Source: Actinophytocola xinjiangensis
Lineage (GTDB): Bacteria; Actinomycetota; Actinomycetes; Mycobacteriales; Pseudonocardiaceae
NCBI RefSeq assembly: GCF_001921215.1
Contig: NZ_MSIF01000002.1
Coordinates: 620,001 to 684,000 of the forward strand
DNA length: 64,000 nt
Direction of reading: 5' to 3'
The notes beneath the pieces are model-generated. The model was not told the origin of the DNA and made no database searches. It saw nothing but the letters and a program-made list of their open reading frames with translations. Both the position numbers and the translations under genes were made by a program. Shown in pieces: positions 1-64,000 of this stretch; within the stretch, counting starts at the first letter, position 1, and every line of letters starts with the position of its first letter.

Positions 1-1232
1 AGCGCCCGGTCCGCGCCGCCGCCGCGTACTCGACGCTGGTGATCTCGGCGTTCTACCTGATCGCCCAGATGGCCGGGGCCGGCGTGCTGGTCTCACTGCT
101 GCTGGACGTGCGTTCCACCGGCGGGCAGGCGCTGGTGATCGCCGGTGTCGGCGTCATCATGATCGTCTACGTGCTGGTCGGCGGGATGAAGGGCACCACC
201 TGGGTGCAGATCATCAAGGCCAGCCTGCTGCTGGTGTGCGTGCTGATGCTCAGCGTGTTCATCCTCGGCAAGTTCGGCTTCAGCCTGACCACGCTGCTGG
301 ACCGGGCCGCCGCCGGCAACGGCCACGGCGCCGCCATGCACGCCCCCGGCACCCAGTACGGCGCCAGCCCCACCAGCCGGCTCGACTTCGTCTCCCTGGC
401 GCTCGCGCTGGTCCTGGGCGCGGGCGCGCTGCCGCACGTGCTGATGCGCTTCTACACCGTGCCCGACGCCTTCCAGGCCCGCCGCTCGGTGCTCTCCGCG
501 CTCTGGGCGATGGTCCTGTTCTACCTCGCCACGCTGGTCATCGGCTACGGCGCCAGCGCGATCGTCGGCTCGTCGGCGATCATCTCCGCGCCCGGCGGGG
601 AGAACGCCGCGGTGCCGCTGCTGGCCTTCGAGGTCGGTGGCGCGGTCCTGCTGGCGATCGTCGCCGCCGTCGCGTTCACCACGATCCTGGCGGTGGTCGC
701 CGGCCTGACGCTCACCGCCTCGGCCTCCTTCGCCCACGACGTGTACGCCAACGTGCTGCGCGGCGGCCGGCCGAAACCGGGCGCGGAGCTGCGGGTCGCG
801 CGGATCACGGCGGTGGTCATCGGCTGCCTGTCGATCCTCGGCGGCATCCTGGCCCTCGGGCAGAACGTGGCCTCGCTGGTGGCCCTGGCGTTCGCGATCG
901 CCGCGTCGGCCAACCTGCCGACGATCCTCTACACGCTGTTCTGGCGCCGGTTCAGCACCACCGGCTCGCTGTTCTCGATGTACGGCGGGCTCGGCTCGTG
1001 CCTGCTGCTGATCGCGTTCTCCCCGGTGGTCTCCGGCGCCAGCAACTCGATCTTCACGAACGTGGACTTCCACCTGTTCCCGCTGAGCAACCCCGGCCTG
1101 GTGTCCATCCCGCTGTCGTTCCTGCTCGGCTACCTCGGCACCGTCCTTGGTCGCGACCGCCCCGACCCCCGGCTCGCTGACCAGCTGGAAGTCCGCTCGC
1201 TGACCGGCATCGGCGCCCGGCCGCGACCCTGA
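1..1232 (+). CDS. Sodium:solute symporter (ActP/MctC-like), 3' part
   Basis: Membrane transporter of the SSS family, closest in feel to cation/acetate or monocarboxylate symporters. The reading frame is open from base 3, so the gene starts before the window; about 410 residues are present against roughly 530 for the family. Many hydrophobic segments are visible (for example ALALVLGAGALPHVLMRFY, typical of this family), and the C-terminus has the LEVRSLTG motif common in actinobacterial MctC/ActP proteins. Only 15 bases separate it from cysD, so it may be cotranscribed with the PAPS genes. The substrate cannot be told from the sequence. Confidence 0.85.
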   Translation, partial: RPVRAAAAYSTLVISAFYLIAQMAGAGVLVSLLLDVRSTGGQALVIAGVGVIMIVYVLVGGMKGTTWVQIIKASLLLVCVLMLSVFILGKFGFSLTTLLDRAAAGNGHGAAMHAPGTQYGASPTSRLDFVSLALALVLGAGALPHVLMRFYTVPDAFQARRSVLSALWAMVLFYLATLVIGYGASAIVGSSAIISAPGGENAAVPLLAFEVGGAVLLAIVAAVAFTTILAVVAGLTLTASASFAHDVYANVLRGGRPKPGAELRVARITAVVIGCLSILGGILALGQNVASLVALAFAIAASANLPTILYTLFWRRFSTTGSLFSMYGGLGSCLLLIAFSPVVSGASNSIFTNVDFHLFPLSNPGLVSIPLSFLLGYLGTVLGRDRPDPRLADQLEVRSLTGIGARPRP

Positions 1233-1247
1233 GCGGGGGCCACTAGC

Positions 1248-2153
1248 ATGGCTCGGGTGTGGACACACCTGGACTGGCTGGAGGCCGAGAGCATCGACAT
1301 CATGCGCGAGGCGGTGGCCGAGAGCGAGAGACCGGTGCTGCTGTACTCGATCGGCAAGGACTCCTCGGTGCTGCTCCACCTCGCCAGGAAGGCCTTCTAC
1401 CCCTCGCGCCCGCCGTTCCCGCTGCTGCACGTCGACACCACCTGGAAGTTCCGGGAGATGATCGAGTTCCGGGACCGGGTCGTGGCCGAGCACGGCCTGG
1501 ACCTGATCGTGCACCACAACCCGGAGTGCCTCGCCCAGGGCATCAACCCGTTCACCCACGGCTCGGCCACCCACACCGACCTGTGGAAGACCCAGGGGCT
1601 GCGCCAGGCCATGGACAAGCACCGCTTCGACCTGGCCTTCGGCGGCGCGCGCCGCGACGAGGAGGCCTCCCGGGCCAAGGAGCGGGTGTTCTCCTTCCGC
1701 ACCGCGGACCACCGCTGGGAGCCGCGCGCCCAGCGTCCTGAGCTGTGGCGGCTCTACAACGCGCGCAAGGCGCCGGGGGAGAGCATCCGGGTGTTCCCGC
1801 TGTCCAACTGGACCGAGCTGGACGTCTGGCAGTACATCGAGCGGGAGTCGATCCCGGTCGTGCCGCTGTACTTCGCCGCGCCGCGCCCGGTCGTCGACCG
1901 TGACGGCACGATGATCATGGTCGACGACGACCGCCTGCCGCTGGAGTCCGACGAGACCCCGCGCGTGGTGACCGTGCGGTTCCGCACGCTGGGCTGCTAC
2001 CCGCTCACCGGCGCCATCCCCAGCACGGCGACCACCGTGCGCGAGGTCATCGAGGAGACGGTCGGCGCGACCACCTCCGAACGCCAGGGCCGGGTGATCG
2101 ACCGCGACCAGTCGGGGTCGATGGAACGCAAGAAGCGGGAGGGCTACTTCTGA
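1248..2153 (+). CDS. cysD: Sulfate adenylyltransferase subunit 2
   Basis: Catalytic subunit of ATP sulfurylase, which makes adenosine 5'-phosphosulfate (APS) from sulfate and ATP in the cytoplasm together with CysN. 301 residues, the usual length. The PP-loop ATP-binding motif reads [13 protein letters not shown] near residue 28, the [15 protein letters not shown] and [15 protein letters not shown] blocks are typical of CysD, and the C-terminus ends in the conserved RKKREGYF. The cysNC gene follows after 76 bases. Neighbouring sulfotransferase genes would consume the PAPS this operon makes. Confidence 0.97.
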
Positions 2154-2182
2154 TGAGCGGAGCTTGCGTAGCGAATCATCAG
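2150..2182. repeat. Inverted repeat in the cysD-cysNC gap
   Basis: CTGATGA at 2150-2156 is perfectly repeated in inverse at 2176-2182 around a 19-base loop that contains GCGGAGC and GCGTAGCG. The left arm includes the cysD stop codon. It could be a weak hairpin affecting processing between the two genes, or a short dispersed repeat. No function is shown by sequence alone. Confidence 0.4.
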
Positions 2183-2229
2183 GCGCAGGGCGACCGCGAG
2201 CGGCAACACCGAGCCTGCGAGGGGTTGTC

Positions 2230-4053
2230 ATGAGCCTCCTGCGCTTCATCACGTGTGGCAGCGTCGACGACGGCAAGTCCACGCTGATCGGCCGCCTGCT
2301 CTACGACACCCGCCAACTGCACGCCGACCAACTCGCCACCCTGGCCGCCGACTCGAAGCACCGTGGTTCGGAACTGGACCTGTCGCTGCTGGTCGACGGC
2401 CTGCTCGCCGAGCGCGAGCAGGGCATCACGATCGACGTCGCCTACCGGTACTTCGCCACCGAGGCCCGCACGTTCATCGTCGCCGACACCCCTGGCCACG
2501 AGCAGTACACCAGGAACATGGTGACCGGCGCGTCCACGGCCGACGCGGCGGTGATCCTGCTCGACGCGCGCAAGGGCATGCTGCGCCAGACCCGCCGGCA
2601 CAGCCACATCGTGTCGCTGCTGGGCATCCGCCGGGTCGTGCTGGCGGTGAACAAGATCGACCTCGTCGGCTACGACCAGAAGACCTTCGAGGACATCGCC
2701 GCCGAGTACCGGACGTTCGCCACCGGGATCGGCATCGACGAGGTGGCCTGCGTGCCGGTCTCGGCGCTGGACGGGTCCAACGTCGTCACCCCGGCCACGA
2801 CCATGCCCTGGTACGACGGCCCGACCCTGCTCGACTGGCTGGAGCGGGTGGACGCCGAGGACCTGCGGCGCGACGCGGCGTTCCGGATGATCGTGCAGTG
2901 GGTCAACCGGCCCGGCCCGGACTTCCGCGGCCTGTCCGGCTCGATCCTGGGCGGCACCGTGCGCGTCGGCGACACCGTGCGGGTCTACCCGGGGGAGCAG
3001 CGGACCACGATCGAGCGCCTGGTCACCTTCGACGGCGACCTCGACGAGGCGGGCGCGGGCCAGTCGGTGACCGCCGTGCTGGCCGACGACCTGGACGTCA
3101 GCCGGGGCGCGGTGCTCACCGGCGGGGACGACCCGTCGGTGGCCGACGCCTGCCAGGCCGACCTGATCTGGATGGGCGAGCAGGAGATGCTGCCCGGCCG
3201 GCGCTACCTGGCCAAGATCGGCGCGCGGACCGTCGGCCTGACGGTGGAGGCCCCCCGGCACCGCGTCGACGTCGACACCGGCGCTCACCTGGCGGCCAAG
3301 ACGTTGCACCTCAACGAGATCGGCGTGGCGAACGTCCACTTCGATCAGCCGATCGCGATGGATCCCTACCGGGACAACCGGGATCTGGGCGGGTTCATCA
3401 TCATCGACCGGCTGACCAACGCCACGGTCGGCGCCGGGCTGGTGCGGTTCGCGCTGCGTCGCGCGACCAACCTGCGCTGGCAGGACCTGACGGTCGACAA
3501 GACCAAGCGTGCCCAGCTCAACGGGCACCGGGGCTGTGTCGTGTGGTTCACCGGCCTGTCCGGGGCCGGCAAGTCGACGGTGGCGAACCTGGTCGAGCAG
3601 CGGCTGCACGCCCAGGGCCGGCACACGTTCATCCTCGACGGCGACAACGTGCGGCACGGCCTGAACAAGGACCTCGGCTTCACCGACGCCGACCGGGTGG
3701 AGAACGTGCGCCGGGTCGGCGAGGTCGCCGGGCTGATGGTGGACGCCGGGCTGATCGTGCTGGTCTCGTTCATCTCGCCGTTCCGCGCCGAACGGTCCCT
3801 GGCCAGGGGCATCGTCGCGGCCGACGAGTTCTGCGAGGTGCACGTCGACGCGTCGCTGACCGTGGCCGAGTCCCGCGACACCAAGGGTCTGTATGCCAAG
3901 GCCCGCCGGGGTGAGCTGCCGAACTTCACCGGCATCGACTCGCCCTACGAGCGGCCGCAGGACCCGGAGGTGCGCGTGGACACCGGTGCGTGCAGCGCCG
4001 AGGAGGCCGCCGACGCGGTGCTGGCCAAGCTGGCCGAGCTGGGGGTCTGCTAG
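2230..4053 (+). CDS. cysNC: Sulfate adenylyltransferase subunit 1 / adenylylsulfate kinase fusion
   Basis: Bifunctional 607-residue protein. The N-terminal part is the CysN GTPase that drives ATP sulfurylase: P-loop GSVDDGKST near residue 10, [11 protein letters not shown], and NKIDLV. From about residue 430 comes the CysC adenylylsulfate kinase, with P-loop GLSGAGKST at about 442-450 and the C-terminal DTKGLYAKA and TGIDSPYE blocks; it phosphorylates APS to PAPS. The frame stays open upstream, but the ATG at 2230 puts the family-typical [17 protein letters not shown] at the N-terminus. The 3' end overlaps the convergent SDR gene by four bases. Confidence 0.96.
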
Positions 4054-4823
4054 GGCAGGTACTCGCCGCCGTTGACGTCGAGCACCGCGCCGGTGACCTC
4101 GCGGGCCAGGTCGGAGAGCAGGAACAGGATGGCACCGGCGCAGGCCTCGTCGGTGGGGATGCGGCCCAGCGGGTTGCGCGCGGCGATCTCGTCGCGCACC
4201 CGCTGGGCGCTCACGCCCCGCTCGGCGGCGGTCAGCTCGACGTAGTACCGCACGCCCGGCCCGTCGAGCCAGCCGAGAACGGCCTGGTTGACCCGGATCC
4301 CGCGTTCGCCGAGCTCCAGGGCGAGGTACTGGCTGGCGCACGCCATGGCGGCCTTGGCCACGGCGTAGCCGGCCTCGCCGCGCAGCGGCCGGCGGGTGGA
4401 CATGGTGCCGACGTTGACGATCGCCGACCCGGCCGGCATGTGCGGCACGGCGGCGCGGGTCATCCCGAGGGCGCCGTGCAGCACGATGTCCAGCGAGCGC
4501 CGCACCTGGCGGTCGGGGGTGTCGAGCAGGTCGTGGAAGCCGGGGTGGGAGTAGGCAGAGTTCACCAGCCCGGTGACCTTGCCGAACCGGTCGACGCAGG
4601 TGTCCACGACCCGCGCCACGTCCTGGGCCCGCCGCACGTCGCAGGGCAGGCCGATGGCGGTGCCGCCCCCGGCGGTGATCCGGCCGGCGACCTCGCCGGT
4701 CACGTCGGTGGAGCGCGCGGCCAGCACGACCGTCGCGCCTTCGGCGGCCGCGCGGGTGGCCAGCCGTGCGCCGAGTCCGGCGCCGACCCCGGAGATGATC
4801 ACGACCTGCCCGTCGAGAATCAC
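4050..4823 (-). CDS. SDR family oxidoreductase
   Basis: 257-residue short-chain dehydrogenase/reductase. The N-terminal Rossmann motif appears as [12 protein letters not shown]; the active-site motif is YAVAK (Tyr and Lys of the catalytic pair), with the serine region altered to [20 protein letters not shown]-type end, here DVNGGEYLP, is typical of the family. GTG start at 4823 preceded by GGGAGGGG and overlapping the sulfotransferase stop (GTGA), so translation is coupled. Last gene of a three-gene operon with a KstR-like operator, which hints at a hydroxy-steroid or other lipid substrate, but this is inference. Confidence 0.88.
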
Positions 4824-5962
4824 GACGTCCCCTCCCGGTAGCCGGCGAAGTCCCTGGCGAGTTGGTGGGCGCTGAGACCGAAGTCCTCGGCGGTGTAGGT
4901 GTGGGCGGCGTGCCGGGTGGCACGGTCGCGGTCGAGGTAGGCGGCGAAGGCGGCGCGGTCGGCGTCGTCGGCCGGCAGGCCGAGGTCGTCGAGCAGGCCG
5001 GCGGCGCTGGCGGCGGGGTCGGCGACCAGGTCCCGGTACCGCAGGTCGACGTAGCGGTCGGGTCGGGTGTCGCGGGTGGCCGCGTAGCGGGTCAGGGTGG
5101 CGGCGAACCGGTCCGACCAGTAGGGCCCGACGGTGTGCGGGTCGACGTGGTCGCTGTACTGGCCGCTCATCGACACGACCATGGAGGCGTAGGAGGGGAC
5201 GGCCCGCACCGGGGAGCGGTGGGTCATGACGATCCGGCTGCCGGCGAAGGTGTCCAGCACGGTGCCGGTGGCCATCAGGTGGTGCGGTGACTTGAGGATC
5301 CACCGGCGGCCGGCGCGGGCCGGGTCCTGCCACCGCAGCAGCGCCAGCCACTCCCGCAGTTCGCGGTAGGCGGGGGTCTGGTCGGCGCGCCGCAGCCAGT
5401 CGCCGTAGCTGGGGACGTGGTAGAAGGAGTCGAAGCTCATCGAGGTGAAGGTGCGGTCCAGAAGGAGGACGTCCTCCTCCGGACCGTTCCATTCGATCGT
5501 GTGAATGTCGGCGAACTCGGGTGACATCTGGAGGAACAGGGCGGCGCGTTCCCGCGCCCGCCGTTTCCGTTCGGCCGCGTCGCTGCCCTCCCCGGGGAAG
5601 GGCACCGGGTAGGAGGTCTCCCAGGACAGGGTGGCCGTGAGCCGGGGGGAGGAGGCGAGCAGCCGGTGCAGCAGGGTGGAGCCGGTCCTGGGCAGTCCGC
5701 AGATCACGGCCGCGACGGTGACCTCGACGTCGTCGATCTCCGGGTGCCGGCGGCGGGTTCGTCCGGCGCGCAACCGGTCGGCGAGCAGCGCGACCAGCCG
5801 CCGCCTGGTCAGGTCGAGTCCCAGCGGGGAGAGTCGGGCCTCGGTGGTCAGGGCGTTGGTCAGCACCGAGAGCGGTTCGACGAACCAGTCGTCGCCGAAC
5901 TCGTCGAGGCCGGTGCGGGCCCGCGCGTCGGCCAGCAGTCCGTCGACCGCGAGCGCGTTCAC
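4820..5962 (-). CDS. Sulfotransferase family protein
   Basis: 380-residue cytoplasmic PAPS-dependent sulfotransferase of the Sulfotransfer_3 type. The 5'-phosphosulfate loop reads CGLPRTGSTLLHRLL near residue 95, and the 3'-phosphate region lies around RIVMTHRSPVRAVPSY. The GTG start at 5962 overlaps the DUF1214 stop in GTGA. The frame is open further upstream, but that part is a shadow of the preceding gene. Its neighbours on the other strand, cysD and cysNC, supply PAPS. The acceptor is unknown; the KstR-like box upstream of the operon suggests a sterol or steroid-like acceptor. Confidence 0.9.
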   Translation of the reverse strand: MNALAVDGLLADARARTGLDEFGDDWFVEPLSVLTNALTTEARLSPLGLDLTRRRLVALLADRLRAGRTRRRHPEIDDVEVTVAAVICGLPRTGSTLLHRLLASSPRLTATLSWETSYPVPFPGEGSDAAERKRRARERAALFLQMSPEFADIHTIEWNGPEEDVLLLDRTFTSMSFDSFYHVPSYGDWLRRADQTPAYRELREWLALLRWQDPARAGRRWILKSPHHLMATGTVLDTFAGSRIVMTHRSPVRAVPSYASMVVSMSGQYSDHVDPHTVGPYWSDRFAATLTRYAATRDTRPDRYVDLRYRDLVADPAASAAGLLDDLGLPADDADRAAFAAYLDRDRATRHAAHTYTAEDFGLSAHQLARDFAGYREGTS

Positions 5963-7038
5963 CGGGTTTCCTGGCGGACGATCCGGCAGCGGGGGACCGG
6001 GTGTTCGGTGGCGCCCAGCCAGCGCAGCAGGGCGGTGCCGCTGGTGTGGCCGCAGGTGTCGATCCAGTTTCCCCAGCCGGGGTCGTTCGCCGCTACCACG
6101 ATCGTGAGTCGTCCGTTCGGGTCGAGGGTTGCGGTGTGTTTGTTGACGGTGATTCGGCGGTCGTGGTCGAGGGATTCCATCCACCAGTTGTCGAGCTGGA
6201 AGTTCCAGTAGGGGCAGTCGGGGACCTCGGTCTCCACGACCCAGGCCTCGCCGGGCGCCAGGCGCCAGTAGCCGTGCAGGTAGTGGATTCGGGGATCGCC
6301 GCCGGCGCGTTGGAACAACTCCTGGCCGAAGTCGGGCAGTTCGTTGGGCCGGGACATGAACAACTCGGTCCACCCGGCGAAGGTGGCGGCCGTTCCGTGA
6401 ACGGCCCTGGCCGCGCGGCGTAACGCGGTGGCCAGGAATCGCGGATCGAGCGGCGGCGCGGGCGGCGGGTCGTCGAGGCACTCGATGTGCCAGCTTCCCG
6501 GTTCCTCGCGGGTGCGGTCGAGAAAGGTCTGCCGGATGACGACGTTGGTCGAGTCGGGCGCGAGCGGCAGCCAGTTCCCGGGGCGCCGCTGGGCGCTCGC
6601 GACGATCGTGACGGTGCCGTCGTCATTGACGGCGAGATCGGCGTCGGAGAGTTCACCGGTGGAGGCCATCGTGCCGTCCTTGGCATAACGATTCGCCTTC
6701 GAACCGACGCTGAAGTAGGCGATCGAACCCCGGCGCCCGGTGATCCGATAGGCCCGGTCGCCACGGATAGTGGCCGAGAGGTAGACGTTGTCCGGATTAT
6801 CGGCCCCGATCTTCGCCAGGTCCGGTTGCCGCAGCCGGGGTCGGTCGGGATCGGCGTTCTCGACCGTCGCGTAGAGGGTTTCCCTGAGCAGTCGGGTCAG
6901 ATAGCGGTAACCCTCGGCCCGGTCGAGCGGGGTGGCCGGCGCGGTGTCGCGCAGCACGACCTCCCCGGCGCGTTCCAGGGCGCGGCAGAACTCCGCCCAC
7001 ACCTGTCCGTCGAGCACGTCATCGGGGGTGTCGGTCAC
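5959..7038 (-). CDS. DUF1214 domain-containing protein
   Basis: 359 residues with the C-terminal DUF1214 region (YWNFQLDNWWMESLD, TLDPNGRLTIVVAANDPG, GTALLRW). Proteins of this group often sit next to sulfotransferases and SDR enzymes in actinobacteria, but their reaction is not established. GTG start at 7038 with a strong GAGGAGG ribosome site. First gene of the operon; a KstR-type palindrome lies 23 bases upstream of the start codon. Confidence 0.85.
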   Translation of the reverse strand: MTDTPDDVLDGQVWAEFCRALERAGEVVLRDTAPATPLDRAEGYRYLTRLLRETLYATVENADPDRPRLRQPDLAKIGADNPDNVYLSATIRGDRAYRITGRRGSIAYFSVGSKANRYAKDGTMASTGELSDADLAVNDDGTVTIVASAQRRPGNWLPLAPDSTNVVIRQTFLDRTREEPGSWHIECLDDPPPAPPLDPRFLATALRRAARAVHGTAATFAGWTELFMSRPNELPDFGQELFQRAGGDPRIHYLHGYWRLAPGEAWVVETEVPDCPYWNFQLDNWWMESLDHDRRITVNKHTATLDPNGRLTIVVAANDPGWGNWIDTCGHTSGTALLRWLGATEHPVPRCRIVRQETR

Positions 7039-7060
7039 GGGACCTCCTCGCGCCGCAATC

Positions 7061-7074
7061 TAGAACACGTTCTA
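7061..7074. promoter_or_regulatory. KstR-like operator
   Basis: TAGAACACGTTCTA: perfect six-base arms TAGAAC/GTTCTA around AC. It matches the published KstR consensus TNNAACNNGTTNNA, the operator of the TetR repressor of cholesterol and steroid catabolism in mycobacteria and rhodococci. It lies just upstream of the DUF1214-sulfotransferase-SDR operon, where a repressor site would sit. No kstR gene is in the window. Confidence 0.65.
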
Positions 7075-7952
7075 CCAGATTGGGGCGTTCCGGAGCAGCC
7101 CCGGCGTTTCCGCCGGCGACCGTCGTGACCTCGGCCGCAGCCGTCTGACCAGGCACTCCGTCCACGTCGCTGAAACATAAAGAGGATCTGTAACACCCCC
7201 GCGCTCCCCGGCGATGTCCCTGTTGCCCCCGTGGTGCTGGCGGACCCCCGACCTGGCAGCACCCCGGGGGCTTCCCTTTTCCCACCCCGCGCCGCGCGCG
7301 GGAGGCCCCGGCGCGGAATACCCGCCAGGGGCCCGGGTCAATGGGTGGCCGGCGCCGGCATTCGGGCGCGGATTGGTATGGCGGCCACGGTCGTTGCCGG
7401 TGGTCATTGGCTGGTCGAGCCCGGGCATTGCGTCGCTCGACCCGCCGCGCGCGGGGGATTGGTTCGCCGGGTCGGGACCGAACCCGGGGAAAACGGCGCC
7501 AGAATCCGGTTCGGTGTGACGAGCGATACCGTCCGTGTCACGCTGGAGCCTCGATTTGGGCCCTCCGCGTCACGCTCCGAGCGCAAACGGAACAAGTCGC
7601 CCAGACGCCGGGACTGTCCGGGAAACCACGGACGAACCGGGCGCGGCCCCCGTGGTCCGAACGAGGGAATCGGGAAACCAACCACCCCGCGTGCGGGCCC
7701 ATTCAGGCTAACGGCATCGGCCGATGAGCAGGAACGACTGGTCAAGGCAGAAAACCAGTGGCATCATCGAACCCTGGTGTGCTGTCCGGTCACCGGACGA
7801 CAACGCCGCCGGACCCGCTGGAGCCGCTCGATTCCTCGATCGTATTGCCCCGCGATGGTCCATCTCGGACTGTTGCACTCTCCGTAGCCACCGTGACGTC
7901 AAATCGTTGAACGGCTAAATAAAATCCTGGCTCTTGATCTTCGTCCCCCTGC
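7075..7952. other. Noncoding region between DUF1214 operon and lsr2
   Basis: About 880 bases with no convincing gene. Open frames here have no family resemblance and no good ribosome sites. Visible structure: a perfect palindrome GTCCGGTCACCGGAC at 7784-7798 and TGACGTCA at 7894-7901. The end nearest lsr2 is less GC-rich (ctaaataaaatc around 7915-7925) than the rest of the window. It may hold a long regulatory leader or small RNA, which cannot be shown here. Confidence 0.5.
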
Positions 7953-7981
7953 TTGGAATACTGCCGGGCGCTTGCTAATGT
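7953..7981 (+). promoter_or_regulatory. Candidate lsr2 promoter
   Basis: TTGGAA at 7953-7958, a 17-base spacer, and TAATGT at 7976-7981 fit the housekeeping sigma pattern. It would start transcription near 7988, about 45 bases before the lsr2 ATG. A small hairpin GTCGC/GCGAC lies at 7995-8008 in the presumed leader. Confidence 0.5.
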
Positions 7982-8031
7982 TGCGCAACTGATAGTCGCA
8001 TTCGCGACAGCATCTCAGAAGGGCTCCCTCG

Positions 8032-8409
8032 ATGGCGCAGAAAGTTCTCGTCCAACTGGTAGACGATCTGACCGGTGTGGCTTCCGACGACATCTCCACC
8101 GTCCTGTTCGGACTGGACGGTGCCAACTATGAGATTGATCTCACGGAGGAGAACGCCGAGCAGCTCCGCACCGCCCTCGCCGACTATGTCGGCGCCGCCC
8201 GGCGCACCGGCGGGCGAATCAAGCGTGGCAGCCGCCCGGCCAACGGCAGCGCCGCCAATGGGGAAGCCGGCCAGGTCCGCGAGTGGGCCCAGGAGAACGG
8301 CTTCGAGCTGTCCGCCCGCGGCCGCATTCCCGGCCACGTCCTAGAGGCCTACAAAGAGGCGCAGAGCGCCGAGAAGGCCCCCAAACGACGCACCCGCAAG
8401 AAGAGCTGA
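8032..8409 (+). CDS. lsr2: Lsr2 family nucleoid-associated protein
   Basis: 125-residue H-NS-like DNA-bridging protein that silences AT-rich, often horizontally acquired, DNA. The N-terminal dimerisation part (MAQKVLVQLVDDLTG) and the C-terminal DNA-binding part (VREWAQENGFELSARGRIPG, with the RGR minor-groove hook) are both intact. ATG at 8032 preceded by GAAGGG. Monocistronic, closed by a strong terminator that it shares with the converging ABC-F operon. Confidence 0.96.
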   Translation: MAQKVLVQLVDDLTGVASDDISTVLFGLDGANYEIDLTEENAEQLRTALADYVGAARRTGGRIKRGSRPANGSAANGEAGQVREWAQENGFELSARGRIPGHVLEAYKEAQSAEKAPKRRTRKKS

Positions 8410-8451
8410 CCCGAGATTAGCGCCGCGCACGAGCCGGGCCGGAGAATGACG

Positions 8452-8494
8452 CCTCCCTGAGGGACACGGAACACCGCCGCGTCCCTCAGGGAGG
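8452..8494. terminator. Bidirectional terminator between lsr2 and ABC-F gene
   Basis: Perfect 14-base arms, CCTCCCTGAGGGAC at 8452-8465 and its inverse at 8481-8494, around a 15-base loop. It lies between converging lsr2 and the ABC-F gene. There is no T tract, as is common for actinobacterial terminators. Confidence 0.8.
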
Positions 8495-8500
8495 GGGATT

Positions 8501-8539
8501 CACCGCTGCGTCACCGCTGCGTCACCGCTGCGTCACCGC
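8501..8539. repeat. 11-base tandem repeat over the ABC-F stop codon
   Basis: Three full copies of CACCGCTGCGT (8501-8533) followed by a partial fourth (CACCGC). On the minus strand each unit carries TGA, so the ABC-F stop codon at 8522-8524 is itself part of the repeat. Because 11 is not a multiple of three, gain or loss of a unit would change the last residues of the protein and the stop used. Confidence 0.8.
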
Positions 8540-10159
8540 GCCCGCCGCCACCTCGATCCGGCGGTTCGTGTGCACCGCCGCCAGCATGCGCCGGTCGTGG
8601 GTCACCAGCAGCAGCGTCCCCGGATAGTTCGCCAGCGCCGACTCCAACTGCTCGATCGCCGGCAGGTCGAGATGGTTCGTCGGCTCGTCGAGCACCAGCA
8701 GGTTCACCCCCCGCGCCTGCAACAGCGCCAGCGCCGCCCGGGTCCGCTCCCCGGGAGACAGGCCACCGGCCGCGCGCAGCACGTGCGCGGCGGTCAGCCC
8801 GAACTTCGCCAGCAGCGTGCGGATCTCGCTGGGCGCCCACTCGGGCAGCTCCGCCTCGAACCCGGCCAGCAGCGTCCGGTCGCCGGTGAACAGCCCCCGC
8901 GCCTGGTCGACCTCGCCGACCCGCACCCCCGGCCCGAGCGAGGCGTGTCCCCGCGTCAGCTCGACCCGGCCGAGCAGCGCCGCGAGCAGCGTCGACTTCC
9001 CCGCCCCGTTCGCCCCGGTGATCGCCACCTTGTCCGCCCAGTCGATCTGCAGGTCCACCGGCCCGAGGGTGAACCCGCCGCGCTCGACCACCGCGCCACG
9101 CAACGCGGCCACCACCGCCCCCGCCCTCGGCGCGGCGGCGATCTCCATCCGCAGCTCCCACTCCTTGCGCGGCTCCTCGACGACCTCCAGCCGCTCGATC
9201 AGCCGGTCGGTCTGGCGCGCCTTCGCCGCCTGCTTCTCGGTCGACTCGACCCGCTTGTTCCGGCCGATCTTGTCGTTGTCGGTCGCCTTGCGCCGGGCGT
9301 TGCGCACGCCCTTGTCCATCCACGCCCGCTGGGTCCGCGCCCGCAGCTCCAGCGACGCCTTGGTGTCGGCGAACTCCTCGTAGCGCTCACGCGCGTGCCG
9401 CCGGGCGACCGCCCGCTCGGCCAGGTACGACTCGTAGCCGCCGCCGTAGGTGTTCACCTGCCGCTGCGCCAGGTCCAGCTCCACCACCGAGGTGACCGTG
9501 CGGGCCAGGAACTCGCGGTCGTGACTGACCAGCACGGTCGCCGCCCGCAGCCCGGTGACGAACGCCTCCAACCGGTCAAGGCCGTCGAGGTCGAGGTCGT
9601 TGGTCGGCTCGTCGAGCAGGAACACGTCGTAGCGCGACAGCAGCAGCGAGGCCATCCCGGCGCGGGCGGCCTGCCCGCCGGACAGCGAGGTCATCGGCGC
9701 GTCCAGGTCGACGGTCAGGCCGAGTTCGGCGGCCGCGCCGGCCATCCGCTCGTCCAGGTCGGCGCCACCCAGCGCCAGCCAGCGCTCCAGGGCGGCCGCG
9801 TAGGTCTCGTCGGCGCCGTCGAGCCCGGCGGCCAGCGCCTCGGTCGTCTCGTCCAGCGCGGCCTGCGCGGCGGTGACCCCGGTGCGCCGGCCGAGGAACG
9901 CGCGCACCGTCTCGCCGGGCCGGCGGTCCGGCTCCTGGGGCAGGTAGCCGACGTTCGCCGACGGCGGGCTCAGCGAGACCACGCCCTCCTCCGGGGCGGT
10001 GACCCCGCCGAGCACCCGCAGCAGCGTCGACTTCCCGGCGCCGTTCGCGCCGACCAGCCCGACGACGTCGCCCGGCGCCACCACCAGGTCCAGTCCGGAG
10101 AACAGCACCCGGTCACCGAACCCGGCCGCCAGTCCCTTGGCCACCAGCGTCGTGGTCAC
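8522..10159 (-). CDS. ABC-F family ATP-binding protein
   Basis: 545-residue soluble protein with two ABC domains and no membrane segments, as in ABC-F ribosome-associated ATPases, including antibiotic ribosome-protection factors. Both Walker A motifs read GANGAGKSTLL, both signature and Walker B regions are intact (LSGGQAARAG with LLDEPTNDLDL; LSPGERTRAAL with LVLDEPTNHLDL). Between them lies a basic linker rich in K, R and E, the position of the P-site tRNA interaction motif. GTG start at 10159 overlaps the YchJ-like stop (GTGA). Whether it gives drug resistance cannot be told. Confidence 0.92.
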   Translation of the reverse strand: MTTTLVAKGLAAGFGDRVLFSGLDLVVAPGDVVGLVGANGAGKSTLLRVLGGVTAPEEGVVSLSPPSANVGYLPQEPDRRPGETVRAFLGRRTGVTAAQAALDETTEALAAGLDGADETYAAALERWLALGGADLDERMAGAAAELGLTVDLDAPMTSLSGGQAARAGMASLLLSRYDVFLLDEPTNDLDLDGLDRLEAFVTGLRAATVLVSHDREFLARTVTSVVELDLAQRQVNTYGGGYESYLAERAVARRHARERYEEFADTKASLELRARTQRAWMDKGVRNARRKATDNDKIGRNKRVESTEKQAAKARQTDRLIERLEVVEEPRKEWELRMEIAAAPRAGAVVAALRGAVVERGGFTLGPVDLQIDWADKVAITGANGAGKSTLLAALLGRVELTRGHASLGPGVRVGEVDQARGLFTGDRTLLAGFEAELPEWAPSEIRTLLAKFGLTAAHVLRAAGGLSPGERTRAALALLQARGVNLLVLDEPTNHLDLPAIEQLESALANYPGTLLLVTHDRRMLAAVHTNRRIEVAAGAVTQR

Positions 10160-10530
10160 GAGTGCACTCCGTCCACATAGACCCAGCGGCCGTCGTCACG
10201 GCGGAAGCGGGACCGTTCGTGCAGGACACCCGCGCGGCCGCCCTGACGGTAGTGCGCGCGGAACTCGACCGTCCCCTCGGCGTGCAGCAGGCCCCCGCCG
10301 ACCGTGTCGACGATCTCCAGCCGCTGCCAGCGCTGGTCAGGGTCGAGCGTCACGGTCGCCGGTCGGGTGCTCGGGTCCCAGGTCAGCAACAGGTACGTGA
10401 CATCACCGACGGCGAACGCGCTGTAACGCGAACGCATCAACGCCACCGCCGTCGGTGCCGTGATGGCGCCGGAATGCAGGCGGCCACAGCATTCCTCGAA
10501 CGGCTGGACCGTTCCACAGGGGCAGTTCAC
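10156..10530 (-). CDS. YchJ family protein (SEC-C zinc motif)
   Basis: 124 residues. It begins with a SEC-C-type cysteine cluster CPCGTVQPFEECC, then the YchJ core (MRSRYSAFAVGDVTYLL and an NTF2-like C-terminal part ending DDGRWVYVDG). Function unknown in the family. I chose the GTG at 10530 because family members start just before CPCG; an ATG at 10578 would add 16 unconserved residues and overlap the upstream gene by 38 bases. Third from the end of the minus-strand operon. Confidence 0.85.
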   Translation of the reverse strand: MNCPCGTVQPFEECCGRLHSGAITAPTAVALMRSRYSAFAVGDVTYLLLTWDPSTRPATVTLDPDQRWQRLEIVDTVGGGLLHAEGTVEFRAHYRQGGRAGVLHERSRFRRDDGRWVYVDGVHS

Positions 10531-10540
10531 GCTCCCATTG

Positions 10541-11425
10541 TCACGGTTTCCGTCCGACGCCCGCCCAGAGGCCGGCATGACTGGGTGACGGGAACGTGAT
10601 GGTACGGACCGTCGGGCCGGTCTCCTCGGGATGCCACTCGGGCGTCCAGCTCCAGCCGGGGTCGAGCATCGGCCAGCCGTCGAGCAGCGCGCTGATCTCC
10701 GCGCGGCTGCGGAAGATCAGGTCGCTGCTGCTGGCCAGGTCGTAGGAGCGTTTCAGCTCGGTGAAGCTCTCGGCCAGGTCGGGCGGCACACCGTCCTGGG
10801 TGGCGTGCGAGATCGCGATCAGCGACCCCGAGGGCAGCAGCTCGCGGAACCGGGCGACCGACTCCGCGCCGACGTCGGCGCCGTGGCGGCCCGGCTGGTG
10901 CACGTGCAGCACGGCGATCAGCAGCACCGCCACCGGCGCGTGCGGGTCCAGCAGTTCGGTGTCCAGGGCCTGTTCCCAGACGTCGTCCGGCTCGCGCAGG
11001 TCGGCGGTGATCACCGCGTGCCGGTGCGGGTCGCCCTCCTGGTCGAGCAGGATCTCCGCGTGGGCGACGGCGACCGGCTCGTTGTCCACGTACACCACGC
11101 GGGTGTCCGGGCGGCGGCACTCGGCGCGGCTCAGCTCGTCGCAGACCTCGTGGGTGTTGCCCTCGGTCGGCACGCCGGCGCCGATGTCGAGGAACTGCCG
11201 CACGCCGTGCCGCGCGAGGTGACGCACGACGCGGTTGAGGAACATCCGGTTGGCCAGCGCGATGTCGCGCAGCAGCGGGAAGGTCTTCAGCACGCCGTCG
11301 GCGAACTCGCGGTCGACCGCCCAGTTGGTCTTGCCGCCGAGGTAGTAGTCATAGATCCGGGCGACGCTCGGCCGTTCCAGATCGACACCGGCCGGTGGGG
11401 TCGGACCGGAATTGACTCCAGGCAT
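10541..11425 (-). CDS. SAM-dependent methyltransferase, DUF574/Methyltransf_19 family
   Basis: 294 residues. Family hallmarks: ERPSVARIYDYYLGGKTNW at the N-terminus, ANRMFLNRVVRHLA, the SAM-binding FLDIGAGVPTEGNTH, and VVYVDNEP. Very common in actinomycetes; substrates mostly unknown. The ATG at 11425 has AAGGAAGG six bases upstream and is preferred to the ATG at 11449, which overlaps the preceding stop (ATGA) but lacks a ribosome site. Two paralogues occur at 33.4-35.3 kb. Confidence 0.92.
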   Translation of the reverse strand: MPGVNSGPTPPAGVDLERPSVARIYDYYLGGKTNWAVDREFADGVLKTFPLLRDIALANRMFLNRVVRHLARHGVRQFLDIGAGVPTEGNTHEVCDELSRAECRRPDTRVVYVDNEPVAVAHAEILLDQEGDPHRHAVITADLREPDDVWEQALDTELLDPHAPVAVLLIAVLHVHQPGRHGADVGAESVARFRELLPSGSLIAISHATQDGVPPDLAESFTELKRSYDLASSSDLIFRSRAEISALLDGWPMLDPGWSWTPEWHPEETGPTVRTITFPSPSHAGLWAGVGRKP

Positions 11426-11445
11426 AACTCGCCTTCCTTGGCGTG

Positions 11446-12306
11446 TCATTGGGAGGTGTTCGACCAGGCCACCCGGGCCTCGTCGACCAGGTTCTCCAGG
11501 AATTTCCTGCTGTCCTCGACGGTGAGTGCGGCGCTGCGCAGTCGATTCCAGTAGAGCACGCGGTCGGCGACGGGTTTCGCCGCCCGGAACATTCGCCCCT
11601 CGGTGGCGTACTCGACGTAGGCCACGTCCTTTTCCTGGCCGGCGAAGCGCAGGACGGTGAAGTCGGCGTCGAGGTAGGGAATGTCGGCGTCGAAGGTCAG
11701 GATCTGGATCGAGACGCGCTCGTGCCGGCGGCCCAGTCGCAGCAGGTGTTCGGCCTGGTCGATGACCCGGGACGGGGTGCGTCCGCCGGGCATGCGGTGC
11801 AGCGAGGACTCGCTGAGCAGCGCGCGGTAGTGGGGCGGGTCGTCGGCGGTGAACATCCTGGCGCGTTCCTGCCAGTCGAACAGCAGTGACGTGAGATCGG
11901 CGGATTCACCGGATCGTGTGAACTGCATGAGCATGTACGGCTCGGACTGGAGCGGCCGGGGGATGCGTTCGCTGTGCAGCGCGAGGATCTCGCTGGCCTG
12001 TTGTTCGAGTTCGAGCAGCCGCAGGTAGGAGGGGCTGGGCCGGGTGTCGGCCGGGTGGCCGGGGCCGGCGGAGACCGCCAGCGACCTGATCCGGCTCGCC
12101 GTGTCCTCGCTGGTGCCGTAGATCTGCAGGAGCTGGTTGAGGTCCTTCGGGCTGATGGCGCAGTGCGTCGTCTCGATCTTGTTGATCTTGCCCTGGCGGC
12201 AGCCGAGAGCGGCCGCGGCCAGGGCCTGGGTCAGGCCGGCGTCCCGGCGCGCCTCACGCAGGGCAGCGCCGAGTCTGGTGCGGCGCGCACCGAGCCTGCC
12301 TGTCAT
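11446..12306 (-). CDS. XRE family regulator with DUF5753 (WhiJ/Scr1-like)
   Basis: 286 residues. Helix-turn-helix at about residues 12-60 (LREARRDAGLTQALAAAALG, QGKINKIE), followed by the DUF5753 sensing region (EQQASEILALHSERIPRPLQ, LRFAGQEKDVAYVEY). In Streptomyces such regulators act in pairs with a DUF397 protein, in developmental control (WhiJ system) or toxin-antitoxin-like fashion. Here the DUF397 gene lies seven bases upstream in the same operon. Confidence 0.92.
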   Translation of the reverse strand: MTGRLGARRTRLGAALREARRDAGLTQALAAAALGCRQGKINKIETTHCAISPKDLNQLLQIYGTSEDTASRIRSLAVSAGPGHPADTRPSPSYLRLLELEQQASEILALHSERIPRPLQSEPYMLMQFTRSGESADLTSLLFDWQERARMFTADDPPHYRALLSESSLHRMPGGRTPSRVIDQAEHLLRLGRRHERVSIQILTFDADIPYLDADFTVLRFAGQEKDVAYVEYATEGRMFRAAKPVADRVLYWNRLRSAALTVEDSRKFLENLVDEARVAWSNTSQ

Positions 12307-12313
12307 GATCCAC

Positions 12314-12499
12314 CTATCGAACGAGTCCCGTCACGAAAGCGGTCCATCGCTCGCAGCCGAACTTCAGCGGTACCGCGTCGACGTTCTTCGAGTCCCGCAC
12401 TCCGACGGAGTTGGCGTCGAACCTGATTTCTACACAGTTGTTGTGCGGAGTGCAACGACTCGATCGTGCCCACGAGGTGGCGAAGGCGCCCAGTCTCAT
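12314..12499 (-). CDS. DUF397 domain-containing protein
   Basis: 61-residue small protein made almost entirely of the DUF397 domain (WARSSRCTPHNNCVEI, VGVRDSKN, FGCERWTAFVTGL). Partner of the adjacent XRE/DUF5753 regulator, thought in this family to modulate its DNA binding. ATG at 12499 has AGGAG six bases upstream; a TTG two codons earlier is less likely. First gene of a five-gene operon running to the ABC-F gene. Confidence 0.88.
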   Translation of the reverse strand: MRLGAFATSWARSSRCTPHNNCVEIRFDANSVGVRDSKNVDAVPLKFGCERWTAFVTGLVR

Positions 12500-12550
12500 G
12501 ATCAACTCCTGGTGTCCGGATTAATCGTGATACGGCGGTAATGGGATACC

Positions 12551-12574
12551 CGGCGAGCGGGAAACAGCTCGCCG
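12551..12574 (-). terminator. Hairpin downstream of TetR-like gene
   Basis: CGGCGAGC at 12551-12558 and GCTCGCCG at 12567-12574, perfect 8-base arms with loop GGGAAACA. It lies between the end of the TetR-like gene and the start of the DUF397 operon on the same strand, so it probably separates the two units. Confidence 0.6.
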
Positions 12575-12608
12575 AGAAATGCGCTGGGGAAGCGGTAACG
12601 GGCTGGGG

Positions 12609-13361
12609 TCAGCCCCGGGCGAGCCGGTCGAGCGCGGCCCGGCCGGGACGGCCGGTCAGGTCCCAGTCCACCGCGCCGAGCAGGAACGCGATGATGGCGT
12701 CGGCCAGAATGCTGGCGCCCTTCCACCGGAAGCTGGCGTAGTCGTCGGGGTGGACCCGGTGCCGCAGCAGGAAACCGTCGAGCAGAGCCTGGAGAACGGC
12801 GGCCATCCGCTTGAACGTCCACTCAGGACGCATGACCAGGTCGAGCCCGTCGGCCAGGCTGCGGTACAGCTCCAGCCACACCCGCGTCGCCGGGCGGGAG
12901 TTGGGTAACAGCGCGTCGGCGAGCTGCGGGTCCCGGGGCAGCAGCGGCCCGAGGTGCAGGATGAGGTAACTCCTCGGGTGCCGGGTCAACTCGGCCAGCA
13001 GATCGTCCGCGGCGCCGGAGATCAGCCGGGACACCGAGTTCGCCGGTGCGGGGACCAACTCCTCCTGCTCGCGCAGCAGCGTGTACACCACCGCGTCCGG
13101 CAGGAACTCCGCGCGCGTGGGCCACCGGCTGAAGAACGCCCGCCGGCTCGCGCTCTCTCCCGTCCACGACTGCGCCAGCCGAATGACGTCCTCGGCCTGC
13201 AACCAGTCCAGCGCCATCGGGAACCGGACGTGGCGCAGGCGCCGGGACTGCGCCGGGCGTATCGGCTCCTCCTGCAGGTATGCCTCGATCAGTTCGGCCG
13301 CCACGGCGAGAAAGTGCTGTGCCGTGGCATCGTGGCGCGAGGGAAGCGTTCGCATACCCAC
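12609..13361 (-). CDS. TetR-like transcriptional regulator
   Basis: About 250 residues. A segment like the TetR recognition helix and following turn (ASRRAFFSRWPTRAEFLPDA) occurs near residue 80, preceded by about 60 extra N-terminal residues, and the all-helical C-terminal part is of TetR size. The DNA-binding region is divergent, so the call is tentative. GTG at 13361 with GGAGGA eight bases upstream is preferred; an ATG two codons later is possible. Divergent from the alpha/beta hydrolase gene, a possible target. Confidence 0.55.
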   Translation of the reverse strand: MGMRTLPSRHDATAQHFLAVAAELIEAYLQEEPIRPAQSRRLRHVRFPMALDWLQAEDVIRLAQSWTGESASRRAFFSRWPTRAEFLPDAVVYTLLREQEELVPAPANSVSRLISGAADDLLAELTRHPRSYLILHLGPLLPRDPQLADALLPNSRPATRVWLELYRSLADGLDLVMRPEWTFKRMAAVLQALLDGFLLRHRVHPDDYASFRWKGASILADAIIAFLLGAVDWDLTGRPGRAALDRLARG

Positions 13362-13538
13362 GATGGCGTTCCTCCAGGGGCACGTGGACACGACAAGTGT
13401 GGCCGCACAAGGAGATCGAACGCTGCCCGGCAGAAGAGTGACGCGGGTTACTCACTCTCGGTGATGGTTCGGGGCTGTTCCGGCGACCTCGTTCGGCGGC
13501 CGGTCGCGGGTGTCGGTGCTCGCTCATAGGGTGCCGCC

Positions 13539-14267
13539 ATGACCAACTACGTGCTCATTCCCGGTTACTGGCTCGGCGGATGGGCGTGGCGCCCGGTGGC
13601 GCGGATCCTGCGTTCGGCCGGCCACGAGGTGTATCCGGTGAGTCTCACCGGAATGGCCGAGCGCGTCCACCTTTCCGGCCCAGAGGTGGGTCTGGAGACC
13701 CAGGTGACCGACGTGCTCAACCTGCTGCGCTACGAGGACCTGACCGACGTGGTGCTCGTCGGCCACAGCTACGCCGGGGCGACGCTCGTCAGTTCGGTGG
13801 CCGACCGGATGCCCGAGCGGATCGCGGAACTCGTGTTCGTCGACTCCGGCCCGCTGCCCGACGGCATGGCGATGTCCGGCTTCGACCCGGACGAGCACGC
13901 CGCCAACGCCGCCCTCGTCGAGTCGGCCGGTGACGGCTGGCGCCTGCCGCCACCGCCGTGGGCCGAAATGGCGGCGGCGGTCCCCGACCTCGACCCCGGC
14001 GTCGTCGACCTGCTCACCGACCGCTCGGTCCCCCAACCGTGGGCGACGGTGCTCGACCCGGTGTCGTTGACCGGGGCGTGGGAGTCGTTGCCGCGCCTGG
14101 GGGTGCTGTGCGAGTTCACCGAGGAGCGCGCGCGGGCGATGGCCCCGGTGTTCCCGCCGTTCCGGCACATGGCCGACGAGCAGTGGCGTTACGTGGAGTT
14201 GCCGACCTGGCACTGGCCGATGCTCAGCGAACCGGCGGCCCTGGCCGAGATTCTCCTGAAGGCCTGA
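13539..14267 (+). CDS. Alpha/beta hydrolase (plant methylesterase/hydroxynitrile-lyase-like)
   Basis: 242 residues. N-terminal VLIPGYWLGGWAW gives the oxyanion region, VLVGHSYAG the nucleophile elbow (Ser in GHSYA), and the last helix carries the catalytic His in LPTWHWPM. This small-ester subgroup acts on methyl esters or similar small acyl substrates in the cytoplasm. No signal peptide. Its divergent neighbour is a TetR-like regulator. The substrate is not predictable. Confidence 0.88.
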   Translation: MTNYVLIPGYWLGGWAWRPVARILRSAGHEVYPVSLTGMAERVHLSGPEVGLETQVTDVLNLLRYEDLTDVVLVGHSYAGATLVSSVADRMPERIAELVFVDSGPLPDGMAMSGFDPDEHAANAALVESAGDGWRLPPPPWAEMAAAVPDLDPGVVDLLTDRSVPQPWATVLDPVSLTGAWESLPRLGVLCEFTEERARAMAPVFPPFRHMADEQWRYVELPTWHWPMLSEPAALAEILLKA

Positions 14268-14338
14268 GAAAACGGGAACTTCCGCCTCGCGGCGTTCGTA
14301 TCGAAGAGTGGATCACGCCCGAGCCGGAGGAGAAACCC

Positions 14339-15814
14339 ATGGTGCGCCTGGTCGCGACGGTAGCGGTGGCGGGGGCGGCCGTCGCGGTGGCGCTCCCCGG
14401 AGGGCCTGTTCGCCCGGTTCGTCCGGACCTGTCGATGCTGGCCGGCGCGGCCGTGTTGGCGGTGGTCGCGGTCCTGACCTACGTCGACCGCGCGTCCGCG
14501 AGGGTGGCGGCGGCCGCGCTGGCCACCGTGGCGCTGGGCTGGTCGGGCTACCTGGTGTTCTCCGACCTGTCCAGCGGCCTGCCCGGCCCGTCGACCGCGG
14601 TCCTCGCGGTAGCGGCCCTGGCCGCCGCGGCCGGCACCGTCGCCGACGCCCTGCGCCCGGTCCGCCTGTCCTTCGCCGCGCCGCTGATCGTCGTCCTGAC
14701 CGCCGTCGCCGTCGCCGCGGGACTGCTGGCGCCCCGATTACCGGTCCGCGCGAGCGAGACCGAGGCGGTCGACCCGCCCGCGCTCGCGCGGGAACCAGGA
14801 GAACAACGCTGGTCGTGGCGTACCCCCGACGCGGTCCTGGGCGTGGTCGCCGCCGGCGCCGGCGTGGTGGTGGCCGTCGAGGGCGGCGAACTGACCGCGC
14901 TCGACGGATCCAGCGGCGCCGTGCGCTGGCGCTACGCCCGCCCCGGATCCGTGGTCGGTGCGCTGTCGTCCACACCGGACCGGACCGCCGTGGCCGCCAC
15001 GTTCCTCCCCGGCGGCCGAACCACCGGCGTGGCGCTGTTGGTGGTCCTGGACGCGATCACCGGCTCCGTCCACAGGGAGTCCATCGTGGACTCGCTGAGG
15101 ACGTTGAGCCCGACCAACACCGCCCTCCCCGACCGTGGCACCGAAAACCGTGTGCGGGCAACGGACCTGCGCACCGGCGACCCCCTGTGGACCTGGTCCC
15201 CGCCCCAAGGCTGCGAACTCCCACCAACCCTGCCCCCCGCCGGTGTGGACGTGGTCCTGGCCCCCCTGCGCTGCGCCACCCACACCCGCCTGGTGGCCCT
15301 GGACGACCGAACCGGCACCCCCCGCTGGGAAAGCCCGTCCGACCCCGAGATGACGGTCAACCCCGACGGCACCCTGCTCACCACACGTGATGTCGTCCTC
15401 CACACCCGAGACGGTTCCGAACTGACCCGGGTGGACCGCCGGATCGATGTCACCGCCGGCACCCACCCCCTGCTGACCGGCGCCGCCACCGACGAGATAG
15501 GCCCGGAAGTCGTCGACCCCACCACCGGCGACCGCACCGAACTGCCCAGGATCACCTGCGACCACCCGCGTGCCGACACCACCACCGCCTCCGCCTACCT
15601 GAGACTCTGCGACGAGGACGCGCAGGCAACCCTCACCTGGCAGAACACCACCGGTGACAGCCAGGTCAGCCGAACACCCCTGGACTGGGGCCCGTCAACC
15701 TCACCCACGGCAAGGATGCTCGGCGGCCGGGTCCACGCCCTGATCCTCCCGTCCCCCGGGGCGATCGTCGTGGCGCGCGCAGGCGACCTGACCGTCACCG
15801 GCTACCCCGACTAG
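14339..15814 (+). CDS. Membrane-anchored PQQ-like beta-propeller protein
   Basis: 491 residues. Four or five hydrophobic segments in the first 150 residues (for example LAGAAVLAVVAVLTYV and APLIVVLTAVAVAAGLLAP), followed by an extracytoplasmic part with PQQ-like blades: LTALDGSSGAVRWRYARPG, LRTGDPLWTWSPP, ALDDRTGTPRWE. Such propellers are usually structural or ligand-binding; no catalytic residues are evident. ATG at 14339 follows GGAGGAG. Gene stands alone. Confidence 0.75.
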   Translation: MVRLVATVAVAGAAVAVALPGGPVRPVRPDLSMLAGAAVLAVVAVLTYVDRASARVAAAALATVALGWSGYLVFSDLSSGLPGPSTAVLAVAALAAAAGTVADALRPVRLSFAAPLIVVLTAVAVAAGLLAPRLPVRASETEAVDPPALAREPGEQRWSWRTPDAVLGVVAAGAGVVVAVEGGELTALDGSSGAVRWRYARPGSVVGALSSTPDRTAVAATFLPGGRTTGVALLVVLDAITGSVHRESIVDSLRTLSPTNTALPDRGTENRVRATDLRTGDPLWTWSPPQGCELPPTLPPAGVDVVLAPLRCATHTRLVALDDRTGTPRWESPSDPEMTVNPDGTLLTTRDVVLHTRDGSELTRVDRRIDVTAGTHPLLTGAATDEIGPEVVDPTTGDRTELPRITCDHPRADTTTASAYLRLCDEDAQATLTWQNTTGDSQVSRTPLDWGPSTSPTARMLGGRVHALILPSPGAIVVARAGDLTVTGYPD

Positions 15815-16024
15815 CTCGCGTACCTGCCGAGAACGTGGCATCGGTAGGAGATCCCGCCGTCACGTCCGTCGACGTGCAGACCTGACCAGCGACGTCATGT
15901 CGACCGGACAGGACCGGAAACCCCTGCCTGCCCCACCCTCCCGCCGGACGGGACACAGGTCCGCCACAGACCGGACCCATGAGTGCGAATGCGAACACCG
16001 CTGCCCACACCCTTCCGCCGCCGC

Positions 16025-16063
16025 CAAGGGGGACCCCTTGTCTTGAGGATAGCCAAGGGGACC
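16025..16063. terminator. Alternative hairpins in convergent gap
   Basis: The 291-base gap between converging genes contains CAAGGGG/CCCCTTG (16025-16040, two-base centre). It also contains a second possible stem in which the CCCCTTG segment pairs instead with CAAGGGGACC at 16054-16063 across a 13-base loop. The two structures exclude each other. Probably a bidirectional terminator; the rest of the gap holds nothing recognisable. Confidence 0.5.
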
Positions 16064-16105
16064 GACGGTTCTGGGGGATGGCGGTGGGTTGTCCACAGGT
16101 GGGTG

Positions 16106-18529
16106 TCAGCGGGTGGTGCGGTTGGTGCGGGCGGTGGGGGTGGCGGTTGTGGGGTCGGTGGGCCAGGGGTGTTTCGGGTAGCGGCCGCGTAGTTCGGCGC
16201 GGACCTGGTGGTAGCCGTCGCGCCAGAAGGAGGGGAGGTCGCGGGTGACGGCGACCGGGCGGCCGGCGGGGGAGAGCAGGTGCAGCAGCACCGGGATCCG
16301 CCCGTCGGCGACGGTGGGGGTGGTGGTCCAGCCGAACGCCTCCTGGACCTTGACCGGCAGCACGGGCTCGTCGGCGGAGTAGTCGACGCGGTGGTGTGCG
16401 CCGGAGGGCACGCGCAGCCGCTCGGGGGCGAGTTCGTCGAGCCGGGACGCGGCCGGCCACGGCAGCAGCCGCGACAGCGCGGCCCGGGTGTCGGTCGCGG
16501 CCAGGTCGGCGCGCCGGCGGGCGGTGGCGAGTTCGGGGCCGAGCCAGTCGTCGAGACGGTCGAGCAGGGCGGGGTCGGTGACGTCGGGCCACGGGTCGCC
16601 GATCGCGCGGTGCAGCAGGGCGAGCCGGTCCCGCAGGCGGGTGGCGGTGTCGGTCCAGCGCAGCAGCGTCAGGTTCGTCGCGTGGAGACCTTCTGTGAGC
16701 GCGGCGCGCACGGCGGCCGGATCGGGGTCGCGCAGGGGGCGGTCGGTGAGCACGATCGCGCCGAGGCGGGTGATCCGTCTGGCCACGACATCCTCGGCCC
16801 ACGCTACTTCGTCCACTGTGGACAGCATGGTGGCGCCGACGGTCTCGGCCAGTCGCTGGTCGGCGCGGGCGGCGAGTCGGATGCGGCCTTCGGTGTGGCC
16901 GGGTCGCCGGTCGGCCCTGGCGATCGCCAGCCATTCCGCGTCGGCCGCGCCGTCGAGGTCGGCCGCTGTTCCGCCGACCATCAGATAGGTCCGCGATCCC
17001 GGGGACCGCCGCCGCGCCAACCATTCCGGGAACGCCAGCGCCACGACCCAGGCCACGTCCCCGGACGCCGGCCGGGACGCCGGGGTGGTGGCGTCGAGTT
17101 GGCGGGTGAGACGGCGGGCCTCGCGGCGCCAGCGGTCGGTGTTCGGGTGGCCGGCGCGCAGCGCGCGGAGGGCGTCGCTGACGTCGGGGTGGGGGGCGAG
17201 GGTGTCGTCGTCGAGGAGGGCGACGACGTCGGCGGCGGTGCGTGGGCCGACCGCGTCGGCGCCGTCGAGCAGGGCGCGGGCCAGACGGGGGTGCAGGCCC
17301 AGTTCGGCGAGGCGCCGGCCCCGGTCGGTGACGCCGTCGGCGGTGACGGCGCCGAGGGTGGTCAGCACGGCCCGGCCGGCGGCGAGCGCGCCGGGCGGCG
17401 GGGGATCCCACCAGTCCAGGCCGGCGCCGTCGGGGGTGCCCCAGCACGCCAGTTCCAGCGCCAGCCTGGTCAGGTCGGTGGTGCGGATCTCCGGGTCCGG
17501 CTGCGCCGGCAGCGTCGGGTGCTCGTGCTCGGGCCAGCAGCGGTACACCCGCCCCGGCGCCTCCCGCCCGGCCCGGCCGGCCCGCTGCTCGGCGACCGAC
17601 GCCGACACCCGGGTGGTCACCAGGCCGGCCAGGCCGCGCCGGTGGTCCATTCTGGACACCCGCGCCAACCCGGCGTCGACGACCGCGCGGACGCCGGGCA
17701 CGGTCAGGCTGGACTCCGCGACCGCCGTCGCCAGGACGACCCGTTGCCCGTCGCCTGGGCGCAGCGCGGCGTCCTGGCGCGCGGTGGGCAGCCGGCCGTG
17801 CAGGGGGACCACCGGCACATCCCCCAGCAGGGCGGCGGTGCGGGCGATCTCCCCGGCGCCGGGCAGAAAGACCAGCACATCACCGTCCCCTTCGGACAGT
17901 GCGCGGCGGGTCGCGCGGGCCACGCACGCCTCGACGCGTTCGCCGCGCAGCGGTGGGACGTGGACGGTCGTCACCGGATGGGTGCGGACCGTCGCCCGCA
18001 CCACCGGGGTGCCCTCGCCGAGCAGGCCGACCAGCCGGTCGGTCGCCACCGTCGCCGACGTGGCCAGCAGTCGCAGGTCCGGGCGCAGGCCGGCGCGGGC
18101 GTCCAGCGCCAGGGTCAGCAGCAGGTCGGCGTCCAGGTGGCGCTCGTGGCACTCGTCGAGCAGCACCGTCGACACCCCGGGCAGCGACGGGTCGTGCTGT
18201 AGCCGCCGGACCAGCAGGCCGGTCGTCACCACCTCGATCCGTGTCGCCCGGGAGACCTTGCGGTCGCCGCGCACGGCGTAGCCGACGGTGTCGCCGACCT
18301 GTTCGCCCAGCAGGGACGCCATGCGCGCCGCCGCCGCCCGCGCGGCCAGCCGGCGCGGTTCGGCCACCACGACCCGGCCCCGCGGCCACGCCTTGGCCAG
18401 CGCCAGCGGCACGACCGTCGTCTTCCCCGTGCCGGGCGGGGCGACCAGGACGGCCGCGCCGTGCCCGGTCAACGCCGCCAGCAGCTCGTCCAGGACCGCG
18501 CGGACCGGCAGGTCGGGCAGGTCGGGCAC
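16106..18529 (-). CDS. hrpB: ATP-dependent helicase HrpB
   Basis: 807-residue DEAH/DECH-box helicase. Walker A APPGTGKTTVVPLAL near residue 30, DECH box LLDECHERHLDADLL, motif VLATAVAESSLTVPGVRAVVDAG and AGRAGREAPGRVYRCW, then the HrpB-specific C-terminal domain. The exact cellular role in actinobacteria is unclear. GTG start at 18529, one base after the sulfotransferase stop, with no clear ribosome site, so it is probably expressed by coupling. Its gene neighbours are unrelated in function. Confidence 0.93.
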   Translation of the reverse strand: MPDLPDLPVRAVLDELLAALTGHGAAVLVAPPGTGKTTVVPLALAKAWPRGRVVVAEPRRLAARAAAARMASLLGEQVGDTVGYAVRGDRKVSRATRIEVVTTGLLVRRLQHDPSLPGVSTVLLDECHERHLDADLLLTLALDARAGLRPDLRLLATSATVATDRLVGLLGEGTPVVRATVRTHPVTTVHVPPLRGERVEACVARATRRALSEGDGDVLVFLPGAGEIARTAALLGDVPVVPLHGRLPTARQDAALRPGDGQRVVLATAVAESSLTVPGVRAVVDAGLARVSRMDHRRGLAGLVTTRVSASVAEQRAGRAGREAPGRVYRCWPEHEHPTLPAQPDPEIRTTDLTRLALELACWGTPDGAGLDWWDPPPPGALAAGRAVLTTLGAVTADGVTDRGRRLAELGLHPRLARALLDGADAVGPRTAADVVALLDDDTLAPHPDVSDALRALRAGHPNTDRWRREARRLTRQLDATTPASRPASGDVAWVVALAFPEWLARRRSPGSRTYLMVGGTAADLDGAADAEWLAIARADRRPGHTEGRIRLAARADQRLAETVGATMLSTVDEVAWAEDVVARRITRLGAIVLTDRPLRDPDPAAVRAALTEGLHATNLTLLRWTDTATRLRDRLALLHRAIGDPWPDVTDPALLDRLDDWLGPELATARRRADLAATDTRAALSRLLPWPAASRLDELAPERLRVPSGAHHRVDYSADEPVLPVKVQEAFGWTTTPTVADGRIPVLLHLLSPAGRPVAVTRDLPSFWRDGYHQVRAELRGRYPKHPWPTDPTTATPTARTNRTTR

Positions 18530-18530
18530 G

Positions 18531-19730
18531 TCAGCGGGGGGAGATCAGCGCGCGCACGGCCGACTTCGCCCGCCGGTACCCGCGCAGCAGCACCTTGGCC
18601 TTCGGATGGTCCTCGTACCGTTCGAGCAGGACCCCGCGCACGCTGGTCGCACCCTCCGGCCACGCCGCCCGGTCCTCGGCGAAGCGCCGCCGCTCCTCGT
18701 CGACCAGTCGCACGGTCGCCGCCAGCGCGTAGACCGACGCGTCGAGCAGGTCCTCGGTGCGGGCGCTGTCGGGGTGCACCGCCTGGTCGCCGCGCCACGC
18801 CGGCAGCAGGTCCGCCAGGTCACCGACGACGTCGTAGCCGGCGGTGCGGATCGACTCGACGGCGTCCTTGCTCCACTGCTCGACCCACGGCCGGTCCTCG
18901 ACCGGCAGGCTCAGCGGGACCGAGCCCGGCCGCTCGGCCAGCACCTCGACGGCCAGGAAACGCTTGACCAGGCTCTCGTAGGCGCCCCAGTCGAGGTCGT
19001 CGCGCAGACCGGTCCGGTTGAGCAGGCGCAGCAGGTTGGTTTCCACCACGCCGGTCGACGGGTTGCGCACCTCCATCCGCGCCGGGCAGGACAGCGGGTC
19101 GATGCCGATCACCCTGGCGAAGCGCTCCCACAGCTCGTCGCGGCCCGCGCCCCTGGCCAGCGGCAGCACGTGCACCCGCTCCGGCGGCAGGTCCGCCGAC
19201 CAGGTGCGCAGGATCGCCGGCAGGTCCTGGTAGCCCCAGAACGTGTTCGCGAAGTACGGGTCGATCGTGTCGTCCGCGCCGCGCAGCGAGCGGCTGAACT
19301 CGTCGAAGGTCAGGGTGCCGGTGTTCTTGACGTCCTCCTGCCACACCGCCGGCAGCTGCCGGGCGAGGTCACGGGCCGTGCACACCAGGTGCACCTCGGC
19401 GTCGCCGAAGGACCCCACCGCGCGCCGGACCATCTCCGGCGTCGCGGCGGCGAGCATCTCGTGGGAGATCACCGACGTGCCCGGCCAGGCGCGGGCCTCG
19501 CCGGTGATCCGGTCCCACGCACCTTCCGTGGCGGGGTCGCGCACGTTGTGGAAGGTGCGTTCGAGCAGGTCCAGGGTGGCGAGGAACTGCTCGTTCGGCT
19601 GGCTGGCCGGGTACTTCACCCCGGTGTCGGCCAGGCTGTCTCTGTTGTGCCACATCACTTCCTGCAGGTAGGTGGTGCCGCTTTTGGGCGTGCCGATGTG
19701 CAGGAAGACGCGGTGATCGCAGACAGCCAT
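18531..19730 (-). CDS. Sulfotransferase-like protein
   Basis: 399 residues. The N-terminal FLHIGTPKSGTTYLQEVMW matches the 5'-phosphosulfate loop of the sulfotransferase superfamily, and the region around VHLVCTARDLARQLPAVWQ is where the 3'-phosphate contact lies. It belongs to a different subgroup from the sulfotransferase at 4.8-6.0 kb. ATG at 19730 with GAGG upstream. The acceptor is unknown; the long charged C-terminal tail (about residues 330-399) is unexplained. Confidence 0.8.
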   Translation of the reverse strand: MAVCDHRVFLHIGTPKSGTTYLQEVMWHNRDSLADTGVKYPASQPNEQFLATLDLLERTFHNVRDPATEGAWDRITGEARAWPGTSVISHEMLAAATPEMVRRAVGSFGDAEVHLVCTARDLARQLPAVWQEDVKNTGTLTFDEFSRSLRGADDTIDPYFANTFWGYQDLPAILRTWSADLPPERVHVLPLARGAGRDELWERFARVIGIDPLSCPARMEVRNPSTGVVETNLLRLLNRTGLRDDLDWGAYESLVKRFLAVEVLAERPGSVPLSLPVEDRPWVEQWSKDAVESIRTAGYDVVGDLADLLPAWRGDQAVHPDSARTEDLLDASVYALAATVRLVDEERRRFAEDRAAWPEGATSVRGVLLERYEDHPKAKVLLRGYRRAKSAVRALISPR

Positions 19731-19776
19731 GACGCCTCACCATAGGTGAACACGGTCAGTCGCTTCTCGGTACGGG

Positions 19777-21633
19777 TCAGATGACCTGCTCCAGCCTCGT
19801 GGCCAGGATCTTCGCGAACTTCGCCGGGTCGGGCAGGTCGCCGCCCTCGGCCAGCAGCGCCAGGTCGTGCACGAGCTGCGCGGTCTCGGCGAGCCGCTCG
19901 TCCTGCCCGCCGCGTTCGGCGTGGGCCGTGCGCAGGCCGGTGACCAGCGGATGTCCCGGGTTCAGTTCGAGGATCCGCTTGACCGGCGGCAGTTCCTGGC
20001 CCATCGCCCGGTACATCTTCTCCAGCTGCGGCGTCAGGTCGTGGTCGTCGCCGACGATGCAGGCCGGGGAGGTGGTCAGGCGGGTGGACAGGCGGACCTC
20101 CTTGACGGTGTCGCCAAGGGCGGTGGTCATCCAGCCGAGCAGGTCGGCGAACTCGCTGGTCCGCTCCTCGTCGGCCGGGGTCGGGTCGAGGTCGATCTGG
20201 CCCTTGGCGATCGACTGGAACTGCCTGCCGTCGAAGCCGCCGCCCTCGACCCACATCTCGTCGATCGGGTCGGTGAGGACGAGGACCTCGTAGCCCTTGT
20301 CGCGGAACGCCTCCATGTGCGGGGAGTTCTCGATGGCGGTGCGGGACTCGCCGGTCAGGTAGTAGATGTGCTCCTGGCCCTCCTTCATCCGCTCCACGTA
20401 GGCGGACAGGCGGGTCTGCTCGTCGGCGGAGTGGGTGGAGGGGAACGAGCAGATCTCCAGGATCGCGTCGCGGTTGTCCTGGTCGGCGACCAGGCCCTCC
20501 TTCATCACGCGGGAGAACTCCGACCAGAACGTCTGGTACTTCTCCTCCGGCAGCGCCTTGATCGTGGAGAGCACCTTGCGCACCAGGCGCTTGCGGATCA
20601 GCTGGATCTGGCGGTCACGCTGGAGGATCTCCCGCGACACGTTCAGCGACAGGTCCTGGGCGTCGACGACACCCTTGACGAACCGCAGGTACTCGGGGAC
20701 CAGCTCCTCGCAGTCCTCCATGATGAACACGCGCTTGACGTAGAGCTGGATACCGCGCTTGGCCTCGCGCACGAACAGGTCGAACGGCGCGCGCGAGGGG
20801 ATGAACAGCAGCGCCTGGTACTCGAAGGTGCCCTCGGCCTGGAGGCGGATGGTCTCCAGCGGGGCGTTCCAGTCGTGGCTGACGTGCCGGTAGAACTCGG
20901 TGATCTCCTCCTCGGACACGTCGCTGGCCGAGCGCGCCCACAGCGCCTTCATCGAGTTGACCGTCTCCGGCTCGCCCTCGCCGGACTCCGGGGCCATCCG
21001 GATCGGCCAGGTGATGAAGTCGGAGTAGCGCTTGACGATCGACCGCACGGTGGCGGGGGCGGCGTAGTCGTGGAGGTTGTCCTCCTGGTCCTCGGGCTTG
21101 AGGTGCAGGGTGACCGAGGTGCCCTGGGGCGCGTCCGGCGCCGGTTCGATGGTGTAGGTGCCCTCGCCGGTGGACTCCCAGCGCACGCCCTCGTCGGTGC
21201 CGGCGCGGCGGGTCACCAGGGTGACCTTGTCGGCGACCATGAACGTCGAGTAGAAGCCGACGCCGAACTGGCCGATCAGGTCGGCGGAGGCGGCGGCGTC
21301 CTTGGTCTCGCGCAGCTTGCCGAGCAGTTCGGCGGTGCCGGACTTGGCGATCGTGCCGATGAGCGCGACGACCTCGTCGCGGCTCATGCCGATGCCGTTG
21401 TCCCGGACGGTGAGCGTGCGGGCGGTCGGGTCGAGGTCCAACTCGATGTGCAGGTCAGCGGTGTCGGCCTGCAGGTCCTTGTCCTGGTAGGTCTCCAGGC
21501 GGAGCTTGTCCAGCGCGTCGGAGGCGTTGGACACCAGCTCGCGCAGGAAGACGTCCTTGTTGGAGTAGATCGAGTGGATCATCAGCTGGAGCAGCTGGCG
21601 GGCCTCGGACTGGAACTCGAGCGTCTCGGTCAC
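19777..21633 (-). CDS. htpG: Molecular chaperone HtpG (Hsp90)
   Basis: 618 residues, normal for bacterial Hsp90. The GHKL ATPase domain is intact: [45 protein letters not shown]. The middle domain carries [17 protein letters not shown] and [11 protein letters not shown], and the dimerisation domain closes the protein. The frame extends far upstream but that is a shadow of the divergent amylase. GTG at 21633 is preceded by AGAAGGAAATCCC, giving [15 protein letters not shown]. Confidence 0.96.
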
Positions 21634-21704
21634 GGGATTTCCTTCTGTGTAGAGCAATTCCTGGCCGATCGTAGCCAGCCGTTTACAGCGGGGGGAGCGC
21701 GGCG

Positions 21705-21739
21705 CTACCCTGCAAGATGTTTCACCTTCTTGCGCAAAG
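21705..21739. promoter_or_regulatory. Candidate MalR/LacI-type operator upstream of amylase
   Basis: Upstream of the amylase gene lie CTGCAAG (near 21710) and CTTGCGCAAAG (21729-21739), the latter built on the palindrome TTGCGCAA (21730-21737). CTTGCAG-like repeats are reported as MalR/Reg1 targets upstream of Streptomyces amylase and maltose genes. A LacI-family gene follows the amylase. Assignment is by resemblance only. Confidence 0.4.
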
Positions 21740-21771
21740 CATGACTCCCGACGAGTTTCGAGGAGAGCGGT

Positions 21772-23547
21772 ATGCGCCTCACCCTGCTGCGTTCGACCAT
21801 CCTCCCCGCCGTCGCCCTGCTGACCGTCGGCGCCCTGTCCGTTCCCGCCGCCGCCGTGGCTCCACCGGCCGCCCCACCGGCCGCCCCACCGGCGGCCCCA
21901 CCGGCCGCGGCCGACACCGGCGTGCCCAACGGTGACGTGATCGCCAACCTGTGGTCGTGGAACTGGCGTTCGGTCGCCAACGAGTGCACCGCCACCCTGG
22001 ACCCGGCCGGCTACGGCGCGGTGTGGGTGGCGCCGCCGTCGGAGTCCCTGCGACATCCCAGCGGGGTGTGGTGGGACGTGTACCAGCCCTACAGCTACCG
22101 GCTGAACAGCCGGTTCGGCACCGAGGCTGAGTTCTCGGCGATGATCGGGGCGTGTCACGGGGCGGGCATCAAGGTCTACACGGACGCGGTGGTGAACCAC
22201 ACCGCGGCCCAGACCGGCACCGGCTACGACGGCACGGTCGTGTCCGACAAGTACGACCCGCCGATGTACGACCGGGGCGAGTACAACGTCGACGTGTGTG
22301 ACCGCGACATCAGCAACTGGGGTGATCGCTGGGAGGTGCAGCACTGTGAGCTGCTGGACCTGCCCGACCTGAAGACGTCGTCCGACGGCGTGCGGGCCAA
22401 GCTGGCCGGCTACCTGAACTCCCAGCTGGCCCTGGGCATCGACGGGTTCCGCGTCGACGCCGCCAAACACATGCCGAGCACCGAGCTGGCGGACATCGTG
22501 GCGCGCCTCAACAACACCACGTCCGGCGCGCGCCCGTACGTGTTCCACGAGGTCTTCCCCGGTGAGCCGCCCGCGCCCAGCGAGTACTACGGCAGCGGCG
22601 ACGTGCTGGACTTCTTCTACGCCGACAAGCTCAAGGGCGCCTTCCAGGGGGACATCGCGACCCTGTCGACGTTCGGCCCCAGCTGGGGAATCCTGCCCGC
22701 GGCGAACTCGGTGTCCTTCGTCACCAACCACGACACCGAACGCAACGGCCGCCACCTGTCCTACAAGGACGGTGCGACGGCCGTGCTGGCCAACGTCTTC
22801 CAGCTCGCCTGGAAACACACCACACCCACGGTCTACGCCGGCTTCGAGTTCAGCAACCCCGAAGGCGCACCGCCGAACACGAACGGCCACGTCACCGACA
22901 CGACGTGCGGCAACGGCTGGTACTGCCTCAACCGCGACCCCGACGTCGCCGGCATGGTCGGCTGGCGCGCGGCGGTCGGCAACGCCGACATGACCAACTG
23001 GCAGTCCCCCACCGGGAACGTCATCGGCTTCACCCGAGGCACCGGCTTCGTGGCGATCAACAACACCGGCGCCGCCCACACCGCCCAGTACACGACCGGG
23101 CTGGCCGACGGCACGTACTGCGACGTGACGCTGCCCGGCTGCACCGCCACGGTGACCGTGGCCGGTGGACGGGCGAGCATCACCGTCCCGGCCAAGGGCG
23201 CCGTCGCCGTCCACACCGGCAGCACCGGCACCCCCACCCCAGGCCAACTGGCGGCCTCGTACACGGTAAGGGCGACAACGGAATGGGGCCAGAACGTCCA
23301 CGTCGTGGGCAACATCCCCCAACTGGGCAACTGGAACCCGGCGAACGCCGTACCCCTGACAACCGGTGACGGCACCTACCCCACCTGGCAGGGAACGGGC
23401 GTGGTGCCCGCCGACACCACCATCGAGTTCAAGTTCATCATCCGCCAGGACGGCCAACCGGTGATCTGGGAAACCGGCGCGAACAGAACACAGCGAACCC
23501 CGGGCAGCGGAACCTTCGTCGTGGACGGCGGCACCTTCCGCCGCTAG
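21772..23547 (+). CDS. Secreted alpha-amylase, GH13 with C-terminal CBM20
   Basis: 591 residues. Signal peptide about residues 1-30, a PPAA-repeat linker, then a Streptomyces-type GH13 catalytic domain and a starch-binding CBM20 from about residue 494 (NVHVVGNIPQLGNWNP). Catalytic residues by motif: Asp229 (GFRVDAAKH), Glu260 (FHEVFPGE), Asp321 (TNHDTE). It would hydrolyse alpha-1,4-glucan outside the cell. ATG at 21772 with GAGGAG upstream. Divergent from htpG and followed, across a terminator, by a LacI-type regulator that may control it. Confidence 0.95.
   Translation: MRLTLLRSTILPAVALLTVGALSVPAAAVAPPAAPPAAPPAAPPAAADTGVPNGDVIANLWSWNWRSVANECTATLDPAGYGAVWVAPPSESLRHPSGVWWDVYQPYSYRLNSRFGTEAEFSAMIGACHGAGIKVYTDAVVNHTAAQTGTGYDGTVVSDKYDPPMYDRGEYNVDVCDRDISNWGDRWEVQHCELLDLPDLKTSSDGVRAKLAGYLNSQLALGIDGFRVDAAKHMPSTELADIVARLNNTTSGARPYVFHEVFPGEPPAPSEYYGSGDVLDFFYADKLKGAFQGDIATLSTFGPSWGILPAANSVSFVTNHDTERNGRHLSYKDGATAVLANVFQLAWKHTTPTVYAGFEFSNPEGAPPNTNGHVTDTTCGNGWYCLNRDPDVAGMVGWRAAVGNADMTNWQSPTGNVIGFTRGTGFVAINNTGAAHTAQYTTGLADGTYCDVTLPGCTATVTVAGGRASITVPAKGAVAVHTGSTGTPTPGQLAASYTVRATTEWGQNVHVVGNIPQLGNWNPANAVPLTTGDGTYPTWQGTGVVPADTTIEFKFIIRQDGQPVIWETGANRTQRTPGSGTFVVDGGTFRR
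21862..21909 (+). repeat. 12-base tandem repeat encoding (PPAA)4 in amylase
   Basis: Four in-frame copies of CCACCGGCCGCC, the third and fourth with single changes, encode PPAAPPAAPPAAPPAA just after the signal peptide. The unit is a multiple of three, so copy changes would only vary linker length. Confidence 0.85.
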
Positions 23548-23568
23548 GACACCGACCGGTCCCACGAC

Positions 23569-23623
23569 CGGGTTCGGGGGTTGGCGGCGGCCGCGAAGGG
23601 GCTGGTCGCCAACCCCGAGCCCG
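23569..23623. terminator. Bidirectional terminator, amylase/LacI gene
   Basis: Long stem between 23569-23586 and 23607-23623 (CGGGTTCGGGG.. against CCCCGAGCCCG, with one bulge and one G-T type mismatch) and a 20-base loop. It lies between converging genes. Confidence 0.75.
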
Positions 23624-23647
23624 GCCAGGCCCCTCGCGGAACCAGCG

Positions 23648-24676
23648 TCAACGCCGGGCGCCGGTCGAGCCCCGGACGACCAACTCCGGCAGGAAGACGA
23701 ACTCGGCGTGCGGGGCCGGTGTCCCGCCGATCTCCTCCAGCAAGGCGTTGACCGCGGCCCGCCCCATGGCCTCGACCGGCTGTCGCAACGTGGTCAGCGG
23801 CGGGTCGGCGAACACGATCAGCGGCGAATCGTCGAAGCCGACCACGGACACGTCGCCGGGCACCGCCAACCCCCGCTGTCGCGCCGCCCGGACGGCTCCG
23901 AAGGCCATCAGGTCGCTGCCGCACACGATCGCCGTGCATTCCTTGTCCAGCAACGTGTTCGCCGCCGCCTGTCCGCCCTCGACGGTGAACAACGAGTGTG
24001 CCACGAACGCCTCGGCCTGTTCGGCCGTGTACGGCAACAGTGTCCGCACGGCCTGCACGAAGCCCTCGATCTTGCGCACCACCGGGACGAACCGCCGTGG
24101 CCCGACGGCCAGCCCGATCCGTTCGTGGCCCAGTTCGACCAGGTGTGCGACGGCCAGCCGCACCGCGGCCCGGTCGTCGGTCGAGACGAACGGCGCCGAG
24201 ACCTTCTCGCTGTAGCCGTTGATCATGACGAACGGGACGCCGCGGCCGGCGAGCTTGACGTACCGGTCCATGTCGGCGGTCGAGTCGGCGTGCAGGCCGG
24301 AGACGAACACGATGCCGGTCACGCCCCGGTCGACCAGCAGTTCGGTCAGCTGGTCCTCGGTCGAGCCGCCGGGGGTCTGGGTGCACAGCACGGGGGTGTA
24401 GCCGCGGCTGGTGAGGACCTGTTCGATCACCTGGGCCAGCGCGGGGAAGATCGGGTTGTTCAGCTCGGGCGTGATCAGCCCGACGAGGCCGGCGCTGCGT
24501 TCCCGCAGCCGCGCGGGCCGTTCGTAGCCGAGGACGTCCATCGCGGCCACCACGGCGAGCCTGGTCGTGGCGGACACGCCGGCCCGCCCGTTGATCACCC
24601 TGCTGACCGTTGCCTCGCTGACCCCGGCCTGGGCGGCGATGTCGGCCAGGCGGGCGGTCATCCTGGCGGAATCCAT
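23648..24676 (-). CDS. LacI family transcriptional regulator (MalR-like)
   Basis: 342 residues. N-terminal LacI helix-turn-helix (RLADIAAQAGVSEATVSRVI, then the hinge NGRAGVSATTRLAVVAAMD), followed by a periplasmic-binding-like sugar domain (VGLITPELNNPIFPALAQVIE, GIVFVSG, VVGFDDSPL). Position after a starch-degrading enzyme suggests control by maltose or maltodextrin, as MalR does in Streptomyces; this is inference. ATG at 24676 chosen; an ATG at 24661 or at 24712 is possible. A TGAAAG/CTTTCA inverted repeat lies immediately upstream, a possible self-operator. Confidence 0.88.
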   Translation of the reverse strand: MDSARMTARLADIAAQAGVSEATVSRVINGRAGVSATTRLAVVAAMDVLGYERPARLRERSAGLVGLITPELNNPIFPALAQVIEQVLTSRGYTPVLCTQTPGGSTEDQLTELLVDRGVTGIVFVSGLHADSTADMDRYVKLAGRGVPFVMINGYSEKVSAPFVSTDDRAAVRLAVAHLVELGHERIGLAVGPRRFVPVVRKIEGFVQAVRTLLPYTAEQAEAFVAHSLFTVEGGQAAANTLLDKECTAIVCGSDLMAFGAVRAARQRGLAVPGDVSVVGFDDSPLIVFADPPLTTLRQPVEAMGRAAVNALLEEIGGTPAPHAEFVFLPELVVRGSTGARR

Positions 24677-24683
24677 GCCCTCA

Positions 24684-24710
24684 ATGAAAGACCTTTCGGA
24701 GACTTTCAGC
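24684..24710. promoter_or_regulatory. Possible autoregulatory site of the LacI-type gene
   Basis: In the 41-base gap before the regulator start, the minus strand reads CTTGCTGAAAG, then TCTTTCA 12 bases further on, giving a TGAAAG/CTTTCA inverted repeat. CTTGC is shared with the amylase upstream region. Suggestive only. Confidence 0.35.
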
Positions 24711-24717
24711 AAGGGGG

Positions 24718-25167
24718 TCAGCGGCGGGGTGCCAACGCGTCCTCAAGCCGGTCCAGTTCCGCCGAGATGCCGTCGCGTAACGAGTGCAGGCGGTCGACGA
24801 TGCCGGCGACCAGCGCGACGCTGTCGGTGCGCACCAGGTGTTGGGCGTTGGTGGCGGCCACCCGGCGGATCTCCTCGGCCGACGCCTGGGCGGCGGCGAC
24901 GATCGCGTCCGCCCGTGCCCTGGCGTCCTGCTCCCACGCCTCGGTGACGCGTTCCATCGTCCCGGTGGTCTGCCGCCAGTGCTTGAGCCGGTCGATCTCC
25001 TTCCGCTGGGCGGCGATCGTGCTGTTCAGCGCGTGGATGGAGTGCACGACGTCGTCGAGGAAGTCGTCGACCTGGTCCTCGTTGTACCCACGAGACGGGA
25101 AACGTGCCTGATCGAACCGCACGTTCTCGACGGCGTGCGCGGTCAGCACGGGAGAATCCTTGGCCAC
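24718..25167 (-). CDS. DivIVA domain-containing protein
   Basis: 149 residues. The N-terminal DivIVA/GpsB-like membrane-targeting domain is clear (LTAHAVENVRFDQARF, SRGYNEDQVDDFLDDV), followed by coiled coil (about residues 35-145) rich in A, E, R and D. Much shorter than Wag31/DivIVA itself (over 250 residues), so it is probably a polar or septal accessory protein. GTG start at 25167. No functional partner next to it is evident. Confidence 0.85.
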   Translation of the reverse strand: MAKDSPVLTAHAVENVRFDQARFPSRGYNEDQVDDFLDDVVHSIHALNSTIAAQRKEIDRLKHWRQTTGTMERVTEAWEQDARARADAIVAAAQASAEEIRRVAATNAQHLVRTDSVALVAGIVDRLHSLRDGISAELDRLEDALAPRR

Positions 25168-25185
25168 CCCCGCACCTAACTATCA

Positions 25186-25986
25186 TCACGGCCCCGGTGT
25201 CCAGACCGGCACGCGGTCGGCGATCAGCGCGACGGTCGTGTAGCGCACGGTGAGTTCACCGCCGAGCGCGTCGATCGCGGCGCCGATACCGGCGAGCAGC
25301 TCGTCGAGTTTCTCCTGTTCCAGCAGGGTGTGCGCGCCCTGGGTCGGCAGCACGTCCAGCCATTCGTCGCGGGTGTGGGTCTGGTCCCGCTCGATCCGCG
25401 AGCGCACCGGGTCGCCGAATCCGCCGGCGGTGGCGATCCCGTCGGCGGCGCTGTCGAGCATCTGGCCGTACGGGTCGGCGGTGGCGGTCATCGCCCGCAG
25501 CGCCATCGAGTCGGGCAGCACCCGGCGGTAGACCTCGGCGAACGCCTCGGCGGCGGCGGGCGGTGGCTGGGCGGCGTTCCAGAACACGGCGAGCCGCCCG
25601 CCGGGGCGCAGTACCTCGGCGGCGCGCGCGGCGCCGGCGACCGGGTCGACCCAGTGCCAGGCCTGACCGGCGGCGACGACGTCGAAGTGCCGGCCGGCCG
25701 GATCCCACGTCTCGAAGGTGCTCACCTCGACCTCCAGGCCCCGGTCGCGGGCGAAGGCGGCCATCCGCGCGTCCGGTTCGACGCCCAGGACGCGGGCGCC
25801 GGCGGCCTGGAACTGCCGGGCGTCGATGCCGGTGCCGCAGCCGACGGACAGGACGTCCAGGCCGTCACCGGCGATGGCGGCGATGAGTTCGGCCGGGTAG
25901 CGGGGGCGGGTGCGGTCGTAGCGCCCGGGGTCGATCCCGAACGACTCGGCCATGGTCCGGTGTTCGTGCGGCGGTAGAGTGGGCAT
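25186..25986 (-). CDS. Class I SAM-dependent methyltransferase
   Basis: 266 residues. Methyltransf_11-type core: motif I VLSVGCGTGIDARQFQ, then LGVEPDARMAAFAR, WHWVDP and LRPGGRLAVFW. The N-terminal FGIDPGRYDRTRPRYP is typical of the group. Substrate unknown. The ATG at 25986 has AAGG upstream and lies inside the first of two tandem operators shared with the divergent TetR gene; an ATG at 25953 is an alternative. The arrangement predicts direct repression by that regulator. Confidence 0.9.
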   Translation of the reverse strand: MPTLPPHEHRTMAESFGIDPGRYDRTRPRYPAELIAAIAGDGLDVLSVGCGTGIDARQFQAAGARVLGVEPDARMAAFARDRGLEVEVSTFETWDPAGRHFDVVAAGQAWHWVDPVAGAARAAEVLRPGGRLAVFWNAAQPPPAAAEAFAEVYRRVLPDSMALRAMTATADPYGQMLDSAADGIATAGGFGDPVRSRIERDQTHTRDEWLDVLPTQGAHTLLEQEKLDELLAGIGAAIDALGGELTVRYTTVALIADRVPVWTPGP

Positions 25987-26016
25987 GTGCCCACCTTAAG
26001 TGGGCGCTTGCCCACT
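25978..26016. promoter_or_regulatory. Tandem TetR-type operators
   Basis: Two copies of AGTGGGC-N4-GCCCAC(C/T), at 25978-25995 (N4 ATGT) and 25999-26016 (N4 GCTT). Each is an inverted repeat with seven- or six-base arms, and the two centres are 21 bases apart, two helical turns. They fill the gap between the divergent methyltransferase and TetR genes. Confidence 0.8.
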
Positions 26017-26035
26017 ATGCAAGGGGGACGTCACC

Positions 26036-26629
26036 GTGCCGACCGGAGTGGCCATCCGCGCCGCACGTGAACGCCTGTTCGCCGCCGCCGAACGGATCCT
26101 GGCGCGCGAAGGCCCGAGCGGTCTGACCAGCCGCGCGGTCACCGTCGAGGCGCTGGTCGCGAAGGGCGTGCTGCACCGGCACTTCACCGACTTCGACGCC
26201 TTCCTCGCCGAGTTCGTCCTCGACCGCGTCGAGCGGATGGACGCCGACGCGGCCGCCCTGCGCGAACGCGCGGGTACCGGCACCGTCGTGGACAACCTGA
26301 CCGAGTCGATCACCGCGCTGTTCGGCTCGGTCGCCGTGTCGGTCGTCGCCCTGATCACCTTCCGCGACGGCCTGCGCGAGCGGCTGCGCGAGACCTACCC
26401 CGCCGGGATCCCGGTGCTCACCGACGCCGTCGGGGTGATCGCCGAGTACCTGGACGCGGAGCGGACGCTGGGCCGCCTGGCGCCGGAGGCCGAGATCGAC
26501 GCGCTCGCCCCCACCCTCATCGGCGCGTCCCACCTGCTGTTCGCCGACCGCACGACCGGCCAGCCGACCGCCGACGCCGTCCGCCGCACGGTCGCCACGG
26601 TCATCGGCGACAAAGTGCTCAGTAGATGA
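26036..26629 (+). CDS. TetR/AcrR family transcriptional regulator
   Basis: 197 residues. Helix-turn-helix at about residues 8-55: RLFAAAERILAREGPSGLTS, then AVTVEALVAKGVLHRHFTDFDAFLAEF. The C-terminal ligand domain is normal in size. GTG at 26036 with AAGGGGG upstream. Divergent from a methyltransferase across two tandem palindromes that are its likely binding sites, so self-regulation and control of that gene are expected. The inducer is unknown. Confidence 0.93.
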   Translation: MPTGVAIRAARERLFAAAERILAREGPSGLTSRAVTVEALVAKGVLHRHFTDFDAFLAEFVLDRVERMDADAAALRERAGTGTVVDNLTESITALFGSVAVSVVALITFRDGLRERLRETYPAGIPVLTDAVGVIAEYLDAERTLGRLAPEAEIDALAPTLIGASHLLFADRTTGQPTADAVRRTVATVIGDKVLSR

Positions 26630-26655
26630 GCACTTCACCGGTCAGGATGGTCCCC

Positions 26656-27228
26656 ATGGACACCGTGATCACCGACAGCGCGACCCAGTGGCGCGACTGG
26701 CTCGCCCGCAACGCCACCACCGCCACCGAGGTGTGGTTGGTGTTGCGCCACAAGGATTCCGACGCGCCGGGCCTGGGCTACCCCGAGGCCATCGAACACG
26801 CCCTGTGCTACGGCTGGATCGACAGCGTCCACGTCCGGCGCGACGAGCACACGTCGCGGCTGCGGTTCACCCCGCGCCGGGCGCGCAGCACCTGGAGCCG
26901 GGTCAACCGCGACCGGGCCGCCCGCCTGATCGACCTCGGCCTGATGACCGAGCACGGGCAGGCCGCCATCGACCTGGCCAAACAACGCGGCACCTGGCAG
27001 ATCGTCCCCGACGAGAACACCGTCCCCCCCGACCTGGCGCGCAGCCTGGACCGGAACCCGGTCGCCCGCGCCAACTTCGACCGTTTCCCGCCGTCGTCCA
27101 GGCGCCTGATCCTGACCTGGATCGCCACCGCCAAACGCCCCGAGACCCGGCGCCGTCGCATCGACCGGACCGCCACCCTGGCCGCGGCCAACGTCCGTGC
27201 CAACCACCCGGCCGCCCGCCGCTCCTGA
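26656..27228 (+). CDS. YdeI/OmpD-associated family protein
   Basis: 190 residues. Family motifs: ATEVWLVLRHKDS, LGYPEAIEHALCYGWIDS, RFTPRRARSTWSRVN and the C-terminal RLILTWIATAKRPETRRRRI. The molecular function is not established. I chose the ATG at 26656 (AGGA eight bases upstream); an ATG at 26626 overlapping the TetR stop (ATGA) would add ten residues. Probably cotranscribed with the TetR gene. Confidence 0.85.
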   Translation: MDTVITDSATQWRDWLARNATTATEVWLVLRHKDSDAPGLGYPEAIEHALCYGWIDSVHVRRDEHTSRLRFTPRRARSTWSRVNRDRAARLIDLGLMTEHGQAAIDLAKQRGTWQIVPDENTVPPDLARSLDRNPVARANFDRFPPSSRRLILTWIATAKRPETRRRRIDRTATLAAANVRANHPAARRS

Positions 27229-27241
27229 CCCCCACGCGCCA

Positions 27242-27269
27242 GCCGCCGATCGTCGCGACCGTCGGCGGC
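27242..27269. terminator. Hairpin between converging YdeI-like and response-regulator genes
   Basis: GCCGCCGA at 27242-27249 pairs with TCGGCGGC at 27262-27269 across 12 bases. It lies in the 101-base gap between converging genes. Confidence 0.6.
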
Positions 27270-27329
27270 GGGACCGGTTCGGCGGCGCCAGAGGTGGGGT
27301 GGTCCGGCTCCGTGTCGCGCGGTGGTGCG

Positions 27330-28004
27330 TCAGCTGGTGGAGTCGGTGTCGCCGGGGGTGACGAGGCCGGTTTCGTAGGCCAGGACCACGGCCTGGGCCC
27401 GGTCGCGGAGGTCGAGCTTGGCGAAGATGCGGGCGACGTGGGTCTTCACGGTGGCCTCGCTGAGGGTGAGCGCCGCGGCGAGTTCGGCGTTGGAGTGGCC
27501 CCGGCCCATCAGCGTCAGCACCTCGCGTTCGCGGGGGGTGAGGGCGGTCAGGTCGCGGTGGATGGCCGGTGGGCTGGCGCCGGCGGACGCGAAGCGGCGG
27601 ACGAGGCGGCGGGTGATCGACGGGGCCAGCAGCGCGTCGCCCGTGTCGACCAGGCGCACGGCGGCCACCAGGTGCTCGGGGGTGACGTCCTTGAGTAGGA
27701 AACCGCTTGCCCCGGCGGCCAGCGCGGCGTACACGTACCGGTCCAGGTCGAACGTGGTCAGCATCAGGACCCGGCAGGACGTCGCGTGGTCCAGGATCCG
27801 CCGGGTCGCCTCCAGGCCGTCCATGGTCGGCATGCGGATGTCCATCAGCACGACGTCGGGCCGCAACCGACTGGTCAGGGTGACGGCCTCGGCGCCGTCG
27901 GCCGCCTCGCCGACGACGTCCAGGCCGCCGGAGGCGAGGATCATCCGGAAGCCGGTGCGCACCAGCGCCTGGTCGTCGGCGATCACCACGCGCGGGTTCT
28001 TCAC
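27330..28004 (-). CDS. NarL/LuxR-type response regulator
   Basis: 224 residues. Receiver domain with acidic pocket (VVIADDQALVR), phosphoacceptor Asp in VVLMDIRMP, and Lys in FLLKD; C-terminal LuxR helix-turn-helix (LTPREREVLTLMGRGHSNAE, SEATVKTHVARIF). GTG start at 28004 overlaps the kinase stop by four bases, so the two form a coupled two-component system. The divergent MacB-type exporter is the likely target, a frequent arrangement in actinobacteria. Confidence 0.95.
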   Translation of the reverse strand: MKNPRVVIADDQALVRTGFRMILASGGLDVVGEAADGAEAVTLTSRLRPDVVLMDIRMPTMDGLEATRRILDHATSCRVLMLTTFDLDRYVYAALAAGASGFLLKDVTPEHLVAAVRLVDTGDALLAPSITRRLVRRFASAGASPPAIHRDLTALTPREREVLTLMGRGHSNAELAAALTLSEATVKTHVARIFAKLDLRDRAQAVVLAYETGLVTPGDTDSTS

Positions 28005-28819
28005 GGGCGCTCCAACGGGATCCGGGCGCGCACCCGGAACCCGCCGCCCAGTCGGCGCCGGGCGTCCAGTTCGCCGCCGAACGCGGCCACGCGTTGGCGC
28101 AGGCCGAACAGGCCCCGGCCCTCGCGGCCGGTGCGCTGCGGCCGGTCGCCGGACAGCACGCTGGGGCCGGTGTTGAGCACCTCGACCCGCAGGTAGTGGT
28201 CGGTGTAACGCACGGTGACCTCCGCCCTGCGCCCGTCGCCGTGTTTGAGGGCGTTGGTGAGGGCCTCCTGGATGATCCGGTAGGCGGTGAGGTCGACGCC
28301 GGAGGGCAGCGCGCGGGGTTCGCCGGAGATCCGGACCTCCACCGGCAGGCCGGCGAACGCGATCCGGTCGACCAGCGGGCTGAGACGGGCCAGCGTCGGC
28401 TGCGGCGCGAGGTCCGGTTTGTCCTTGTCATCCGGTTCTGTGCCGTCGGCGGGGGGTGCGAGGACACCGAGCAGGGTGCGCAGTTCGGTCATGGTGTCCC
28501 GGCCGGCGGCCTCGACCGCCAGCAGCGCGGCGGCCGCCTGCTCCGGTTCGGCGTCGAGCACCCGGCGCGCGGCCCCGGCCTGGACGAGCATCACGCTCAC
28601 GTTGTGGCTGACGATGTCGTGCAGTTCGCGGGCGATGCTGGCGCGCTCGTCGTGGACGGCCTGCCTGGCGGCGGTCTCCCGTTCGCGTTCCAGCAGCCAG
28701 CCGCGTTCCTCCAGCGCCCGGGTGAACGCCCGCCGCGACCGCGCCAACCGCACACCGAGGACGGCGGCCACCAGCACGGCCGCCGCCGCGACCAGCCAGA
28801 CCGGTAGGGACTGCACCAC
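28001..28819 (-). CDS. Sensor histidine kinase (HisKA_3 family)
   Basis: About 272 residues. One N-terminal membrane segment (WLVAAAAVLVAAVLGV), then the HisKA_3 dimerisation region with the phosphorylated His in RELHDIVSHNVSVMLVQAG, and an HATPase_c domain (YRIIQEALTNALKHG, GREGRGLFGLRQRV). There is almost no outside region, so it probably senses within the membrane or through its ABC neighbour. Start uncertain: GTG 28819 chosen; ATG 28855 would add 12 residues. Confidence 0.9.
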   Translation of the reverse strand: MVQSLPVWLVAAAAVLVAAVLGVRLARSRRAFTRALEERGWLLERERETAARQAVHDERASIARELHDIVSHNVSVMLVQAGAARRVLDAEPEQAAAALLAVEAAGRDTMTELRTLLGVLAPPADGTEPDDKDKPDLAPQPTLARLSPLVDRIAFAGLPVEVRISGEPRALPSGVDLTAYRIIQEALTNALKHGDGRRAEVTVRYTDHYLRVEVLNTGPSVLSGDRPQRTGREGRGLFGLRQRVAAFGGELDARRRLGGGFRVRARIPLERP

Positions 28820-28957
28820 CCGACCACTCTCGCACCGTGCCACGCGGACGCGCATCATCCCCCCGGGGGCAGCACCTACATCCCCAGGATGACCCCCCGC
28901 CCCGGTTACCTCCCCCGACCGATGCCCCCTCCACGGCCGGTGAGTCAGGATGCCACC

Positions 28958-29650
28958 GTGACCAGTGAGAACGTCGTGGAGCTGACCGACGTGCACAAGG
29001 AGTACAGCGACTCGGTCGCGCTGGCCGGACTGTCGCTGACGATCCGCGCCGGCGAGGCGGTCGCGGTGATGGGGCCCTCGGGCAGCGGGAAGTCGACCCT
29101 GCTCAACATGGTCGCCGGCCTGGACCGGCCGACCGCCGGGACGGTCGTCGTGCACGGCGAGGACCTCGGCCGCCTCAACGAGACCGGGCTGGCCCTGTTC
29201 CGCCGGCGGCGCATCGGCATGATCTTCCAGTTCTTCAACCTGCTCGACGACCTGCCCGCGCTGGACAACGTCGCCCTGGCCGCGCAGCTGACCGGCACGT
29301 CGGCCGCCCAGGCCCGGCGCCGCGCCCTCGAACTGCTCGACGAACTCGGCATCGCCGACCGGCGCGACATCTACCCCGCCCGCCTGTCCGGCGGGGAACG
29401 TCAGCGGGTCGCCGTGGCCAGGGCGCTGATGAACCGCCCGGCCCTGCTCCTGGCCGACGAACCGACCGGCGCTCTGGACAGCCGCGCCGGCGAGCAGGTG
29501 ATGGACCTGCTCCTCGACCTCAACCAGATCGGCCAGACCCTCCTGCTGGTCACCCACGACGAGCGCCTGGCCACCCACTGCGCGAACCGCCTGGTCCACC
29601 TGGTCGACGGCCGCGTCGCCAGCGAGACAGGACTGGAGCGAACCCGGTGA
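28958..29650 (+). CDS. ABC transporter ATP-binding protein (MacB/LolD type)
   Basis: 230 residues. Walker A GPSGSGKSTLLNMVAG, Q-loop IGMIFQFFNLLDDL, signature LSGGERQRVAVARAL, Walker B LLLADEPTGALDS. This subgroup pairs with FtsX-like permeases as mechanotransmission ABC systems for drug, lipid or peptide export or signalling. GTG at 28958 with AGGA eight bases before. Divergent from the two-component genes. The permease begins 484 bases downstream, an unusual gap for this gene pair. Confidence 0.93.
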   Translation: MTSENVVELTDVHKEYSDSVALAGLSLTIRAGEAVAVMGPSGSGKSTLLNMVAGLDRPTAGTVVVHGEDLGRLNETGLALFRRRRIGMIFQFFNLLDDLPALDNVALAAQLTGTSAAQARRRALELLDELGIADRRDIYPARLSGGERQRVAVARALMNRPALLLADEPTGALDSRAGEQVMDLLLDLNQIGQTLLLVTHDERLATHCANRLVHLVDGRVASETGLERTR

Positions 29651-30138
29651 ACACGTCGAATCGGGTTGTGGGTCAGCGGAAGTCACCGGGCGGTCACGGG
29701 AGGTGGTCGGGCCTGCTCGACCGCGCGTGCCCACCGGAGGGTCCGTTGACGGGCGCTGTGGGGAGGTCGCACCGCGATCGGGTCGGGGCCACCGGGGGGT
29801 GGGTCGGCCGGCTGGTCGTGGGTGGTTCGGGATGCGTGGCCGCCGGTGCTCGGGAGGTGCCGGCCAGCGCCTGTCGGGTTGGGTCCGTTGAGGGGCGGCG
29901 ACGCCTCGGTGCGGGCTCGGTGCGGTGTCGACCCGCCGGCCAGTGGTGTTCGGGACGCGCTGGTCGGGAATCCGTTTCCTGGCGTGTCGAGCCGCGACCG
30001 CCGGTCCGGGGGCCGGGGAGTGGGCGGTCGCGAGCGGTGAGCCCGGCGGCCGTTCTCCGTGGACCAGCGCCGGGAAGTGGTGTCCCAGGTGGCGGAACGT
30101 CACGAGGCGGGCGCGGGGTCCGTGGGGGGCTGTCGTGA
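29647..30138 (+). other. Bridging open frame of doubtful coding status
   Basis: The 484 bases between the ATPase and permease genes hold one open frame of 163 codons. It starts with a GTG overlapping the ATPase stop (GTGA) and ends with a TGA overlapping the permease GTG (GTGA again). The product would be G/R/S/P-rich with no recognisable domain, and third-position use is looser than in real genes here. GGGTCCGTTGA occurs twice, at about 29745 and 29881, hinting at a degenerate internal duplication. It may be a decayed gene or an expanded spacer. Confidence 0.4.
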
Positions 30139-32456
30139 GTGCGTTGGGGAGGGTGGCGCGGGCGGCGGTGCGCCGGCGGCGGTTGCAGACGATCGTCATC
30201 GGGGTCGTCGTGGCGGTGTCGACCGGGACGATCGTGTTGGCGTTGGGGCTGTTGGCGGCGGCGTCGGGGCCGATCGAGCGGGCGCACGAGCAGCAGGCCG
30301 GGGCGCACCTGGTCGCCGCCTACGACAGCGCGGTGGTGTCGGCCGACGCGCTGGTCCAGGCGGCCGACCGGGCCGAGGTGGCGGCGGTGGCCGGCCCGTT
30401 CGGGCAGGCGGTCGTCGACACCTCCGTCGGCACGTTGAGCGCGTCGGACTCGCTGGTCACCGTCGGACGGGCCGATCCGGGAGGGCCGGTGGACCGCGTC
30501 GACGTCCGGCAGGGGCGGTGGGCCGCCGCGCCGGGGGAGATCGTGCTGAACGTGCGGCCGGCCTGGGACGATCCGCCGGAACTGGGAATGCGGGTCACCG
30601 GTGCCGGCGAGCCGGAGCTGACGGTGGTGGGCCTGGCCTACTCGGCCAGCGGGTCGGCCGACGCCTGGGTCATGCCCGAGCAGATCGCCGAACTCGGGTC
30701 GGACGCGTGGCAGATGCAGTACCGCTTCACCGACGCCGGCACCGCCGCTGCGCTCGCCGAACACGAGAAGGCGCTGGTCAGCGAGCTGCCAGCGGGCGCG
30801 CTGCTCGGCTCGCAGTCCTACCTCGCGCAGCGTCAGCAGCTCGACTCCGACCTCGCGCCCTACATTCCGTTCCTGATCGGGTTCGGGGTCCTCGGGCTGA
30901 CCGTCTCGGTGCTGATCGTGGCGAACGTGGTCAGCGGCGCGGTGGTCGCCGGCTTCCGGCACATCGGCGTGCTCAAGGCGCTGGGCTTCACCCCGAACCA
31001 GGTGATGCTCGTCTACCTGATCATGGTCTGCGTGCCGGCGGTCGTCGGCGCCGTGGTCGGCACGGTCGCCGGGAACATCGTCGCCGCACCGCTGCTGGCC
31101 GACACCTTCGCCGCGTTCGGCGCCACCGGGGTCGGCATTCCACTGTGGACTGACCTGGTGGCGTTGGTCGGCCTGCCCGCCGTGGTGGCGCTGGCCGCGC
31201 TGGTGTCCGCGCTGCGGGCCCGCCGACTGCCGGCGACCGAGGCGATCAGCGCCGGCAGCGCGCCCCGCGCCGGCCGGGGACTGCGGGCGCAGCGCTGGCT
31301 CGCCGGACGGCGGCTGCCCCGGTCGGTCAGCCTGGGCGTCGGCGTGCCGTTCGCCCGTCCGGCGCGCAGCGCGCTGACCCTGGCCGCGATCGTCCTCGGC
31401 GCGACGACCGTGACGTTCGCGATCGGCGCGATGATGTCGATGACCGAGTACCAGAACGCGATGCGCCCGGTGCATCCCGACCGGCTGGAGATCGCCGCCG
31501 GTGTGCCGGCCGACCTGCCGCCGATGCCCGACGTCGTGCCGGAACCCACGCTCGGCGACGCCGAGGACGAGGCCCTGCTGCGCGCGCAGCCCGGGGTGCG
31601 GCACGTCAACGCCATGGCGCAGCGGGAGGTGCAGGTCGTCGGCGGCCAGGAGACCGTCGCGCTCCGCTTCTACCGCGGGGACACCGCCGAACTCGCCCCG
31701 AAAGTCCTCAGTGGACACTGGCCGGACGGCCCGGGGCAGCTGGCGGCCTCGACCCGGTTCCTCAACCAGCGCGCACTGGGCGTCGGCGACGTCGTCACCA
31801 TCGACCTCGACGGCCGGCGCACCCGGCTGGAGATCGTCGGCGCGGTCGTGGTCAACAACGACACCCTGGCCTTCGCCGACTGGTCGACCCTGGCCGCCGC
31901 CGGCGGGTACACCCGCGCCCACCACTACACCGTCGAACTCGAACCGGGCGCCGACCAGCAGGCCTTCGCCGACGCCGTGACCAGCGGCGACCCCGGCCTG
32001 GAGGTCATGGAGCCGGACACCACCTCCGACAGCACCCTGGTCGTGATCGGCTCGACGACCGTGCTCACGGTGCTGCTCGGCGCGGTCGCCGCGCTCGGCG
32101 TGTTCAACACCGTCGTGCTCAACGCCCGCGAACGCCGCCGCGACCTCGGCATGCTCAAGTCGATCGGGATGACGCCCCGGCAGGTCACGGTGATGATGGT
32201 GACGTCGATGGGCGTGCTCGGGGTGCTGGGCGGACTCGCCGGCGTGCCGCTGGGGGTGGCCCTGCACCAGCTGGTGGTCCCAGCGATGCTGCGCGCGTCC
32301 CAGTCCGAGGTGTTCGACTTCGTGGTGGAGGTCTACCGCGCGCCGATGCTCGCCCTGCTGGCACTGGCCGGGGTGGCGATCGCCGTGCTCGGCGCGCTCA
32401 TCCCGGCGCGCGGCGCGGCCAGGACCCCGATCGCGGCGGTCCTGCACAACGAGTGA
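30135..32456 (+). CDS. FtsX-like ABC permease
   Basis: 773 residues. N-terminal membrane helix (TIVIGVVVAVSTGTIVLALG), a large extracytoplasmic region, then two FtsX blocks: PFLIGFGVLGLTVSVLIVA with following helices at about 245-345, and a C-terminal set including LTVLLGAVAALGVFNTVVLN and a final helix before PARGAARTPIAAVLHNE. GTG at 30135 preceded by GGGGGG. Works with the upstream ATPase; the FRHIGVLKALGFTPNQV and RRRDLGMLKSIGMTPRQV coupling motifs face that ATPase. Substrate unknown. Confidence 0.9.
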   Translation: MSALGRVARAAVRRRRLQTIVIGVVVAVSTGTIVLALGLLAAASGPIERAHEQQAGAHLVAAYDSAVVSADALVQAADRAEVAAVAGPFGQAVVDTSVGTLSASDSLVTVGRADPGGPVDRVDVRQGRWAAAPGEIVLNVRPAWDDPPELGMRVTGAGEPELTVVGLAYSASGSADAWVMPEQIAELGSDAWQMQYRFTDAGTAAALAEHEKALVSELPAGALLGSQSYLAQRQQLDSDLAPYIPFLIGFGVLGLTVSVLIVANVVSGAVVAGFRHIGVLKALGFTPNQVMLVYLIMVCVPAVVGAVVGTVAGNIVAAPLLADTFAAFGATGVGIPLWTDLVALVGLPAVVALAALVSALRARRLPATEAISAGSAPRAGRGLRAQRWLAGRRLPRSVSLGVGVPFARPARSALTLAAIVLGATTVTFAIGAMMSMTEYQNAMRPVHPDRLEIAAGVPADLPPMPDVVPEPTLGDAEDEALLRAQPGVRHVNAMAQREVQVVGGQETVALRFYRGDTAELAPKVLSGHWPDGPGQLAASTRFLNQRALGVGDVVTIDLDGRRTRLEIVGAVVVNNDTLAFADWSTLAAAGGYTRAHHYTVELEPGADQQAFADAVTSGDPGLEVMEPDTTSDSTLVVIGSTTVLTVLLGAVAALGVFNTVVLNARERRRDLGMLKSIGMTPRQVTVMMVTSMGVLGVLGGLAGVPLGVALHQLVVPAMLRASQSEVFDFVVEVYRAPMLALLALAGVAIAVLGALIPARGAARTPIAAVLHNE

Positions 32457-32459
32457 CCG

Positions 32460-32993
32460 CTACCTGGCGAGGGGGAACTCCGCCATCGTGCGCCACGAGC
32501 CCGGCGCGTCGGTGCCGGTGAGCAGGGACACCTGGTCGACGCGGGCGTGCACCGGCAGCCGTGGACCCACCTGTTCGGCGGCCCGGCGCATCCCGTCCAG
32601 GGTGCCGGCGGTGGCGCTGCCGACCGTCAGGTGCGGCACGACGTCGTCGTGGCGGCCCCGGTAGGGCGGGCAGTCGGGGAAGCGGCGCCAGAGCGCGGCG
32701 GTGATCGCGCGGAACGGGCCGGCCGGCTCGGGCGCGAGCCACACCGCGTCCTCGCCGAACCACCTGACCTCGGCGAACACACAGTCGAACGCCGCGACCC
32801 GGTGCACGATCGCGGCCACGCCGGTGAGCACGTGGCTGGTGAGCCGCTCCGGAGCGAGGAACGGGTACAGCACGGTGACGTGCGCCGGCACTCCCCAGGC
32901 CGCCGTGTGGTCCAGCACCCGCCGCGACTCCCCGACGACGGTCTCCACCGCCGGCACCGGCACGACGAGCGCGGAACTGGTGGGAGCGGTCAT
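32460..32993 (-). CDS. 2'-5' RNA ligase family protein (2H phosphoesterase)
   Basis: 177 residues. Two HxT/S motifs define the 2H fold: AHVTVLYPF near residue 38 and PHLTVG near residue 122. Such proteins open or form 2',5' or cyclic phosphodiesters in RNA or nucleotides; the natural substrate is rarely known. ATG at 32993; the open frame extends upstream but without conservation. It converges on the permease gene with only three bases between, and follows the S4 gene. Confidence 0.82.
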   Translation of the reverse strand: MTAPTSSALVVPVPAVETVVGESRRVLDHTAAWGVPAHVTVLYPFLAPERLTSHVLTGVAAIVHRVAAFDCVFAEVRWFGEDAVWLAPEPAGPFRAITAALWRRFPDCPPYRGRHDDVVPHLTVGSATAGTLDGMRRAAEQVGPRLPVHARVDQVSLLTGTDAPGSWRTMAEFPLAR

Positions 32994-33064
32994 CGGCCCT
33001 CGACCTCCCGGGGTGCCCTCCGGGGTGTTGGCCGGGTTCGGGTGTGGCCTGCCGGGCGGGTGGG

Positions 33065-33427
33065 TCACTGGCCGCCGCGGAAGCGGTCCAGGACGCGGCG
33101 TTCGCGTTTGGTCGGGCGGCCGGCGCCCCGGTCGCGGCGGGCGACCGGGATGCCGGCTTCCGGCGGTGGCGCGGGTGTCCGGTCGATGAAGCAGGTGGCC
33201 GCGTCGGCCGCGCCCACCCGCTTCTGGATCACCCGCACCACCTCGACGATCCGGGTGCCGGAGCCGACCCGCGCGCGGACCTCGTCGCCCGGGACGACCA
33301 CGGTCGCGGGCTTGGCGGGGCGGTTGTTGATGCGGACGTGCCCGGCCCGGCACGCGGCGGCCGCGTCCGGGCGGGTCTTGGTCAGCCGGACCGCCCACAG
33401 CCAGCGGTCCACACGCGTCGACTCCAC
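33065..33427 (-). CDS. RNA-binding S4 domain protein (Hsp15-like)
   Basis: 120 residues. S4 domain at about residues 5-60 (RVDRWLWAVRLTKTR, CRAGHVRINNRPAKP, PGDEV), then a basic tail RRDRGAGRPTKRERRVLDRF. Hsp15 (HslR) relatives bind 50S subunits carrying stalled nascent chains. GTG at 33427 is chosen from family length; a GTG five codons later has a slightly better ribosome site. Confidence 0.88.
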   Translation of the reverse strand: MESTRVDRWLWAVRLTKTRPDAAAACRAGHVRINNRPAKPATVVVPGDEVRARVGSGTRIVEVVRVIQKRVGAADAATCFIDRTPAPPPEAGIPVARRDRGAGRPTKRERRVLDRFRGGQ

Positions 33428-33447
33428 AGCACTACATGATGCCCGAC

Positions 33448-34263
33448 TCAGCCCACCGGCGGCTTGCGGCCGACCCCGGCGTAGAGGCCGTCGGTCTCGC
33501 TGTCGTCGTTCTCGGGGGTGCGTTCGGGGCGCCACAGCGACGTGGTGACCAGGCCGGGCTCGGCCAGTTCGAAGTCGCCGAAGAACTCGAGGACCTCGGG
33601 TTTGGTGCGGGCGCGCACCGAGTTCTGGGACTTGCTCATCATCTCGGTCAGCTCGTCGCCCTTGATGACCGCGAAGTCGTCGGTCAGGTGGGTGAGGGCG
33701 AGGTAACTGCCCGGTGCCAGCGCTTCCCGGTACTCGGCGAACACACCGGCCGGGTCCTGGTGGTCGAGGACGTAGTGGCCGATGGTGATCGCGAGCAGCC
33801 CGATCGGCTGGTCGAAGTCCAGCATCCGCTGGGTCTCGCGGTCGTTGAGCACCAGGCCGGGCTTGGTGATGTCGGCCTGCAACATCACGGCGTTCTCGCT
33901 GCCCTCCAGCAGCAGCTGGCTGTGCGCGACGGCGACGTGTTCGTTGTCCACGTACACCACTCGGGTGTCGGCGTCGACGTCGCGGGCGATCTCGTGCACG
34001 TTGCCGACCGTCGGAATACCGGAGCCGAGGTCGAGGAACTGGCGGATTCCCTGACGCACCATGAACAGCACTGCCCGCCGCAGGAACGCCCGGTTCATGA
34101 TGGCGAAGCGCCTGGTCTCCGGCTGGACCCGGAGAATCTGTTCGATGAACGACCGGTCGACCTCGAAGTTGTGGTTCCCGCCGAGTAAGTAGTCGTACAT
34201 CCGCGCCGCGCTGGGTTTTTCAATGTCCACAGTGGACGGAATCCAACTGGTCTGTTGCGACAC
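33448..34263 (-). CDS. SAM-dependent methyltransferase, DUF574/Methyltransf_19 family
   Basis: 271 residues. Same hallmarks as the gene at 10.5 kb: EKPSAARMYDYLLGGNHNF, NRAFLRRAVLFMV, FLDLGSGIPTVGNVHE, VVYVDNEHVAVAHS. GTG start at 34263 after AGGGG. Divergently transcribed from another family member 193 bases away, so the two may share regulation. Substrate unknown. Confidence 0.93.
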   Translation of the reverse strand: MSQQTSWIPSTVDIEKPSAARMYDYLLGGNHNFEVDRSFIEQILRVQPETRRFAIMNRAFLRRAVLFMVRQGIRQFLDLGSGIPTVGNVHEIARDVDADTRVVYVDNEHVAVAHSQLLLEGSENAVMLQADITKPGLVLNDRETQRMLDFDQPIGLLAITIGHYVLDHQDPAGVFAEYREALAPGSYLALTHLTDDFAVIKGDELTEMMSKSQNSVRARTKPEVLEFFGDFELAEPGLVTTSLWRPERTPENDDSETDGLYAGVGRKPPVG

Positions 34264-34456
34264 CGCGTACCCCTGCCTGTTGTTGTGGTGATTCCTGACG
34301 CGACACGCACCTTATCGATACCGTTGCCCGTTCGAGACCGGCTTCACCCGTATAGCCCAAACCATGGTCACGCTCCGAAGGGCCCTGGCGCGAACGGGGG
34401 TCCGAGAGGGACTATGGTGCCTTGCACTTCAGCCCGCCCGTTCCGTGGGGGAGACC

Positions 34457-35299
34457 ATGACCTCAACGAAGTCACCGAGCCAGGTTCCGGTCGGCGTCGA
34501 CCCGACACGGCCGAGCATCGCGCGTATCTACGGGGGATTCCTCGGCGGCAAGGACGTCTACGAGGTCGACCGGCAGGTGATGCGCAAGATCAACGACGCG
34601 GTGCCAGAGGCGGTGCACATCGCGAGAGGAAATCGCGCTTTCCTGAATCGCGCGTGCCGTTTCCTGTCCCGTGAGTCGCGGATCGACCAGTTCCTCGACT
34701 GCGGTTCCGGCTTACCGACGGCCGAGAACACCCATCAGATCGTGCAGCGCTTCAATCCCGAGGCGCGGGTGGTCTACGTGGACAACGACCCGGTGGTGCT
34801 CGCGCACGGACGCGCCCTGCTCACCGAGAACGAGAACGTGCTGATGGTGTCCGCCGACATCTTCAACGCGCCGGAAGTCATGGAGAACATGGTGGTCGGA
34901 AACCACCTCGATCTCACCGAGCCGGTGGTGTTGTTGCAGGTCGGCACGATGCACCACGTCGAGGGCGACGCGGTGGCGGTGATGCGCCGCTACATCGACG
35001 CGCTGGCGCCCGGCAGTTATGTGGTGTTCTCCCACTTCTTCGACCCCGAGGAGCCGGAGCTGACCCGCATCGCCCGGCGGATCGAGAACGTACTGGTCAA
35101 CGGGCCGATGGGCGCCGGGCGGTTCCGCACCCGCGCGGAGATCATGGAGATGCTGGAGGGTCTGGAGCTGGTGCCGTCCAACGACCTGGGCGACTCCGGG
35201 CTGGTGGCCTGTGACGAGTGGTGGCCGGACGGGCCGGCGCTCACCCCGCTCAGCGGTGCCGCGCGGTGCATCGTCGGGGCGGTCGGACGCAAGCCGTAG
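34457..35299 (+). CDS. SAM-dependent methyltransferase, DUF574/Methyltransf_19 family
   Basis: 280 residues. RPSIARIYGGFLGGKDVYEV, GNRAFLNRACRFL, FLDCGSGLPTAENTHQ and VVYVDNDPVVLAHGRALL place it in the family, but it departs from both paralogues in this window (YGGFLGG in place of YDYLLGG). ATG at 34457 with GGGGGAG upstream; the upstream in-frame extension is not conserved. It precedes the nucleoside operon by 177 bases, so it may or may not be part of it. Confidence 0.92.
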   Translation: MTSTKSPSQVPVGVDPTRPSIARIYGGFLGGKDVYEVDRQVMRKINDAVPEAVHIARGNRAFLNRACRFLSRESRIDQFLDCGSGLPTAENTHQIVQRFNPEARVVYVDNDPVVLAHGRALLTENENVLMVSADIFNAPEVMENMVVGNHLDLTEPVVLLQVGTMHHVEGDAVAVMRRYIDALAPGSYVVFSHFFDPEEPELTRIARRIENVLVNGPMGAGRFRTRAEIMEMLEGLELVPSNDLGDSGLVACDEWWPDGPALTPLSGAARCIVGAVGRKP

Positions 35300-35438
35300 A
35301 ACGTCACGGCAAGTCACGGCAAGCCGTTTGCGTGGCGCGGATCTCAACCGAAGCAGCAGGTAGGCCGGGTGTGTCCCACCTGTTGGGACGATTTCGTCGG
35401 ATGCCGGGCACGTTGCTTACGCTCCGTTCGAGGTTGCG

Positions 35439-35461
35439 CCGATCGGGCGACCTCTGATCGG
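35439..35461 (+). promoter_or_regulatory. Inverted repeat upstream of the nucleoside/salvage operon
   Basis: CCGATC at 35439-35444 and GATCGG at 35456-35461 flank an 11-base centre, 16 bases before the start codon of the lipoprotein gene. Could be an operator or a leader hairpin. I could not fit the leader to a SAM riboswitch pattern. Confidence 0.35.
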
Positions 35462-35476
35462 TGTGGAGGGACTGTC

Positions 35477-36529
35477 ATGACTCCGAGGCCTCGGCTGCTG
35501 GGTCTGCTGACCATCGGCGTGCTGCTCGCCGGCTGCAACGCGGCCGCGAACGATGGCGGCGACGGCGGCGGCAGTGATGGTGGCGGCGGTACCGACGGGC
35601 CGTCGCTCGTGCTGGTCACGCCCAACCCGGTCGGCGTCAACGACTTCCTCAAGCTCGCCGTGGCCGGGGTCGAGGACGCCGCGAAGGAGCACGGCGGCAG
35701 CCAGAAGGTCTACCAGAGCACCGACCCCGCCTCCCTCCAGCAGAACGTCGCCGCCGCGGTCCGCGACAAGCCGGACGTGATCGTCGCCGTCGGGTTCAAC
35801 TTCGCCGACGTGCTCGCCCAGCAGGCCGAGCAGAACCCCGACCAGCAGTTCCTGTTCGTCGACTCGTGCACCGAGAAGGCCTACCCGAACGTCACCTGCG
35901 CGGTGTTCCGCGAGTACGAGGGCGTCTACCTGGCCGGCGCCGAGGCCGCGCTGCTGTCGAAGTCGGGCAAGGTCGGCGCGGTCGTCGCCCTGGACACCCC
36001 GCAGTTCCGCCGCTACTCGACACCCTTCGGCGAGGGCGCGGCCAAGGTCAAGCCGACGACCACGCTCAGCCCGCTGTTCATCGGCGGCGCGAACCCGTTC
36101 AACGACCCGGGCCGGGCCAAGCAGCTGACCGCGACCCTGGCCGGTCAGGGCGTGGACCACGTCATGGGCGCGGCGTCCGCGTCGGGCAACCTCGGTGTGT
36201 TCGAGGCGGCCAAGGAACACGGCATCTTCGCGTTCGGGGTGGACGCCAACCAGTGCCCGGCCAGCCCCGGCCAGGTGGTGGACAACGTGATCAAGCGCAC
36301 CGACGTGGTGATCACCGACGGTGTCTCGGCGATCCTCGACGGTGAGCGCGGTGAGGCCCGCTCCTACGGCGTCAAGGAGGAGGGCATCTCGCTGACCGGC
36401 CTCCAGCAGGACGCGGCGTCATCGCAGTGCGTGATCGTCGATCACCCGGACGTGATCGAGCAGGTCGGCACGCTGCGGGACGACATCGTCGCCGGCACGA
36501 TCACCGTCGCCGACCCGGCGCAGGGCTGA
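35477..36529 (+). CDS. BMP family nucleoside-binding lipoprotein
   Basis: 350 residues. Lipobox LLAGC ending at about residue 22, a G/D-rich linker, then a Bmp/PnrA-like binding domain (VTPNPVGVNDFLKLAVAGVE, FREYEGVYLAGAEAALLSKS, IFAFGVDANQCPA). Members bind nucleosides outside the membrane for the YufOPQ/BmpABC-type importer. ATG at 35477 with GGAGGG upstream. First gene of the operon, seven bases before the ATPase gene. Confidence 0.93.
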   Translation: MTPRPRLLGLLTIGVLLAGCNAAANDGGDGGGSDGGGGTDGPSLVLVTPNPVGVNDFLKLAVAGVEDAAKEHGGSQKVYQSTDPASLQQNVAAAVRDKPDVIVAVGFNFADVLAQQAEQNPDQQFLFVDSCTEKAYPNVTCAVFREYEGVYLAGAEAALLSKSGKVGAVVALDTPQFRRYSTPFGEGAAKVKPTTTLSPLFIGGANPFNDPGRAKQLTATLAGQGVDHVMGAASASGNLGVFEAAKEHGIFAFGVDANQCPASPGQVVDNVIKRTDVVITDGVSAILDGERGEARSYGVKEEGISLTGLQQDAASSQCVIVDHPDVIEQVGTLRDDIVAGTITVADPAQG

Positions 36530-36536
36530 CCGGCAC

Positions 36537-38237
36537 GTGACCCAGCCAGCGGTCCAGCTCACCGGGATCGTCAAGCGGTTCGGTGAGCTGCTCGCCAACG
36601 ACCACGTCGACCTGACCGTCGCGCGTGGCGAGATCCACGCGCTGATGGGCGAGAACGGTGCCGGCAAGTCCACCCTGATGTCGATCCTCTACGGACTGCT
36701 GCGCCCCGACGCCGGCACGATCGCCCTCGACGGCGAACCGGTGGTGTTCGACTCGGCGGCGCGGGCGATCGCCGCCGGAATCGGCATGGTGCAACAGGGT
36801 TTCGCACTGTTCGACTCGATGCCGGTGGTGGACAACGTGATCTACGGTGCCGAGCCGACCAGGCGCGGCCTGCTCGACCGGCGCGCCGCCACCGCCGCGG
36901 TCAGCGAGCTCGTCGAACGGCACGGCCTGCGGCTGGCGCCCACCGACCGCGTCGGCGACCTGCCGATCGGGGTGCGCCAGCAGGTGGAGATCCTCAAGCT
37001 GCTCTACCGCCGGGCGCGGGTGCTGATCCTCGATGAGCCGACCGCCGTGCTCACCCCGGCCGAGACCGAGCAGCTGTTCACCGTGCTGCGCGACCTCGCC
37101 GCCGACGGCCACACCGTGCTGCTGGTCACCCACAAGCTGCACGAGGTCACCGCTGTGAGTGACACCGTGACCGTGTTGCGTGACGGGAAGGTCACGATGA
37201 CCGGCCCGACGTCGGCCACCGGCCGGGCCGAACTGGCCAGCGCGATGACCGGCCGCGAGGTCGACCTCGACCGCGTGTACCCGGCTGGTCAGCCCGGCGC
37301 CGAGGCGCTGACGGTCACCGGGCTGACCGTCGACGGCCGCGCCGCCGGCCGGCCCGCCGTCGACGACGTGTCGCTGTCGGTGCGCGCCGGGGAGATCGTC
37401 GGGATCGCCGGGGTCGCCGGCAACGGTCAGACCGAACTGGTCGCGGCGATCGCCGGCCTGCTGCCCGCGCGCGGCTCGGTCACCGTGGGGGAGCGGGAGC
37501 TGTCCGGGCTGGGCGTGGCGCGGCGGCGGGCGGCCGGGCTCGCGCACATCCCCGAGGACCGCGCCGAGGTCGGCGCCGCCCCCGGCGCGCGGCTCACCGA
37601 CAACCTGGCCACCGGGTTTCACCGGCGGCCTCCCTTGCTACGCAAGGGTTTCCTGCGTTCGGGTGCGATGCGCACGCACGCCGAGCGGATCATCGAACGG
37701 TTCGGCGTGCGCGCACCCGGCCCGTCGGCCCCGATGCGCACCCTGTCCGGCGGCAACCAGCAGAAGGCGATCCTGGGCCGCGAGCTGACCCACGAGGCGC
37801 CGGTGCTGCTGGTCGAGCAGCCGACCCGGGGTGTGGACATCGGTGCGGTTGTCGGCATCCACACCGAACTGATCGCCTACCGCGACGCCGGGCACGCCGT
37901 GCTGCTGGTCTCCGCCGAACTCAGCGAGGTCCTGGGCCTGGCCGACCGCGTCCTGGTCATGTACGAGGGCCGGGTGGTCGCCGAGTTCCCCAAGACCGAG
38001 GCCGACCCGCACGCCATCGGCCTGGCCATGGCCGGCGGCGCGCCCCGGGGTGTGGCTGGCGGCACGGCAGAGGATTCGGCTGGTGGCGCGGCAGGTGGTG
38101 TGGCTGGCGCTGCTGGTGGCGATGAGGCCGATGTGGTCGGTGACGCCACTGGCCATGCGTCCGAAAACATGGCCGGAGACACCGCCGGGGACACAACCGG
38201 CGATGCGGCCGAGGACAGCGGCGGAGGGGCGGCGTGA
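36537..38237 (+). CDS. Nucleoside ABC importer, double ATPase
   Basis: 566 residues with two ABC domains, as in YufO/RbsA-type proteins. First domain: GENGAGKSTLMSILYGLL and LILDEPTAVLTP; second: GVAGNGQTELVAAIAGLL, LSGGNQQKAILGRELT, LLVEQPTRGVDIGA. Unusually, it ends in about 60 residues of low-complexity G/A/D/T/E sequence after residue 500, encoded with less biased third positions than the rest. GTG start; its stop overlaps the next permease gene (GTGA). Confidence 0.93.
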   Translation: MTQPAVQLTGIVKRFGELLANDHVDLTVARGEIHALMGENGAGKSTLMSILYGLLRPDAGTIALDGEPVVFDSAARAIAAGIGMVQQGFALFDSMPVVDNVIYGAEPTRRGLLDRRAATAAVSELVERHGLRLAPTDRVGDLPIGVRQQVEILKLLYRRARVLILDEPTAVLTPAETEQLFTVLRDLAADGHTVLLVTHKLHEVTAVSDTVTVLRDGKVTMTGPTSATGRAELASAMTGREVDLDRVYPAGQPGAEALTVTGLTVDGRAAGRPAVDDVSLSVRAGEIVGIAGVAGNGQTELVAAIAGLLPARGSVTVGERELSGLGVARRRAAGLAHIPEDRAEVGAAPGARLTDNLATGFHRRPPLLRKGFLRSGAMRTHAERIIERFGVRAPGPSAPMRTLSGGNQQKAILGRELTHEAPVLLVEQPTRGVDIGAVVGIHTELIAYRDAGHAVLLVSAELSEVLGLADRVLVMYEGRVVAEFPKTEADPHAIGLAMAGGAPRGVAGGTAEDSAGGAAGGVAGAAGGDEADVVGDATGHASENMAGDTAGDTTGDAAEDSGGGAA

Positions 38238-39256
38238 ACCGCCTGGGGCGGTGGCGTGGTGCGCTGACCGTCGGCGTCGCCGTGGCGGCGGCGCTGGTGC
38301 TGGGTGCGATCCTGTTGGCCGCGACCGGGGCGAATCCGCTGGAGGCCGCCGGGGCCATCGTCACCGGGGCGTTCGGTCCGGACGGTATCCAGGACACCCT
38401 GGCCTACGCCGTGCCGGTCGCCGGGATGGCCACGGCGCTCGCCATCCCGCTGCGGGCCGGTCTGGTCAACCTCGGTGGTGAGGGGCAGTTGGTGCTCGGC
38501 GCGATCAGCGCGGTCGCCGTCGGTCTGCACGTGCCGGGGCCGTTGGGGCTGGTCGCGGCCCTGGTCGCCGGGATGCTCGCCGGCGGACTCTATGCGGCGG
38601 CCGCCGCGTTGTGTGAGACCCGACTCGGGGTTCCGCTGCTGGTCACGACGTTGCTGCTGAGCTACCCGGCCATGTCGCTCGCCGCCTACCTGGTGCGCTT
38701 CCCGATGCGTGACCAGGGCTCCAGCCTGCCGCAGAGTGCCCAGCTGCCGCCGGACGTGCGGCTGCCCGCGCTGGCCGGCAACGGCCTGACCGTCGGCCTG
38801 TTCCTGATCGTGGCGGCCGTCGCCGTGTACGCGGTGGTCGACGCCCGCACGCCGGCCGGGTTCGAGGCGCGGGTCACCGGCTGGGGCCCGCGTTTCGCCC
38901 AGTACGCCGGTATCGACCGGCCGCGTACGACGCTGCGGCTGCTGGCCTGCTCCGGCGGCCTGGCCGGCCTGGTCGGCGCGATCGTGGTGCTCGGCTTCCC
39001 GTACCGGTTCATCGACGGCGCGCTGATCACCCCGCAGTACACCTGGATCGGTCTGCTGGCCGCGTTGCTGGCGGCGGCGAGTCCACTGGGGACGCTGGTC
39101 GCCGCGCTGTTCTTCGCCGCGTTGACCAGCGGAGGGTTCGCCATGGAACGCGAGACCCAGGTACCGCGCGAGCTGACGGCGGTACTCCAGGCGGTACTGA
39201 TCATCTTCCTGGCGGCCACGACCGGGCTGCTGCGCAGGCGAAGGAGCGCGGCGTGA
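38234..39256 (+). CDS. Nucleoside ABC importer permease 1
   Basis: 340 residues of the BPD_transp_2 family (YufP/BmpC type). Many membrane segments; core motif PLRAGLVNLGGEGQLVLGAI near residue 75 matches the family NIGxEGQ signature, and QYAGIDRPRTTLRLLACSGG is the cytoplasmic coupling region. GTG start overlaps the ATPase stop and its stop overlaps the next start, so expression is tightly coupled. Confidence 0.93.
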   Translation: MNRLGRWRGALTVGVAVAAALVLGAILLAATGANPLEAAGAIVTGAFGPDGIQDTLAYAVPVAGMATALAIPLRAGLVNLGGEGQLVLGAISAVAVGLHVPGPLGLVAALVAGMLAGGLYAAAAALCETRLGVPLLVTTLLLSYPAMSLAAYLVRFPMRDQGSSLPQSAQLPPDVRLPALAGNGLTVGLFLIVAAVAVYAVVDARTPAGFEARVTGWGPRFAQYAGIDRPRTTLRLLACSGGLAGLVGAIVVLGFPYRFIDGALITPQYTWIGLLAALLAAASPLGTLVAALFFAALTSGGFAMERETQVPRELTAVLQAVLIIFLAATTGLLRRRRSAA

Positions 39257-40164
39257 TCGACGCGGCACTGTTCTCCTCCGCGCTCGGGGCGCTGACCCCG
39301 ATCCTGCTCGCCGCGCTCGCCGGGGCGCTGTGCCAGCGGGCCGGGGTGTTCAACATCTCGCTCGAGGGCACCATGCTCGTCGGCTGCTTCGCCGGGGTCG
39401 CCGGCAGCTGGTACTCGGGCAGCGTGTGGGTCGGCGTGCTCACCGCGCTGCTGGCCGGCACCGCGTACTCGCTGATCCTCGCGGTCGGCACGGTCACCTT
39501 CGCCGGTGACGCGATCGTGCTCGGCGTCGCGGTCAACCTGCTGGCCGTCGGTCTCACCAGCTTCCTCATCCAGACCGTGTTCGGCACCAGGGGATCGTTC
39601 AGCGACCCGACGCTGCCCGGGCTCGACCCGGTGGAGATCCCGCTGCTGCGCGACGTCCCGTTCCTCGGTGAGGTCCTCTCCGGACACTCCGCGCTGGTCT
39701 ACGTGTCGTGGATCGCGGTCCCGGTGCTGGCGCTGGTGCTCTACCGGCTCCCGGTCGGTCTGCGGCTGCGCGGTGTCGGTGAACGGCCGGAGGCCGCCGC
39801 CAGCCTCGGGGTGGCCGTCGACCGCTACCGCTACGGCGTGATCCTGGCCGGTGGCGCGCTGTGCGGGCTGGCCGGGGCGCAGCTGGCGCTGGGCAACGTG
39901 ACGATGTTCTCGGAGAACATGACCGCCGGCCGGGGCTGGATCGCCGTGGTCGCGGTCATGCTCGGCCGGGCGCTACCGTGGGGTGTGCTGGCCGCGTCGG
40001 TCCTGTTCGGACTGGCGGAGGCGTTCGGGTTCCGGTTGCAGGGCATCGGGCTGCCCCAGCAGGCGACCGACGCCGCACCGTACGTGGTGACCCTGCTCGC
40101 CCTGTTCGTGTTCAGCGCGCGGCTGCGATCCCGCCGCGCCACCAGGAGGACGACCGTCACATGA
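39253..40164 (+). CDS. Nucleoside ABC importer permease 2
   Basis: 303 residues, BPD_transp_2 family (YufQ type). LCQRAGVFNISLEGTMLVG is the counterpart of the NIGxEG signature; GVGERPEAAASLGVAVDRYR is the ATPase-contact region. GTG at 39253 overlaps the previous gene, and the stop overlaps the ATG of the phosphorylase (ATGA). Confidence 0.93.
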   Translation: MIDAALFSSALGALTPILLAALAGALCQRAGVFNISLEGTMLVGCFAGVAGSWYSGSVWVGVLTALLAGTAYSLILAVGTVTFAGDAIVLGVAVNLLAVGLTSFLIQTVFGTRGSFSDPTLPGLDPVEIPLLRDVPFLGEVLSGHSALVYVSWIAVPVLALVLYRLPVGLRLRGVGERPEAAASLGVAVDRYRYGVILAGGALCGLAGAQLALGNVTMFSENMTAGRGWIAVVAVMLGRALPWGVLAASVLFGLAEAFGFRLQGIGLPQQATDAAPYVVTLLALFVFSARLRSRRATRRTTVT

Positions 40165-40892
40165 ATGATTTCCTGCCCATCACGAAGATCCCGCGCACCG
40201 GGTTGCCGCAACGCGCGCTGGTCGTCGGCGATCCGGAACGGGCCAGTGCGGTCGCCGGCCTGCTCACCGACTCCGTCCTCATCGGACAGAACAGGGAGTA
40301 CCGCAGCTTCACCGGCACCTGGCGCGGCGTGCCGGTGGTGGTGTCCTCGCACGGGGTCGGCGGGCCGGGCGCGCTGTGCCAGCTCGGCGAACTCGCCGAG
40401 GCCGGCGTGCGCACGTTCCTGCGGTTCGGCACGGCCGGCGCGCTGCGCGCCGACATCGCCGACGGTGACCTGGTGATCGCCGAGGCCGCGGTGCGTGACG
40501 ACGGCGTCACCGCCCAGCTCATCCACCCCGAGTACCCGGCCGTGGCCACCCCGGAGGCCGTGCTGGCCCTGGACCGGGCCGCCGCCGCGCACCAGCGCCA
40601 CGCCCACCGGGGCGTGGTGTGGACCAGAGCGGCGTTCAGCCCGATGGTCCTGGAACTGCCGATGCGCGACTACCTCGCCGCGCGCGTGATCGCCATCGAG
40701 ATGGAGCTCTCGACGCTGCTGGTCTTCGCCGGGCTGCGCGGACTGGTGGCCGGTGGTGTGCTGGTGATCGACGGGAACGCCACCGTCGACAACGACGACC
40801 CGACCAGCTACGACCCGCACCGCCAGGTGGTGGCCGACGCGGTCGCCGCCGGCAGCGCCGTGGCCCTCGACGCACTGGTGGAGCTGACATGA
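40161..40892 (+). CDS. Nucleoside phosphorylase (uridine phosphorylase/PNP superfamily)
   Basis: 243 residues. ALVVGDPERASAVAGLL gives the phosphate-binding loop, FLRFGTAGALRADIADGDLV the central motif, and AIEMELSTLLVF the ribose/base region with the family Glu-Met-Glu. It would split an imported nucleoside into base and (modified) ribose 1-phosphate. In this operon the expected product is 5-methylthioribose 1-phosphate, making it a non-orthologous stand-in for MtnP; substrate is inferred from context. ATG overlaps the permease stop and the TGA overlaps the next ATG. Confidence 0.88.
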   Translation: MNDFLPITKIPRTGLPQRALVVGDPERASAVAGLLTDSVLIGQNREYRSFTGTWRGVPVVVSSHGVGGPGALCQLGELAEAGVRTFLRFGTAGALRADIADGDLVIAEAAVRDDGVTAQLIHPEYPAVATPEAVLALDRAAAAHQRHAHRGVVWTRAAFSPMVLELPMRDYLAARVIAIEMELSTLLVFAGLRGLVAGGVLVIDGNATVDNDDPTSYDPHRQVVADAVAAGSAVALDALVELT

Positions 40893-42049
40893 CCGAGGAC
40901 TGGCGCGACGCCGCCGACCAGCTCGCGCGCACCCTGCGCGCCGACGCCCCCCACCGTGAGCAGGCCGCCGCCGAACCCGAGGCCGAGGTCGCCCTGCTGC
41001 GCGCCTCCGGGCTGCTGACCCTGCTGCTGCCGGCGTCGGCGGGCGGGCGCGGCGCCGGGTGGCTGGCGGCCAACGAGACCGCGCGGACGGTGGCCGCCGC
41101 CGACGCGTCGGTCGGCCACCTGCTCGGCTACCACTACCTGCAACTGTGGCGTACCGAGCTGTTCGGCCGGCCCGACCTGGTGGAGCGCCTGCACCGCGAC
41201 ACCGTCGCCGGGAACCTGTTCTGGGCCGGGGTGAGCAACCCGCTGGACGCCGCGCTGGAGCTGACCCCGGTCGAGGGCGGGTTCCGCGTCGAGGGGCGCA
41301 AGAGCTTCGCCACCGGCGCGAGCGTGGCCGACCGGCTGGTGGTCAGCGCGACCCGCGTCGACAGCGGCCAGAAGCTCACCTTCGTCGTCGACGCGCACGC
41401 GCCGGGCCTGAGCTACCTGCACGACTGGGACAACCTCGGTCAGCGGCTGACCGCCAGCGGCGGCGTGGTGTTCCGGGACGTGCACGTGCCGGACGAGGAC
41501 GTGCTGGGGGTGCATGACGAGACGTCGGTGCGCGCGTCGCTGGCGGCCCTGGGTTTCCAGCTGATGCTCGCCCAGATCTACGTCGGCCTCGCCGAGGGCG
41601 CGCTGACCGAGGCCGCCGAGTACACCAGGACCAAGACCCGCGCCTGGACTCTGTCCGATGTGGACGAAGCGGTCGCCGACCCGTACATCCTCGTCGGCTA
41701 CGGTGAACTGGTCGCCCAGACCAGGGCGGCCGGCGCGCTGACCGACCGCGCGGCGGCGGCGCTCGGCGCGGCGTTCGACCGGGGCGACGCACTGTCCGAA
41801 CAGGAGCGTGGGGAGGCCGCGGTGACGATCTCGGCGGCCAAGGTGGTGGCCACCAGGGTCGCCAACGAGGCCGGCTCGAAGATCTACGAGTTCACCGGGG
41901 CCAGGGCCAGTGCCAACAAGTACGGCCTGGACCGGTTCTGGCGCAACGCCCGCACGCTCACCCTGCACGACCCGGTGGCCTACAAGGCCCGCGAGGTCGG
42001 CGCGCACTTCCTCACCGGTGAGCCGCCGCGCCTGTCGGGGTACAGCTGA
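40889..42049 (+). CDS. Acyl-CoA dehydrogenase-fold flavoprotein (DszC/SfnB-like)
   Basis: 386 residues. Acyl-CoA dehydrogenase fold: N-terminal helical part, a middle region ELTPVEGGFRVEGRKSFATG, and C-terminal region RASANKYGLDRFWRNARTLT with TLHDPVAYKAREVG near the end. That C-terminal WRNARTLTLHDPV pattern is typical of flavin-dependent monooxygenases and sulfur-acquisition oxidoreductases (DszC, SfnB) rather than of true fatty acyl-CoA dehydrogenases. Its place inside a methylthio-sugar pathway suggests a sulfur-linked oxidation, but the step is unknown. Coupled to both neighbours. Confidence 0.82.
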   Translation: MTEDWRDAADQLARTLRADAPHREQAAAEPEAEVALLRASGLLTLLLPASAGGRGAGWLAANETARTVAAADASVGHLLGYHYLQLWRTELFGRPDLVERLHRDTVAGNLFWAGVSNPLDAALELTPVEGGFRVEGRKSFATGASVADRLVVSATRVDSGQKLTFVVDAHAPGLSYLHDWDNLGQRLTASGGVVFRDVHVPDEDVLGVHDETSVRASLAALGFQLMLAQIYVGLAEGALTEAAEYTRTKTRAWTLSDVDEAVADPYILVGYGELVAQTRAAGALTDRAAAALGAAFDRGDALSEQERGEAAVTISAAKVVATRVANEAGSKIYEFTGARASANKYGLDRFWRNARTLTLHDPVAYKAREVGAHFLTGEPPRLSGYS

Positions 42050-43038
42050 TGCCCGCGCCGACGCTGGCCGACAGCGTGCGTCTGGCCGACGACGGGGTGC
42101 ACATCCTGGACCGCCGGGTGTTCCCGGCGCGCCGGGAGTGGGTGCGCTGCGCGGGTGTCGAGGACGTGGCGAAGGCCATCGAGGACATGGTCACCCAGTC
42201 CTCCGGCCCGTACTTCGCCGCGCTGTGGGGCATGGTGCTCGCCGCCCGTGAGGCGGTGGAGCGGCCCGACCCGCTGGCCCACGTCCAGGCCGCCGGCGCC
42301 CGGCTGATCGCCACTCGGCGCACCAACAACCACATCGGTACGGCCGTCCGAACCGTACTGTCCAGAATGGACTCTTCGGATCTGGTCGGGTCGGCGCTCG
42401 CCGGTGCGCGCGAGGGCGACCGGCGCTACCGCGACCGCAGCCGCGCTCTCGGTGAGCACACCGCGACACTGTTGCCGGACAACGCTTCCCTGCTCACCCA
42501 CTGCTGGGCCGACCTGTACCTCGTCGGACTGGTGGACGCCCTGCGCGCGGCCGGCAAGAGCTTCACCGTGCACTGCACCGAGACCCGACCGTACCTGCAG
42601 GGCGCCAAGCTCACCGCCACCACGCTCGCCGAGATGGGCGTGGACACCACGCTGATCACCGACGGCATGGGCGCGGCCGTGCTGGCCGACGGCCGGATCG
42701 ACGCGCTGGTCACCGCCGCCGACCGGGTCACCCTGGACGGTCACGTGGTGAACAAGGTCGGCACACTGGGCCTGGCTGTCGCCGCGCACACCTTCGGCGT
42801 GCCGTTCCTGGCCATGGTCCAGGCCCCCGACCGGGCCGCGCCGACCGCCGCCGACGTGCCGATCGAGTACCGTAACGGTGCCGAGGTGCTCACCGCGGCC
42901 GGCGTCACCGAGCCGGGAATCCGTGGCCTGTACCCGGCTTTCGACATCACTCCGCCCCGGTTCGTGTCCACTGTGGTCACCGACAGCGGGGCGTTCGACC
43001 CGACCGGACTCGCCGACTACCCCCAGGAGGAACCGTGA
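42049..43038 (+). CDS. MtnA-like sugar 1-phosphate isomerase
   Basis: 329 residues of the eIF2B/MtnA family. The two catalytic regions of methylthioribose 1-phosphate isomerase are kept: the Cys in LLTHCWADL and the Asp in TAADRVTLDGHVVNKVGTLG, as is ETRPYLQGAKLTA. The glycine-rich loop that normally reads VRGAPAIG is replaced by TQSSGPYFA, so substrate or phosphate contacts may differ. Isomerises the aldose phosphate made by the phosphorylase to a ketose phosphate. ATG overlaps the preceding stop by one base. Confidence 0.85.
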   Translation: MPAPTLADSVRLADDGVHILDRRVFPARREWVRCAGVEDVAKAIEDMVTQSSGPYFAALWGMVLAAREAVERPDPLAHVQAAGARLIATRRTNNHIGTAVRTVLSRMDSSDLVGSALAGAREGDRRYRDRSRALGEHTATLLPDNASLLTHCWADLYLVGLVDALRAAGKSFTVHCTETRPYLQGAKLTATTLAEMGVDTTLITDGMGAAVLADGRIDALVTAADRVTLDGHVVNKVGTLGLAVAAHTFGVPFLAMVQAPDRAAPTAADVPIEYRNGAEVLTAAGVTEPGIRGLYPAFDITPPRFVSTVVTDSGAFDPTGLADYPQEEP

Positions 43039-43745
43039 CGATCGCCGTCGACTGGGTGGTCCTCGACATCGAGGGCACGCTCACCGCGACCAGCCAGGTG
43101 CACGTCGTGCTCTACGACTACGCGCGACCCCGGCTCGGCCCGTGGATCGACGGGCACGGCGACGACCCGGTCGTCGCCGACGCGGTCGCGCAGGTCCGTG
43201 AGCTGGGCGGGCTGTCCGCCGACGCCGGCACCGACGAGATCGTGCGGGTGCTGCACGGGTGGATGTCGGCCGACCAGAAGATCGCGCCGCTGAAGACCCT
43301 GCAGGGTCTGATCTGGCAGCGCGGCTACGCCGAGGGCGACCTGACCACCGAGTTCTTCCCCGACGTGGCGCCCGCGCTGCGTGCCTGGCACGCGGCGGGT
43401 CTGCGGCTGGCGGTGTTCTCCTCCGGCTCGGTCGCCGGCCAGGTCGCGTCGTTCTCCCGCACCACCGACGGCGACGTCACCGGCCTGTTCGAGCAGCACT
43501 TCGACACGGTCAACGCCGGCCCCAAGCGCGAGGAGCCGTCCTACCGCACGATCGCCAAGGGCCTGGACGCCGAGCCGGACCGGATCGTGTTCCTGTCCGA
43601 CGTGCCGGCCGAACTGCACGCCGCGGCCGCCGCCGGCTGGCACACCGTGGGCCTCGCCCGCCCCGGCGAGCCGTTCGGCGACGCCGACTTCGGCCCGCAC
43701 CAGGCCATCGCGTCGTTCGACGAGCTGACCCTGGAGCGGGCGTGA
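43035..43745 (+). CDS. mtnC: Enolase-phosphatase E1-like HAD protein
   Basis: 236 residues. HAD nucleophile in VLDIEGTLT (family: DIEGTT), WMSADQKIAPLKTLQGLIWQ, FSSGSVAGQ, NAGPKREEPSYRTIAKGL and FLSDVPAELHAAAAAGW all match acireductone synthase, which enolises and dephosphorylates 2,3-diketo-5-methylthiopentyl 1-phosphate. The first cap-side segment (TATSQVHVVLYDYARP) departs from the usual sequence. GTG overlaps the mtnA-like stop; its own stop overlaps mtnB. Confidence 0.9.
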   Translation: MTIAVDWVVLDIEGTLTATSQVHVVLYDYARPRLGPWIDGHGDDPVVADAVAQVRELGGLSADAGTDEIVRVLHGWMSADQKIAPLKTLQGLIWQRGYAEGDLTTEFFPDVAPALRAWHAAGLRLAVFSSGSVAGQVASFSRTTDGDVTGLFEQHFDTVNAGPKREEPSYRTIAKGLDAEPDRIVFLSDVPAELHAAAAAGWHTVGLARPGEPFGDADFGPHQAIASFDELTLERA

Positions 43746-44344
43746 CCGCGCTGGCCGAGGCCGGGCGCGCGCTGGCCGCCGAGGCCGCCCGGTACGCGGG
43801 GATGGGCTGGATGCGCGGCACGTCGGGCAACCTGTCGGTGGTGCTCGACCGCGACCCGCTGCGCCTGGCGGTCACCGCCAGCGGCCTGGACAAGGGCGAG
43901 CTGACCGAGACCGACGTGGTCGAGGTCGACGCCGAGGGCGGCGCGGTGTCCGGCGGCGTGCCGTCGGCCGAGGCCGGGCTGCACGCCCGGATCGCCGCGA
44001 TCTCCGGCGCCGGTGCGGTCGTGCACGTACACGCGTTGGCCCCGGTGTTGGCGGCGCAGCGCTGGCCCGGTGGGGTCCCGCTGCGCGACCTGGAGATGCT
44101 CAAGGGCTTCGGCCGGGCGGCCCACGACGACCTGGTCACCGTCCCGGTGATCGACAACGGCCAGGACATGCGGGTGCTGGGCGAGGCGTTCCAACGCGGC
44201 TACCGGGCCGACACGCCAGCGCTGATCGTGGCCCGCCACGGGATCTACGTGTGGGGCGCGGACCTGCGCGAGGCCCGTCACCGGCTGGAATGCCTGGAGT
44301 GGTTGCTCAGGTTCACCCTGGGGACGATCCTGGACGGTAGTTGA
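43742..44344 (+). CDS. mtnB: Methylthioribulose 1-phosphate dehydratase
   Basis: 200 residues of the class II aldolase/adducin fold. MGWMRGTSGNLSVV is the N-terminal signature, VVHVHALAPVL supplies two zinc His ligands and ARHGIYVWGADLREARHRLE the third. Length and motifs fit MtnB, which dehydrates methylthioribulose 1-phosphate. GTG at 43742 overlaps the mtnC stop. The stand-alone mtnD follows after 12 bases. Confidence 0.92.
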   Translation: MTALAEAGRALAAEAARYAGMGWMRGTSGNLSVVLDRDPLRLAVTASGLDKGELTETDVVEVDAEGGAVSGGVPSAEAGLHARIAAISGAGAVVHVHALAPVLAAQRWPGGVPLRDLEMLKGFGRAAHDDLVTVPVIDNGQDMRVLGEAFQRGYRADTPALIVARHGIYVWGADLREARHRLECLEWLLRFTLGTILDGS

Positions 44345-44356
44345 AAGGGGACTGTG

Positions 44357-44935
44357 ATGACGCTGCTCACCGTGTGGGACGACACCGAGCCGCAGGTGCC
44401 GCTGCTGCGCACCGAGGACGGCGAGGAGATCGCCGCCGAGCTCAAGGAGCTGGGGGTGCGCTTCGAACGCTGGCCGGTCGTGGAGACGCTCTCGCCCGAG
44501 CCCACCTCCGAGGAGGTCCTGGAGGCCTACGCCGACCGGGTGGCCCGCGTGGTCGAGTCCGAGGGCTACATCCTGGTCGACGCCCTGCACATGACCCCGG
44601 CCGACACCGACGAGTGGGCCGAGAAGGCCGCCACCGCCCGCCAGAAGTTCCTCGCCGAACACACCCACGACGACGACGAGGACCGCTTCTTCGCCCGTGG
44701 CGCCGGCGTGTTCTACCTGCACGCCCAGGGCAAGGTGTACGCGGTGCTGTGCGAGGCCGGTGACCTGCTCAGCGTCCCCGCCAACACCACCCACTGGTTC
44801 GACATGGGCACCCGCCCCGACTACGTCTCCATCCGCTTCTTCCACGACGACGACGGCTGGGTCGGCAACTTCACCGGCAACCGCCTCGCCGAGACCTTCC
44901 CGGACTTCGACACCCTCATGGCCTCCCGCTCCTGA
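44357..44935 (+). CDS. mtnD: Acireductone dioxygenase
   Basis: 192-residue cupin. The metal ligands follow the Klebsiella pattern: EHTHDDDEDRFFARGAG (His, His, Glu) and VPANTTHWFDMG (third His). With iron the enzyme makes the keto acid of methionine plus formate; with nickel it makes methylthiopropionate and CO. ATG at 44357 with AAAGGGG upstream; a GTG one codon earlier is possible. Last gene of the operon; it meets a converging PIN remnant after three bases with no clear terminator. Confidence 0.95.
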   Translation: MTLLTVWDDTEPQVPLLRTEDGEEIAAELKELGVRFERWPVVETLSPEPTSEEVLEAYADRVARVVESEGYILVDALHMTPADTDEWAEKAATARQKFLAEHTHDDDEDRFFARGAGVFYLHAQGKVYAVLCEAGDLLSVPANTTHWFDMGTRPDYVSIRFFHDDDGWVGNFTGNRLAETFPDFDTLMASRS

Positions 44936-44938
44936 CCC

Positions 44939-45202
44939 TCACCCCTCCAGCGGCGAAACCCACCGAAGCCGGGTGAACCTGGCGAATCCCCGATCGGCGC
45001 TCAGCCAGGTCGCGTTGTTCTCCAGCGCGTAGGCGGCCAGGGAGGCGTCGGGGACATCGTTGCCACACGCGTCGATGTCGGTGGCGAGTTGCCGGAAGTG
45101 ATCCCAGTGGCGTGGTCCGGGAGTGATCCGCATCGCCGCCGGTGCGGCGAGCAACTCGTCCACCGCACGCCACGCGTCGTCGAGAGCGGTCGTCGGCGGC
45201 AT
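44939..45202 (-). pseudogene. Truncated PIN-domain (VapC-like) toxin remnant
   Basis: 87 codons matching only the C-terminal half of a VapC PIN RNase: DVPDASLAAYALENNATWLSADRGFARFTRLRW in pieces, with the two later active-site acidic residues. The N-terminal part with the first catalytic Asp (DTN motif) is missing: an in-frame TAG lies directly before the ATG, and the sequence beyond belongs to the lipoprotein gene. No antitoxin gene is next to it. Probably the relic of a rearrangement. Confidence 0.65.
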
Positions 45203-45219
45203 CTAGGTGTTTTCGCTGG

Positions 45220-47169
45220 TCACGGGGTCACGTTCGTGAGGAACAGGGAGGGGGCGTCGTCGGTGAGAGAGGCGTCGACGCCGCCGCCGTCGGTGAAGTC
45301 GGTGGTTTCGTGGCCGGCCCAGTCGTCGATCGGGGTGCCGCCCGTGGACAGGTGCTCGTAGGCGGTGCCGTTCCAGCCGAAGCGCAGGACCGTGCCCGGC
45401 GCGTCGAGGTACGGGACGAACTCGCCGTCCTCGGTCTCCTGCTTGGACAGGGTGTTGTTGAACAGCACGTTGCGGGGGCCGGTGGCGCCGGACCACTTCA
45501 CGGCCTTCCTCCCCGCGCCCCACCACACCGGGTACCAGGCAGAGTCGTCCTCGGTGGCGCCGCCCTCGCCGCCGCAGTTGACCGTGCAGTTGCCGGGGCG
45601 GTGGGCGTAGGGCACGGCGACGGTGTTGCGTTCCACCAGGTTGTGGCGCTCCCAGCCGCCGTGGAAGTTCACGTCGGCGTCGGTGTCGTTGCCGGTGAAC
45701 ACGTTGCCCGACGCCGACCACTGGAACGTGAAGTGCCGCAGGCCGCGCAGCACGTTGCCCGCGTACACCGAGTCCCACACCCGTGACCCGCGCAGGTAAC
45801 CGTTGCCGCCCTTGCCCTTGTTCCACGAGCCGACGAACCGGTTGCCCTCGACCTGGAGGTTCTTCGCCTTCTCGGTGACCAGTGGGTGCGAGCCCGTCAG
45901 GTACGTCGTCACGCCCCGGACCCAGCCGTTGACCACCCACTTGAACACGATGCCGTGCAGCTGGTCGGCGGGGGAGAGGTTCGCGTAGTCGTGCACCGCC
46001 TCGGCCGGGGTGTGGCCCTCGACGACCTGGGTCAGGTACAGGTTCTCGATCCCGACGCCCAGGACCGGGTCGACCAGCGGCGCGGCCTTCGACTCGTAGA
46101 CCTTGCCGTCGATCTCCTCGGACCCGTCGGACACCGAGCTGACCGGCACGTCGAACTCCAGCGGCCGGTCCAGGGTGATCGTCCTGGCGTCCTCGTCGAC
46201 CTCGGTGATCCGGAAGATCTGCTGTCGCATGTGGAGGTTGCGCAGGTCGTGGTCGGTCGGCAACGCCTGCTGCTGTTCGTAGAACGCGACGGTGTTGGCC
46301 GCGCGGATGTTCACGTACCCGCCCTCGGTGAAGTCCTTGGGGCGCTTGGCCAGCGGCACCACCGTGTCGCCGGTCCGCGCCGCGAAGCCCGGGTCCTCGG
46401 CCAGCCCGGCCAGCTCCGCACCGGACTTCCAGTGCACGTTCACCGTGCCCTCGAACAGGTCCCGACGGTTGGCCGGCGCCGACTCGTGGTCCTCGGTGTA
46501 GTCCTCGTGCACCTGACGCGACTGCACCCGGAACAACCCGCGCCCCGGCCACAGCCAGCCGCCCTTGCCGCTCTCGTAGGTCATGCCGTCCTCGTCCCAG
46601 TCCCCGTCGGACACCGAGTCGTAGCGGGTGTTCTCGTCGGGCCGGAACACGATCCTGGTGCCGGTCGCCGGGTCGCCGCCCGCGCCGCGCAGCACCAGGT
46701 AGTCGGCGTCCACCGCGAGCTGGCGGGACACCGCCAGCTCGCCGGCCGGCAGCTCGACCAGCGACAGCGACTCGTAGTCCGCGTCCGGTGAACAGTCGTC
46801 CCGCACGTCGTCGATGACCTGCTGCAATCCCGCCGAGTCGTCGCGCTCGTCGTCGGGCCGCACGTCGTAGTCGGCCGCCAGCTCCCCGGCGGTGACCACG
46901 CAGTCCTCGTCGGTGGTGATCTCGTCGTCGCCGGGCAGGCCGGCGCCCTCCCGGTAGCCTGCGTGCGACCAGTCGGGCAGGCCGTCGACCGGCGCCCGCC
47001 GGTTGGCCGCCGACAGGTCCAGTGCCGGCGGGACCTCGGGCAACGCGTCCGGCACGGCCGCCGGTGCCCCCGCCGACACGCCCGGCGGCGGCGCCGACTC
47101 CGCCGGTTCACCCGAACAGGCGGCGAGCATCCCCGCCGCCGCCACCACCGCGACCACCCCGAACCGCAT
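45220..47169 (-). CDS. Lipoprotein with right-handed beta-helix domain
   Basis: 649 residues. Lipobox LAAC at about residues 15-18 after a short signal, a proline/alanine linker, then a region with pectate-lyase-superfamily look: repeated short beta-helix turns such as IENLYLTQVVEG, LQVEGNRFVGSW, VYAGNVLRGLRHFTFQ, NVFTGNDTDADVNFHGGW and LVERNTVAVPY. It is probably a surface polysaccharide-active or -binding protein; no catalytic residues can be assigned. ATG at 47169 with GGGGGAG upstream. Divergent from an LPMO gene across a LacI-type palindrome. Confidence 0.72.
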   Translation of the reverse strand: MRFGVVAVVAAAGMLAACSGEPAESAPPPGVSAGAPAAVPDALPEVPPALDLSAANRRAPVDGLPDWSHAGYREGAGLPGDDEITTDEDCVVTAGELAADYDVRPDDERDDSAGLQQVIDDVRDDCSPDADYESLSLVELPAGELAVSRQLAVDADYLVLRGAGGDPATGTRIVFRPDENTRYDSVSDGDWDEDGMTYESGKGGWLWPGRGLFRVQSRQVHEDYTEDHESAPANRRDLFEGTVNVHWKSGAELAGLAEDPGFAARTGDTVVPLAKRPKDFTEGGYVNIRAANTVAFYEQQQALPTDHDLRNLHMRQQIFRITEVDEDARTITLDRPLEFDVPVSSVSDGSEEIDGKVYESKAAPLVDPVLGVGIENLYLTQVVEGHTPAEAVHDYANLSPADQLHGIVFKWVVNGWVRGVTTYLTGSHPLVTEKAKNLQVEGNRFVGSWNKGKGGNGYLRGSRVWDSVYAGNVLRGLRHFTFQWSASGNVFTGNDTDADVNFHGGWERHNLVERNTVAVPYAHRPGNCTVNCGGEGGATEDDSAWYPVWWGAGRKAVKWSGATGPRNVLFNNTLSKQETEDGEFVPYLDAPGTVLRFGWNGTAYEHLSTGGTPIDDWAGHETTDFTDGGGVDASLTDDAPSLFLTNVTP

Positions 47170-47300
47170 GACTCCCCCTCCGTGACGTCCGAACACGGTC
47201 CCACCCTGACCGGGGGCCGCAACGGCTGCGTAGCGCGCCGGTAGCGCGCCCGGTGAATCGTCCCGTTTCGACTGTCCGTTCGACGCCTTTCACCGGCAAT

Positions 47301-47314
47301 TCGAAGCGCTTCGA
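47301..47314. promoter_or_regulatory. Palindrome between lipoprotein and LPMO genes
   Basis: TCGAAGCGCTTCGA is a perfect 14-base palindrome with the central AAGCGCTT typical of LacI-family operators (AANCGNTT). It lies 88 bases before the LPMO start and 132 before the lipoprotein start, so it could control both. Direct TTCACCGG copies lie on either side. Confidence 0.55.
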
Positions 47315-47401
47315 CGACATTCACCGGATTACTTGCACACGTTCCGCTAATCCGGTACCACTGTGCGTGAAGCCATTTCCACAGAGCCGTGGAGGCATCT
47401 C

Positions 47402-48094
47402 ATGAATTCCCTGCGCACAGTTCTCCGGATATTCGTCATCGCCATTGCCGCCGTACTCGCACTGCCCCTGCTCCCGGCCGGGGTCGCGTTCGGTCACGGA
47501 TCGGCGATCGGTCCACCATCACGCCACTACGGTTGTTGGGACCGTTGGGGCTCCGATTTCCAGAACCCGGACATGGCCACCGAGGACCCCATGTGCTGGC
47601 AGGCCTGGCAGTCCGACACCAACGCGATGTGGAACTGGAACGGCCTCTACCGCGAGAGTGTCGACGGTGACCACCAGGCCGTCATCCCCGACGGCCAGCT
47701 GTGCAGCGGCGGCCGGACCGGCGGCGGCCGCTACGCCGCCCTCGACGAGCCGGGCCCGTGGGAGGCGGCACCGGTCAACAACCAGTTCACCTTCCGCACC
47801 CACGACCAGGCCCGCCACGGCGCCGACTACTACCGCCTCTACGTCACCCGTCAGGGATTCGATCCACTGACCGACGAACTGGGGTGGGGTGATCTCCAAC
47901 TCGTCGCCGACACCGGGGTGATCCCACCCGGTGAGGGAACGCCGGAAAACGATCCCGTACTGAATGGCGTCACCGTTTCGATCAACGTCAACGCCCCCGG
48001 TCGCACCGGCCGCCACATTGTGTACATGATCTGGCAGGCCAGCCATTTCGACCAGACCTTCTACTCGTGCAGTGACGTGGTCTTCCCCGGATGA
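47402..48094 (+). CDS. Secreted lytic polysaccharide monooxygenase, AA10
   Basis: 230 residues. The signal peptide ends in GVAFG, leaving His32 as mature N-terminus, the first half of the copper histidine brace (HGSAIGPPSRHYGC). The second brace His is in QARHGADYYRLYVT, and the axial aromatic is in DQTFYSCSDVVF. It oxidatively cleaves chitin or cellulose; the substrate is not certain, and no carbohydrate-binding module is attached. ATG at 47402 with GGAGG six bases upstream. Confidence 0.93.
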   Translation: MNSLRTVLRIFVIAIAAVLALPLLPAGVAFGHGSAIGPPSRHYGCWDRWGSDFQNPDMATEDPMCWQAWQSDTNAMWNWNGLYRESVDGDHQAVIPDGQLCSGGRTGGGRYAALDEPGPWEAAPVNNQFTFRTHDQARHGADYYRLYVTRQGFDPLTDELGWGDLQLVADTGVIPPGEGTPENDPVLNGVTVSINVNAPGRTGRHIVYMIWQASHFDQTFYSCSDVVFPG

Positions 48095-48100
48095 TCTCGT

Positions 48101-48134
48101 CCCCTAGGATGTAGCGATCACACATCCTGAGGGG
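48101..48134 (+). promoter_or_regulatory. Hairpin before ABC exporter, overlapping the ribosome site
   Basis: CCCCTAGGATGT (48101-48112) pairs with ACATCCTGAGGGG (48122-48134) with one bulged base. It follows the LPMO stop by six bases, so it can be its terminator, but the right arm runs into the GAGGGGGAG ribosome site of the ABC gene. Confidence 0.5.
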
Positions 48135-48142
48135 GAGTGATC

Positions 48143-49069
48143 GTGACAGCCGAGGCGATCGAGGTACGCGGACTGCGCAAGACCTTCGGCGCGGTGAAGG
48201 CGGTCGACGACCTGACCTTCACCGTGCCGGCCGGCACGATCACCGGATTCCTCGGACCCAACGGCGCCGGCAAGACCACCACCCTGCGCTGCCTGCTCGG
48301 GCTGGTCGGCCCGACCGCCGGCACCGCGACCATCGGTGGCGTCCGGTACGCCGACCTGCCGCGCCCGGCCACCACGGTCGGCGCGATGCTGGAGGCGTCG
48401 AGCTTCCACCCGGCCCGCAGCGGCCGCAACCACCTGCGGGTCTACTGCACGGTCAACGGCTTCCCCGACCGCCGCGCCGACGAGGTGCTGGAGCTGGTCG
48501 GGCTGAGCAAGGCCGGCGGGCAGAAGGTCCGGGGCTACTCGATGGGTATGCGCCAGCGCCTCGGCCTGGCCGCCGCGCTGCTCGGCGACCCGAAGGTCCT
48601 GATCCTCGACGAGCCGGCCAACGGCCTGGACCCCGAGGGCATCGCCTGGCTGCGCGGGTTCCTGCGCGGCATGGCCGACGAGGGCCGCACGATCCTGGTG
48701 TCCAGCCACGTCCTGAGCGAGGTCGAGCAGACCGTCGACACCGTGGTGATCATCAACAAGGGCACGCTGGTCCGCCAGGGCACGATCGCCGAACTGGCCG
48801 ACAGCGCCGGCCAGACCGTGCTGGTCCGGGGCCCCGACCTGGACCCCCTGATCGCGGCACTGCCACGCGACGCCGGCGCCGAACGTGTCGAGGACACGCT
48901 GCGGGTCACCGGCCTGAGCACCGACGAGGTCGGCCACCTGGCCTTCACCGCCCGCGTCGAACTGCACGAGCTGACCGCGCGGACCAGCGACCTGGAACAG
49001 ATCTTCTTCGCGCTCACCAGCGAGTCCGGCCCGGTCGAGCACTTCGGCGGCGAGGGGGAGACCCGATGA
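48143..49069 (+). CDS. ABC transporter ATP-binding protein (ABC-2 type)
   Basis: 308 residues. Walker A GFLGPNGAGKTTTLRCLLGL, signature YSMGMRQRLGLAAALLG, Walker B VLILDEPANGLDPEG, H-loop SSHVLSEVE, then the C-terminal extension usual in CcmA/DrrA-type ATPases. GTG at 48143 with GGGGGAG upstream; a GTG two codons earlier is too close to that site. Its stop overlaps the permease start (ATGA). Substrate unknown. Confidence 0.93.
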   Translation: MTAEAIEVRGLRKTFGAVKAVDDLTFTVPAGTITGFLGPNGAGKTTTLRCLLGLVGPTAGTATIGGVRYADLPRPATTVGAMLEASSFHPARSGRNHLRVYCTVNGFPDRRADEVLELVGLSKAGGQKVRGYSMGMRQRLGLAAALLGDPKVLILDEPANGLDPEGIAWLRGFLRGMADEGRTILVSSHVLSEVEQTVDTVVIINKGTLVRQGTIAELADSAGQTVLVRGPDLDPLIAALPRDAGAERVEDTLRVTGLSTDEVGHLAFTARVELHELTARTSDLEQIFFALTSESGPVEHFGGEGETR

Positions 49070-49827
49070 TCCGGCTGGTTCGGGGCGAGTTCCGCAAGCT
49101 GTTCACCACGAAGCTGTGGCTGTGGATGCTGCTCGGCGGCATCGCCATGACCGCGATGTTCCTCGGCTTCACCATCGCCTTCGACGGCGCGGAGGGCAAC
49201 CCGCAACCGCCACTGTCCACACCGGAGGGTCAACGCAACCTGTTCGGCTCGGTGTCCGGGGCGGGGGTGCTCGCGCTGATCCTGGGCATCATCGCGGTCA
49301 CCGGCGAGTTCCGGCACCAGACGGTGACGCCGACGTTCCTGGCCACGCCGCACCGGGGCCGGGTGGTGATCGGCAAGCTGATCACCTACGCGCTGGCCGG
49401 GATCGGCTATGGCGCCGTGGTGCTGGCCTTCGCCATCGGGTTCGCGTTCGTGTTCACCTCGGCCAGGGGCATCGACCTCTCGCTGTCGGCCGACGGTGTT
49501 CCCGAGGCGCTGGCCGGTGTGGTCGCCGGGATCGCGGTGTACACGGTGCTCGGTGTCGGCGTCGGTGCCCTGGTGCGCAACCAGATCGCCGCGATCGTCG
49601 GGGCGCTGGTGTACCTGTTCGTCATCGAGGCGTTCGTGGCGGCGCTGCCCACGATCCGCGACTACTACCAGTACTTCCCCGGCGGTGCCAACGCGGCCCT
49701 GACCGGGACGTCCCAGCCCGGCGTGGAGTTGTTGTCCCCGTGGCAGGGCGGGTTGCTGCTGCTGGCCTACGGCGTGGTGTTCGCCACCGCCGGCACCCGG
49801 CTCGCCGTGCGCCGGGACGTCTCCTGA
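49066..49827 (+). CDS. ABC-2 type permease
   Basis: 253 residues with about six membrane segments (for example LWMLLGGIAMTAMFLGFTIA, GVLALILGIIAVTGEF, IAAIVGALVYLFVIEAFVAA). GEFRHQTVTPTFLATPHRG is the coupling-helix motif common in actinobacterial ABC-2 permeases. Starts inside the ATPase stop and forms an exporter with it. Confidence 0.9.
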   Translation: MIRLVRGEFRKLFTTKLWLWMLLGGIAMTAMFLGFTIAFDGAEGNPQPPLSTPEGQRNLFGSVSGAGVLALILGIIAVTGEFRHQTVTPTFLATPHRGRVVIGKLITYALAGIGYGAVVLAFAIGFAFVFTSARGIDLSLSADGVPEALAGVVAGIAVYTVLGVGVGALVRNQIAAIVGALVYLFVIEAFVAALPTIRDYYQYFPGGANAALTGTSQPGVELLSPWQGGLLLLAYGVVFATAGTRLAVRRDVS

Positions 49828-49874
49828 CCTCGCCGGGCGGTCCTGGACGACGACCCTGTTCGGCCCGGAGCAGG

Positions 49875-49898
49875 CCGGCGCACCCGGTGGTGCGCCGG
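49875..49898 (+). terminator. Terminator after ABC-2 exporter operon
   Basis: CCGGCGCACC (49875-49884) and GGTGCGCCGG (49889-49898), perfect 10-base stem with loop CGGT, 48 bases after the permease stop. The rest of this 203-base gap holds no other clear element. Confidence 0.75.
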
Positions 49899-50030
49899 GC
49901 ACTCGGACAGGGCTGACCGACCGCGAACCACCCAGGTCCGGGGATCGCGGGACGCTCTCTCAGTCCATTGTAGACGTTCGAATCGGCGGATGTTGGGCCG
50001 ATTCCGGGACGCTGGAGGACAAGCAGCAGT

Positions 50031-51713
50031 ATGCTTGGCGGAATGGGTGCCGGTGACCAACCGCGGGTGATCGCTGACAGATACGAGTTGCTCGACCGGA
50101 TCGGCAGCGGGGGCATGGGCACCGTGTGGCGGGCCACCGACCAACTCCTGCGCCGCACCGTCGCCGTCAAGGAGGTGCACCTGCTGGCCAGGGGCGAGGA
50201 GCTGACCAAGCGGCGCCGCCGGGCCCACCGCGAGGCACGCGCCATCGCCAGGATCAGCCACCCCGGTGTGATCGACATCTACGACCTCGTCGACCACGAG
50301 GACCGGTTGTGGATGGTGATGGAACTCGTCGACGGGCCCTCTCTGGCCGACGTCCCCGCCGGGTCGATGTCCCCGGCCCGGGTCGCCGACATCGGTGCGC
50401 AACTGCTTTCGGCCCTCGACGCGGTGCACTCCACCGGGGCACTGCACCGCGACGTCAAACCGTCCAACGTGCTGCTGCGCGCCGACGGCCGGGTCGTGCT
50501 GTGCGACTTCGGCATCGTCGCGCTGGCCGACACCGAGTCGATCACCCAGTCCGGCGCGCTGGTCGGCTCCCTCGAGTACATCGCCCCCGAACGCCTCAGC
50601 GACCGGCCCGCCGGACCGGCCAGTGATCTGTTCTCCCTCGGCTGCACGCTGTACTCGCTGCTCACCGGTCGTTCCCCGTTCTCGCGGGCGGAGGCGTTCG
50701 CCGTGATGCATGCCGTGCTCCAGGACCAACCGGTCATCCCCCAGAACGTGGGGCCGCTCGGCCTGCTGCTGGAAGCGTTGCTGCGCAAGGATCCGGCCCA
50801 ACGCCCATCGGTGGCCGAGGCGATGCGCCTGCTGGGCCCGGCCACGGCCGTCGCGACGGTTCCGGGACATCCCGGCCTGGTCCGACGTGGCCGGCGTCAG
50901 GTGCTCCGCTGGGCGGCGGGCCTGGCCGTCCTGGTGCCCGGGGCCGTCGCCGTCGGGCTGGTGCTCAACGGCTCGTCGGAAGGCACCGGGCCGCCGGCCG
51001 ACCCCGGGGACACCGCCTCCCCGGCCGGCCTGACCGGCATCGACGCGGCGATTCCGATACCGGGCGTGTCGGACTGGTTCTGGGTGTTCTCCGGTGACCG
51101 GTACTGCCGGGTCGCCACCTCGGCCGCCGGCCATCCGATCGGCGAGCGGGCCACCGAACTCACACCGATCACGAACTGGGCAAACACCTTCGGGGTGTTG
51201 CCGGACTTCCGTGGCGGGATCGACGCGGTGCTGCCGGTTCCGGGTCGGCGCGACGAGTACTGGGTGTTCGCCGGGGACCGGTACGTCCGGATCGGGGTCG
51301 CCGAGGTCACCTACGAGGACACGCTCCTGGCCGAACCCGCACCGGTCAGCGACTGGGCCACCGCCTTCAGGTCCCAACCGGGGTTCCTGACCGGGATCGA
51401 CGCGGTGATGCCGACCCCGGACTCCCCGGACCAGTTCTGGGTGTTCTCCGGGAAGGAGTACGTGCGGATCCTGCTGGCCGGCGACCAGCTCGATGGGCAC
51501 AGACTGCTCTCCGGCCCCGCCGAACTGGAGAGCTGGGAGAACACCTTCGGGGTGTTGCCGGACTTTCGTGGCGGGGTCGACGCGGTGCTGCCGGTTCCGG
51601 GCCGGCGCGGCGAGTACTGGGTGTTCGCCGGGGGCCGGTACGCGCGGATCGGGGTCGCCGACGGCACCTACGACGACACGCTGGTCCGCGACTCGAGCCC
51701 GCTGTCGGACTAG
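50031..51713 (+). CDS. Receptor Ser/Thr protein kinase with hemopexin-like repeats
   Basis: 560 residues. Kinase domain 17-268: RIGSGGMGTVW (23-33), Lys47 in VAVKEV, HRDVKPSNVLL with catalytic Asp141, DFG 159-161, APE 185-187. One membrane helix at about 291-312 (VLRWAAGLAVLVPGAVAVGL). The outside part is four repeats of about 60 residues at 335, 395, 454 and 514, each with the pattern GIDAxxPxPxxxxxYWVFxGxxYxRI of hemopexin blades. Usual PASTA repeats are absent. Repeats two and four are almost identical in DNA. Probably binds a ligand outside and phosphorylates proteins inside. Confidence 0.88.
   Translation: MLGGMGAGDQPRVIADRYELLDRIGSGGMGTVWRATDQLLRRTVAVKEVHLLARGEELTKRRRRAHREARAIARISHPGVIDIYDLVDHEDRLWMVMELVDGPSLADVPAGSMSPARVADIGAQLLSALDAVHSTGALHRDVKPSNVLLRADGRVVLCDFGIVALADTESITQSGALVGSLEYIAPERLSDRPAGPASDLFSLGCTLYSLLTGRSPFSRAEAFAVMHAVLQDQPVIPQNVGPLGLLLEALLRKDPAQRPSVAEAMRLLGPATAVATVPGHPGLVRRGRRQVLRWAAGLAVLVPGAVAVGLVLNGSSEGTGPPADPGDTASPAGLTGIDAAIPIPGVSDWFWVFSGDRYCRVATSAAGHPIGERATELTPITNWANTFGVLPDFRGGIDAVLPVPGRRDEYWVFAGDRYVRIGVAEVTYEDTLLAEPAPVSDWATAFRSQPGFLTGIDAVMPTPDSPDQFWVFSGKEYVRILLAGDQLDGHRLLSGPAELESWENTFGVLPDFRGGVDAVLPVPGRRGEYWVFAGGRYARIGVADGTYDDTLVRDSSPLSD
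51183..51684 (+). repeat. Near-identical duplicated blades in the kinase gene
   Basis: Bases 51183-51327 and 51540-51684 are almost identical over about 145 bases (AACACCTTCGGGGTGTTGCC.. in both), 357 bases apart, encoding blades two and four. Blades one and three are far less alike, so this looks like a recent duplication or gene conversion. Confidence 0.85.
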
Positions 51714-53134
51714 CCGACCATCCGCAACTCGGCGAGCTGGTCGAAGCGGGTGTGGAAGCGGGTGGCCTGGGTGGGTGGGAGGCCCCACAGGCGGCCGATC
51801 CTGGGGAGGGCGTTGGTCATCTGGCGGGACTGGGTGTGGAGGTGGGTGAGGAAGCGTAGCTCTGGTTTGAAGAACCACCACCACAGGCGTTGGCGGACGT
51901 CGGCGGGGAGGGTGGAGCGGACGATGCCCTGCAGGGTCGCGACGTCGTCGGGGAGTTGGGGTGGGGTCGCCCGGGTGAGGCGGCCCACGACCTGGGTCAC
52001 CAGTTCGTAGCCGAAGCCGAGGAGGTCGGTCAGGCGCAGGGCCTCGCTCTGGACGGCGGAGAGCAGGCGGCGGGAGGTGGGGGAGACCTGGCCCAGCGAC
52101 AGCGCTTCGTCCAGTTCTGTCCGGTGGCGGCGGAAGCCCTTGGCGGCTCGGCGCAGGTCGGCCAGGTGGGTCCAGATCTCCGTGGGGCTGCTCGCTCGTG
52201 CCAGTGCCACGGCCAGGAACACCGGGAGTACCAGGTGGGTTTCGCCGGCGAGTTGACGGTAGGCCTCGGTGGCGGCCTCGCCCGTGCGCAGGCGGTCGTC
52301 CAGTTCCCAGCTGCGTTCGCAGAAGTAGTAGCGGAACGGCATGCGCGCGGTGGCCGGGGCGTACGGGACGCCGAGCAGGTTGGCGAAGGTCTGGCTGGCG
52401 TACGCGCGGTAGGTGATGTCACCGAGTACCGGCTGGCTGTCGGTGCCGGCCGCCAGCGGCAGGTCGTCGCAGTACGGGTCGGTCAGGACCTGGGGGCGGT
52501 CGGAGTGCCAGCGGCGGGCCTCGCGGGGGACCAGGGCGTGTTCGGGCGTCAGGTCGCGGCCGGTGAGCAGGGACCAGGTCTCGGTGACGCGGTGGACCGC
52601 GTCGGCGCGGTAGGAGCCTTCGGGGGCCGGGGTCCACAGGTTGTCGTAGCGTTTCAGGTTGCGGGCGTACAGGTTCGCGGGTGTCCCGGTGTCCGAAAGG
52701 GACAGTGGGGTGACGGGGACGAAGACGGTCTCGCCCAGGCGTTCGTTCAGGGCGGCGGCGGGCGCCAGGTGGTCGCCGGTGTAGTAGACGCGGTCGGCGG
52801 TGACCACGCGTTCGGCCACGGCCGACAGGTCCCACAGGGTCAGCGGGGTGAGCCAGGTGCGTTCGCCGGCCAGCAGGCGCTCGACGGTCACGACCGTCGT
52901 GGAGTCCAGGTACACGCTGTTGGCCCGCTCGGCGGCCGGGGGACGCCACGCCGCCACCGTCGCCAGGTCCTCGTCGCGCACGTCGTCGAGTACCGCGAGG
53001 CCGGCGTCGAGGGCCTCGCGGACGGTCTCCTCAGGGGCGCTCCACCTGGCGATCCGGGAGGCGACCTTCGCGGCGACCGGTTGGCAGCTCCTGACCAGCT
53101 CGTCCGGGTCGCGCGTGGAGAGCGGGTCGAGCAT
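51710..53134 (-). CDS. Hypothetical protein, 474 residues
   Basis: I do not recognise this protein. It is soluble by sequence, without signal peptide or membrane helices, rich in Arg, Leu and Trp/Tyr, with mostly helical-looking segments (QRLWWWFFKPELRFLTHLH near the C-terminus, MPFRYYFCERSWELDDRLR in the middle). ATG at 53134 with GAAGGG upstream gives MLDPLSTRDPDELV. Its last base pairs overlap the kinase gene stop through a shared CTAG. Codon use is like the neighbours, so it is a real gene. No operon partner. Confidence 0.75.
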   Translation of the reverse strand: MLDPLSTRDPDELVRSCQPVAAKVASRIARWSAPEETVREALDAGLAVLDDVRDEDLATVAAWRPPAAERANSVYLDSTTVVTVERLLAGERTWLTPLTLWDLSAVAERVVTADRVYYTGDHLAPAAALNERLGETVFVPVTPLSLSDTGTPANLYARNLKRYDNLWTPAPEGSYRADAVHRVTETWSLLTGRDLTPEHALVPREARRWHSDRPQVLTDPYCDDLPLAAGTDSQPVLGDITYRAYASQTFANLLGVPYAPATARMPFRYYFCERSWELDDRLRTGEAATEAYRQLAGETHLVLPVFLAVALARASSPTEIWTHLADLRRAAKGFRRHRTELDEALSLGQVSPTSRRLLSAVQSEALRLTDLLGFGYELVTQVVGRLTRATPPQLPDDVATLQGIVRSTLPADVRQRLWWWFFKPELRFLTHLHTQSRQMTNALPRIGRLWGLPPTQATRFHTRFDQLAELRMVG

Positions 53135-53227
53135 GGTGGCCCTTCGACGGGGACGGACGGTCCCGTCATTGTCGCAGGGACGGTGGGTCGGCCCGGGGCG
53201 CACACCGGGCCGACCCACCTCACCGGC

Positions 53228-54784
53228 CTACGTCGCGGCGCAGGCCGGTGTCACCCCGGTGCCGGTCCCGGTGCCCTGGTAGCCGAACTCGGTCGACCCG
53301 CCGGCCGGGACCGTGCCGTTGTTCGGCGTGTTGGTGAACTGGACCGCGCCGCTGCTCGCACCGCGGTTGGCGTTCCAGTGGTTGACGATCGTCGCCCCCG
53401 CCGGCAGGGTCAGCGACACCGTCCAGCCGCGCAGCGCGGCGCTGCCGGCGGTGACCCGGACCGTGGAGACGAAACCGCCCGGCCACTGGTTGGTGGTCAC
53501 CGTCGCCGTGCAGTCCCCGTCCGGCGGCGGGTCGGTGGGGGTGCCGCCGCCCAGGTTCGGCGTGGTCCACGTGCGCCACTCGGCCAGGTTCGCCGGCTTG
53601 CGGCTGGAGATCCGGATGGTGCCCGGCGCGCTGCCGGAGTTGAGCAGGAAACGCTGGATGCTCTGCTGGAGCGGCGTGCGCCACTCGGAGCGGGTCGCGC
53701 AGTGGGTGCCGTCCTGGACGTCGGACCAGTAGCTGATGTTGGCGGTCTCGCCCAGCGCCCGGTAGATCTCCGCGCCGCCCAGGGCCGACACCGCGCCCGA
53801 CCGCGCGCCCAGCCAGTCGATGTGCGGGTTCTCCATGATGAACAGCCCGCGCGGGGCGATCATGCCGATCACCTCGTGCATGTCCACCGGCAGGCCGGCC
53901 GGGTTGCCGGTGTACGCGCTGAACGCGTCGCCCAGCCACGGCTGCTCGCCGTAGGCGCTGCTCAGCGGCTGTGCGCCGGACTCGGTGGCCACCCCGCGCA
54001 GGATCGGCGCGCCCGCGCTGCCGGACTCGATCGGCATGGTCAACGCGATCCGCTGGTCGAACGCGCCGACCGCGAACGCGCCCTTGCCGTAGCGGGAACA
54101 GCCGGTCACGCCGACGCCGTCGGCGCGCAGCACGCTGCCGCCGGACTGCTCGATGACGTCGATGATCCGGCTGGCGCCCCACGACCACGCGGCGAGCAGA
54201 CCGGTACCGCTGGTGTTGCCGTAGATGCTGTAGAAGGCGCCCTGCTTGTTGTTGCGTGGTGTGCCCTCACGGCCGACCGCCAGTGGGTCGTAGCTGATCA
54301 CGGCGGCGCCGGCGGCGCGGATGGTGGCGGTGTCCGCGCCGAACCCGCCCAGCACGATGACCGACGGGAACGGGCCCGAGCCGCCGCTGGGCAACTGCAC
54401 GCTCGCGGAGAAACTGGCGCTGCGGCCGTTGTGCGAGACGTTCACCGTGATGCCGGTGCTGGACACGGTTCCGGTGACACCGCTGGGTTTGGCCGGCTTC
54501 TCACCGTAGATGGTGCGTTCGGCGAGGCGTTTGATCTCCGCGCGTCGGCAGCGCCAGTCCGACGTGGTGGTGATGCGCTGGCCGTCGATCTTGGTGAACG
54601 GATCGGGCAGTCGCGAGTTGGCGGGGAACGAGCCGGGCAGGGTCACCTGGCAGTCGGTGCCGTCGTCCTCGACGCCGCCGGCCATCGGCGTGGGGTAAGG
54701 GCTTTGCGCTGACACCGGCGTGTTGCCGACCAACGCGAGCGCCGCGGCCAGCACGGCGACGACACATCTCTTACCGACCGACAT
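53228..54784 (-). CDS. Secreted glucuronoyl esterase (CE15) with C-terminal CBM2
   Basis: 518 residues. Signal peptide about 1-26. CE15 catalytic domain with nucleophile motif GVTGCSRYGKGA, an acidic residue in PIESGSAG and the catalytic His in DVQDGTHCAT. After a TDPPPDGD linker comes a CBM2 cellulose-binding module (ATVTTNQWPGGFVSTV to the end). CE15 enzymes cleave esters between lignin and glucuronoxylan. ATG at 54784. CGAAA-type repeats lie upstream. Confidence 0.9.
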   Translation of the reverse strand: MSVGKRCVVAVLAAALALVGNTPVSAQSPYPTPMAGGVEDDGTDCQVTLPGSFPANSRLPDPFTKIDGQRITTTSDWRCRRAEIKRLAERTIYGEKPAKPSGVTGTVSSTGITVNVSHNGRSASFSASVQLPSGGSGPFPSVIVLGGFGADTATIRAAGAAVISYDPLAVGREGTPRNNKQGAFYSIYGNTSGTGLLAAWSWGASRIIDVIEQSGGSVLRADGVGVTGCSRYGKGAFAVGAFDQRIALTMPIESGSAGAPILRGVATESGAQPLSSAYGEQPWLGDAFSAYTGNPAGLPVDMHEVIGMIAPRGLFIMENPHIDWLGARSGAVSALGGAEIYRALGETANISYWSDVQDGTHCATRSEWRTPLQQSIQRFLLNSGSAPGTIRISSRKPANLAEWRTWTTPNLGGGTPTDPPPDGDCTATVTTNQWPGGFVSTVRVTAGSAALRGWTVSLTLPAGATIVNHWNANRGASSGAVQFTNTPNNGTVPAGGSTEFGYQGTGTGTGVTPACAAT

Positions 54785-54821
54785 TCGCTGGCTCCTCTCA
54801 GGCGGAGCGGGCGCGAGCCCC

Positions 54822-54848
54822 CGAAACTATCGGAAATGTGTCGGAAAT
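54822..54848. promoter_or_regulatory. CGAAA/CGGAAA repeats upstream of CE15 gene
   Basis: CGAAACTATCG at 54822-54832 differs in one base from the CGAAACTTTCG inverted repeat described upstream of actinomycete xylan- and cellulose-degrading genes. It overlaps a direct repeat TCGGAAAT at 54830-54837 and 54841-54848, 11 bases apart. A plausible cell-wall-degradation operator. Confidence 0.4.
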
Positions 54849-54914
54849 ATCATAAAGTGATTCGTCTTCGTTGGTCAATGGCCCCGGGAATGTCCGGTGA
54901 ACTACCGAAAAGTC

Positions 54915-54954
54915 ACCGAAAAGAAAGCGCCGGCCGTGGCGAGCCACGGCCGGC
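54915..54954 (-). terminator. Rho-independent terminator of small secreted protein gene
   Basis: GCCGGCCGTGGC (54929-54940) and its inverse (54943-54954) form a perfect 12-base stem with a two-base loop. In minus-strand direction it is followed by GCTTTCTTTTC, a T-rich tail. A canonical terminator, rare in this window. Confidence 0.88.
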
Positions 54955-54969
54955 GAGAGAGCGTGCGGG

Positions 54970-55278
54970 TCAGGCCCGGAAGGAGCCCGCCATCGTGACG
55001 TGCATGGAACGGCCGGGCTCCAGGGTGGCCAGCGGCTCCAGCGGCACGAAGCACAGCGGGTCGCCGTAGACGGTGATCGGGCCGTCGGTCTCGTTGAAGA
55101 TGACGTGCGAGCCGGCCGGCAACGCGGTACAGCCGCTCGGGTTCTCGAACCGGGTGACCGGTAGCAGGTCGGCGACGAAGGCCACCACCTCGCCGGTGGC
55201 GGCCGAGGCGGGCACCACCGAGGACGCCCACGCGGCGGCGGTGACGATCGCGAGCGTGGCGAAACGGCGAATCGACAT
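54970..55278 (-). CDS. Small secreted protein, paralogue A
   Basis: 102 residues. Signal peptide to about residue 27 (ASSVVPASAA). The mature part follows the pattern VxxFxxxLxxxTRFENPSGCTxLPxxxHxxxNxTDxxIxVxGDPxCF, ending in GRSMHVTMAGSF. A homologous gene lies at 56387-56701. Two conserved Cys could form a disulfide. Function unknown. ATG at 55278 with AAGGAGA upstream, 30 bases after the DUF4239 gene, so probably cotranscribed with it. Confidence 0.85.
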   Translation of the reverse strand: MSIRRFATLAIVTAAAWASSVVPASAATGEVVAFVADLLPVTRFENPSGCTALPAGSHVIFNETDGPITVYGDPLCFVPLEPLATLEPGRSMHVTMAGSFRA

Positions 55279-55308
55279 CTGTTCTCCTTGTGCGGTAACG
55301 GTTTCCGG

Positions 55309-56106
55309 TCAGGTCTGGCGGCGGTTGCCGCGCTCGTCGCACGGCAGGCGGTCGGCGCCGTACTCGGCGGTGAAGTCCTCGCTGACGTCGGCCTCGGTGG
55401 CGCTCATCTCGGTCGGCTCGATGCTGATCTGGCCGGAGAACGGCGTGTCGACGTCGCGGATGATCAGGATCGAGCCGACCAGCAGCACGGTCAGCACTCC
55501 CACGGCGATCAGGTGCACGAGGCTGTCGTGCAGCCGGATCGAGTAGGCGTAGCCGGCGACGGTGACCGCGAGCGTGATCGCCATGAACCAGTACACGATG
55601 TCCGGAATGGCCGGCGACGCCTCGCTCTTCCTGGCCTGCCTGGCCTGCGACCGGTCCCGGTCGGTCTCCACCAGGATCTCGAACACCGTGCCGTCGTGGG
55701 TCCGTGACATGGCCTTGAGATGGGTACGCAGGTCGGTCGTCCAGATGCTCGGCACCGACGAGTCCTCACCCGCCGCCATCGCCGGCCACGAATGGTGCAC
55801 CACCGCACGGGCGTAGCAGACCGTGTCGGCCTGGAGCGGCTCGCGGTACGGATCCGGTGCGTAGTCGGCGGTCTCGAACAGGTGGTCCACAGAGGACGCT
55901 TCGAGGGCGGCCGCGTCCTCGGCCCCACTGTAGGACTCGGCCGCGCCGACCAGCACGAACGCCAGCACCAGCACCGCGAGCGTCTCCAGCGGGCTGATCA
56001 GGTCGGTGACCGACGGACAGTCCTCACCGCCGCGCCGGCGCAGGAGCCGGTTGCCGACCAGGCCGGCGACCAGGGCGAGCAGGATGATTATCGACGCGAC
56101 GACCAC
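55309..56106 (-). CDS. DUF4239 (bestrophin-like) membrane protein
   Basis: 265 residues. Membrane segments near the N-terminus (VVASIIILLALVAGLVGNRL; LETLAVLVLAFVLVGAAESY) and a C-terminal pair (YWFMAITLAVTVAGYAYSI; LIAVGVLTVLLVGSILI) frame a soluble middle region, the usual DUF4239 plan. Function not established. GTG start at 56106. Upstream member of a two-gene unit with a small secreted protein. Confidence 0.82.
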   Translation of the reverse strand: MVVASIIILLALVAGLVGNRLLRRRGGEDCPSVTDLISPLETLAVLVLAFVLVGAAESYSGAEDAAALEASSVDHLFETADYAPDPYREPLQADTVCYARAVVHHSWPAMAAGEDSSVPSIWTTDLRTHLKAMSRTHDGTVFEILVETDRDRSQARQARKSEASPAIPDIVYWFMAITLAVTVAGYAYSIRLHDSLVHLIAVGVLTVLLVGSILIIRDVDTPFSGQISIEPTEMSATEADVSEDFTAEYGADRLPCDERGNRRQT

Positions 56107-56386
56107 CGCACGAAACTAGCCAGTCATTCCTCGGGCCCGCCGCGCCCCGGCATTGTCCGGTCACCCTGTGTACGGGTCTCCGTGGCTGAATCACCCCAAC
56201 GCGTCAGACGGAACGCGGTCAACGCGAGAAACCGGAATCCCTGTGTTCGCCGAATCTCCCGACCGAACTACCGGACGGTTCCCGAACGAACACCATCAGG
56301 TGCAGTGCGCATCCGTACAAACAGTCGGCGCCATCCCGCTGGTAATTTCGACACCGCCAGCGAAACCACGAATTCGGGAGACCTTC

Positions 56387-56701
56387 ATGCGTGTTGTCCG
56401 GTCGATGTTCGGGGTCGTGGCGGCCACCGTTCTCGTCGGCGTCCTCGCCACGCCGGCGCAAGCGCAGGAGACCCGCGCCGAGGGCTCCGTGCTGGTCTTC
56501 AGCAACGAGCTCACCGCCTCGACGCGCTTCGCGGACCCGGCGGGCTGCACCCGGCTCCCGGTCGACGCCCACCTGCTGACCAACCTCACCGACGCCGACA
56601 TCAGGGTCTTCGGCGACCCGTTCTGCCGGACCGCCAGTCTGGTCGTCGCACCCGGCACGGGCGCGCACATCCAGACGCCGATGTCCAGCTTCTCCGCTTG
56701 A
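56387..56701 (+). CDS. Small secreted protein, paralogue B
   Basis: 104 residues with signal peptide (LATPAQAQ end). Mature part SVLVFSNELTASTRFADPAG, GCTRLPVDAHLLTNLTDADI, VFGDPFCR and PGTGAHIQTPMSSFSA aligns along its length with paralogue A at 54970-55278, including both Cys and the GDP-x-C motif. ATG at 56387 with GGGAG six bases upstream. The UDP-sugar dehydrogenase gene follows after 26 bases. Function unknown. The 280 bases before it hold nothing I can identify. Confidence 0.85.
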   Translation: MRVVRSMFGVVAATVLVGVLATPAQAQETRAEGSVLVFSNELTASTRFADPAGCTRLPVDAHLLTNLTDADIRVFGDPFCRTASLVVAPGTGAHIQTPMSSFSA

Positions 56702-56727
56702 TCCCGCCAGCTGGCGAGGAGCCGACG

Positions 56728-58008
56728 ATGACCAGGCCGGACCCCGGGGCGTCCTTCGACGCGGTCGTCGTCGGCCTGGGCTACGTCGGACTTCCGCTGG
56801 CCAGCCGCGCCTGTCAGGCCGGGCTCACCGTCGCCGGGCTCGACATCCGCGCCGAGGTCGCCGCCGGCCTGAGCGCCGGCCGCTCGCACGTCGCCGACGT
56901 GCCCGACGCCGACGTCGCGGACATGCTCGACAACGGCTTCGTGGCCACCACCGACCCGGCGGTCGTCGCCGAGGCCGACACCGTCGTGATCTGCGTGCCC
57001 ACCGGCCTCGACGAGCACGGCCGGCCCGACCTCGGGGCCGTGCGCGCCGCCGCCACCGCCGTCGCCGCCCACCTGCGGGTCGGCGCGCTGGTGGTGCTGG
57101 AGTCGACCAGCTACCCCGGCACGACCGACGAGGTGGTCCGGCCGATCCTGGAGCGGGGCACCGGCTGGCGCGCGGGCGAGGAGTTCCACCTCGCGTTCTC
57201 CCCCGAGCGGATCGACCCCGGCAACGGCCGGTTCACCGTGCGGAACACGCCCAAGGTCATCAGCGGGCACACGCCGCTGTGCGCGAAGAACTGCGCGGCG
57301 TTCTACGACCGGTTCGTCGACACGCTGGTCATCGCGCGCGGCACCCGCGAGGCGGAGCTGGCCAAGCTGCTGGAGAACGCCTACCGGTACGTCAACATCG
57401 CCCTGGTCAACGAGCTGGCGATGTTCTGCCACCACCTGGGCATCGACGTCTGGGACGTGCTGCACTGCGCCGGCACCAAGCCGTTCGGGTTCGCGCCGTT
57501 CTCACCGGGGCCCGGGGTCGGCGGGCACTGCATCCCGGTCGACCCCCGCTACCTGGCGGCCAAGGCCGCCGCCGAGGGGTTCGGGTTCGGTCTGCTGGAC
57601 GCCGCGACCAGGGTCAACACCCGCATGCCGGCCTACGTCGCCGGGCGGGCGGGCGCGCTGCTGGCCGAGTACGGCCGGCCGGTGGCCGGGGCGCGGGTAC
57701 TGCTGCTGGGCCTGACCTACAAGCCCGACGTCCCGGACGCGCGCGAGTCGCCGGCCGCCGGGGTCGCCGGCGCGCTCGCCGACCACGGCGCCACGGTGGC
57801 GCTGCACGATCCGCACGACGCGGTCGTGGCCGGTTTACCGGCCACCGCGGAAAAAGTCGGTGAACTGTGGCCGGCGGTCCGTTCGGCGGACCTGACAATC
57901 CTGCTGCAGGATCACCAGACCTATGACCTCGGCCGGTTGGCCGCGGAGGCGAAACTCCTGCTCGACACTCGCGGAAAAGCATTCGGCGAGCGAGTACGGC
58001 GCCTGTGA
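56728..58008 (+). CDS. UDP-sugar dehydrogenase (WecC/Ugd family)
   Basis: 426 residues. N-terminal Rossmann motif VVGLGYVGLPLA, the conserved ESTSYPGTTDE and FSPERIDPGN, the catalytic Cys in GVGGHCIPVDPRYLA, and the C-terminal LLGLTYKPDVPDARESPA. Oxidises a UDP-hexose to the uronic acid (UDP-glucose or UDP-N-acetylmannosamine type; the ERIDPGN version leans to the latter). ATG at 56728 with GAGGAG upstream. No glycosyltransferase is adjacent, so its polymer is unknown. Confidence 0.92.
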   Translation: MTRPDPGASFDAVVVGLGYVGLPLASRACQAGLTVAGLDIRAEVAAGLSAGRSHVADVPDADVADMLDNGFVATTDPAVVAEADTVVICVPTGLDEHGRPDLGAVRAAATAVAAHLRVGALVVLESTSYPGTTDEVVRPILERGTGWRAGEEFHLAFSPERIDPGNGRFTVRNTPKVISGHTPLCAKNCAAFYDRFVDTLVIARGTREAELAKLLENAYRYVNIALVNELAMFCHHLGIDVWDVLHCAGTKPFGFAPFSPGPGVGGHCIPVDPRYLAAKAAAEGFGFGLLDAATRVNTRMPAYVAGRAGALLAEYGRPVAGARVLLLGLTYKPDVPDARESPAAGVAGALADHGATVALHDPHDAVVAGLPATAEKVGELWPAVRSADLTILLQDHQTYDLGRLAAEAKLLLDTRGKAFGERVRRL

Positions 58009-58068
58009 TTCACAATTGAACAGCTCCACCTGTGGGTCCTTTGTTTCACATAATCCAGGAGGATATCG

Positions 58069-58602
58069 ATGACCACGGCCGTGCGGAACGAGCGTCTCAA
58101 GCAGCGTTTCCAGAAATGGGACGTCAACAACAACGGTTACATCGAGCGCTCGGACTACGAGGCTGAGGCCCAGCGCATCATCAAGGCCTTCGGTGAGGCC
58201 CCGTCCTCGCCCAAGGCGCGCGCGCTGCTGGACGCCTACCTCGGCATGTACGACCAGATGGCCCGCAAGGTCGGCGCCCGCCAGGGTGTCACCGAGGACC
58301 AGTTCATCCAGTACGTGAGCAGCCAGATGTTCGAGCAGGGCGACGCCGGCTTCAACCGGGTCCTGCGGCCGACCATCACCGCGATCGTGAACCTGTGCGA
58401 CACCGACGGTGACGGCAAGGTCAGCCCGGCGGAGTTCAAGCGTTGGCTGGGTGCGGTCGGCGTGCCGCCCACCGAGGCCGACAGCTCCTTCCGCAAGCTG
58501 GACAAGGACAACGACGGCCACCTGAGCGTCGAGGAGCTCACCCAGGCGGTGCGTGACTTCCACGCCGGCACCAGCGATGTCAACCTGCTGGGCGGGCGCT
58601 GA
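58069..58602 (+). CDS. EF-hand calcium-binding protein (calerythrin-like)
   Basis: 177 residues. Three canonical EF-hand loops start at Asp18 (DVNNNGYIERSD), Asp111 (DTDGDGKVSPAE) and Asp145 (DKDNDGHLSVEE); a degenerate fourth probably lies around 65-85. The order resembles calerythrin and sarcoplasmic-type calcium buffers of actinomycetes. Cytoplasmic. ATG at 58069 with CAGGAGG upstream. It ends at a very strong terminator. Confidence 0.93.
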   Translation: MTTAVRNERLKQRFQKWDVNNNGYIERSDYEAEAQRIIKAFGEAPSSPKARALLDAYLGMYDQMARKVGARQGVTEDQFIQYVSSQMFEQGDAGFNRVLRPTITAIVNLCDTDGDGKVSPAEFKRWLGAVGVPPTEADSSFRKLDKDNDGHLSVEELTQAVRDFHAGTSDVNLLGGR

Positions 58603-58613
58603 CCCCACGCGCA

Positions 58614-58660
58614 CGACGAGAAAGGGCCGGTCGCCGAGGGCGACCGGCCCTTTCTCGTCG
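58614..58660. terminator. Bidirectional terminator after EF-hand gene
   Basis: A perfect 22-base stem (58614-58635 with 58639-58660, core AAAGGGCCGGTCGCC) and a three-base loop GAG, with CTTTCT on the downstream arm. It separates the converging EF-hand gene and the six-gene minus operon. Confidence 0.92.
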
Positions 58661-58665
58661 GGGTC

Positions 58666-59073
58666 TCAGTAGCGGTCGGGCTGGCGGAACACGATCCGCT
58701 GCTCGGGCAGCAGGCCCAGCTCCGGGCCGGTGCGCGGGGCCGGGGTGGCGACCAGGATGTTGTAGTGGTTGGGCAGGTGGCAGCCGTCGAAGCCGAGAAC
58801 GGTGCCGACCGGTCGGCCCTCGACGTGCAGCACGTCGCCCCGGTCGATCACCCCGGCGGCGGTCACCTCCAGGAACCCGAGGAAGCCGACACGGTCGATG
58901 CGGGATCCCGCCGCGGTCTCGTCGTGGTCGGTGGTGACCAGTTCGTGCACCTCGCCCCGGCGCACACAGCGGCTGGCGAAGGGTTCGAGCACCATGCCGC
59001 GGTCGTCGCGGCGGTGGACGAGCACCTTCACCAGCACGCCGGTGACCGAGCGTTTCGGGCCGTTCTCACGCAT
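58666..59073 (-). CDS. Hypothetical protein at the end of the dehydrogenase operon
   Basis: 135 residues, not recognised with confidence. It looks like a small beta-rich protein (LVKVLVHRRDDRGMVLEPFA, VGFLGFLEVTAAGVIDRGD, GTVLGFDGCHLPNHYNILV) without signal peptide. ATG at 59073 overlaps the end of the Gfo/Idh gene by eight bases, so it is translated with the operon and is probably needed for the same pathway. Confidence 0.7.
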   Translation of the reverse strand: MRENGPKRSVTGVLVKVLVHRRDDRGMVLEPFASRCVRRGEVHELVTTDHDETAAGSRIDRVGFLGFLEVTAAGVIDRGDVLHVEGRPVGTVLGFDGCHLPNHYNILVATPAPRTGPELGLLPEQRIVFRQPDRY

Positions 59074-59989
59074 CGAGCGGTACCTCGGTGTCCGACATCC
59101 GGTAGCAGGCGTCCACAAGGGACAGTTCGGGCAGGCCGTTCCTCGGCGCGGTGCCCCGGCCGGTGACCGCCGCGACGAAGTCGTCGAGCACGCCGGCGTA
59201 CTCGTGCCACAGCGAGGCCTTGAACCGTTCGTGGCCGGCGAGCATGTCCGCGCGCAGCACGGTGCCGTCGGCCAGCCGGACCTCCACCTCCTTGACCTCA
59301 CCCGGGTAGGACCAGTCGAGCTCGACCGAGACCGGCACGCCGTCGACCGACCGCAGCCTGATGCTGGCCTGCCGGTCCACGCCCTTGTCGTCGCGGGCGA
59401 TCTCGGCGGCGGTGGCGGTCACCGGGCCGAGCAGCAGGTGCGCGAGGTCGAAGGCGTTGGGCCCGTTGTCGGCGACACAGCCACCGCCGCAGCGCTCCGG
59501 TTCCAGGTACCAGCGGTCGTCGCCGGTGTGCTCCTCGATGCGCTCCAGGTAGCGGATGCGCACCGACTCGATGGGCCGCCCGGCCAGTTCGCGCACCAGC
59601 GCGGTGACGTTGTCGTTGTAGCGCCGGTGGAACGCGCACAGCAGCGGCAGTTGGCGTTCGGCGGCGAAGCGGACGAGGTGCTCGCCCTGTTCGACGGTCA
59701 GCGCCAGCGGCTTCTCCACGCACACCGGCAGGCCGGTGGCCAGCGCGTCGTGGCAGACGACCAGGTGCGCGTCGTTGGGGACCGCGACGATCACCGCGTC
59801 CAGCGCGGTGCCGGCCAGCATCGACCGGTGGTCGCGGTAGCAGGCGACGTTGCCCCGGTGCGGCGAGAGCGCCGCCTCGTCCTGGTCGCACACCGAGGTC
59901 AGCCGGACCGAGGACTTGCCCTGGATGGCCGAGAGGTAGAAGCGGGAGATCACCCCGAGGCCGATCAGGCCCAACCGCAGCGGCCGCAT
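59066..59989 (-). CDS. Gfo/Idh/MocA family oxidoreductase
   Basis: 307 residues. N-terminal NAD(P) fold LGLIGLGVISRFYLSAI, the active-site CVEKPLALTVEQGEHL with catalytic Lys, and CAFHRRYNDNV; the C-terminal beta-sheet domain binds a sugar-like substrate. It would oxidise or reduce a cyclitol, sugar or amino sugar. ATG overlaps the preceding stop by one base. A second member of the family heads the visible operon at 63.2 kb. Confidence 0.92.
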   Translation of the reverse strand: MRPLRLGLIGLGVISRFYLSAIQGKSSVRLTSVCDQDEAALSPHRGNVACYRDHRSMLAGTALDAVIVAVPNDAHLVVCHDALATGLPVCVEKPLALTVEQGEHLVRFAAERQLPLLCAFHRRYNDNVTALVRELAGRPIESVRIRYLERIEEHTGDDRWYLEPERCGGGCVADNGPNAFDLAHLLLGPVTATAAEIARDDKGVDRQASIRLRSVDGVPVSVELDWSYPGEVKEVEVRLADGTVLRADMLAGHERFKASLWHEYAGVLDDFVAAVTGRGTAPRNGLPELSLVDACYRMSDTEVPLDA

Positions 59990-61110
59990 CACGCCACCGC
60001 CTCGGGGGCCGCCACGCCGGTCCGCTCGGCCACCGCACGCAGCTCGTCGTACAGCTCGGCGGAGAGCGGAACGCCCTGGCGCCGGTAGAGTTCCGCGCGC
60101 TCGGCCTCCGGCCAGCCGGGATAGCGCACCGGTTGTCCATCCTTGGTGGACGGACAGTCGGCGAGCGTGCCGAACAGCACACCGGCGTCGCGCGCGAACC
60201 CGCCGCCCGGGCGCAGCAGCTCCGGGGAGATCGCCAGCAGGAACAGCCCGATGTCGTCGTCGCGGCCGGCCGGGCGGCCGTCCCCGAGCAGCGCGTCGCG
60301 GTCGGGCCCGAAAGCGGCGCCGGACAGCAGCGCGGACAGCACCTCGACCATCAGCCCCAGGCCGAAACCCTTGTACTCCCCGTTCTCCGGCGTGCCGCCC
60401 AGCCAGCGCAGGTGCGCCTCGCCCTGGTCGAACCGCGTCGGGTCGGTCACCGGGAAGCCGGCCTCGTCGGTCAGCCAGCCCAGCGGAACCTCCCGCCCGG
60501 CGCGCGCCGCCTCCCGGACCCGCCCGGTCGGCACCACGGTCGTGCTCATGTCCAGGACGAACGGCGGCCCGGCCGGCACCGGGACGGCGACACTGAGCGG
60601 GTTGGTGCCCAGCATCGGCAGCCGCCCGCCCGGCGGCCGGGCGATCCGCTGACCGCCGCAGTTGGACGCGATCAGCCCGACCAGGCCGTGCTCGACGGCG
60701 CGGGCGGCGTGGTAGCCGGCGCACCCGATGTGCGTGGCGTTGCGCACGCTCACCAGGCCGACGCCGTGCATCCGCGCCCGGTACACCGCCAGGTCCATGG
60801 CCGCCCCGGCGGCCCACAACCCCAGCGCGCGGTGCGCGTCGAGCACCACGCACGCCCCGAGGTCGCGCAGCACCTCCAGCTCCGCCCTCGGGTCCACCCT
60901 GGACTCGGCGAACAGCGGGAGGTAGAGGCGGGTCAGGTTGGCCAGCCCGTGCGAGCGGGTGCCGGTGAGGTCGCCGTGGCACAGCGCGCCGGCGGCGTCG
61001 GCGGCGCGCGGCCCCGGCATTCCGTGGCCGGTGAACACCGCCGTGGTGAAGCCGACCAGATCCGGGTAGGCGACCCTGACCGTGGTGGCGCGCATGGTGG
61101 ACCGCGTCAT
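59989..61110 (-). CDS. Ldh family (malate/lactate-type) oxidoreductase
   Basis: 373 residues of the type 2 malate/L-lactate dehydrogenase fold, unrelated to the classical MDH/LDH. DLTGTRSHGLANLTRLY carries the family His, and NATHIGCAGYHAARAVEHG, LPMLGTNPLSVAVP and NGEYKGFGLGLMVEVLSALL are signatures. NAD(P)-dependent 2-hydroxy acid or imine reduction is typical (relatives act on malate, ureidoglycolate, delta1-piperideine-2-carboxylate). ATG at 61110 with GAGGAG upstream, overlapping the M20 stop. Confidence 0.92.
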   Translation of the reverse strand: MTRSTMRATTVRVAYPDLVGFTTAVFTGHGMPGPRAADAAGALCHGDLTGTRSHGLANLTRLYLPLFAESRVDPRAELEVLRDLGACVVLDAHRALGLWAAGAAMDLAVYRARMHGVGLVSVRNATHIGCAGYHAARAVEHGLVGLIASNCGGQRIARPPGGRLPMLGTNPLSVAVPVPAGPPFVLDMSTTVVPTGRVREAARAGREVPLGWLTDEAGFPVTDPTRFDQGEAHLRWLGGTPENGEYKGFGLGLMVEVLSALLSGAAFGPDRDALLGDGRPAGRDDDIGLFLLAISPELLRPGGGFARDAGVLFGTLADCPSTKDGQPVRYPGWPEAERAELYRRQGVPLSAELYDELRAVAERTGVAAPEAVA

Positions 61111-62399
61111 CGTGCTCCTCTTCCGTGTGCGGTTCGGTCGCTGGCGAAGCAGCGCAGGATGGCGGCGACCGTGGCGGCGAACCGCTCCAGGTCGTCGAGT
61201 TCGACGTACTCGCCGTACGCGTGGGCGTTGTTGCCGGCGAGCGTGCCCGGACCGAGGACCACTGTGGACACTCCGGGCAGGCCGTGCAGCCAGATGGCGT
61301 CGCAGGTGAAGGCCGGCTCGTCGGCCGGCCAGGCCGCCACCCCGGCCCGCGCCAGCAGCGCGGCGCACCACGGGTCGTCGCCGGACAGGGCCGGCAGACC
61401 GCGTTTGTGCCACTCCAGGGTGGTGACGACGGCGGCGTCGCGGGCGGTGCGGGCGAAGCCGTCGACCCCGGCGAACCGGGCGGCGAACTCGGCGATGCCC
61501 TCGTCCAGCGCGGTGTGCACCGCCGACTCGAGGCGGGCGCCGGCCGGGGTGGTGGCGTAGGCGAGGTTGAGCAGCAGTTGCCCGGTGCCGTAGACCCGGT
61601 TGTGCATCAGCCCGGTGTGCAGGCCGGCGACACAGACCCGGGTGTCGGTCGTGGACAGTGTGTGGGCGAGGTGCTGGGCGAGGAAGCCGAGCAGGACCGT
61701 GGCGTTGTGGCCGGCGCCAGGCTGGTCGTCGACGGCGTCGCTGCCGCGCGCGGACACGCAGGCGGTCATCGCGGCGGTGGCCCGGGTGAGGTAGCGCAGG
61801 CCGGTCGGCTCGCAGAACACGTTGAGCCGCCCGTAGTGGCCGGCCTCGACCAGCGGCCGGGTGCCGATGGTGCCCATCGCGCCGCCCTCCTCGCCGGCCA
61901 CGGCCTGCACCAGGACCCCGACGTCGCGGCCGATCGCCGGGTCGGCCTCGACCGCGGCGCGGATCCCGGCCAGCAGCGCGACGGCCGGGCCCTTGGCGTC
62001 GACCGCGCCCCGGCCGGTGAACCGGGCGCCGTCGAACCCGACCGGCTCGTCGCCGTCGACGGTGTCCAGGTGGACGTTGAACATGACGGTCGAGGCGGTC
62101 GGGCACCGGCCGAGGCGCAGCACCAGGTTCGGCTGCTCCGCGAGGAAAGCGCTGTCCTGGGCGGCGGCCCGGCGCACGGCGAGCGGCACGTCGGCGCGGG
62201 TGGCGTACTCGGGCTGCGCGGGCGCGTGGTGGGCGACGGTGAGCCCGAGACGGGCGGCGGCCTCGGCGTAGGCGTGCTGGGCAGGCCACAGGCCACCAGG
62301 CCGGCCGTTCTCCAGCGGGTTGACCGTCGGCTCGGCCAGCAGGCGCAGCAACAGGTCCCGCTCGTGGTCGAGCAGCCGAACCCGAGGTCCGCCGGTCAT
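61107..62399 (-). CDS. M20 family metallo-amidohydrolase
   Basis: 430 residues. Two-zinc peptidase/deacylase motifs: FNVHLDTVDGDEP, GRGAVDAKGPAVALL and AVAGEEGGAMGT (general base Glu). Relatives (ArgE, DapE, CPG2) remove acyl groups or cleave amides from amino acids. In this operon it may deprotect or hydrolyse an N-acylated intermediate. ATG at 62399 overlaps the TIM-barrel gene stop by four bases and its stop overlaps the Ldh gene. Confidence 0.9.
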   Translation of the reverse strand: MTGGPRVRLLDHERDLLLRLLAEPTVNPLENGRPGGLWPAQHAYAEAAARLGLTVAHHAPAQPEYATRADVPLAVRRAAAQDSAFLAEQPNLVLRLGRCPTASTVMFNVHLDTVDGDEPVGFDGARFTGRGAVDAKGPAVALLAGIRAAVEADPAIGRDVGVLVQAVAGEEGGAMGTIGTRPLVEAGHYGRLNVFCEPTGLRYLTRATAAMTACVSARGSDAVDDQPGAGHNATVLLGFLAQHLAHTLSTTDTRVCVAGLHTGLMHNRVYGTGQLLLNLAYATTPAGARLESAVHTALDEGIAEFAARFAGVDGFARTARDAAVVTTLEWHKRGLPALSGDDPWCAALLARAGVAAWPADEPAFTCDAIWLHGLPGVSTVVLGPGTLAGNNAHAYGEYVELDDLERFAATVAAILRCFASDRTAHGRGAR

Positions 62400-63247
62400 C
62401 CCCGCTGCCCCGCGAACAGGCCCGCGACCAGCCCGTCGAGCGCCCGGCCGGCGGCCACGAACCGGTCCGCCGCGTCCCCGGCGACGCCGCCGCCCTCGTG
62501 CGGCACGCACGCCAGGTGCGGTTCCAGCGACAGCGCGCCCCGGTAGCCGTGGTCGAACAGCAGGCCAAGGCAGTCGGCGACCCGGGCGTCGCCGTCGCCG
62601 GGCAGGGTGTAGACGGTGTGCTCGCCGCCGCCGGTGGCGTCCTTCACGTGGACGTGGGCGACGTGCGCGACGACCTCACGCAGCAGGTCGAGCGCCGGGT
62701 AGCCGTGGGCGATCCCGTTGCCGGTGTCGAACAGCAGGGCGAGGGCGGGGCTGGCGACGGCGTCGAGCAGGTCCAGCACGCGTTCGGCGTGCGAACCGGC
62801 CCAGCCGGAGCAGTTCTCGTGCAGCAGGACGATCCCGGCGCGTTCGGCGCGGCCGGCCAGGACCCGGACCCGCTCGACGACCCGGTCGCGCCAGTCGCGC
62901 TCGCCGAGCCCGGCGTTGGGGTAGGACATGATCCGCAGGTAGCGGCAGCCCAGCGTGGCGCAGCGGCGGGCCAGCACGTCGAACTCGGCCAGGTCATCGC
63001 CGAACGGGTCGGTGACCGTCCGTGCCCAGTTGCCGATCCGGGAGTCGACGCAGACCACCTCCAGCCCGGCCACCGCGTCGGCGACCCCGGCGAAGGTCCG
63101 CTCGTCGAGGTCGGCCAGCGCGACCCCGCCCACCGACCGCAGCTCGATCGCCGTCCAGTCCAGTGTGGACAGCGCGGCGAGCTGGTCGGTGAGCGCGGCG
63201 CCGGCCTCGTCGCCGATACCGGCGAGAGTCAGTGGTTGTTCAGGCAT
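62396..63247 (-). CDS. Sugar phosphate isomerase/epimerase-like TIM barrel
   Basis: 283 residues of the AP-endonuclease 2 / xylose-isomerase-like fold. Metal ligand regions: VLLHENCSGWAG, LALLFDTGNGIAHGYP, VAHVHVKDATGG and LSLEPHLA. Relatives isomerise or epimerise sugars and inosose. ATG at 63247 overlaps the upstream gene by eight bases. Substrate unknown. Confidence 0.9.
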   Translation of the reverse strand: MPEQPLTLAGIGDEAGAALTDQLAALSTLDWTAIELRSVGGVALADLDERTFAGVADAVAGLEVVCVDSRIGNWARTVTDPFGDDLAEFDVLARRCATLGCRYLRIMSYPNAGLGERDWRDRVVERVRVLAGRAERAGIVLLHENCSGWAGSHAERVLDLLDAVASPALALLFDTGNGIAHGYPALDLLREVVAHVAHVHVKDATGGGEHTVYTLPGDGDARVADCLGLLFDHGYRGALSLEPHLACVPHEGGGVAGDAADRFVAAGRALDGLVAGLFAGQRG

Positions 63248-64000
63248 GGCGGATCGCGTCCCTCCCATGCCACACCATCCTGCCGGCGGTGGCGACCAGG
63301 CCACGGTCGCCGGTGATCTCCGGGCGGGACTTGGCGGCGGCCAGGAGACGGACCACGTCCACGGCCAGACCGAGGTCGGCGGGGCGGACGTCGCCGGGGG
63401 TGGCGAAGGCGCGGTAGGCGTCCAGCAGGTAGCCGCCGAGCGAGTCGTCGGGGAAGACCGTGTGCTCGTGGTGGCCGTCGGCGGCGACCATCAGCTGGGC
63501 GTGGTCGTCGTCGGCGGCCACGGCGTAGTTGCCGGTGGCGGTGCCGTGCTCGAAGCGCAGCGTGATCCGGCGCTCCCGGACCGGGGCGGCCAGGTCGGAC
63601 ATCAGGTGGGTGCGCACCCCGCTGGCGTGGCGCAGGCGGACGCCGGCACCGCCAAGGCGCGGCACCCGGCGGTCGGGCAGCACCAGGTCCGCGCAGCTGG
63701 CGGCGAACACCTGCGCCGGGCCGGCCAGGCGCAGCACCACGCCCAGCGAGTGGGGCAGTTCGACGTCGAAGGCCGTGGGGTGGCCGGTGGTGGACAGCGA
63801 GCGGCGGAAGCGGGGCTTGCTCTGCACCACCGACACCGTGCGCAGCCGGCCCAGCCGCGCGTCGTGCACCAGGGTGGCCAGGCGCCGGGTCAGCTCGGAG
63901 GCCAGCCACGGCGCCACCACCGCCAGGCGCAGGCCGTGGCGCTCGCGCAGGCGCAGGATCTCGTCCAGGTCGTACTCGTCGGCGGCCAGCGGCTTCTCCA
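63240..64000 (-). CDS. Gfo/Idh/MocA family oxidoreductase, 3' part
   Basis: The frame is open to the window end and begins there with EKPLAADEYDLDEIL, the active-site EKP motif of the family, so the N-terminal cofactor domain lies outside. The visible part is the substrate domain, with HSLGVVLRLAGPAQVFAASC and ending GRMVWHGRDAIRHA. First visible gene of the operon; genes further upstream may belong to it. Confidence 0.85.
   Translation of the reverse strand, partial: EKPLAADEYDLDEILRLRERHGLRLAVVAPWLASELTRRLATLVHDARLGRLRTVSVVQSKPRFRRSLSTTGHPTAFDVELPHSLGVVLRLAGPAQVFAASCADLVLPDRRVPRLGGAGVRLRHASGVRTHLMSDLAAPVRERRITLRFEHGTATGNYAVAADDDHAQLMVAADGHHEHTVFPDDSLGGYLLDAYRAFATPGDVRPADLGLAVDVVRLLAAAKSRPEITGDRGLVATAGRMVWHGRDAIRHA

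Follow-up and report, generated by a model that had tools for sequence, protein, structure and literature searches.

Described systems and the present locus

The nucleoside methylthioadenosine (MTA) is shed by other cells. E. coli excretes methylthioribose according to the accessible part of PMC3228920, and the gammaproteobacterial importers for this sugar, mtrACB and mtnXYZ, occur with mtnKABCDE in the MetJ regulon, as described in the available sections of PMC3228920 and PMC4239095; methylthioribose transporters are also mentioned in an excerpt of PMC6302742. The locus reported here lies in the window (the whole stretch of 64,000 nucleotides of the soil actinobacterium Actinophytocola xinjiangensis that was analysed) and resembles these systems, as far as those excerpts describe them, in coupling or co-regulating an importer with salvage genes, but they take up the free sugar and use MtnK (mtrACB by prediction), whereas here a nucleoside-type importer is joined to a phosphorylase. 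No dedicated bacterial importer for the MTA nucleoside was found in one open-access literature library. The original prediction had held that no system of such composition was described; within that library this stood for the composition itself, and it has to be qualified by the described coupling of free-sugar importers to salvage (mtrACB, and mtnXYZ with mtnKABCDE).

Gene content and operon architecture

The operon (35477..44935) is composed of ten open reading frames, all on the + strand and each with a start and a stop codon. Seven of the nine gene junctions overlap by 1-4 bp: by 4 bp between the ATPase and the first permease (PER1), PER1 and PER2, PER2 and the phosphorylase (PNP), PNP and the flavoenzyme (FLA), MtnA and MtnC, and MtnC and MtnB, and by 1 bp between FLA and MtnA. 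The other two are gaps, of 7 bp between lipoprotein and ATPase and of 12 bp (ATG start) or 9 bp (GTG start) between MtnB and MtnD. Over the ten genes, the Pfam matches are Bmp, two ABC_tran, two BPD_transp_2, PNP_UDP_1, Acyl-CoA_dh, IF-2B (the fold of MtnA), Hydrolase (HAD), Aldolase_II and ARD. A ten-gene operon coupled by overlaps of 1-4 bases, coding for a BMP importer, a phosphorylase, a DszC/SfnB-like flavoenzyme and mtnA-, mtnC-, mtnB- and mtnD-like genes, had been proposed from the sequence; the junctions and the synteny of all ten genes in seven other genomes bear out the first part, and the Pfam matches, with MtnB and MtnC over their cut-offs, the second.

The operon region gave no sigma-70-type promoter and no Rfam match at the gathering score, and the two terminator-like sites were not in excess of the 2.4 expected from shuffled sequence. 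Control by a riboswitch or terminator was dropped in view of the last two results.

The importer

The first four genes encode a predicted BMP/PnrA-type nucleoside-binding lipoprotein (35477..36529; Pfam Bmp 129.6 bits, lipobox LLAGCN), an ATPase with two fused nucleotide-binding domains (36537..38237; two ABC_tran stretches) and the permeases PER1 (38234..39256; BPD_transp_2 95.5 bits) and PER2 (39253..40164; BPD_transp_2 108.5 bits), so that the composition of a BMP/PnrA importer is complete in one operon. In NCBIfam, sugar-type and B6-type models lead for the ATPase, all below cut-off among the 25 matches listed. The best PDB match of the lipoprotein is Lbp (7x0r), with BmpA, BmpD and TmpC also matched.

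The aromatic and ribose-binding residues F27, F176, D98, D225 and K242 of BmpA are kept in the lipoprotein alignment, and D19, N28 and F151 are not. The operon thus shares with the PnrA/TmpC/BmpD importers the BMP lipoprotein, the stacking Phe and ribose-binding residues, the fused ATPase and the two permeases, but differs from them in the coupling to methionine salvage and in the loss of D19 and N28. In BmpD these two residues concern the base. The lipoprotein is therefore uninformative about a methylthio group, and a contact of the lipoprotein with the 5'-hydroxyl was discarded as evidence for the same reason.

The nucleoside phosphorylase

The PNP (40161..40892; PNP_UDP_1 115.3 bits) belongs to the uridine phosphorylase/hexameric PNP branch and is a putative 5'-methylthionucleoside phosphorylase. 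It falls below every NCBIfam cut-off, the nearest models being uridine phosphorylase and DeoD, and does not match TIGR01694 (trimeric MtnP) at E <= 0.001. Its best PDB matches are the Plasmodium PNPs, which are 5'-methylthioinosine/inosine phosphorylases. Like PfPNP, it keeps the catalytic Asp (D204; D206 in PfPNP), the phosphate-binding Args R27, R45 and R88 and, in the 5'-pocket, V66 and M181 (Met183 in PfPNP), but C73 replaces Val73, F159 occupies the position of Tyr160, and position 7, His in PfPNP, is Ile, with Ile or Val in all seven orthologues. According to an excerpt of PMC3885546, Tyr160Phe in PfPNP lowers the use of methylthioinosine at least tenfold and His7Ala causes no shift of substrate preference. 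The pocket evidence is therefore mixed, with a partial resemblance to an enzyme that accepts 5'-methylthioinosine. Four distant relatives that were aligned carry His7 with Ile66/Ile73; they have no D204 and resemble uridine phosphorylases, so the pocket difference may reflect the type of base and not the 5' group.

The source genome has no MtnP over cut-off and no match to MtnK, and no PNP_UDP_1 protein found there passes an MtnN cut-off. Its three other PNP_UDP_1 proteins are one PUNP equivalog and two proteins of about 620 amino acids with RCC1 or WD40 repeats. Since MtnP over cut-off and MtnK are missing, and mtnB (over cut-off), mtnC and mtnD were each found once, the operon PNP is the best candidate for the entry enzyme, and is likely to stand in for MtnP, as had been predicted.

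Three of the nearest PNP relatives were read in their surroundings. One (48%, genome G257) has BMP, ATPase and permease genes at a distance of 4-8 kb and is near two amidohydrolases resembling N-ethylammeline/5'-deoxyadenosine/MTA deaminases, all below cut-off. The other two have as a neighbour a gene resembling adenosine deaminase or one for a sugar-phosphate aldolase, so ordinary nucleosides fit too.

The mtn genes

MtnA (42049..43038; IF-2B 156.7 bits) is a divergent type I methylthioribose-1-phosphate isomerase, scoring 190.9 bits against TIGR00512 and thus under the cut-off of 279. The Cys and Asp found in the canonical sequences, which we take to be catalytic, are kept, and RGAPA(I/L)G is replaced by QSSGPYF. 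No second clear case of this type I form was found among 396 Actinomycetota genomes (609.9 bits for itself, 249 for the next).

MtnC (acireductone synthase, or enolase-phosphatase; 43035..43745) reaches 203.7 bits against a TIGR01691 cut-off of 128.1 and is the only match in the genome. MtnB (methylthioribulose-1-phosphate dehydratase; 43742..44344) reaches 160.9 bits against a TIGR03328 cut-off of 137.05 and is the only one of five genome matches over it. MtnD (acireductone dioxygenase; 44357..44935, alternative GTG start 44354) has no NCBIfam match, but with 99.7 bits it exceeds the Pfam ARD cut-off of 27, is the only ARD match in the genome and keeps the motifs HTHxxxE and HWFD, presumably the metal ligands. 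Homologues of the whole salvage core are therefore present, MtnA and MtnD being less certain by NCBIfam and positive in Pfam. A second complete mtn set, which the original prediction had said would speak against it, was searched for in the genome; mtnC, mtnD and an mtnB over cut-off turned up only in the operon, the one duplicate being a canonical MtnA at C4.

Like universal methionine salvage, the operon brings together homologues of mtnA, mtnB, mtnC and mtnD, with MtnB and MtnC over equivalog cut-offs. It differs in the sub-cut-off MtnA, in lacking trimeric MtnP and, among its ten genes, an mtnE aminotransferase, and in adding the importer, a PNP of another branch and FLA. The DHAP-shunt pattern, in which a class II aldolase replaces MtnC and MtnD, was not seen in the operon, where MtnB is over cut-off and both MtnC and MtnD are present. 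Class II aldolases unlinked to the operon occur in the source genome.

The flavin monooxygenase

FLA (40889..42049) is a group D flavin monooxygenase of the DszC/MsuC/SfnB kind by its PDB matches (DszC-type 257.9 bits, methanesulfinate monooxygenase 252.8 bits), its NPLD stretch, which aligns with MsuC, and the tree. Homology to DszC, SfnB and MsuC is full-length, but the best NCBIfam scores (DszC 284.7 of 850 bits, SfnB 269.4 of 430.9) stay under the equivalog cut-offs, as does every other, and FLA sits in a supported clade of its own tied to mtn genes. To judge from this clade, FLA has long been associated with the mtn genes. According to the accessible text of PMC13352529, methyl sulfides are oxidised by proteins related to FLA; it is by the description there, and not by alignment, that Dms1-3 are also group D.

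Distribution of the locus

The gene-neighbourhood search that had been suggested for a BMP importer with mtnBCD found all ten genes syntenic in 6 of 36 fetched ARD-bearing family loci (protein identity 57-90%) and in locus L091 of Amycolatopsis oliviviridis, seven further genomes altogether; as the synteny recurs, a chance grouping is excluded. Six ten-gene loci were measured, with overlaps at PER2-PNP in four, PNP-FLA in five and FLA-MtnA in four, the remaining junctions of these types being gapped by 8 to 334 bp (start calls are approximate). Orthologues of the operon PNP (E < 1e-130) were present in 7 of the 42 family genomes searched, every one a ten-gene genome, and weaker matches (E 5e-35 to 4e-20) in three (G099, G021, G065). 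One ten-gene genome, G094, has in addition a separate mtnABDC-aminotransferase-MtnP cluster.

In 13 of the 36 family loci FLA-mtnACBD occurs without importer or PNP. MtnP or MtnK over cut-off and a close PNP orthologue, the three entry enzymes sought there, are all absent from these genomes, each of which gives a sub-cut-off match to the MtnP model, as does the source genome's own PUNP; the FLA-mtnACBD set can therefore live on some other entry route. A complementary distribution, with trimeric MtnP in core-only and the operon PNP in ten-gene genomes, was rejected, MtnP being over cut-off in none of 14 core-only genomes (these 13 and G123, locus L094). Since in the loci seen FLA accompanies mtnACBD more widely than the importer and PNP do, it is the latter that look like an add-on; the flavoenzyme is not something added in the ten-gene version.

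All five Microbacteriaceae loci that contain the four mtn genes have an ABC ATPase match of at least 193 bits alongside them and FLA. The importer parts of the two family-scanned loci (L126, L134) are closest to ribose/arabinose-type proteins, below cut-off, and of the three kinases scanned, which come from two loci, one (L128) is over the MtnK cut-off. The entry module appears to be swapped here to a sugar-type importer with MtnK, which indirectly supports a salvage reading.

Proposed function and alternatives

We consider it probable, if by no great degree, that the operon is dedicated to scavenging purine nucleosides of the 5'-methylthio type from outside the cell, the simplest case being MTA or its deaminated form. 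The lipoprotein and its ABC importer would take up the nucleoside, and the PNP, in place of MtnP or of the MtnN/MtnK pair, would convert it with phosphate to the purine and methylthioribose 1-phosphate, a step suggested by the partial pocket and the genome context. By homology, the divergent MtnA would isomerise the sugar phosphate, which MtnB, MtnC and MtnD would carry to 4-methylthio-2-oxobutyrate (KMTB) and formate. As the operon lacks mtnE, general aminotransferases are proposed for the step to methionine; other aminotransferases for this step are discussed in the part of PMC3228920 available. Feeding on external MTA or a relative, as originally predicted, is in keeping with some of the pocket residues and with the importer/MtnK swap in Microbacteriaceae, but its premise of an extra flavoenzyme did not hold, FLA being commoner with mtnACBD than the importer. 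The operon thereby offers a candidate MTA importer together with a phosphorylase whose branch is normally annotated as uridine or purine phosphorylase.

That importer and PNP serve ordinary inosine, guanosine or adenosine, and that housekeeping mtn genes share their transcript by chance, seems unlikely. Overlaps span the importer/PNP/FLA/mtn borders and recur in the six measured loci, His7 is missing from all seven PNP orthologues, ordinary purines are already covered by the separate PUNP, and in G094 a further salvage cluster includes an aminotransferase and MtnP; this outweighs in our view the naming of most families of the PNP fold after ordinary nucleosides, the preference for ordinary substrates that F159 implies in PfPNP, the adenosine deaminase-like gene adjoining a near relative, and the absence of mtnC, mtnD or an mtnB over cut-off elsewhere in the genome. 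Still less probable is 5'-deoxyadenosine or another 5'-deoxynucleoside as substrate, with the mtn enzymes acting on 5-deoxyribose phosphates. DHAP-shunt enzymes do serve both MTA and 5'-deoxyadenosine (PMC12632272 and PMC10986504, in the passages accessible), and the amidohydrolases near the related PNP and importer and the altered loop of the type I MtnA would suit such a substrate, but MtnC and MtnD with their motifs belong to the methionine branch, a shunt aldolase is missing from the operon, the relatives of FLA are sulfur oxygenases, and a Microbacteriaceae locus holds MtnK.

FLA might also act first, making an imported modified thionucleoside (longer S-alkyl or S-oxidised), or its sugar phosphate, acceptable to the mtn enzymes. 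The position of its gene before mtnA, the altered MtnA loop and two MtnK-like kinases in one Agreia locus are consistent with this order, which we nevertheless hold to be quite improbable: FLA is retained with mtnACBD in the 13 loci that show no importer, which speaks for a common substrate arising inside the cell, and S-oxygenation would not obviously give an mtn substrate.

Within the scavenging of methylthio nucleosides, the most uncertain step would be that of FLA, which would use FMNH2 from a reductase whose gene lies outside the operon to oxygenate the sulfur in one of the pathway's methylthio compounds; its likeliest substrates are KMTB, methanethiol derived from methionine or an entry compound modified at the sulfur, with the sulfur passing to assimilation. 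Tentatively, FLA may be an undescribed methionine salvage step in actinobacteria that replaces the aminotransferase and moves the methylthio sulfur of the end product to general assimilation; joined to interchangeable entry modules (nucleoside importer with phosphorylase, or ribose-type importer with MtnK), it would permit feeding on the MTA and methylthioribose of others, and the importer would be the first dedicated one described for MTA. The conserved FLA suggests that a sulfur-oxygenation step may be missing from the present picture of methionine salvage in Pseudonocardiaceae and Microbacteriaceae, and the two entry modules can guide the annotation of BMP and ribose-type importers without an assigned ligand.

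Open reading frames from 46 loci (crude ORF caller) were clustered and judged by eye; neither a recurring accessory gene nor a gene for a flavin reductase or a desulfonase was evident next to FLA. The clusters listed among the 40 largest comprised operon genes, false antisense frames, genes internal to Lentzea or Saccharothrix, importer genes and a few distant multi-genus genes. In a tblastn search of FLA against plasmids, which gave 628 records, the best identity was below 60% in 625 and 60-80% in three.

Gene organization and assignment

The operon spans 35477-44935 of the window as one tight array of ten genes, all on the plus strand. By family scan the products are a BMP lipoprotein, a fused double ATPase, two permeases (PER1 and PER2), a PNP_UDP_1 phosphorylase (PNP), an acyl-CoA-dehydrogenase-fold flavoenzyme (FLA) and MtnA-, MtnC-, MtnB- and MtnD-like proteins. 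At seven of nine junctions the genes share 1 or 4 bp, while lipoprotein to ATPase (+7) and mtnB to mtnD (+12) are spaced. The scans and the overlaps confirm the original prediction of an operon with importer, phosphorylase, flavoenzyme and mtnA, C, B and D genes at mostly overlapping junctions. The combination is real and conserved across genomes, and is predicted to join a 5'-methylthio-nucleoside importer and phosphorylase to actinobacterial mtn genes that have a flavoenzyme of their own. According to the prediction, no described system of such composition was known, and none was found in the open-access literature of one library. The system is a variant of methionine salvage, new in make-up, and not a separate kind of system.

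Conservation in the family

A search with PF03079 (ARD) across 150 family genomes gave matches in 75 at E <= 0.001, 70 of them above cut-off. Thirty-six ARD loci from 35 genomes, and four regions of the own genome, were compared by tblastn with the ten operon proteins. All ten genes are present in six of the 36 (L053, L061, L067, L068, L071, L072), and FLA-mtnA-mtnC-mtnB-mtnD without importer or PNP in 13. Seven carry window-type mtn genes without FLA (four mtnACBD, two mtnCBD and one, L054, mtnBD accompanied by a weak FLA-like match of 76 bits). The remaining ten have the order mtnA-mtnB-mtnD-mtnC and no FLA, with 31-54% identity and mtnA undetected in two; these are called here the second kind. 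Among the six ten-gene loci the PNP-FLA junction overlaps in five, PER2-PNP in four and FLA-MtnA in four; in L053 and L061 the PER2-PNP and FLA-MtnA junctions are gaps of 38-41 bp and 108-334 bp. The mtnB-mtnD spacing in L068 is about 0.8 kb, and mtnB was matched as two pieces in L068 and L071.

An alignment scan of genome contigs for FLA found at least 585 relatives, of which the best 80 loci were kept: 43 of these carry all four mtn genes, 2 mtnD alone and 35 none (tblastn, >85 bits). Four of these best 80 are ten-gene loci, three from Actinophytocola (the L067, L068 and L071 contigs) and one from Amycolatopsis oliviviridis (L091). The ten-gene operon was thus seen in eight genomes: that of the window, the three Actinophytocola, A. 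oliviviridis, G043, G085 and G099.

Two loci deserve a separate mention. The FLA-mtn locus L118 comes from a record labelled Nocardia sp. NRRL S-836 and groups within the Lentzea rows of the FLA tree, which suggests a misnamed strain. In L054 (genome G063, 3288-13687) mtnB-mtnD lie near an O-acetylhomoserine sulfhydrylase, an SsuA-like binding protein, an OsmC protein and the weak FLA-like ORF, a sulfur-scavenging neighbourhood.

Salvage genes and entry enzymes

No second complete mtn set was found in the own genome; the presence of such a set was part of what the original prediction had named as counting against it. There is one mtnD match, one mtnC match, five mtnB matches with one over cut-off, and two MtnA-type genes. 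Contig C4 carries the second MtnA, which is of the canonical form (359.6 bits vs a cut-off of 279); in the 18 kb around it, tblastn with the ten operon proteins found no mtn partner. Of the other three PNP_UDP_1 proteins of this genome, one is a PUNP equivalog. The remaining two (L003 and L004, on contigs C56 and C15) are long, at about 620 aa, combine nucleosidase-like domains with RCC1 or WD40 repeats, and score under the MtnN cut-offs.

Entry enzymes were surveyed in 42 family genomes of our choice, taken from the genomes described so far. Trimeric MtnP was above cut-off in four (G145, G094, G119, G010) and MtnK in none of the 42. Operon-type PNP was present at E < 1e-130 in seven, namely every ten-gene genome among the 42 and no other; weaker matches were a second copy in G099 and one each in G021 and G065. 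Besides the ten-gene operon, G094 holds an mtnA-B-D-C cluster with an aminotransferase and MtnP behind it, so that in G094 at least the operon is more than plain housekeeping salvage. The second-kind cluster of G119 likewise has an aminotransferase and MtnP.

Five Microbacteriaceae loci (Naasia L120, L122, L134; Agreia L126, L128) carry FLA at about 50% identity together with mtnA/B/C/D in another order and an ABC ATPase match of 193-215 bits; L125 and L133 have FLA, mtnD and ATPase only. In a family scan of the parts of L126, L128 and L134, the best scores were to RbsB and ribose permease for the binding protein (L126) and the permeases (L126, L134), and to AraG for the L126 ATPase, all below cut-off. 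MtnK was above cut-off in L128 (369.9 of 275 bits), and other MtnK-like proteins of L128 and L134 were slightly under it (268.9 and 267.8). Agreia L128 carries two MtnK-like kinases (15725-16951 and 19328-20563), one above and one slightly below cut-off. With a ribose-type importer and MtnK beside FLA-mtn, there seem to be two entry modules for one core, either sugar importer and kinase or nucleoside importer and phosphorylase, both expected to yield methylthioribose 1-phosphate. We rank this swap as the strongest argument that PNP makes methylthioribose 1-phosphate.

Phosphorylase and binding protein

The top PDB matches of the window PNP are Plasmodium PNPs. According to Donaldson et al. (PMC3885546), the 5'-methylthio group in PfPNP is surrounded by His7, Val66, Val73, Tyr160 and Met183. 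The window PNP has Ile7, Val66, Cys73, Phe159 and Met181 at these sites, has Asp204 for PfPNP Asp206 and retains the phosphate-binding Arg residues. Position 7 is Ile or Val in all seven PNP orthologues, and the nearer relatives L182, L183 and L184 have a hydrophobic position 7 (gappy alignment in two) and Val66. The four distant relatives aligned retain His7 and have Ile66 and Ile73; as they also lack Asp204 and resemble uridine phosphorylases, the pocket contrast may relate to the base. The PfPNP mutants His7Phe and His7Ser favour methylthioinosine (inosine/methylthioinosine ratios of 0.3 and 0.1), whereas His7Ala (2.2) gives no such shift, and Tyr160Phe reduces the use of methylthioinosine tenfold or more (PMC3885546). 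The pocket evidence leans to 5'-methylthio substrates, short of proof.

The PNP alignment matched in 46 of 396 Actinomycetota genomes (E <= 1e-25), and gene context was read for the three closest matches other than that of the own genome. In G257 the PNP has BMP, ATPase and permease genes at a distance of 4-8 kb, and there are two amidohydrolases, closest to N-ethylammeline chlorohydrolase/TRZ-ATZ hydrolases and also matching 5'-deoxyadenosine and MTA deaminase models, all below cut-off. The neighbours are an adenosine deaminase-like gene in G174 and a sugar-phosphate aldolase/dehydrogenase in G418. The context of G257 fits 5'-modified nucleosides; those of G174 and G418 are neutral or ordinary.

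The window lipoprotein retains in alignment the base-stacking and ribose-holding residues of BmpA, as named in PMC13325309, and not Asp19, Asn28 and Phe151; Asp19 and Asn28 are linked to the base in BmpD (PMC7093131). The residues compared with BmpA and BmpD carry no information on the 5' group.

Flavoenzyme

FLA shows full-length homology to DszC and the methanesulfinate monooxygenase MsuC. In Acinetobacter baylyi, dimethyl sulfide and dimethyl sulfoxide are oxidised by group D enzymes (PMC13352529). FLA is a predicted oxygenase of some methylthio compound. Both second-kind clusters that were studied closely contain an aminotransferase, whereas the window operon has none and FLA instead, which suggests that FLA may act on the pathway end product. 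In crude ORF clusters of 46 loci, judged by eye, no reductase or desulfonase was recognised adjoining FLA.

In a tree of 81 rows (the best 80 loci of at least 585 relatives, and the window), all 46 mtn-linked rows fall inside one clade of 54 (support 100/98). The other eight rows of the clade are two Herbiconiux and six from Saccharopolyspora, Micromonospora and Streptomyces. FLA thus looks like an old partner of mtnACBD recruited elsewhere later. ORFs were listed for five of the six loci (L112, L116, L119, L124, L127, roughly 3500-12500), and by eye several of them share a PLP enzyme, an ATP-grasp-like ligase, methyltransferases and MFS proteins. In L116 the PLP enzyme is SbnA-like and the ligase carries an L-amino acid ligase C-terminal domain, and L119 has an enolase-superfamily racemase-like protein; these clusters look like small-molecule biosynthesis.

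MtnA, MtnB, MtnC and MtnD

The canonical Cys and Asp are retained in window-type MtnA. The motif RGAPA(I/L)G, kept in all three canonical rows, is replaced by QSSGPYF or QSSGPLY in all six window-type rows. MtnB, MtnC and MtnD retain motifs common to the second-kind proteins, with residues expected to have functional roles.

Surrounding genes

Just 5' of the operon is a divergent pair of Methyltransf_19 (S-adenosyl methyltransferase) genes (33451-34263, minus strand; 34457-35296, plus strand), and downstream the minus strand carries a PIN-like ORF and a larger one that matches no Pfam family; these neighbours do not appear to belong to the operon. An LPMO_10 lytic polysaccharide monooxygenase gene (47405-48091) is also found 3' of it. 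The sole Rfam match in the window at gathering score is an F6 sRNA (RF01791) at 7220-7276, with 57.4 bits.
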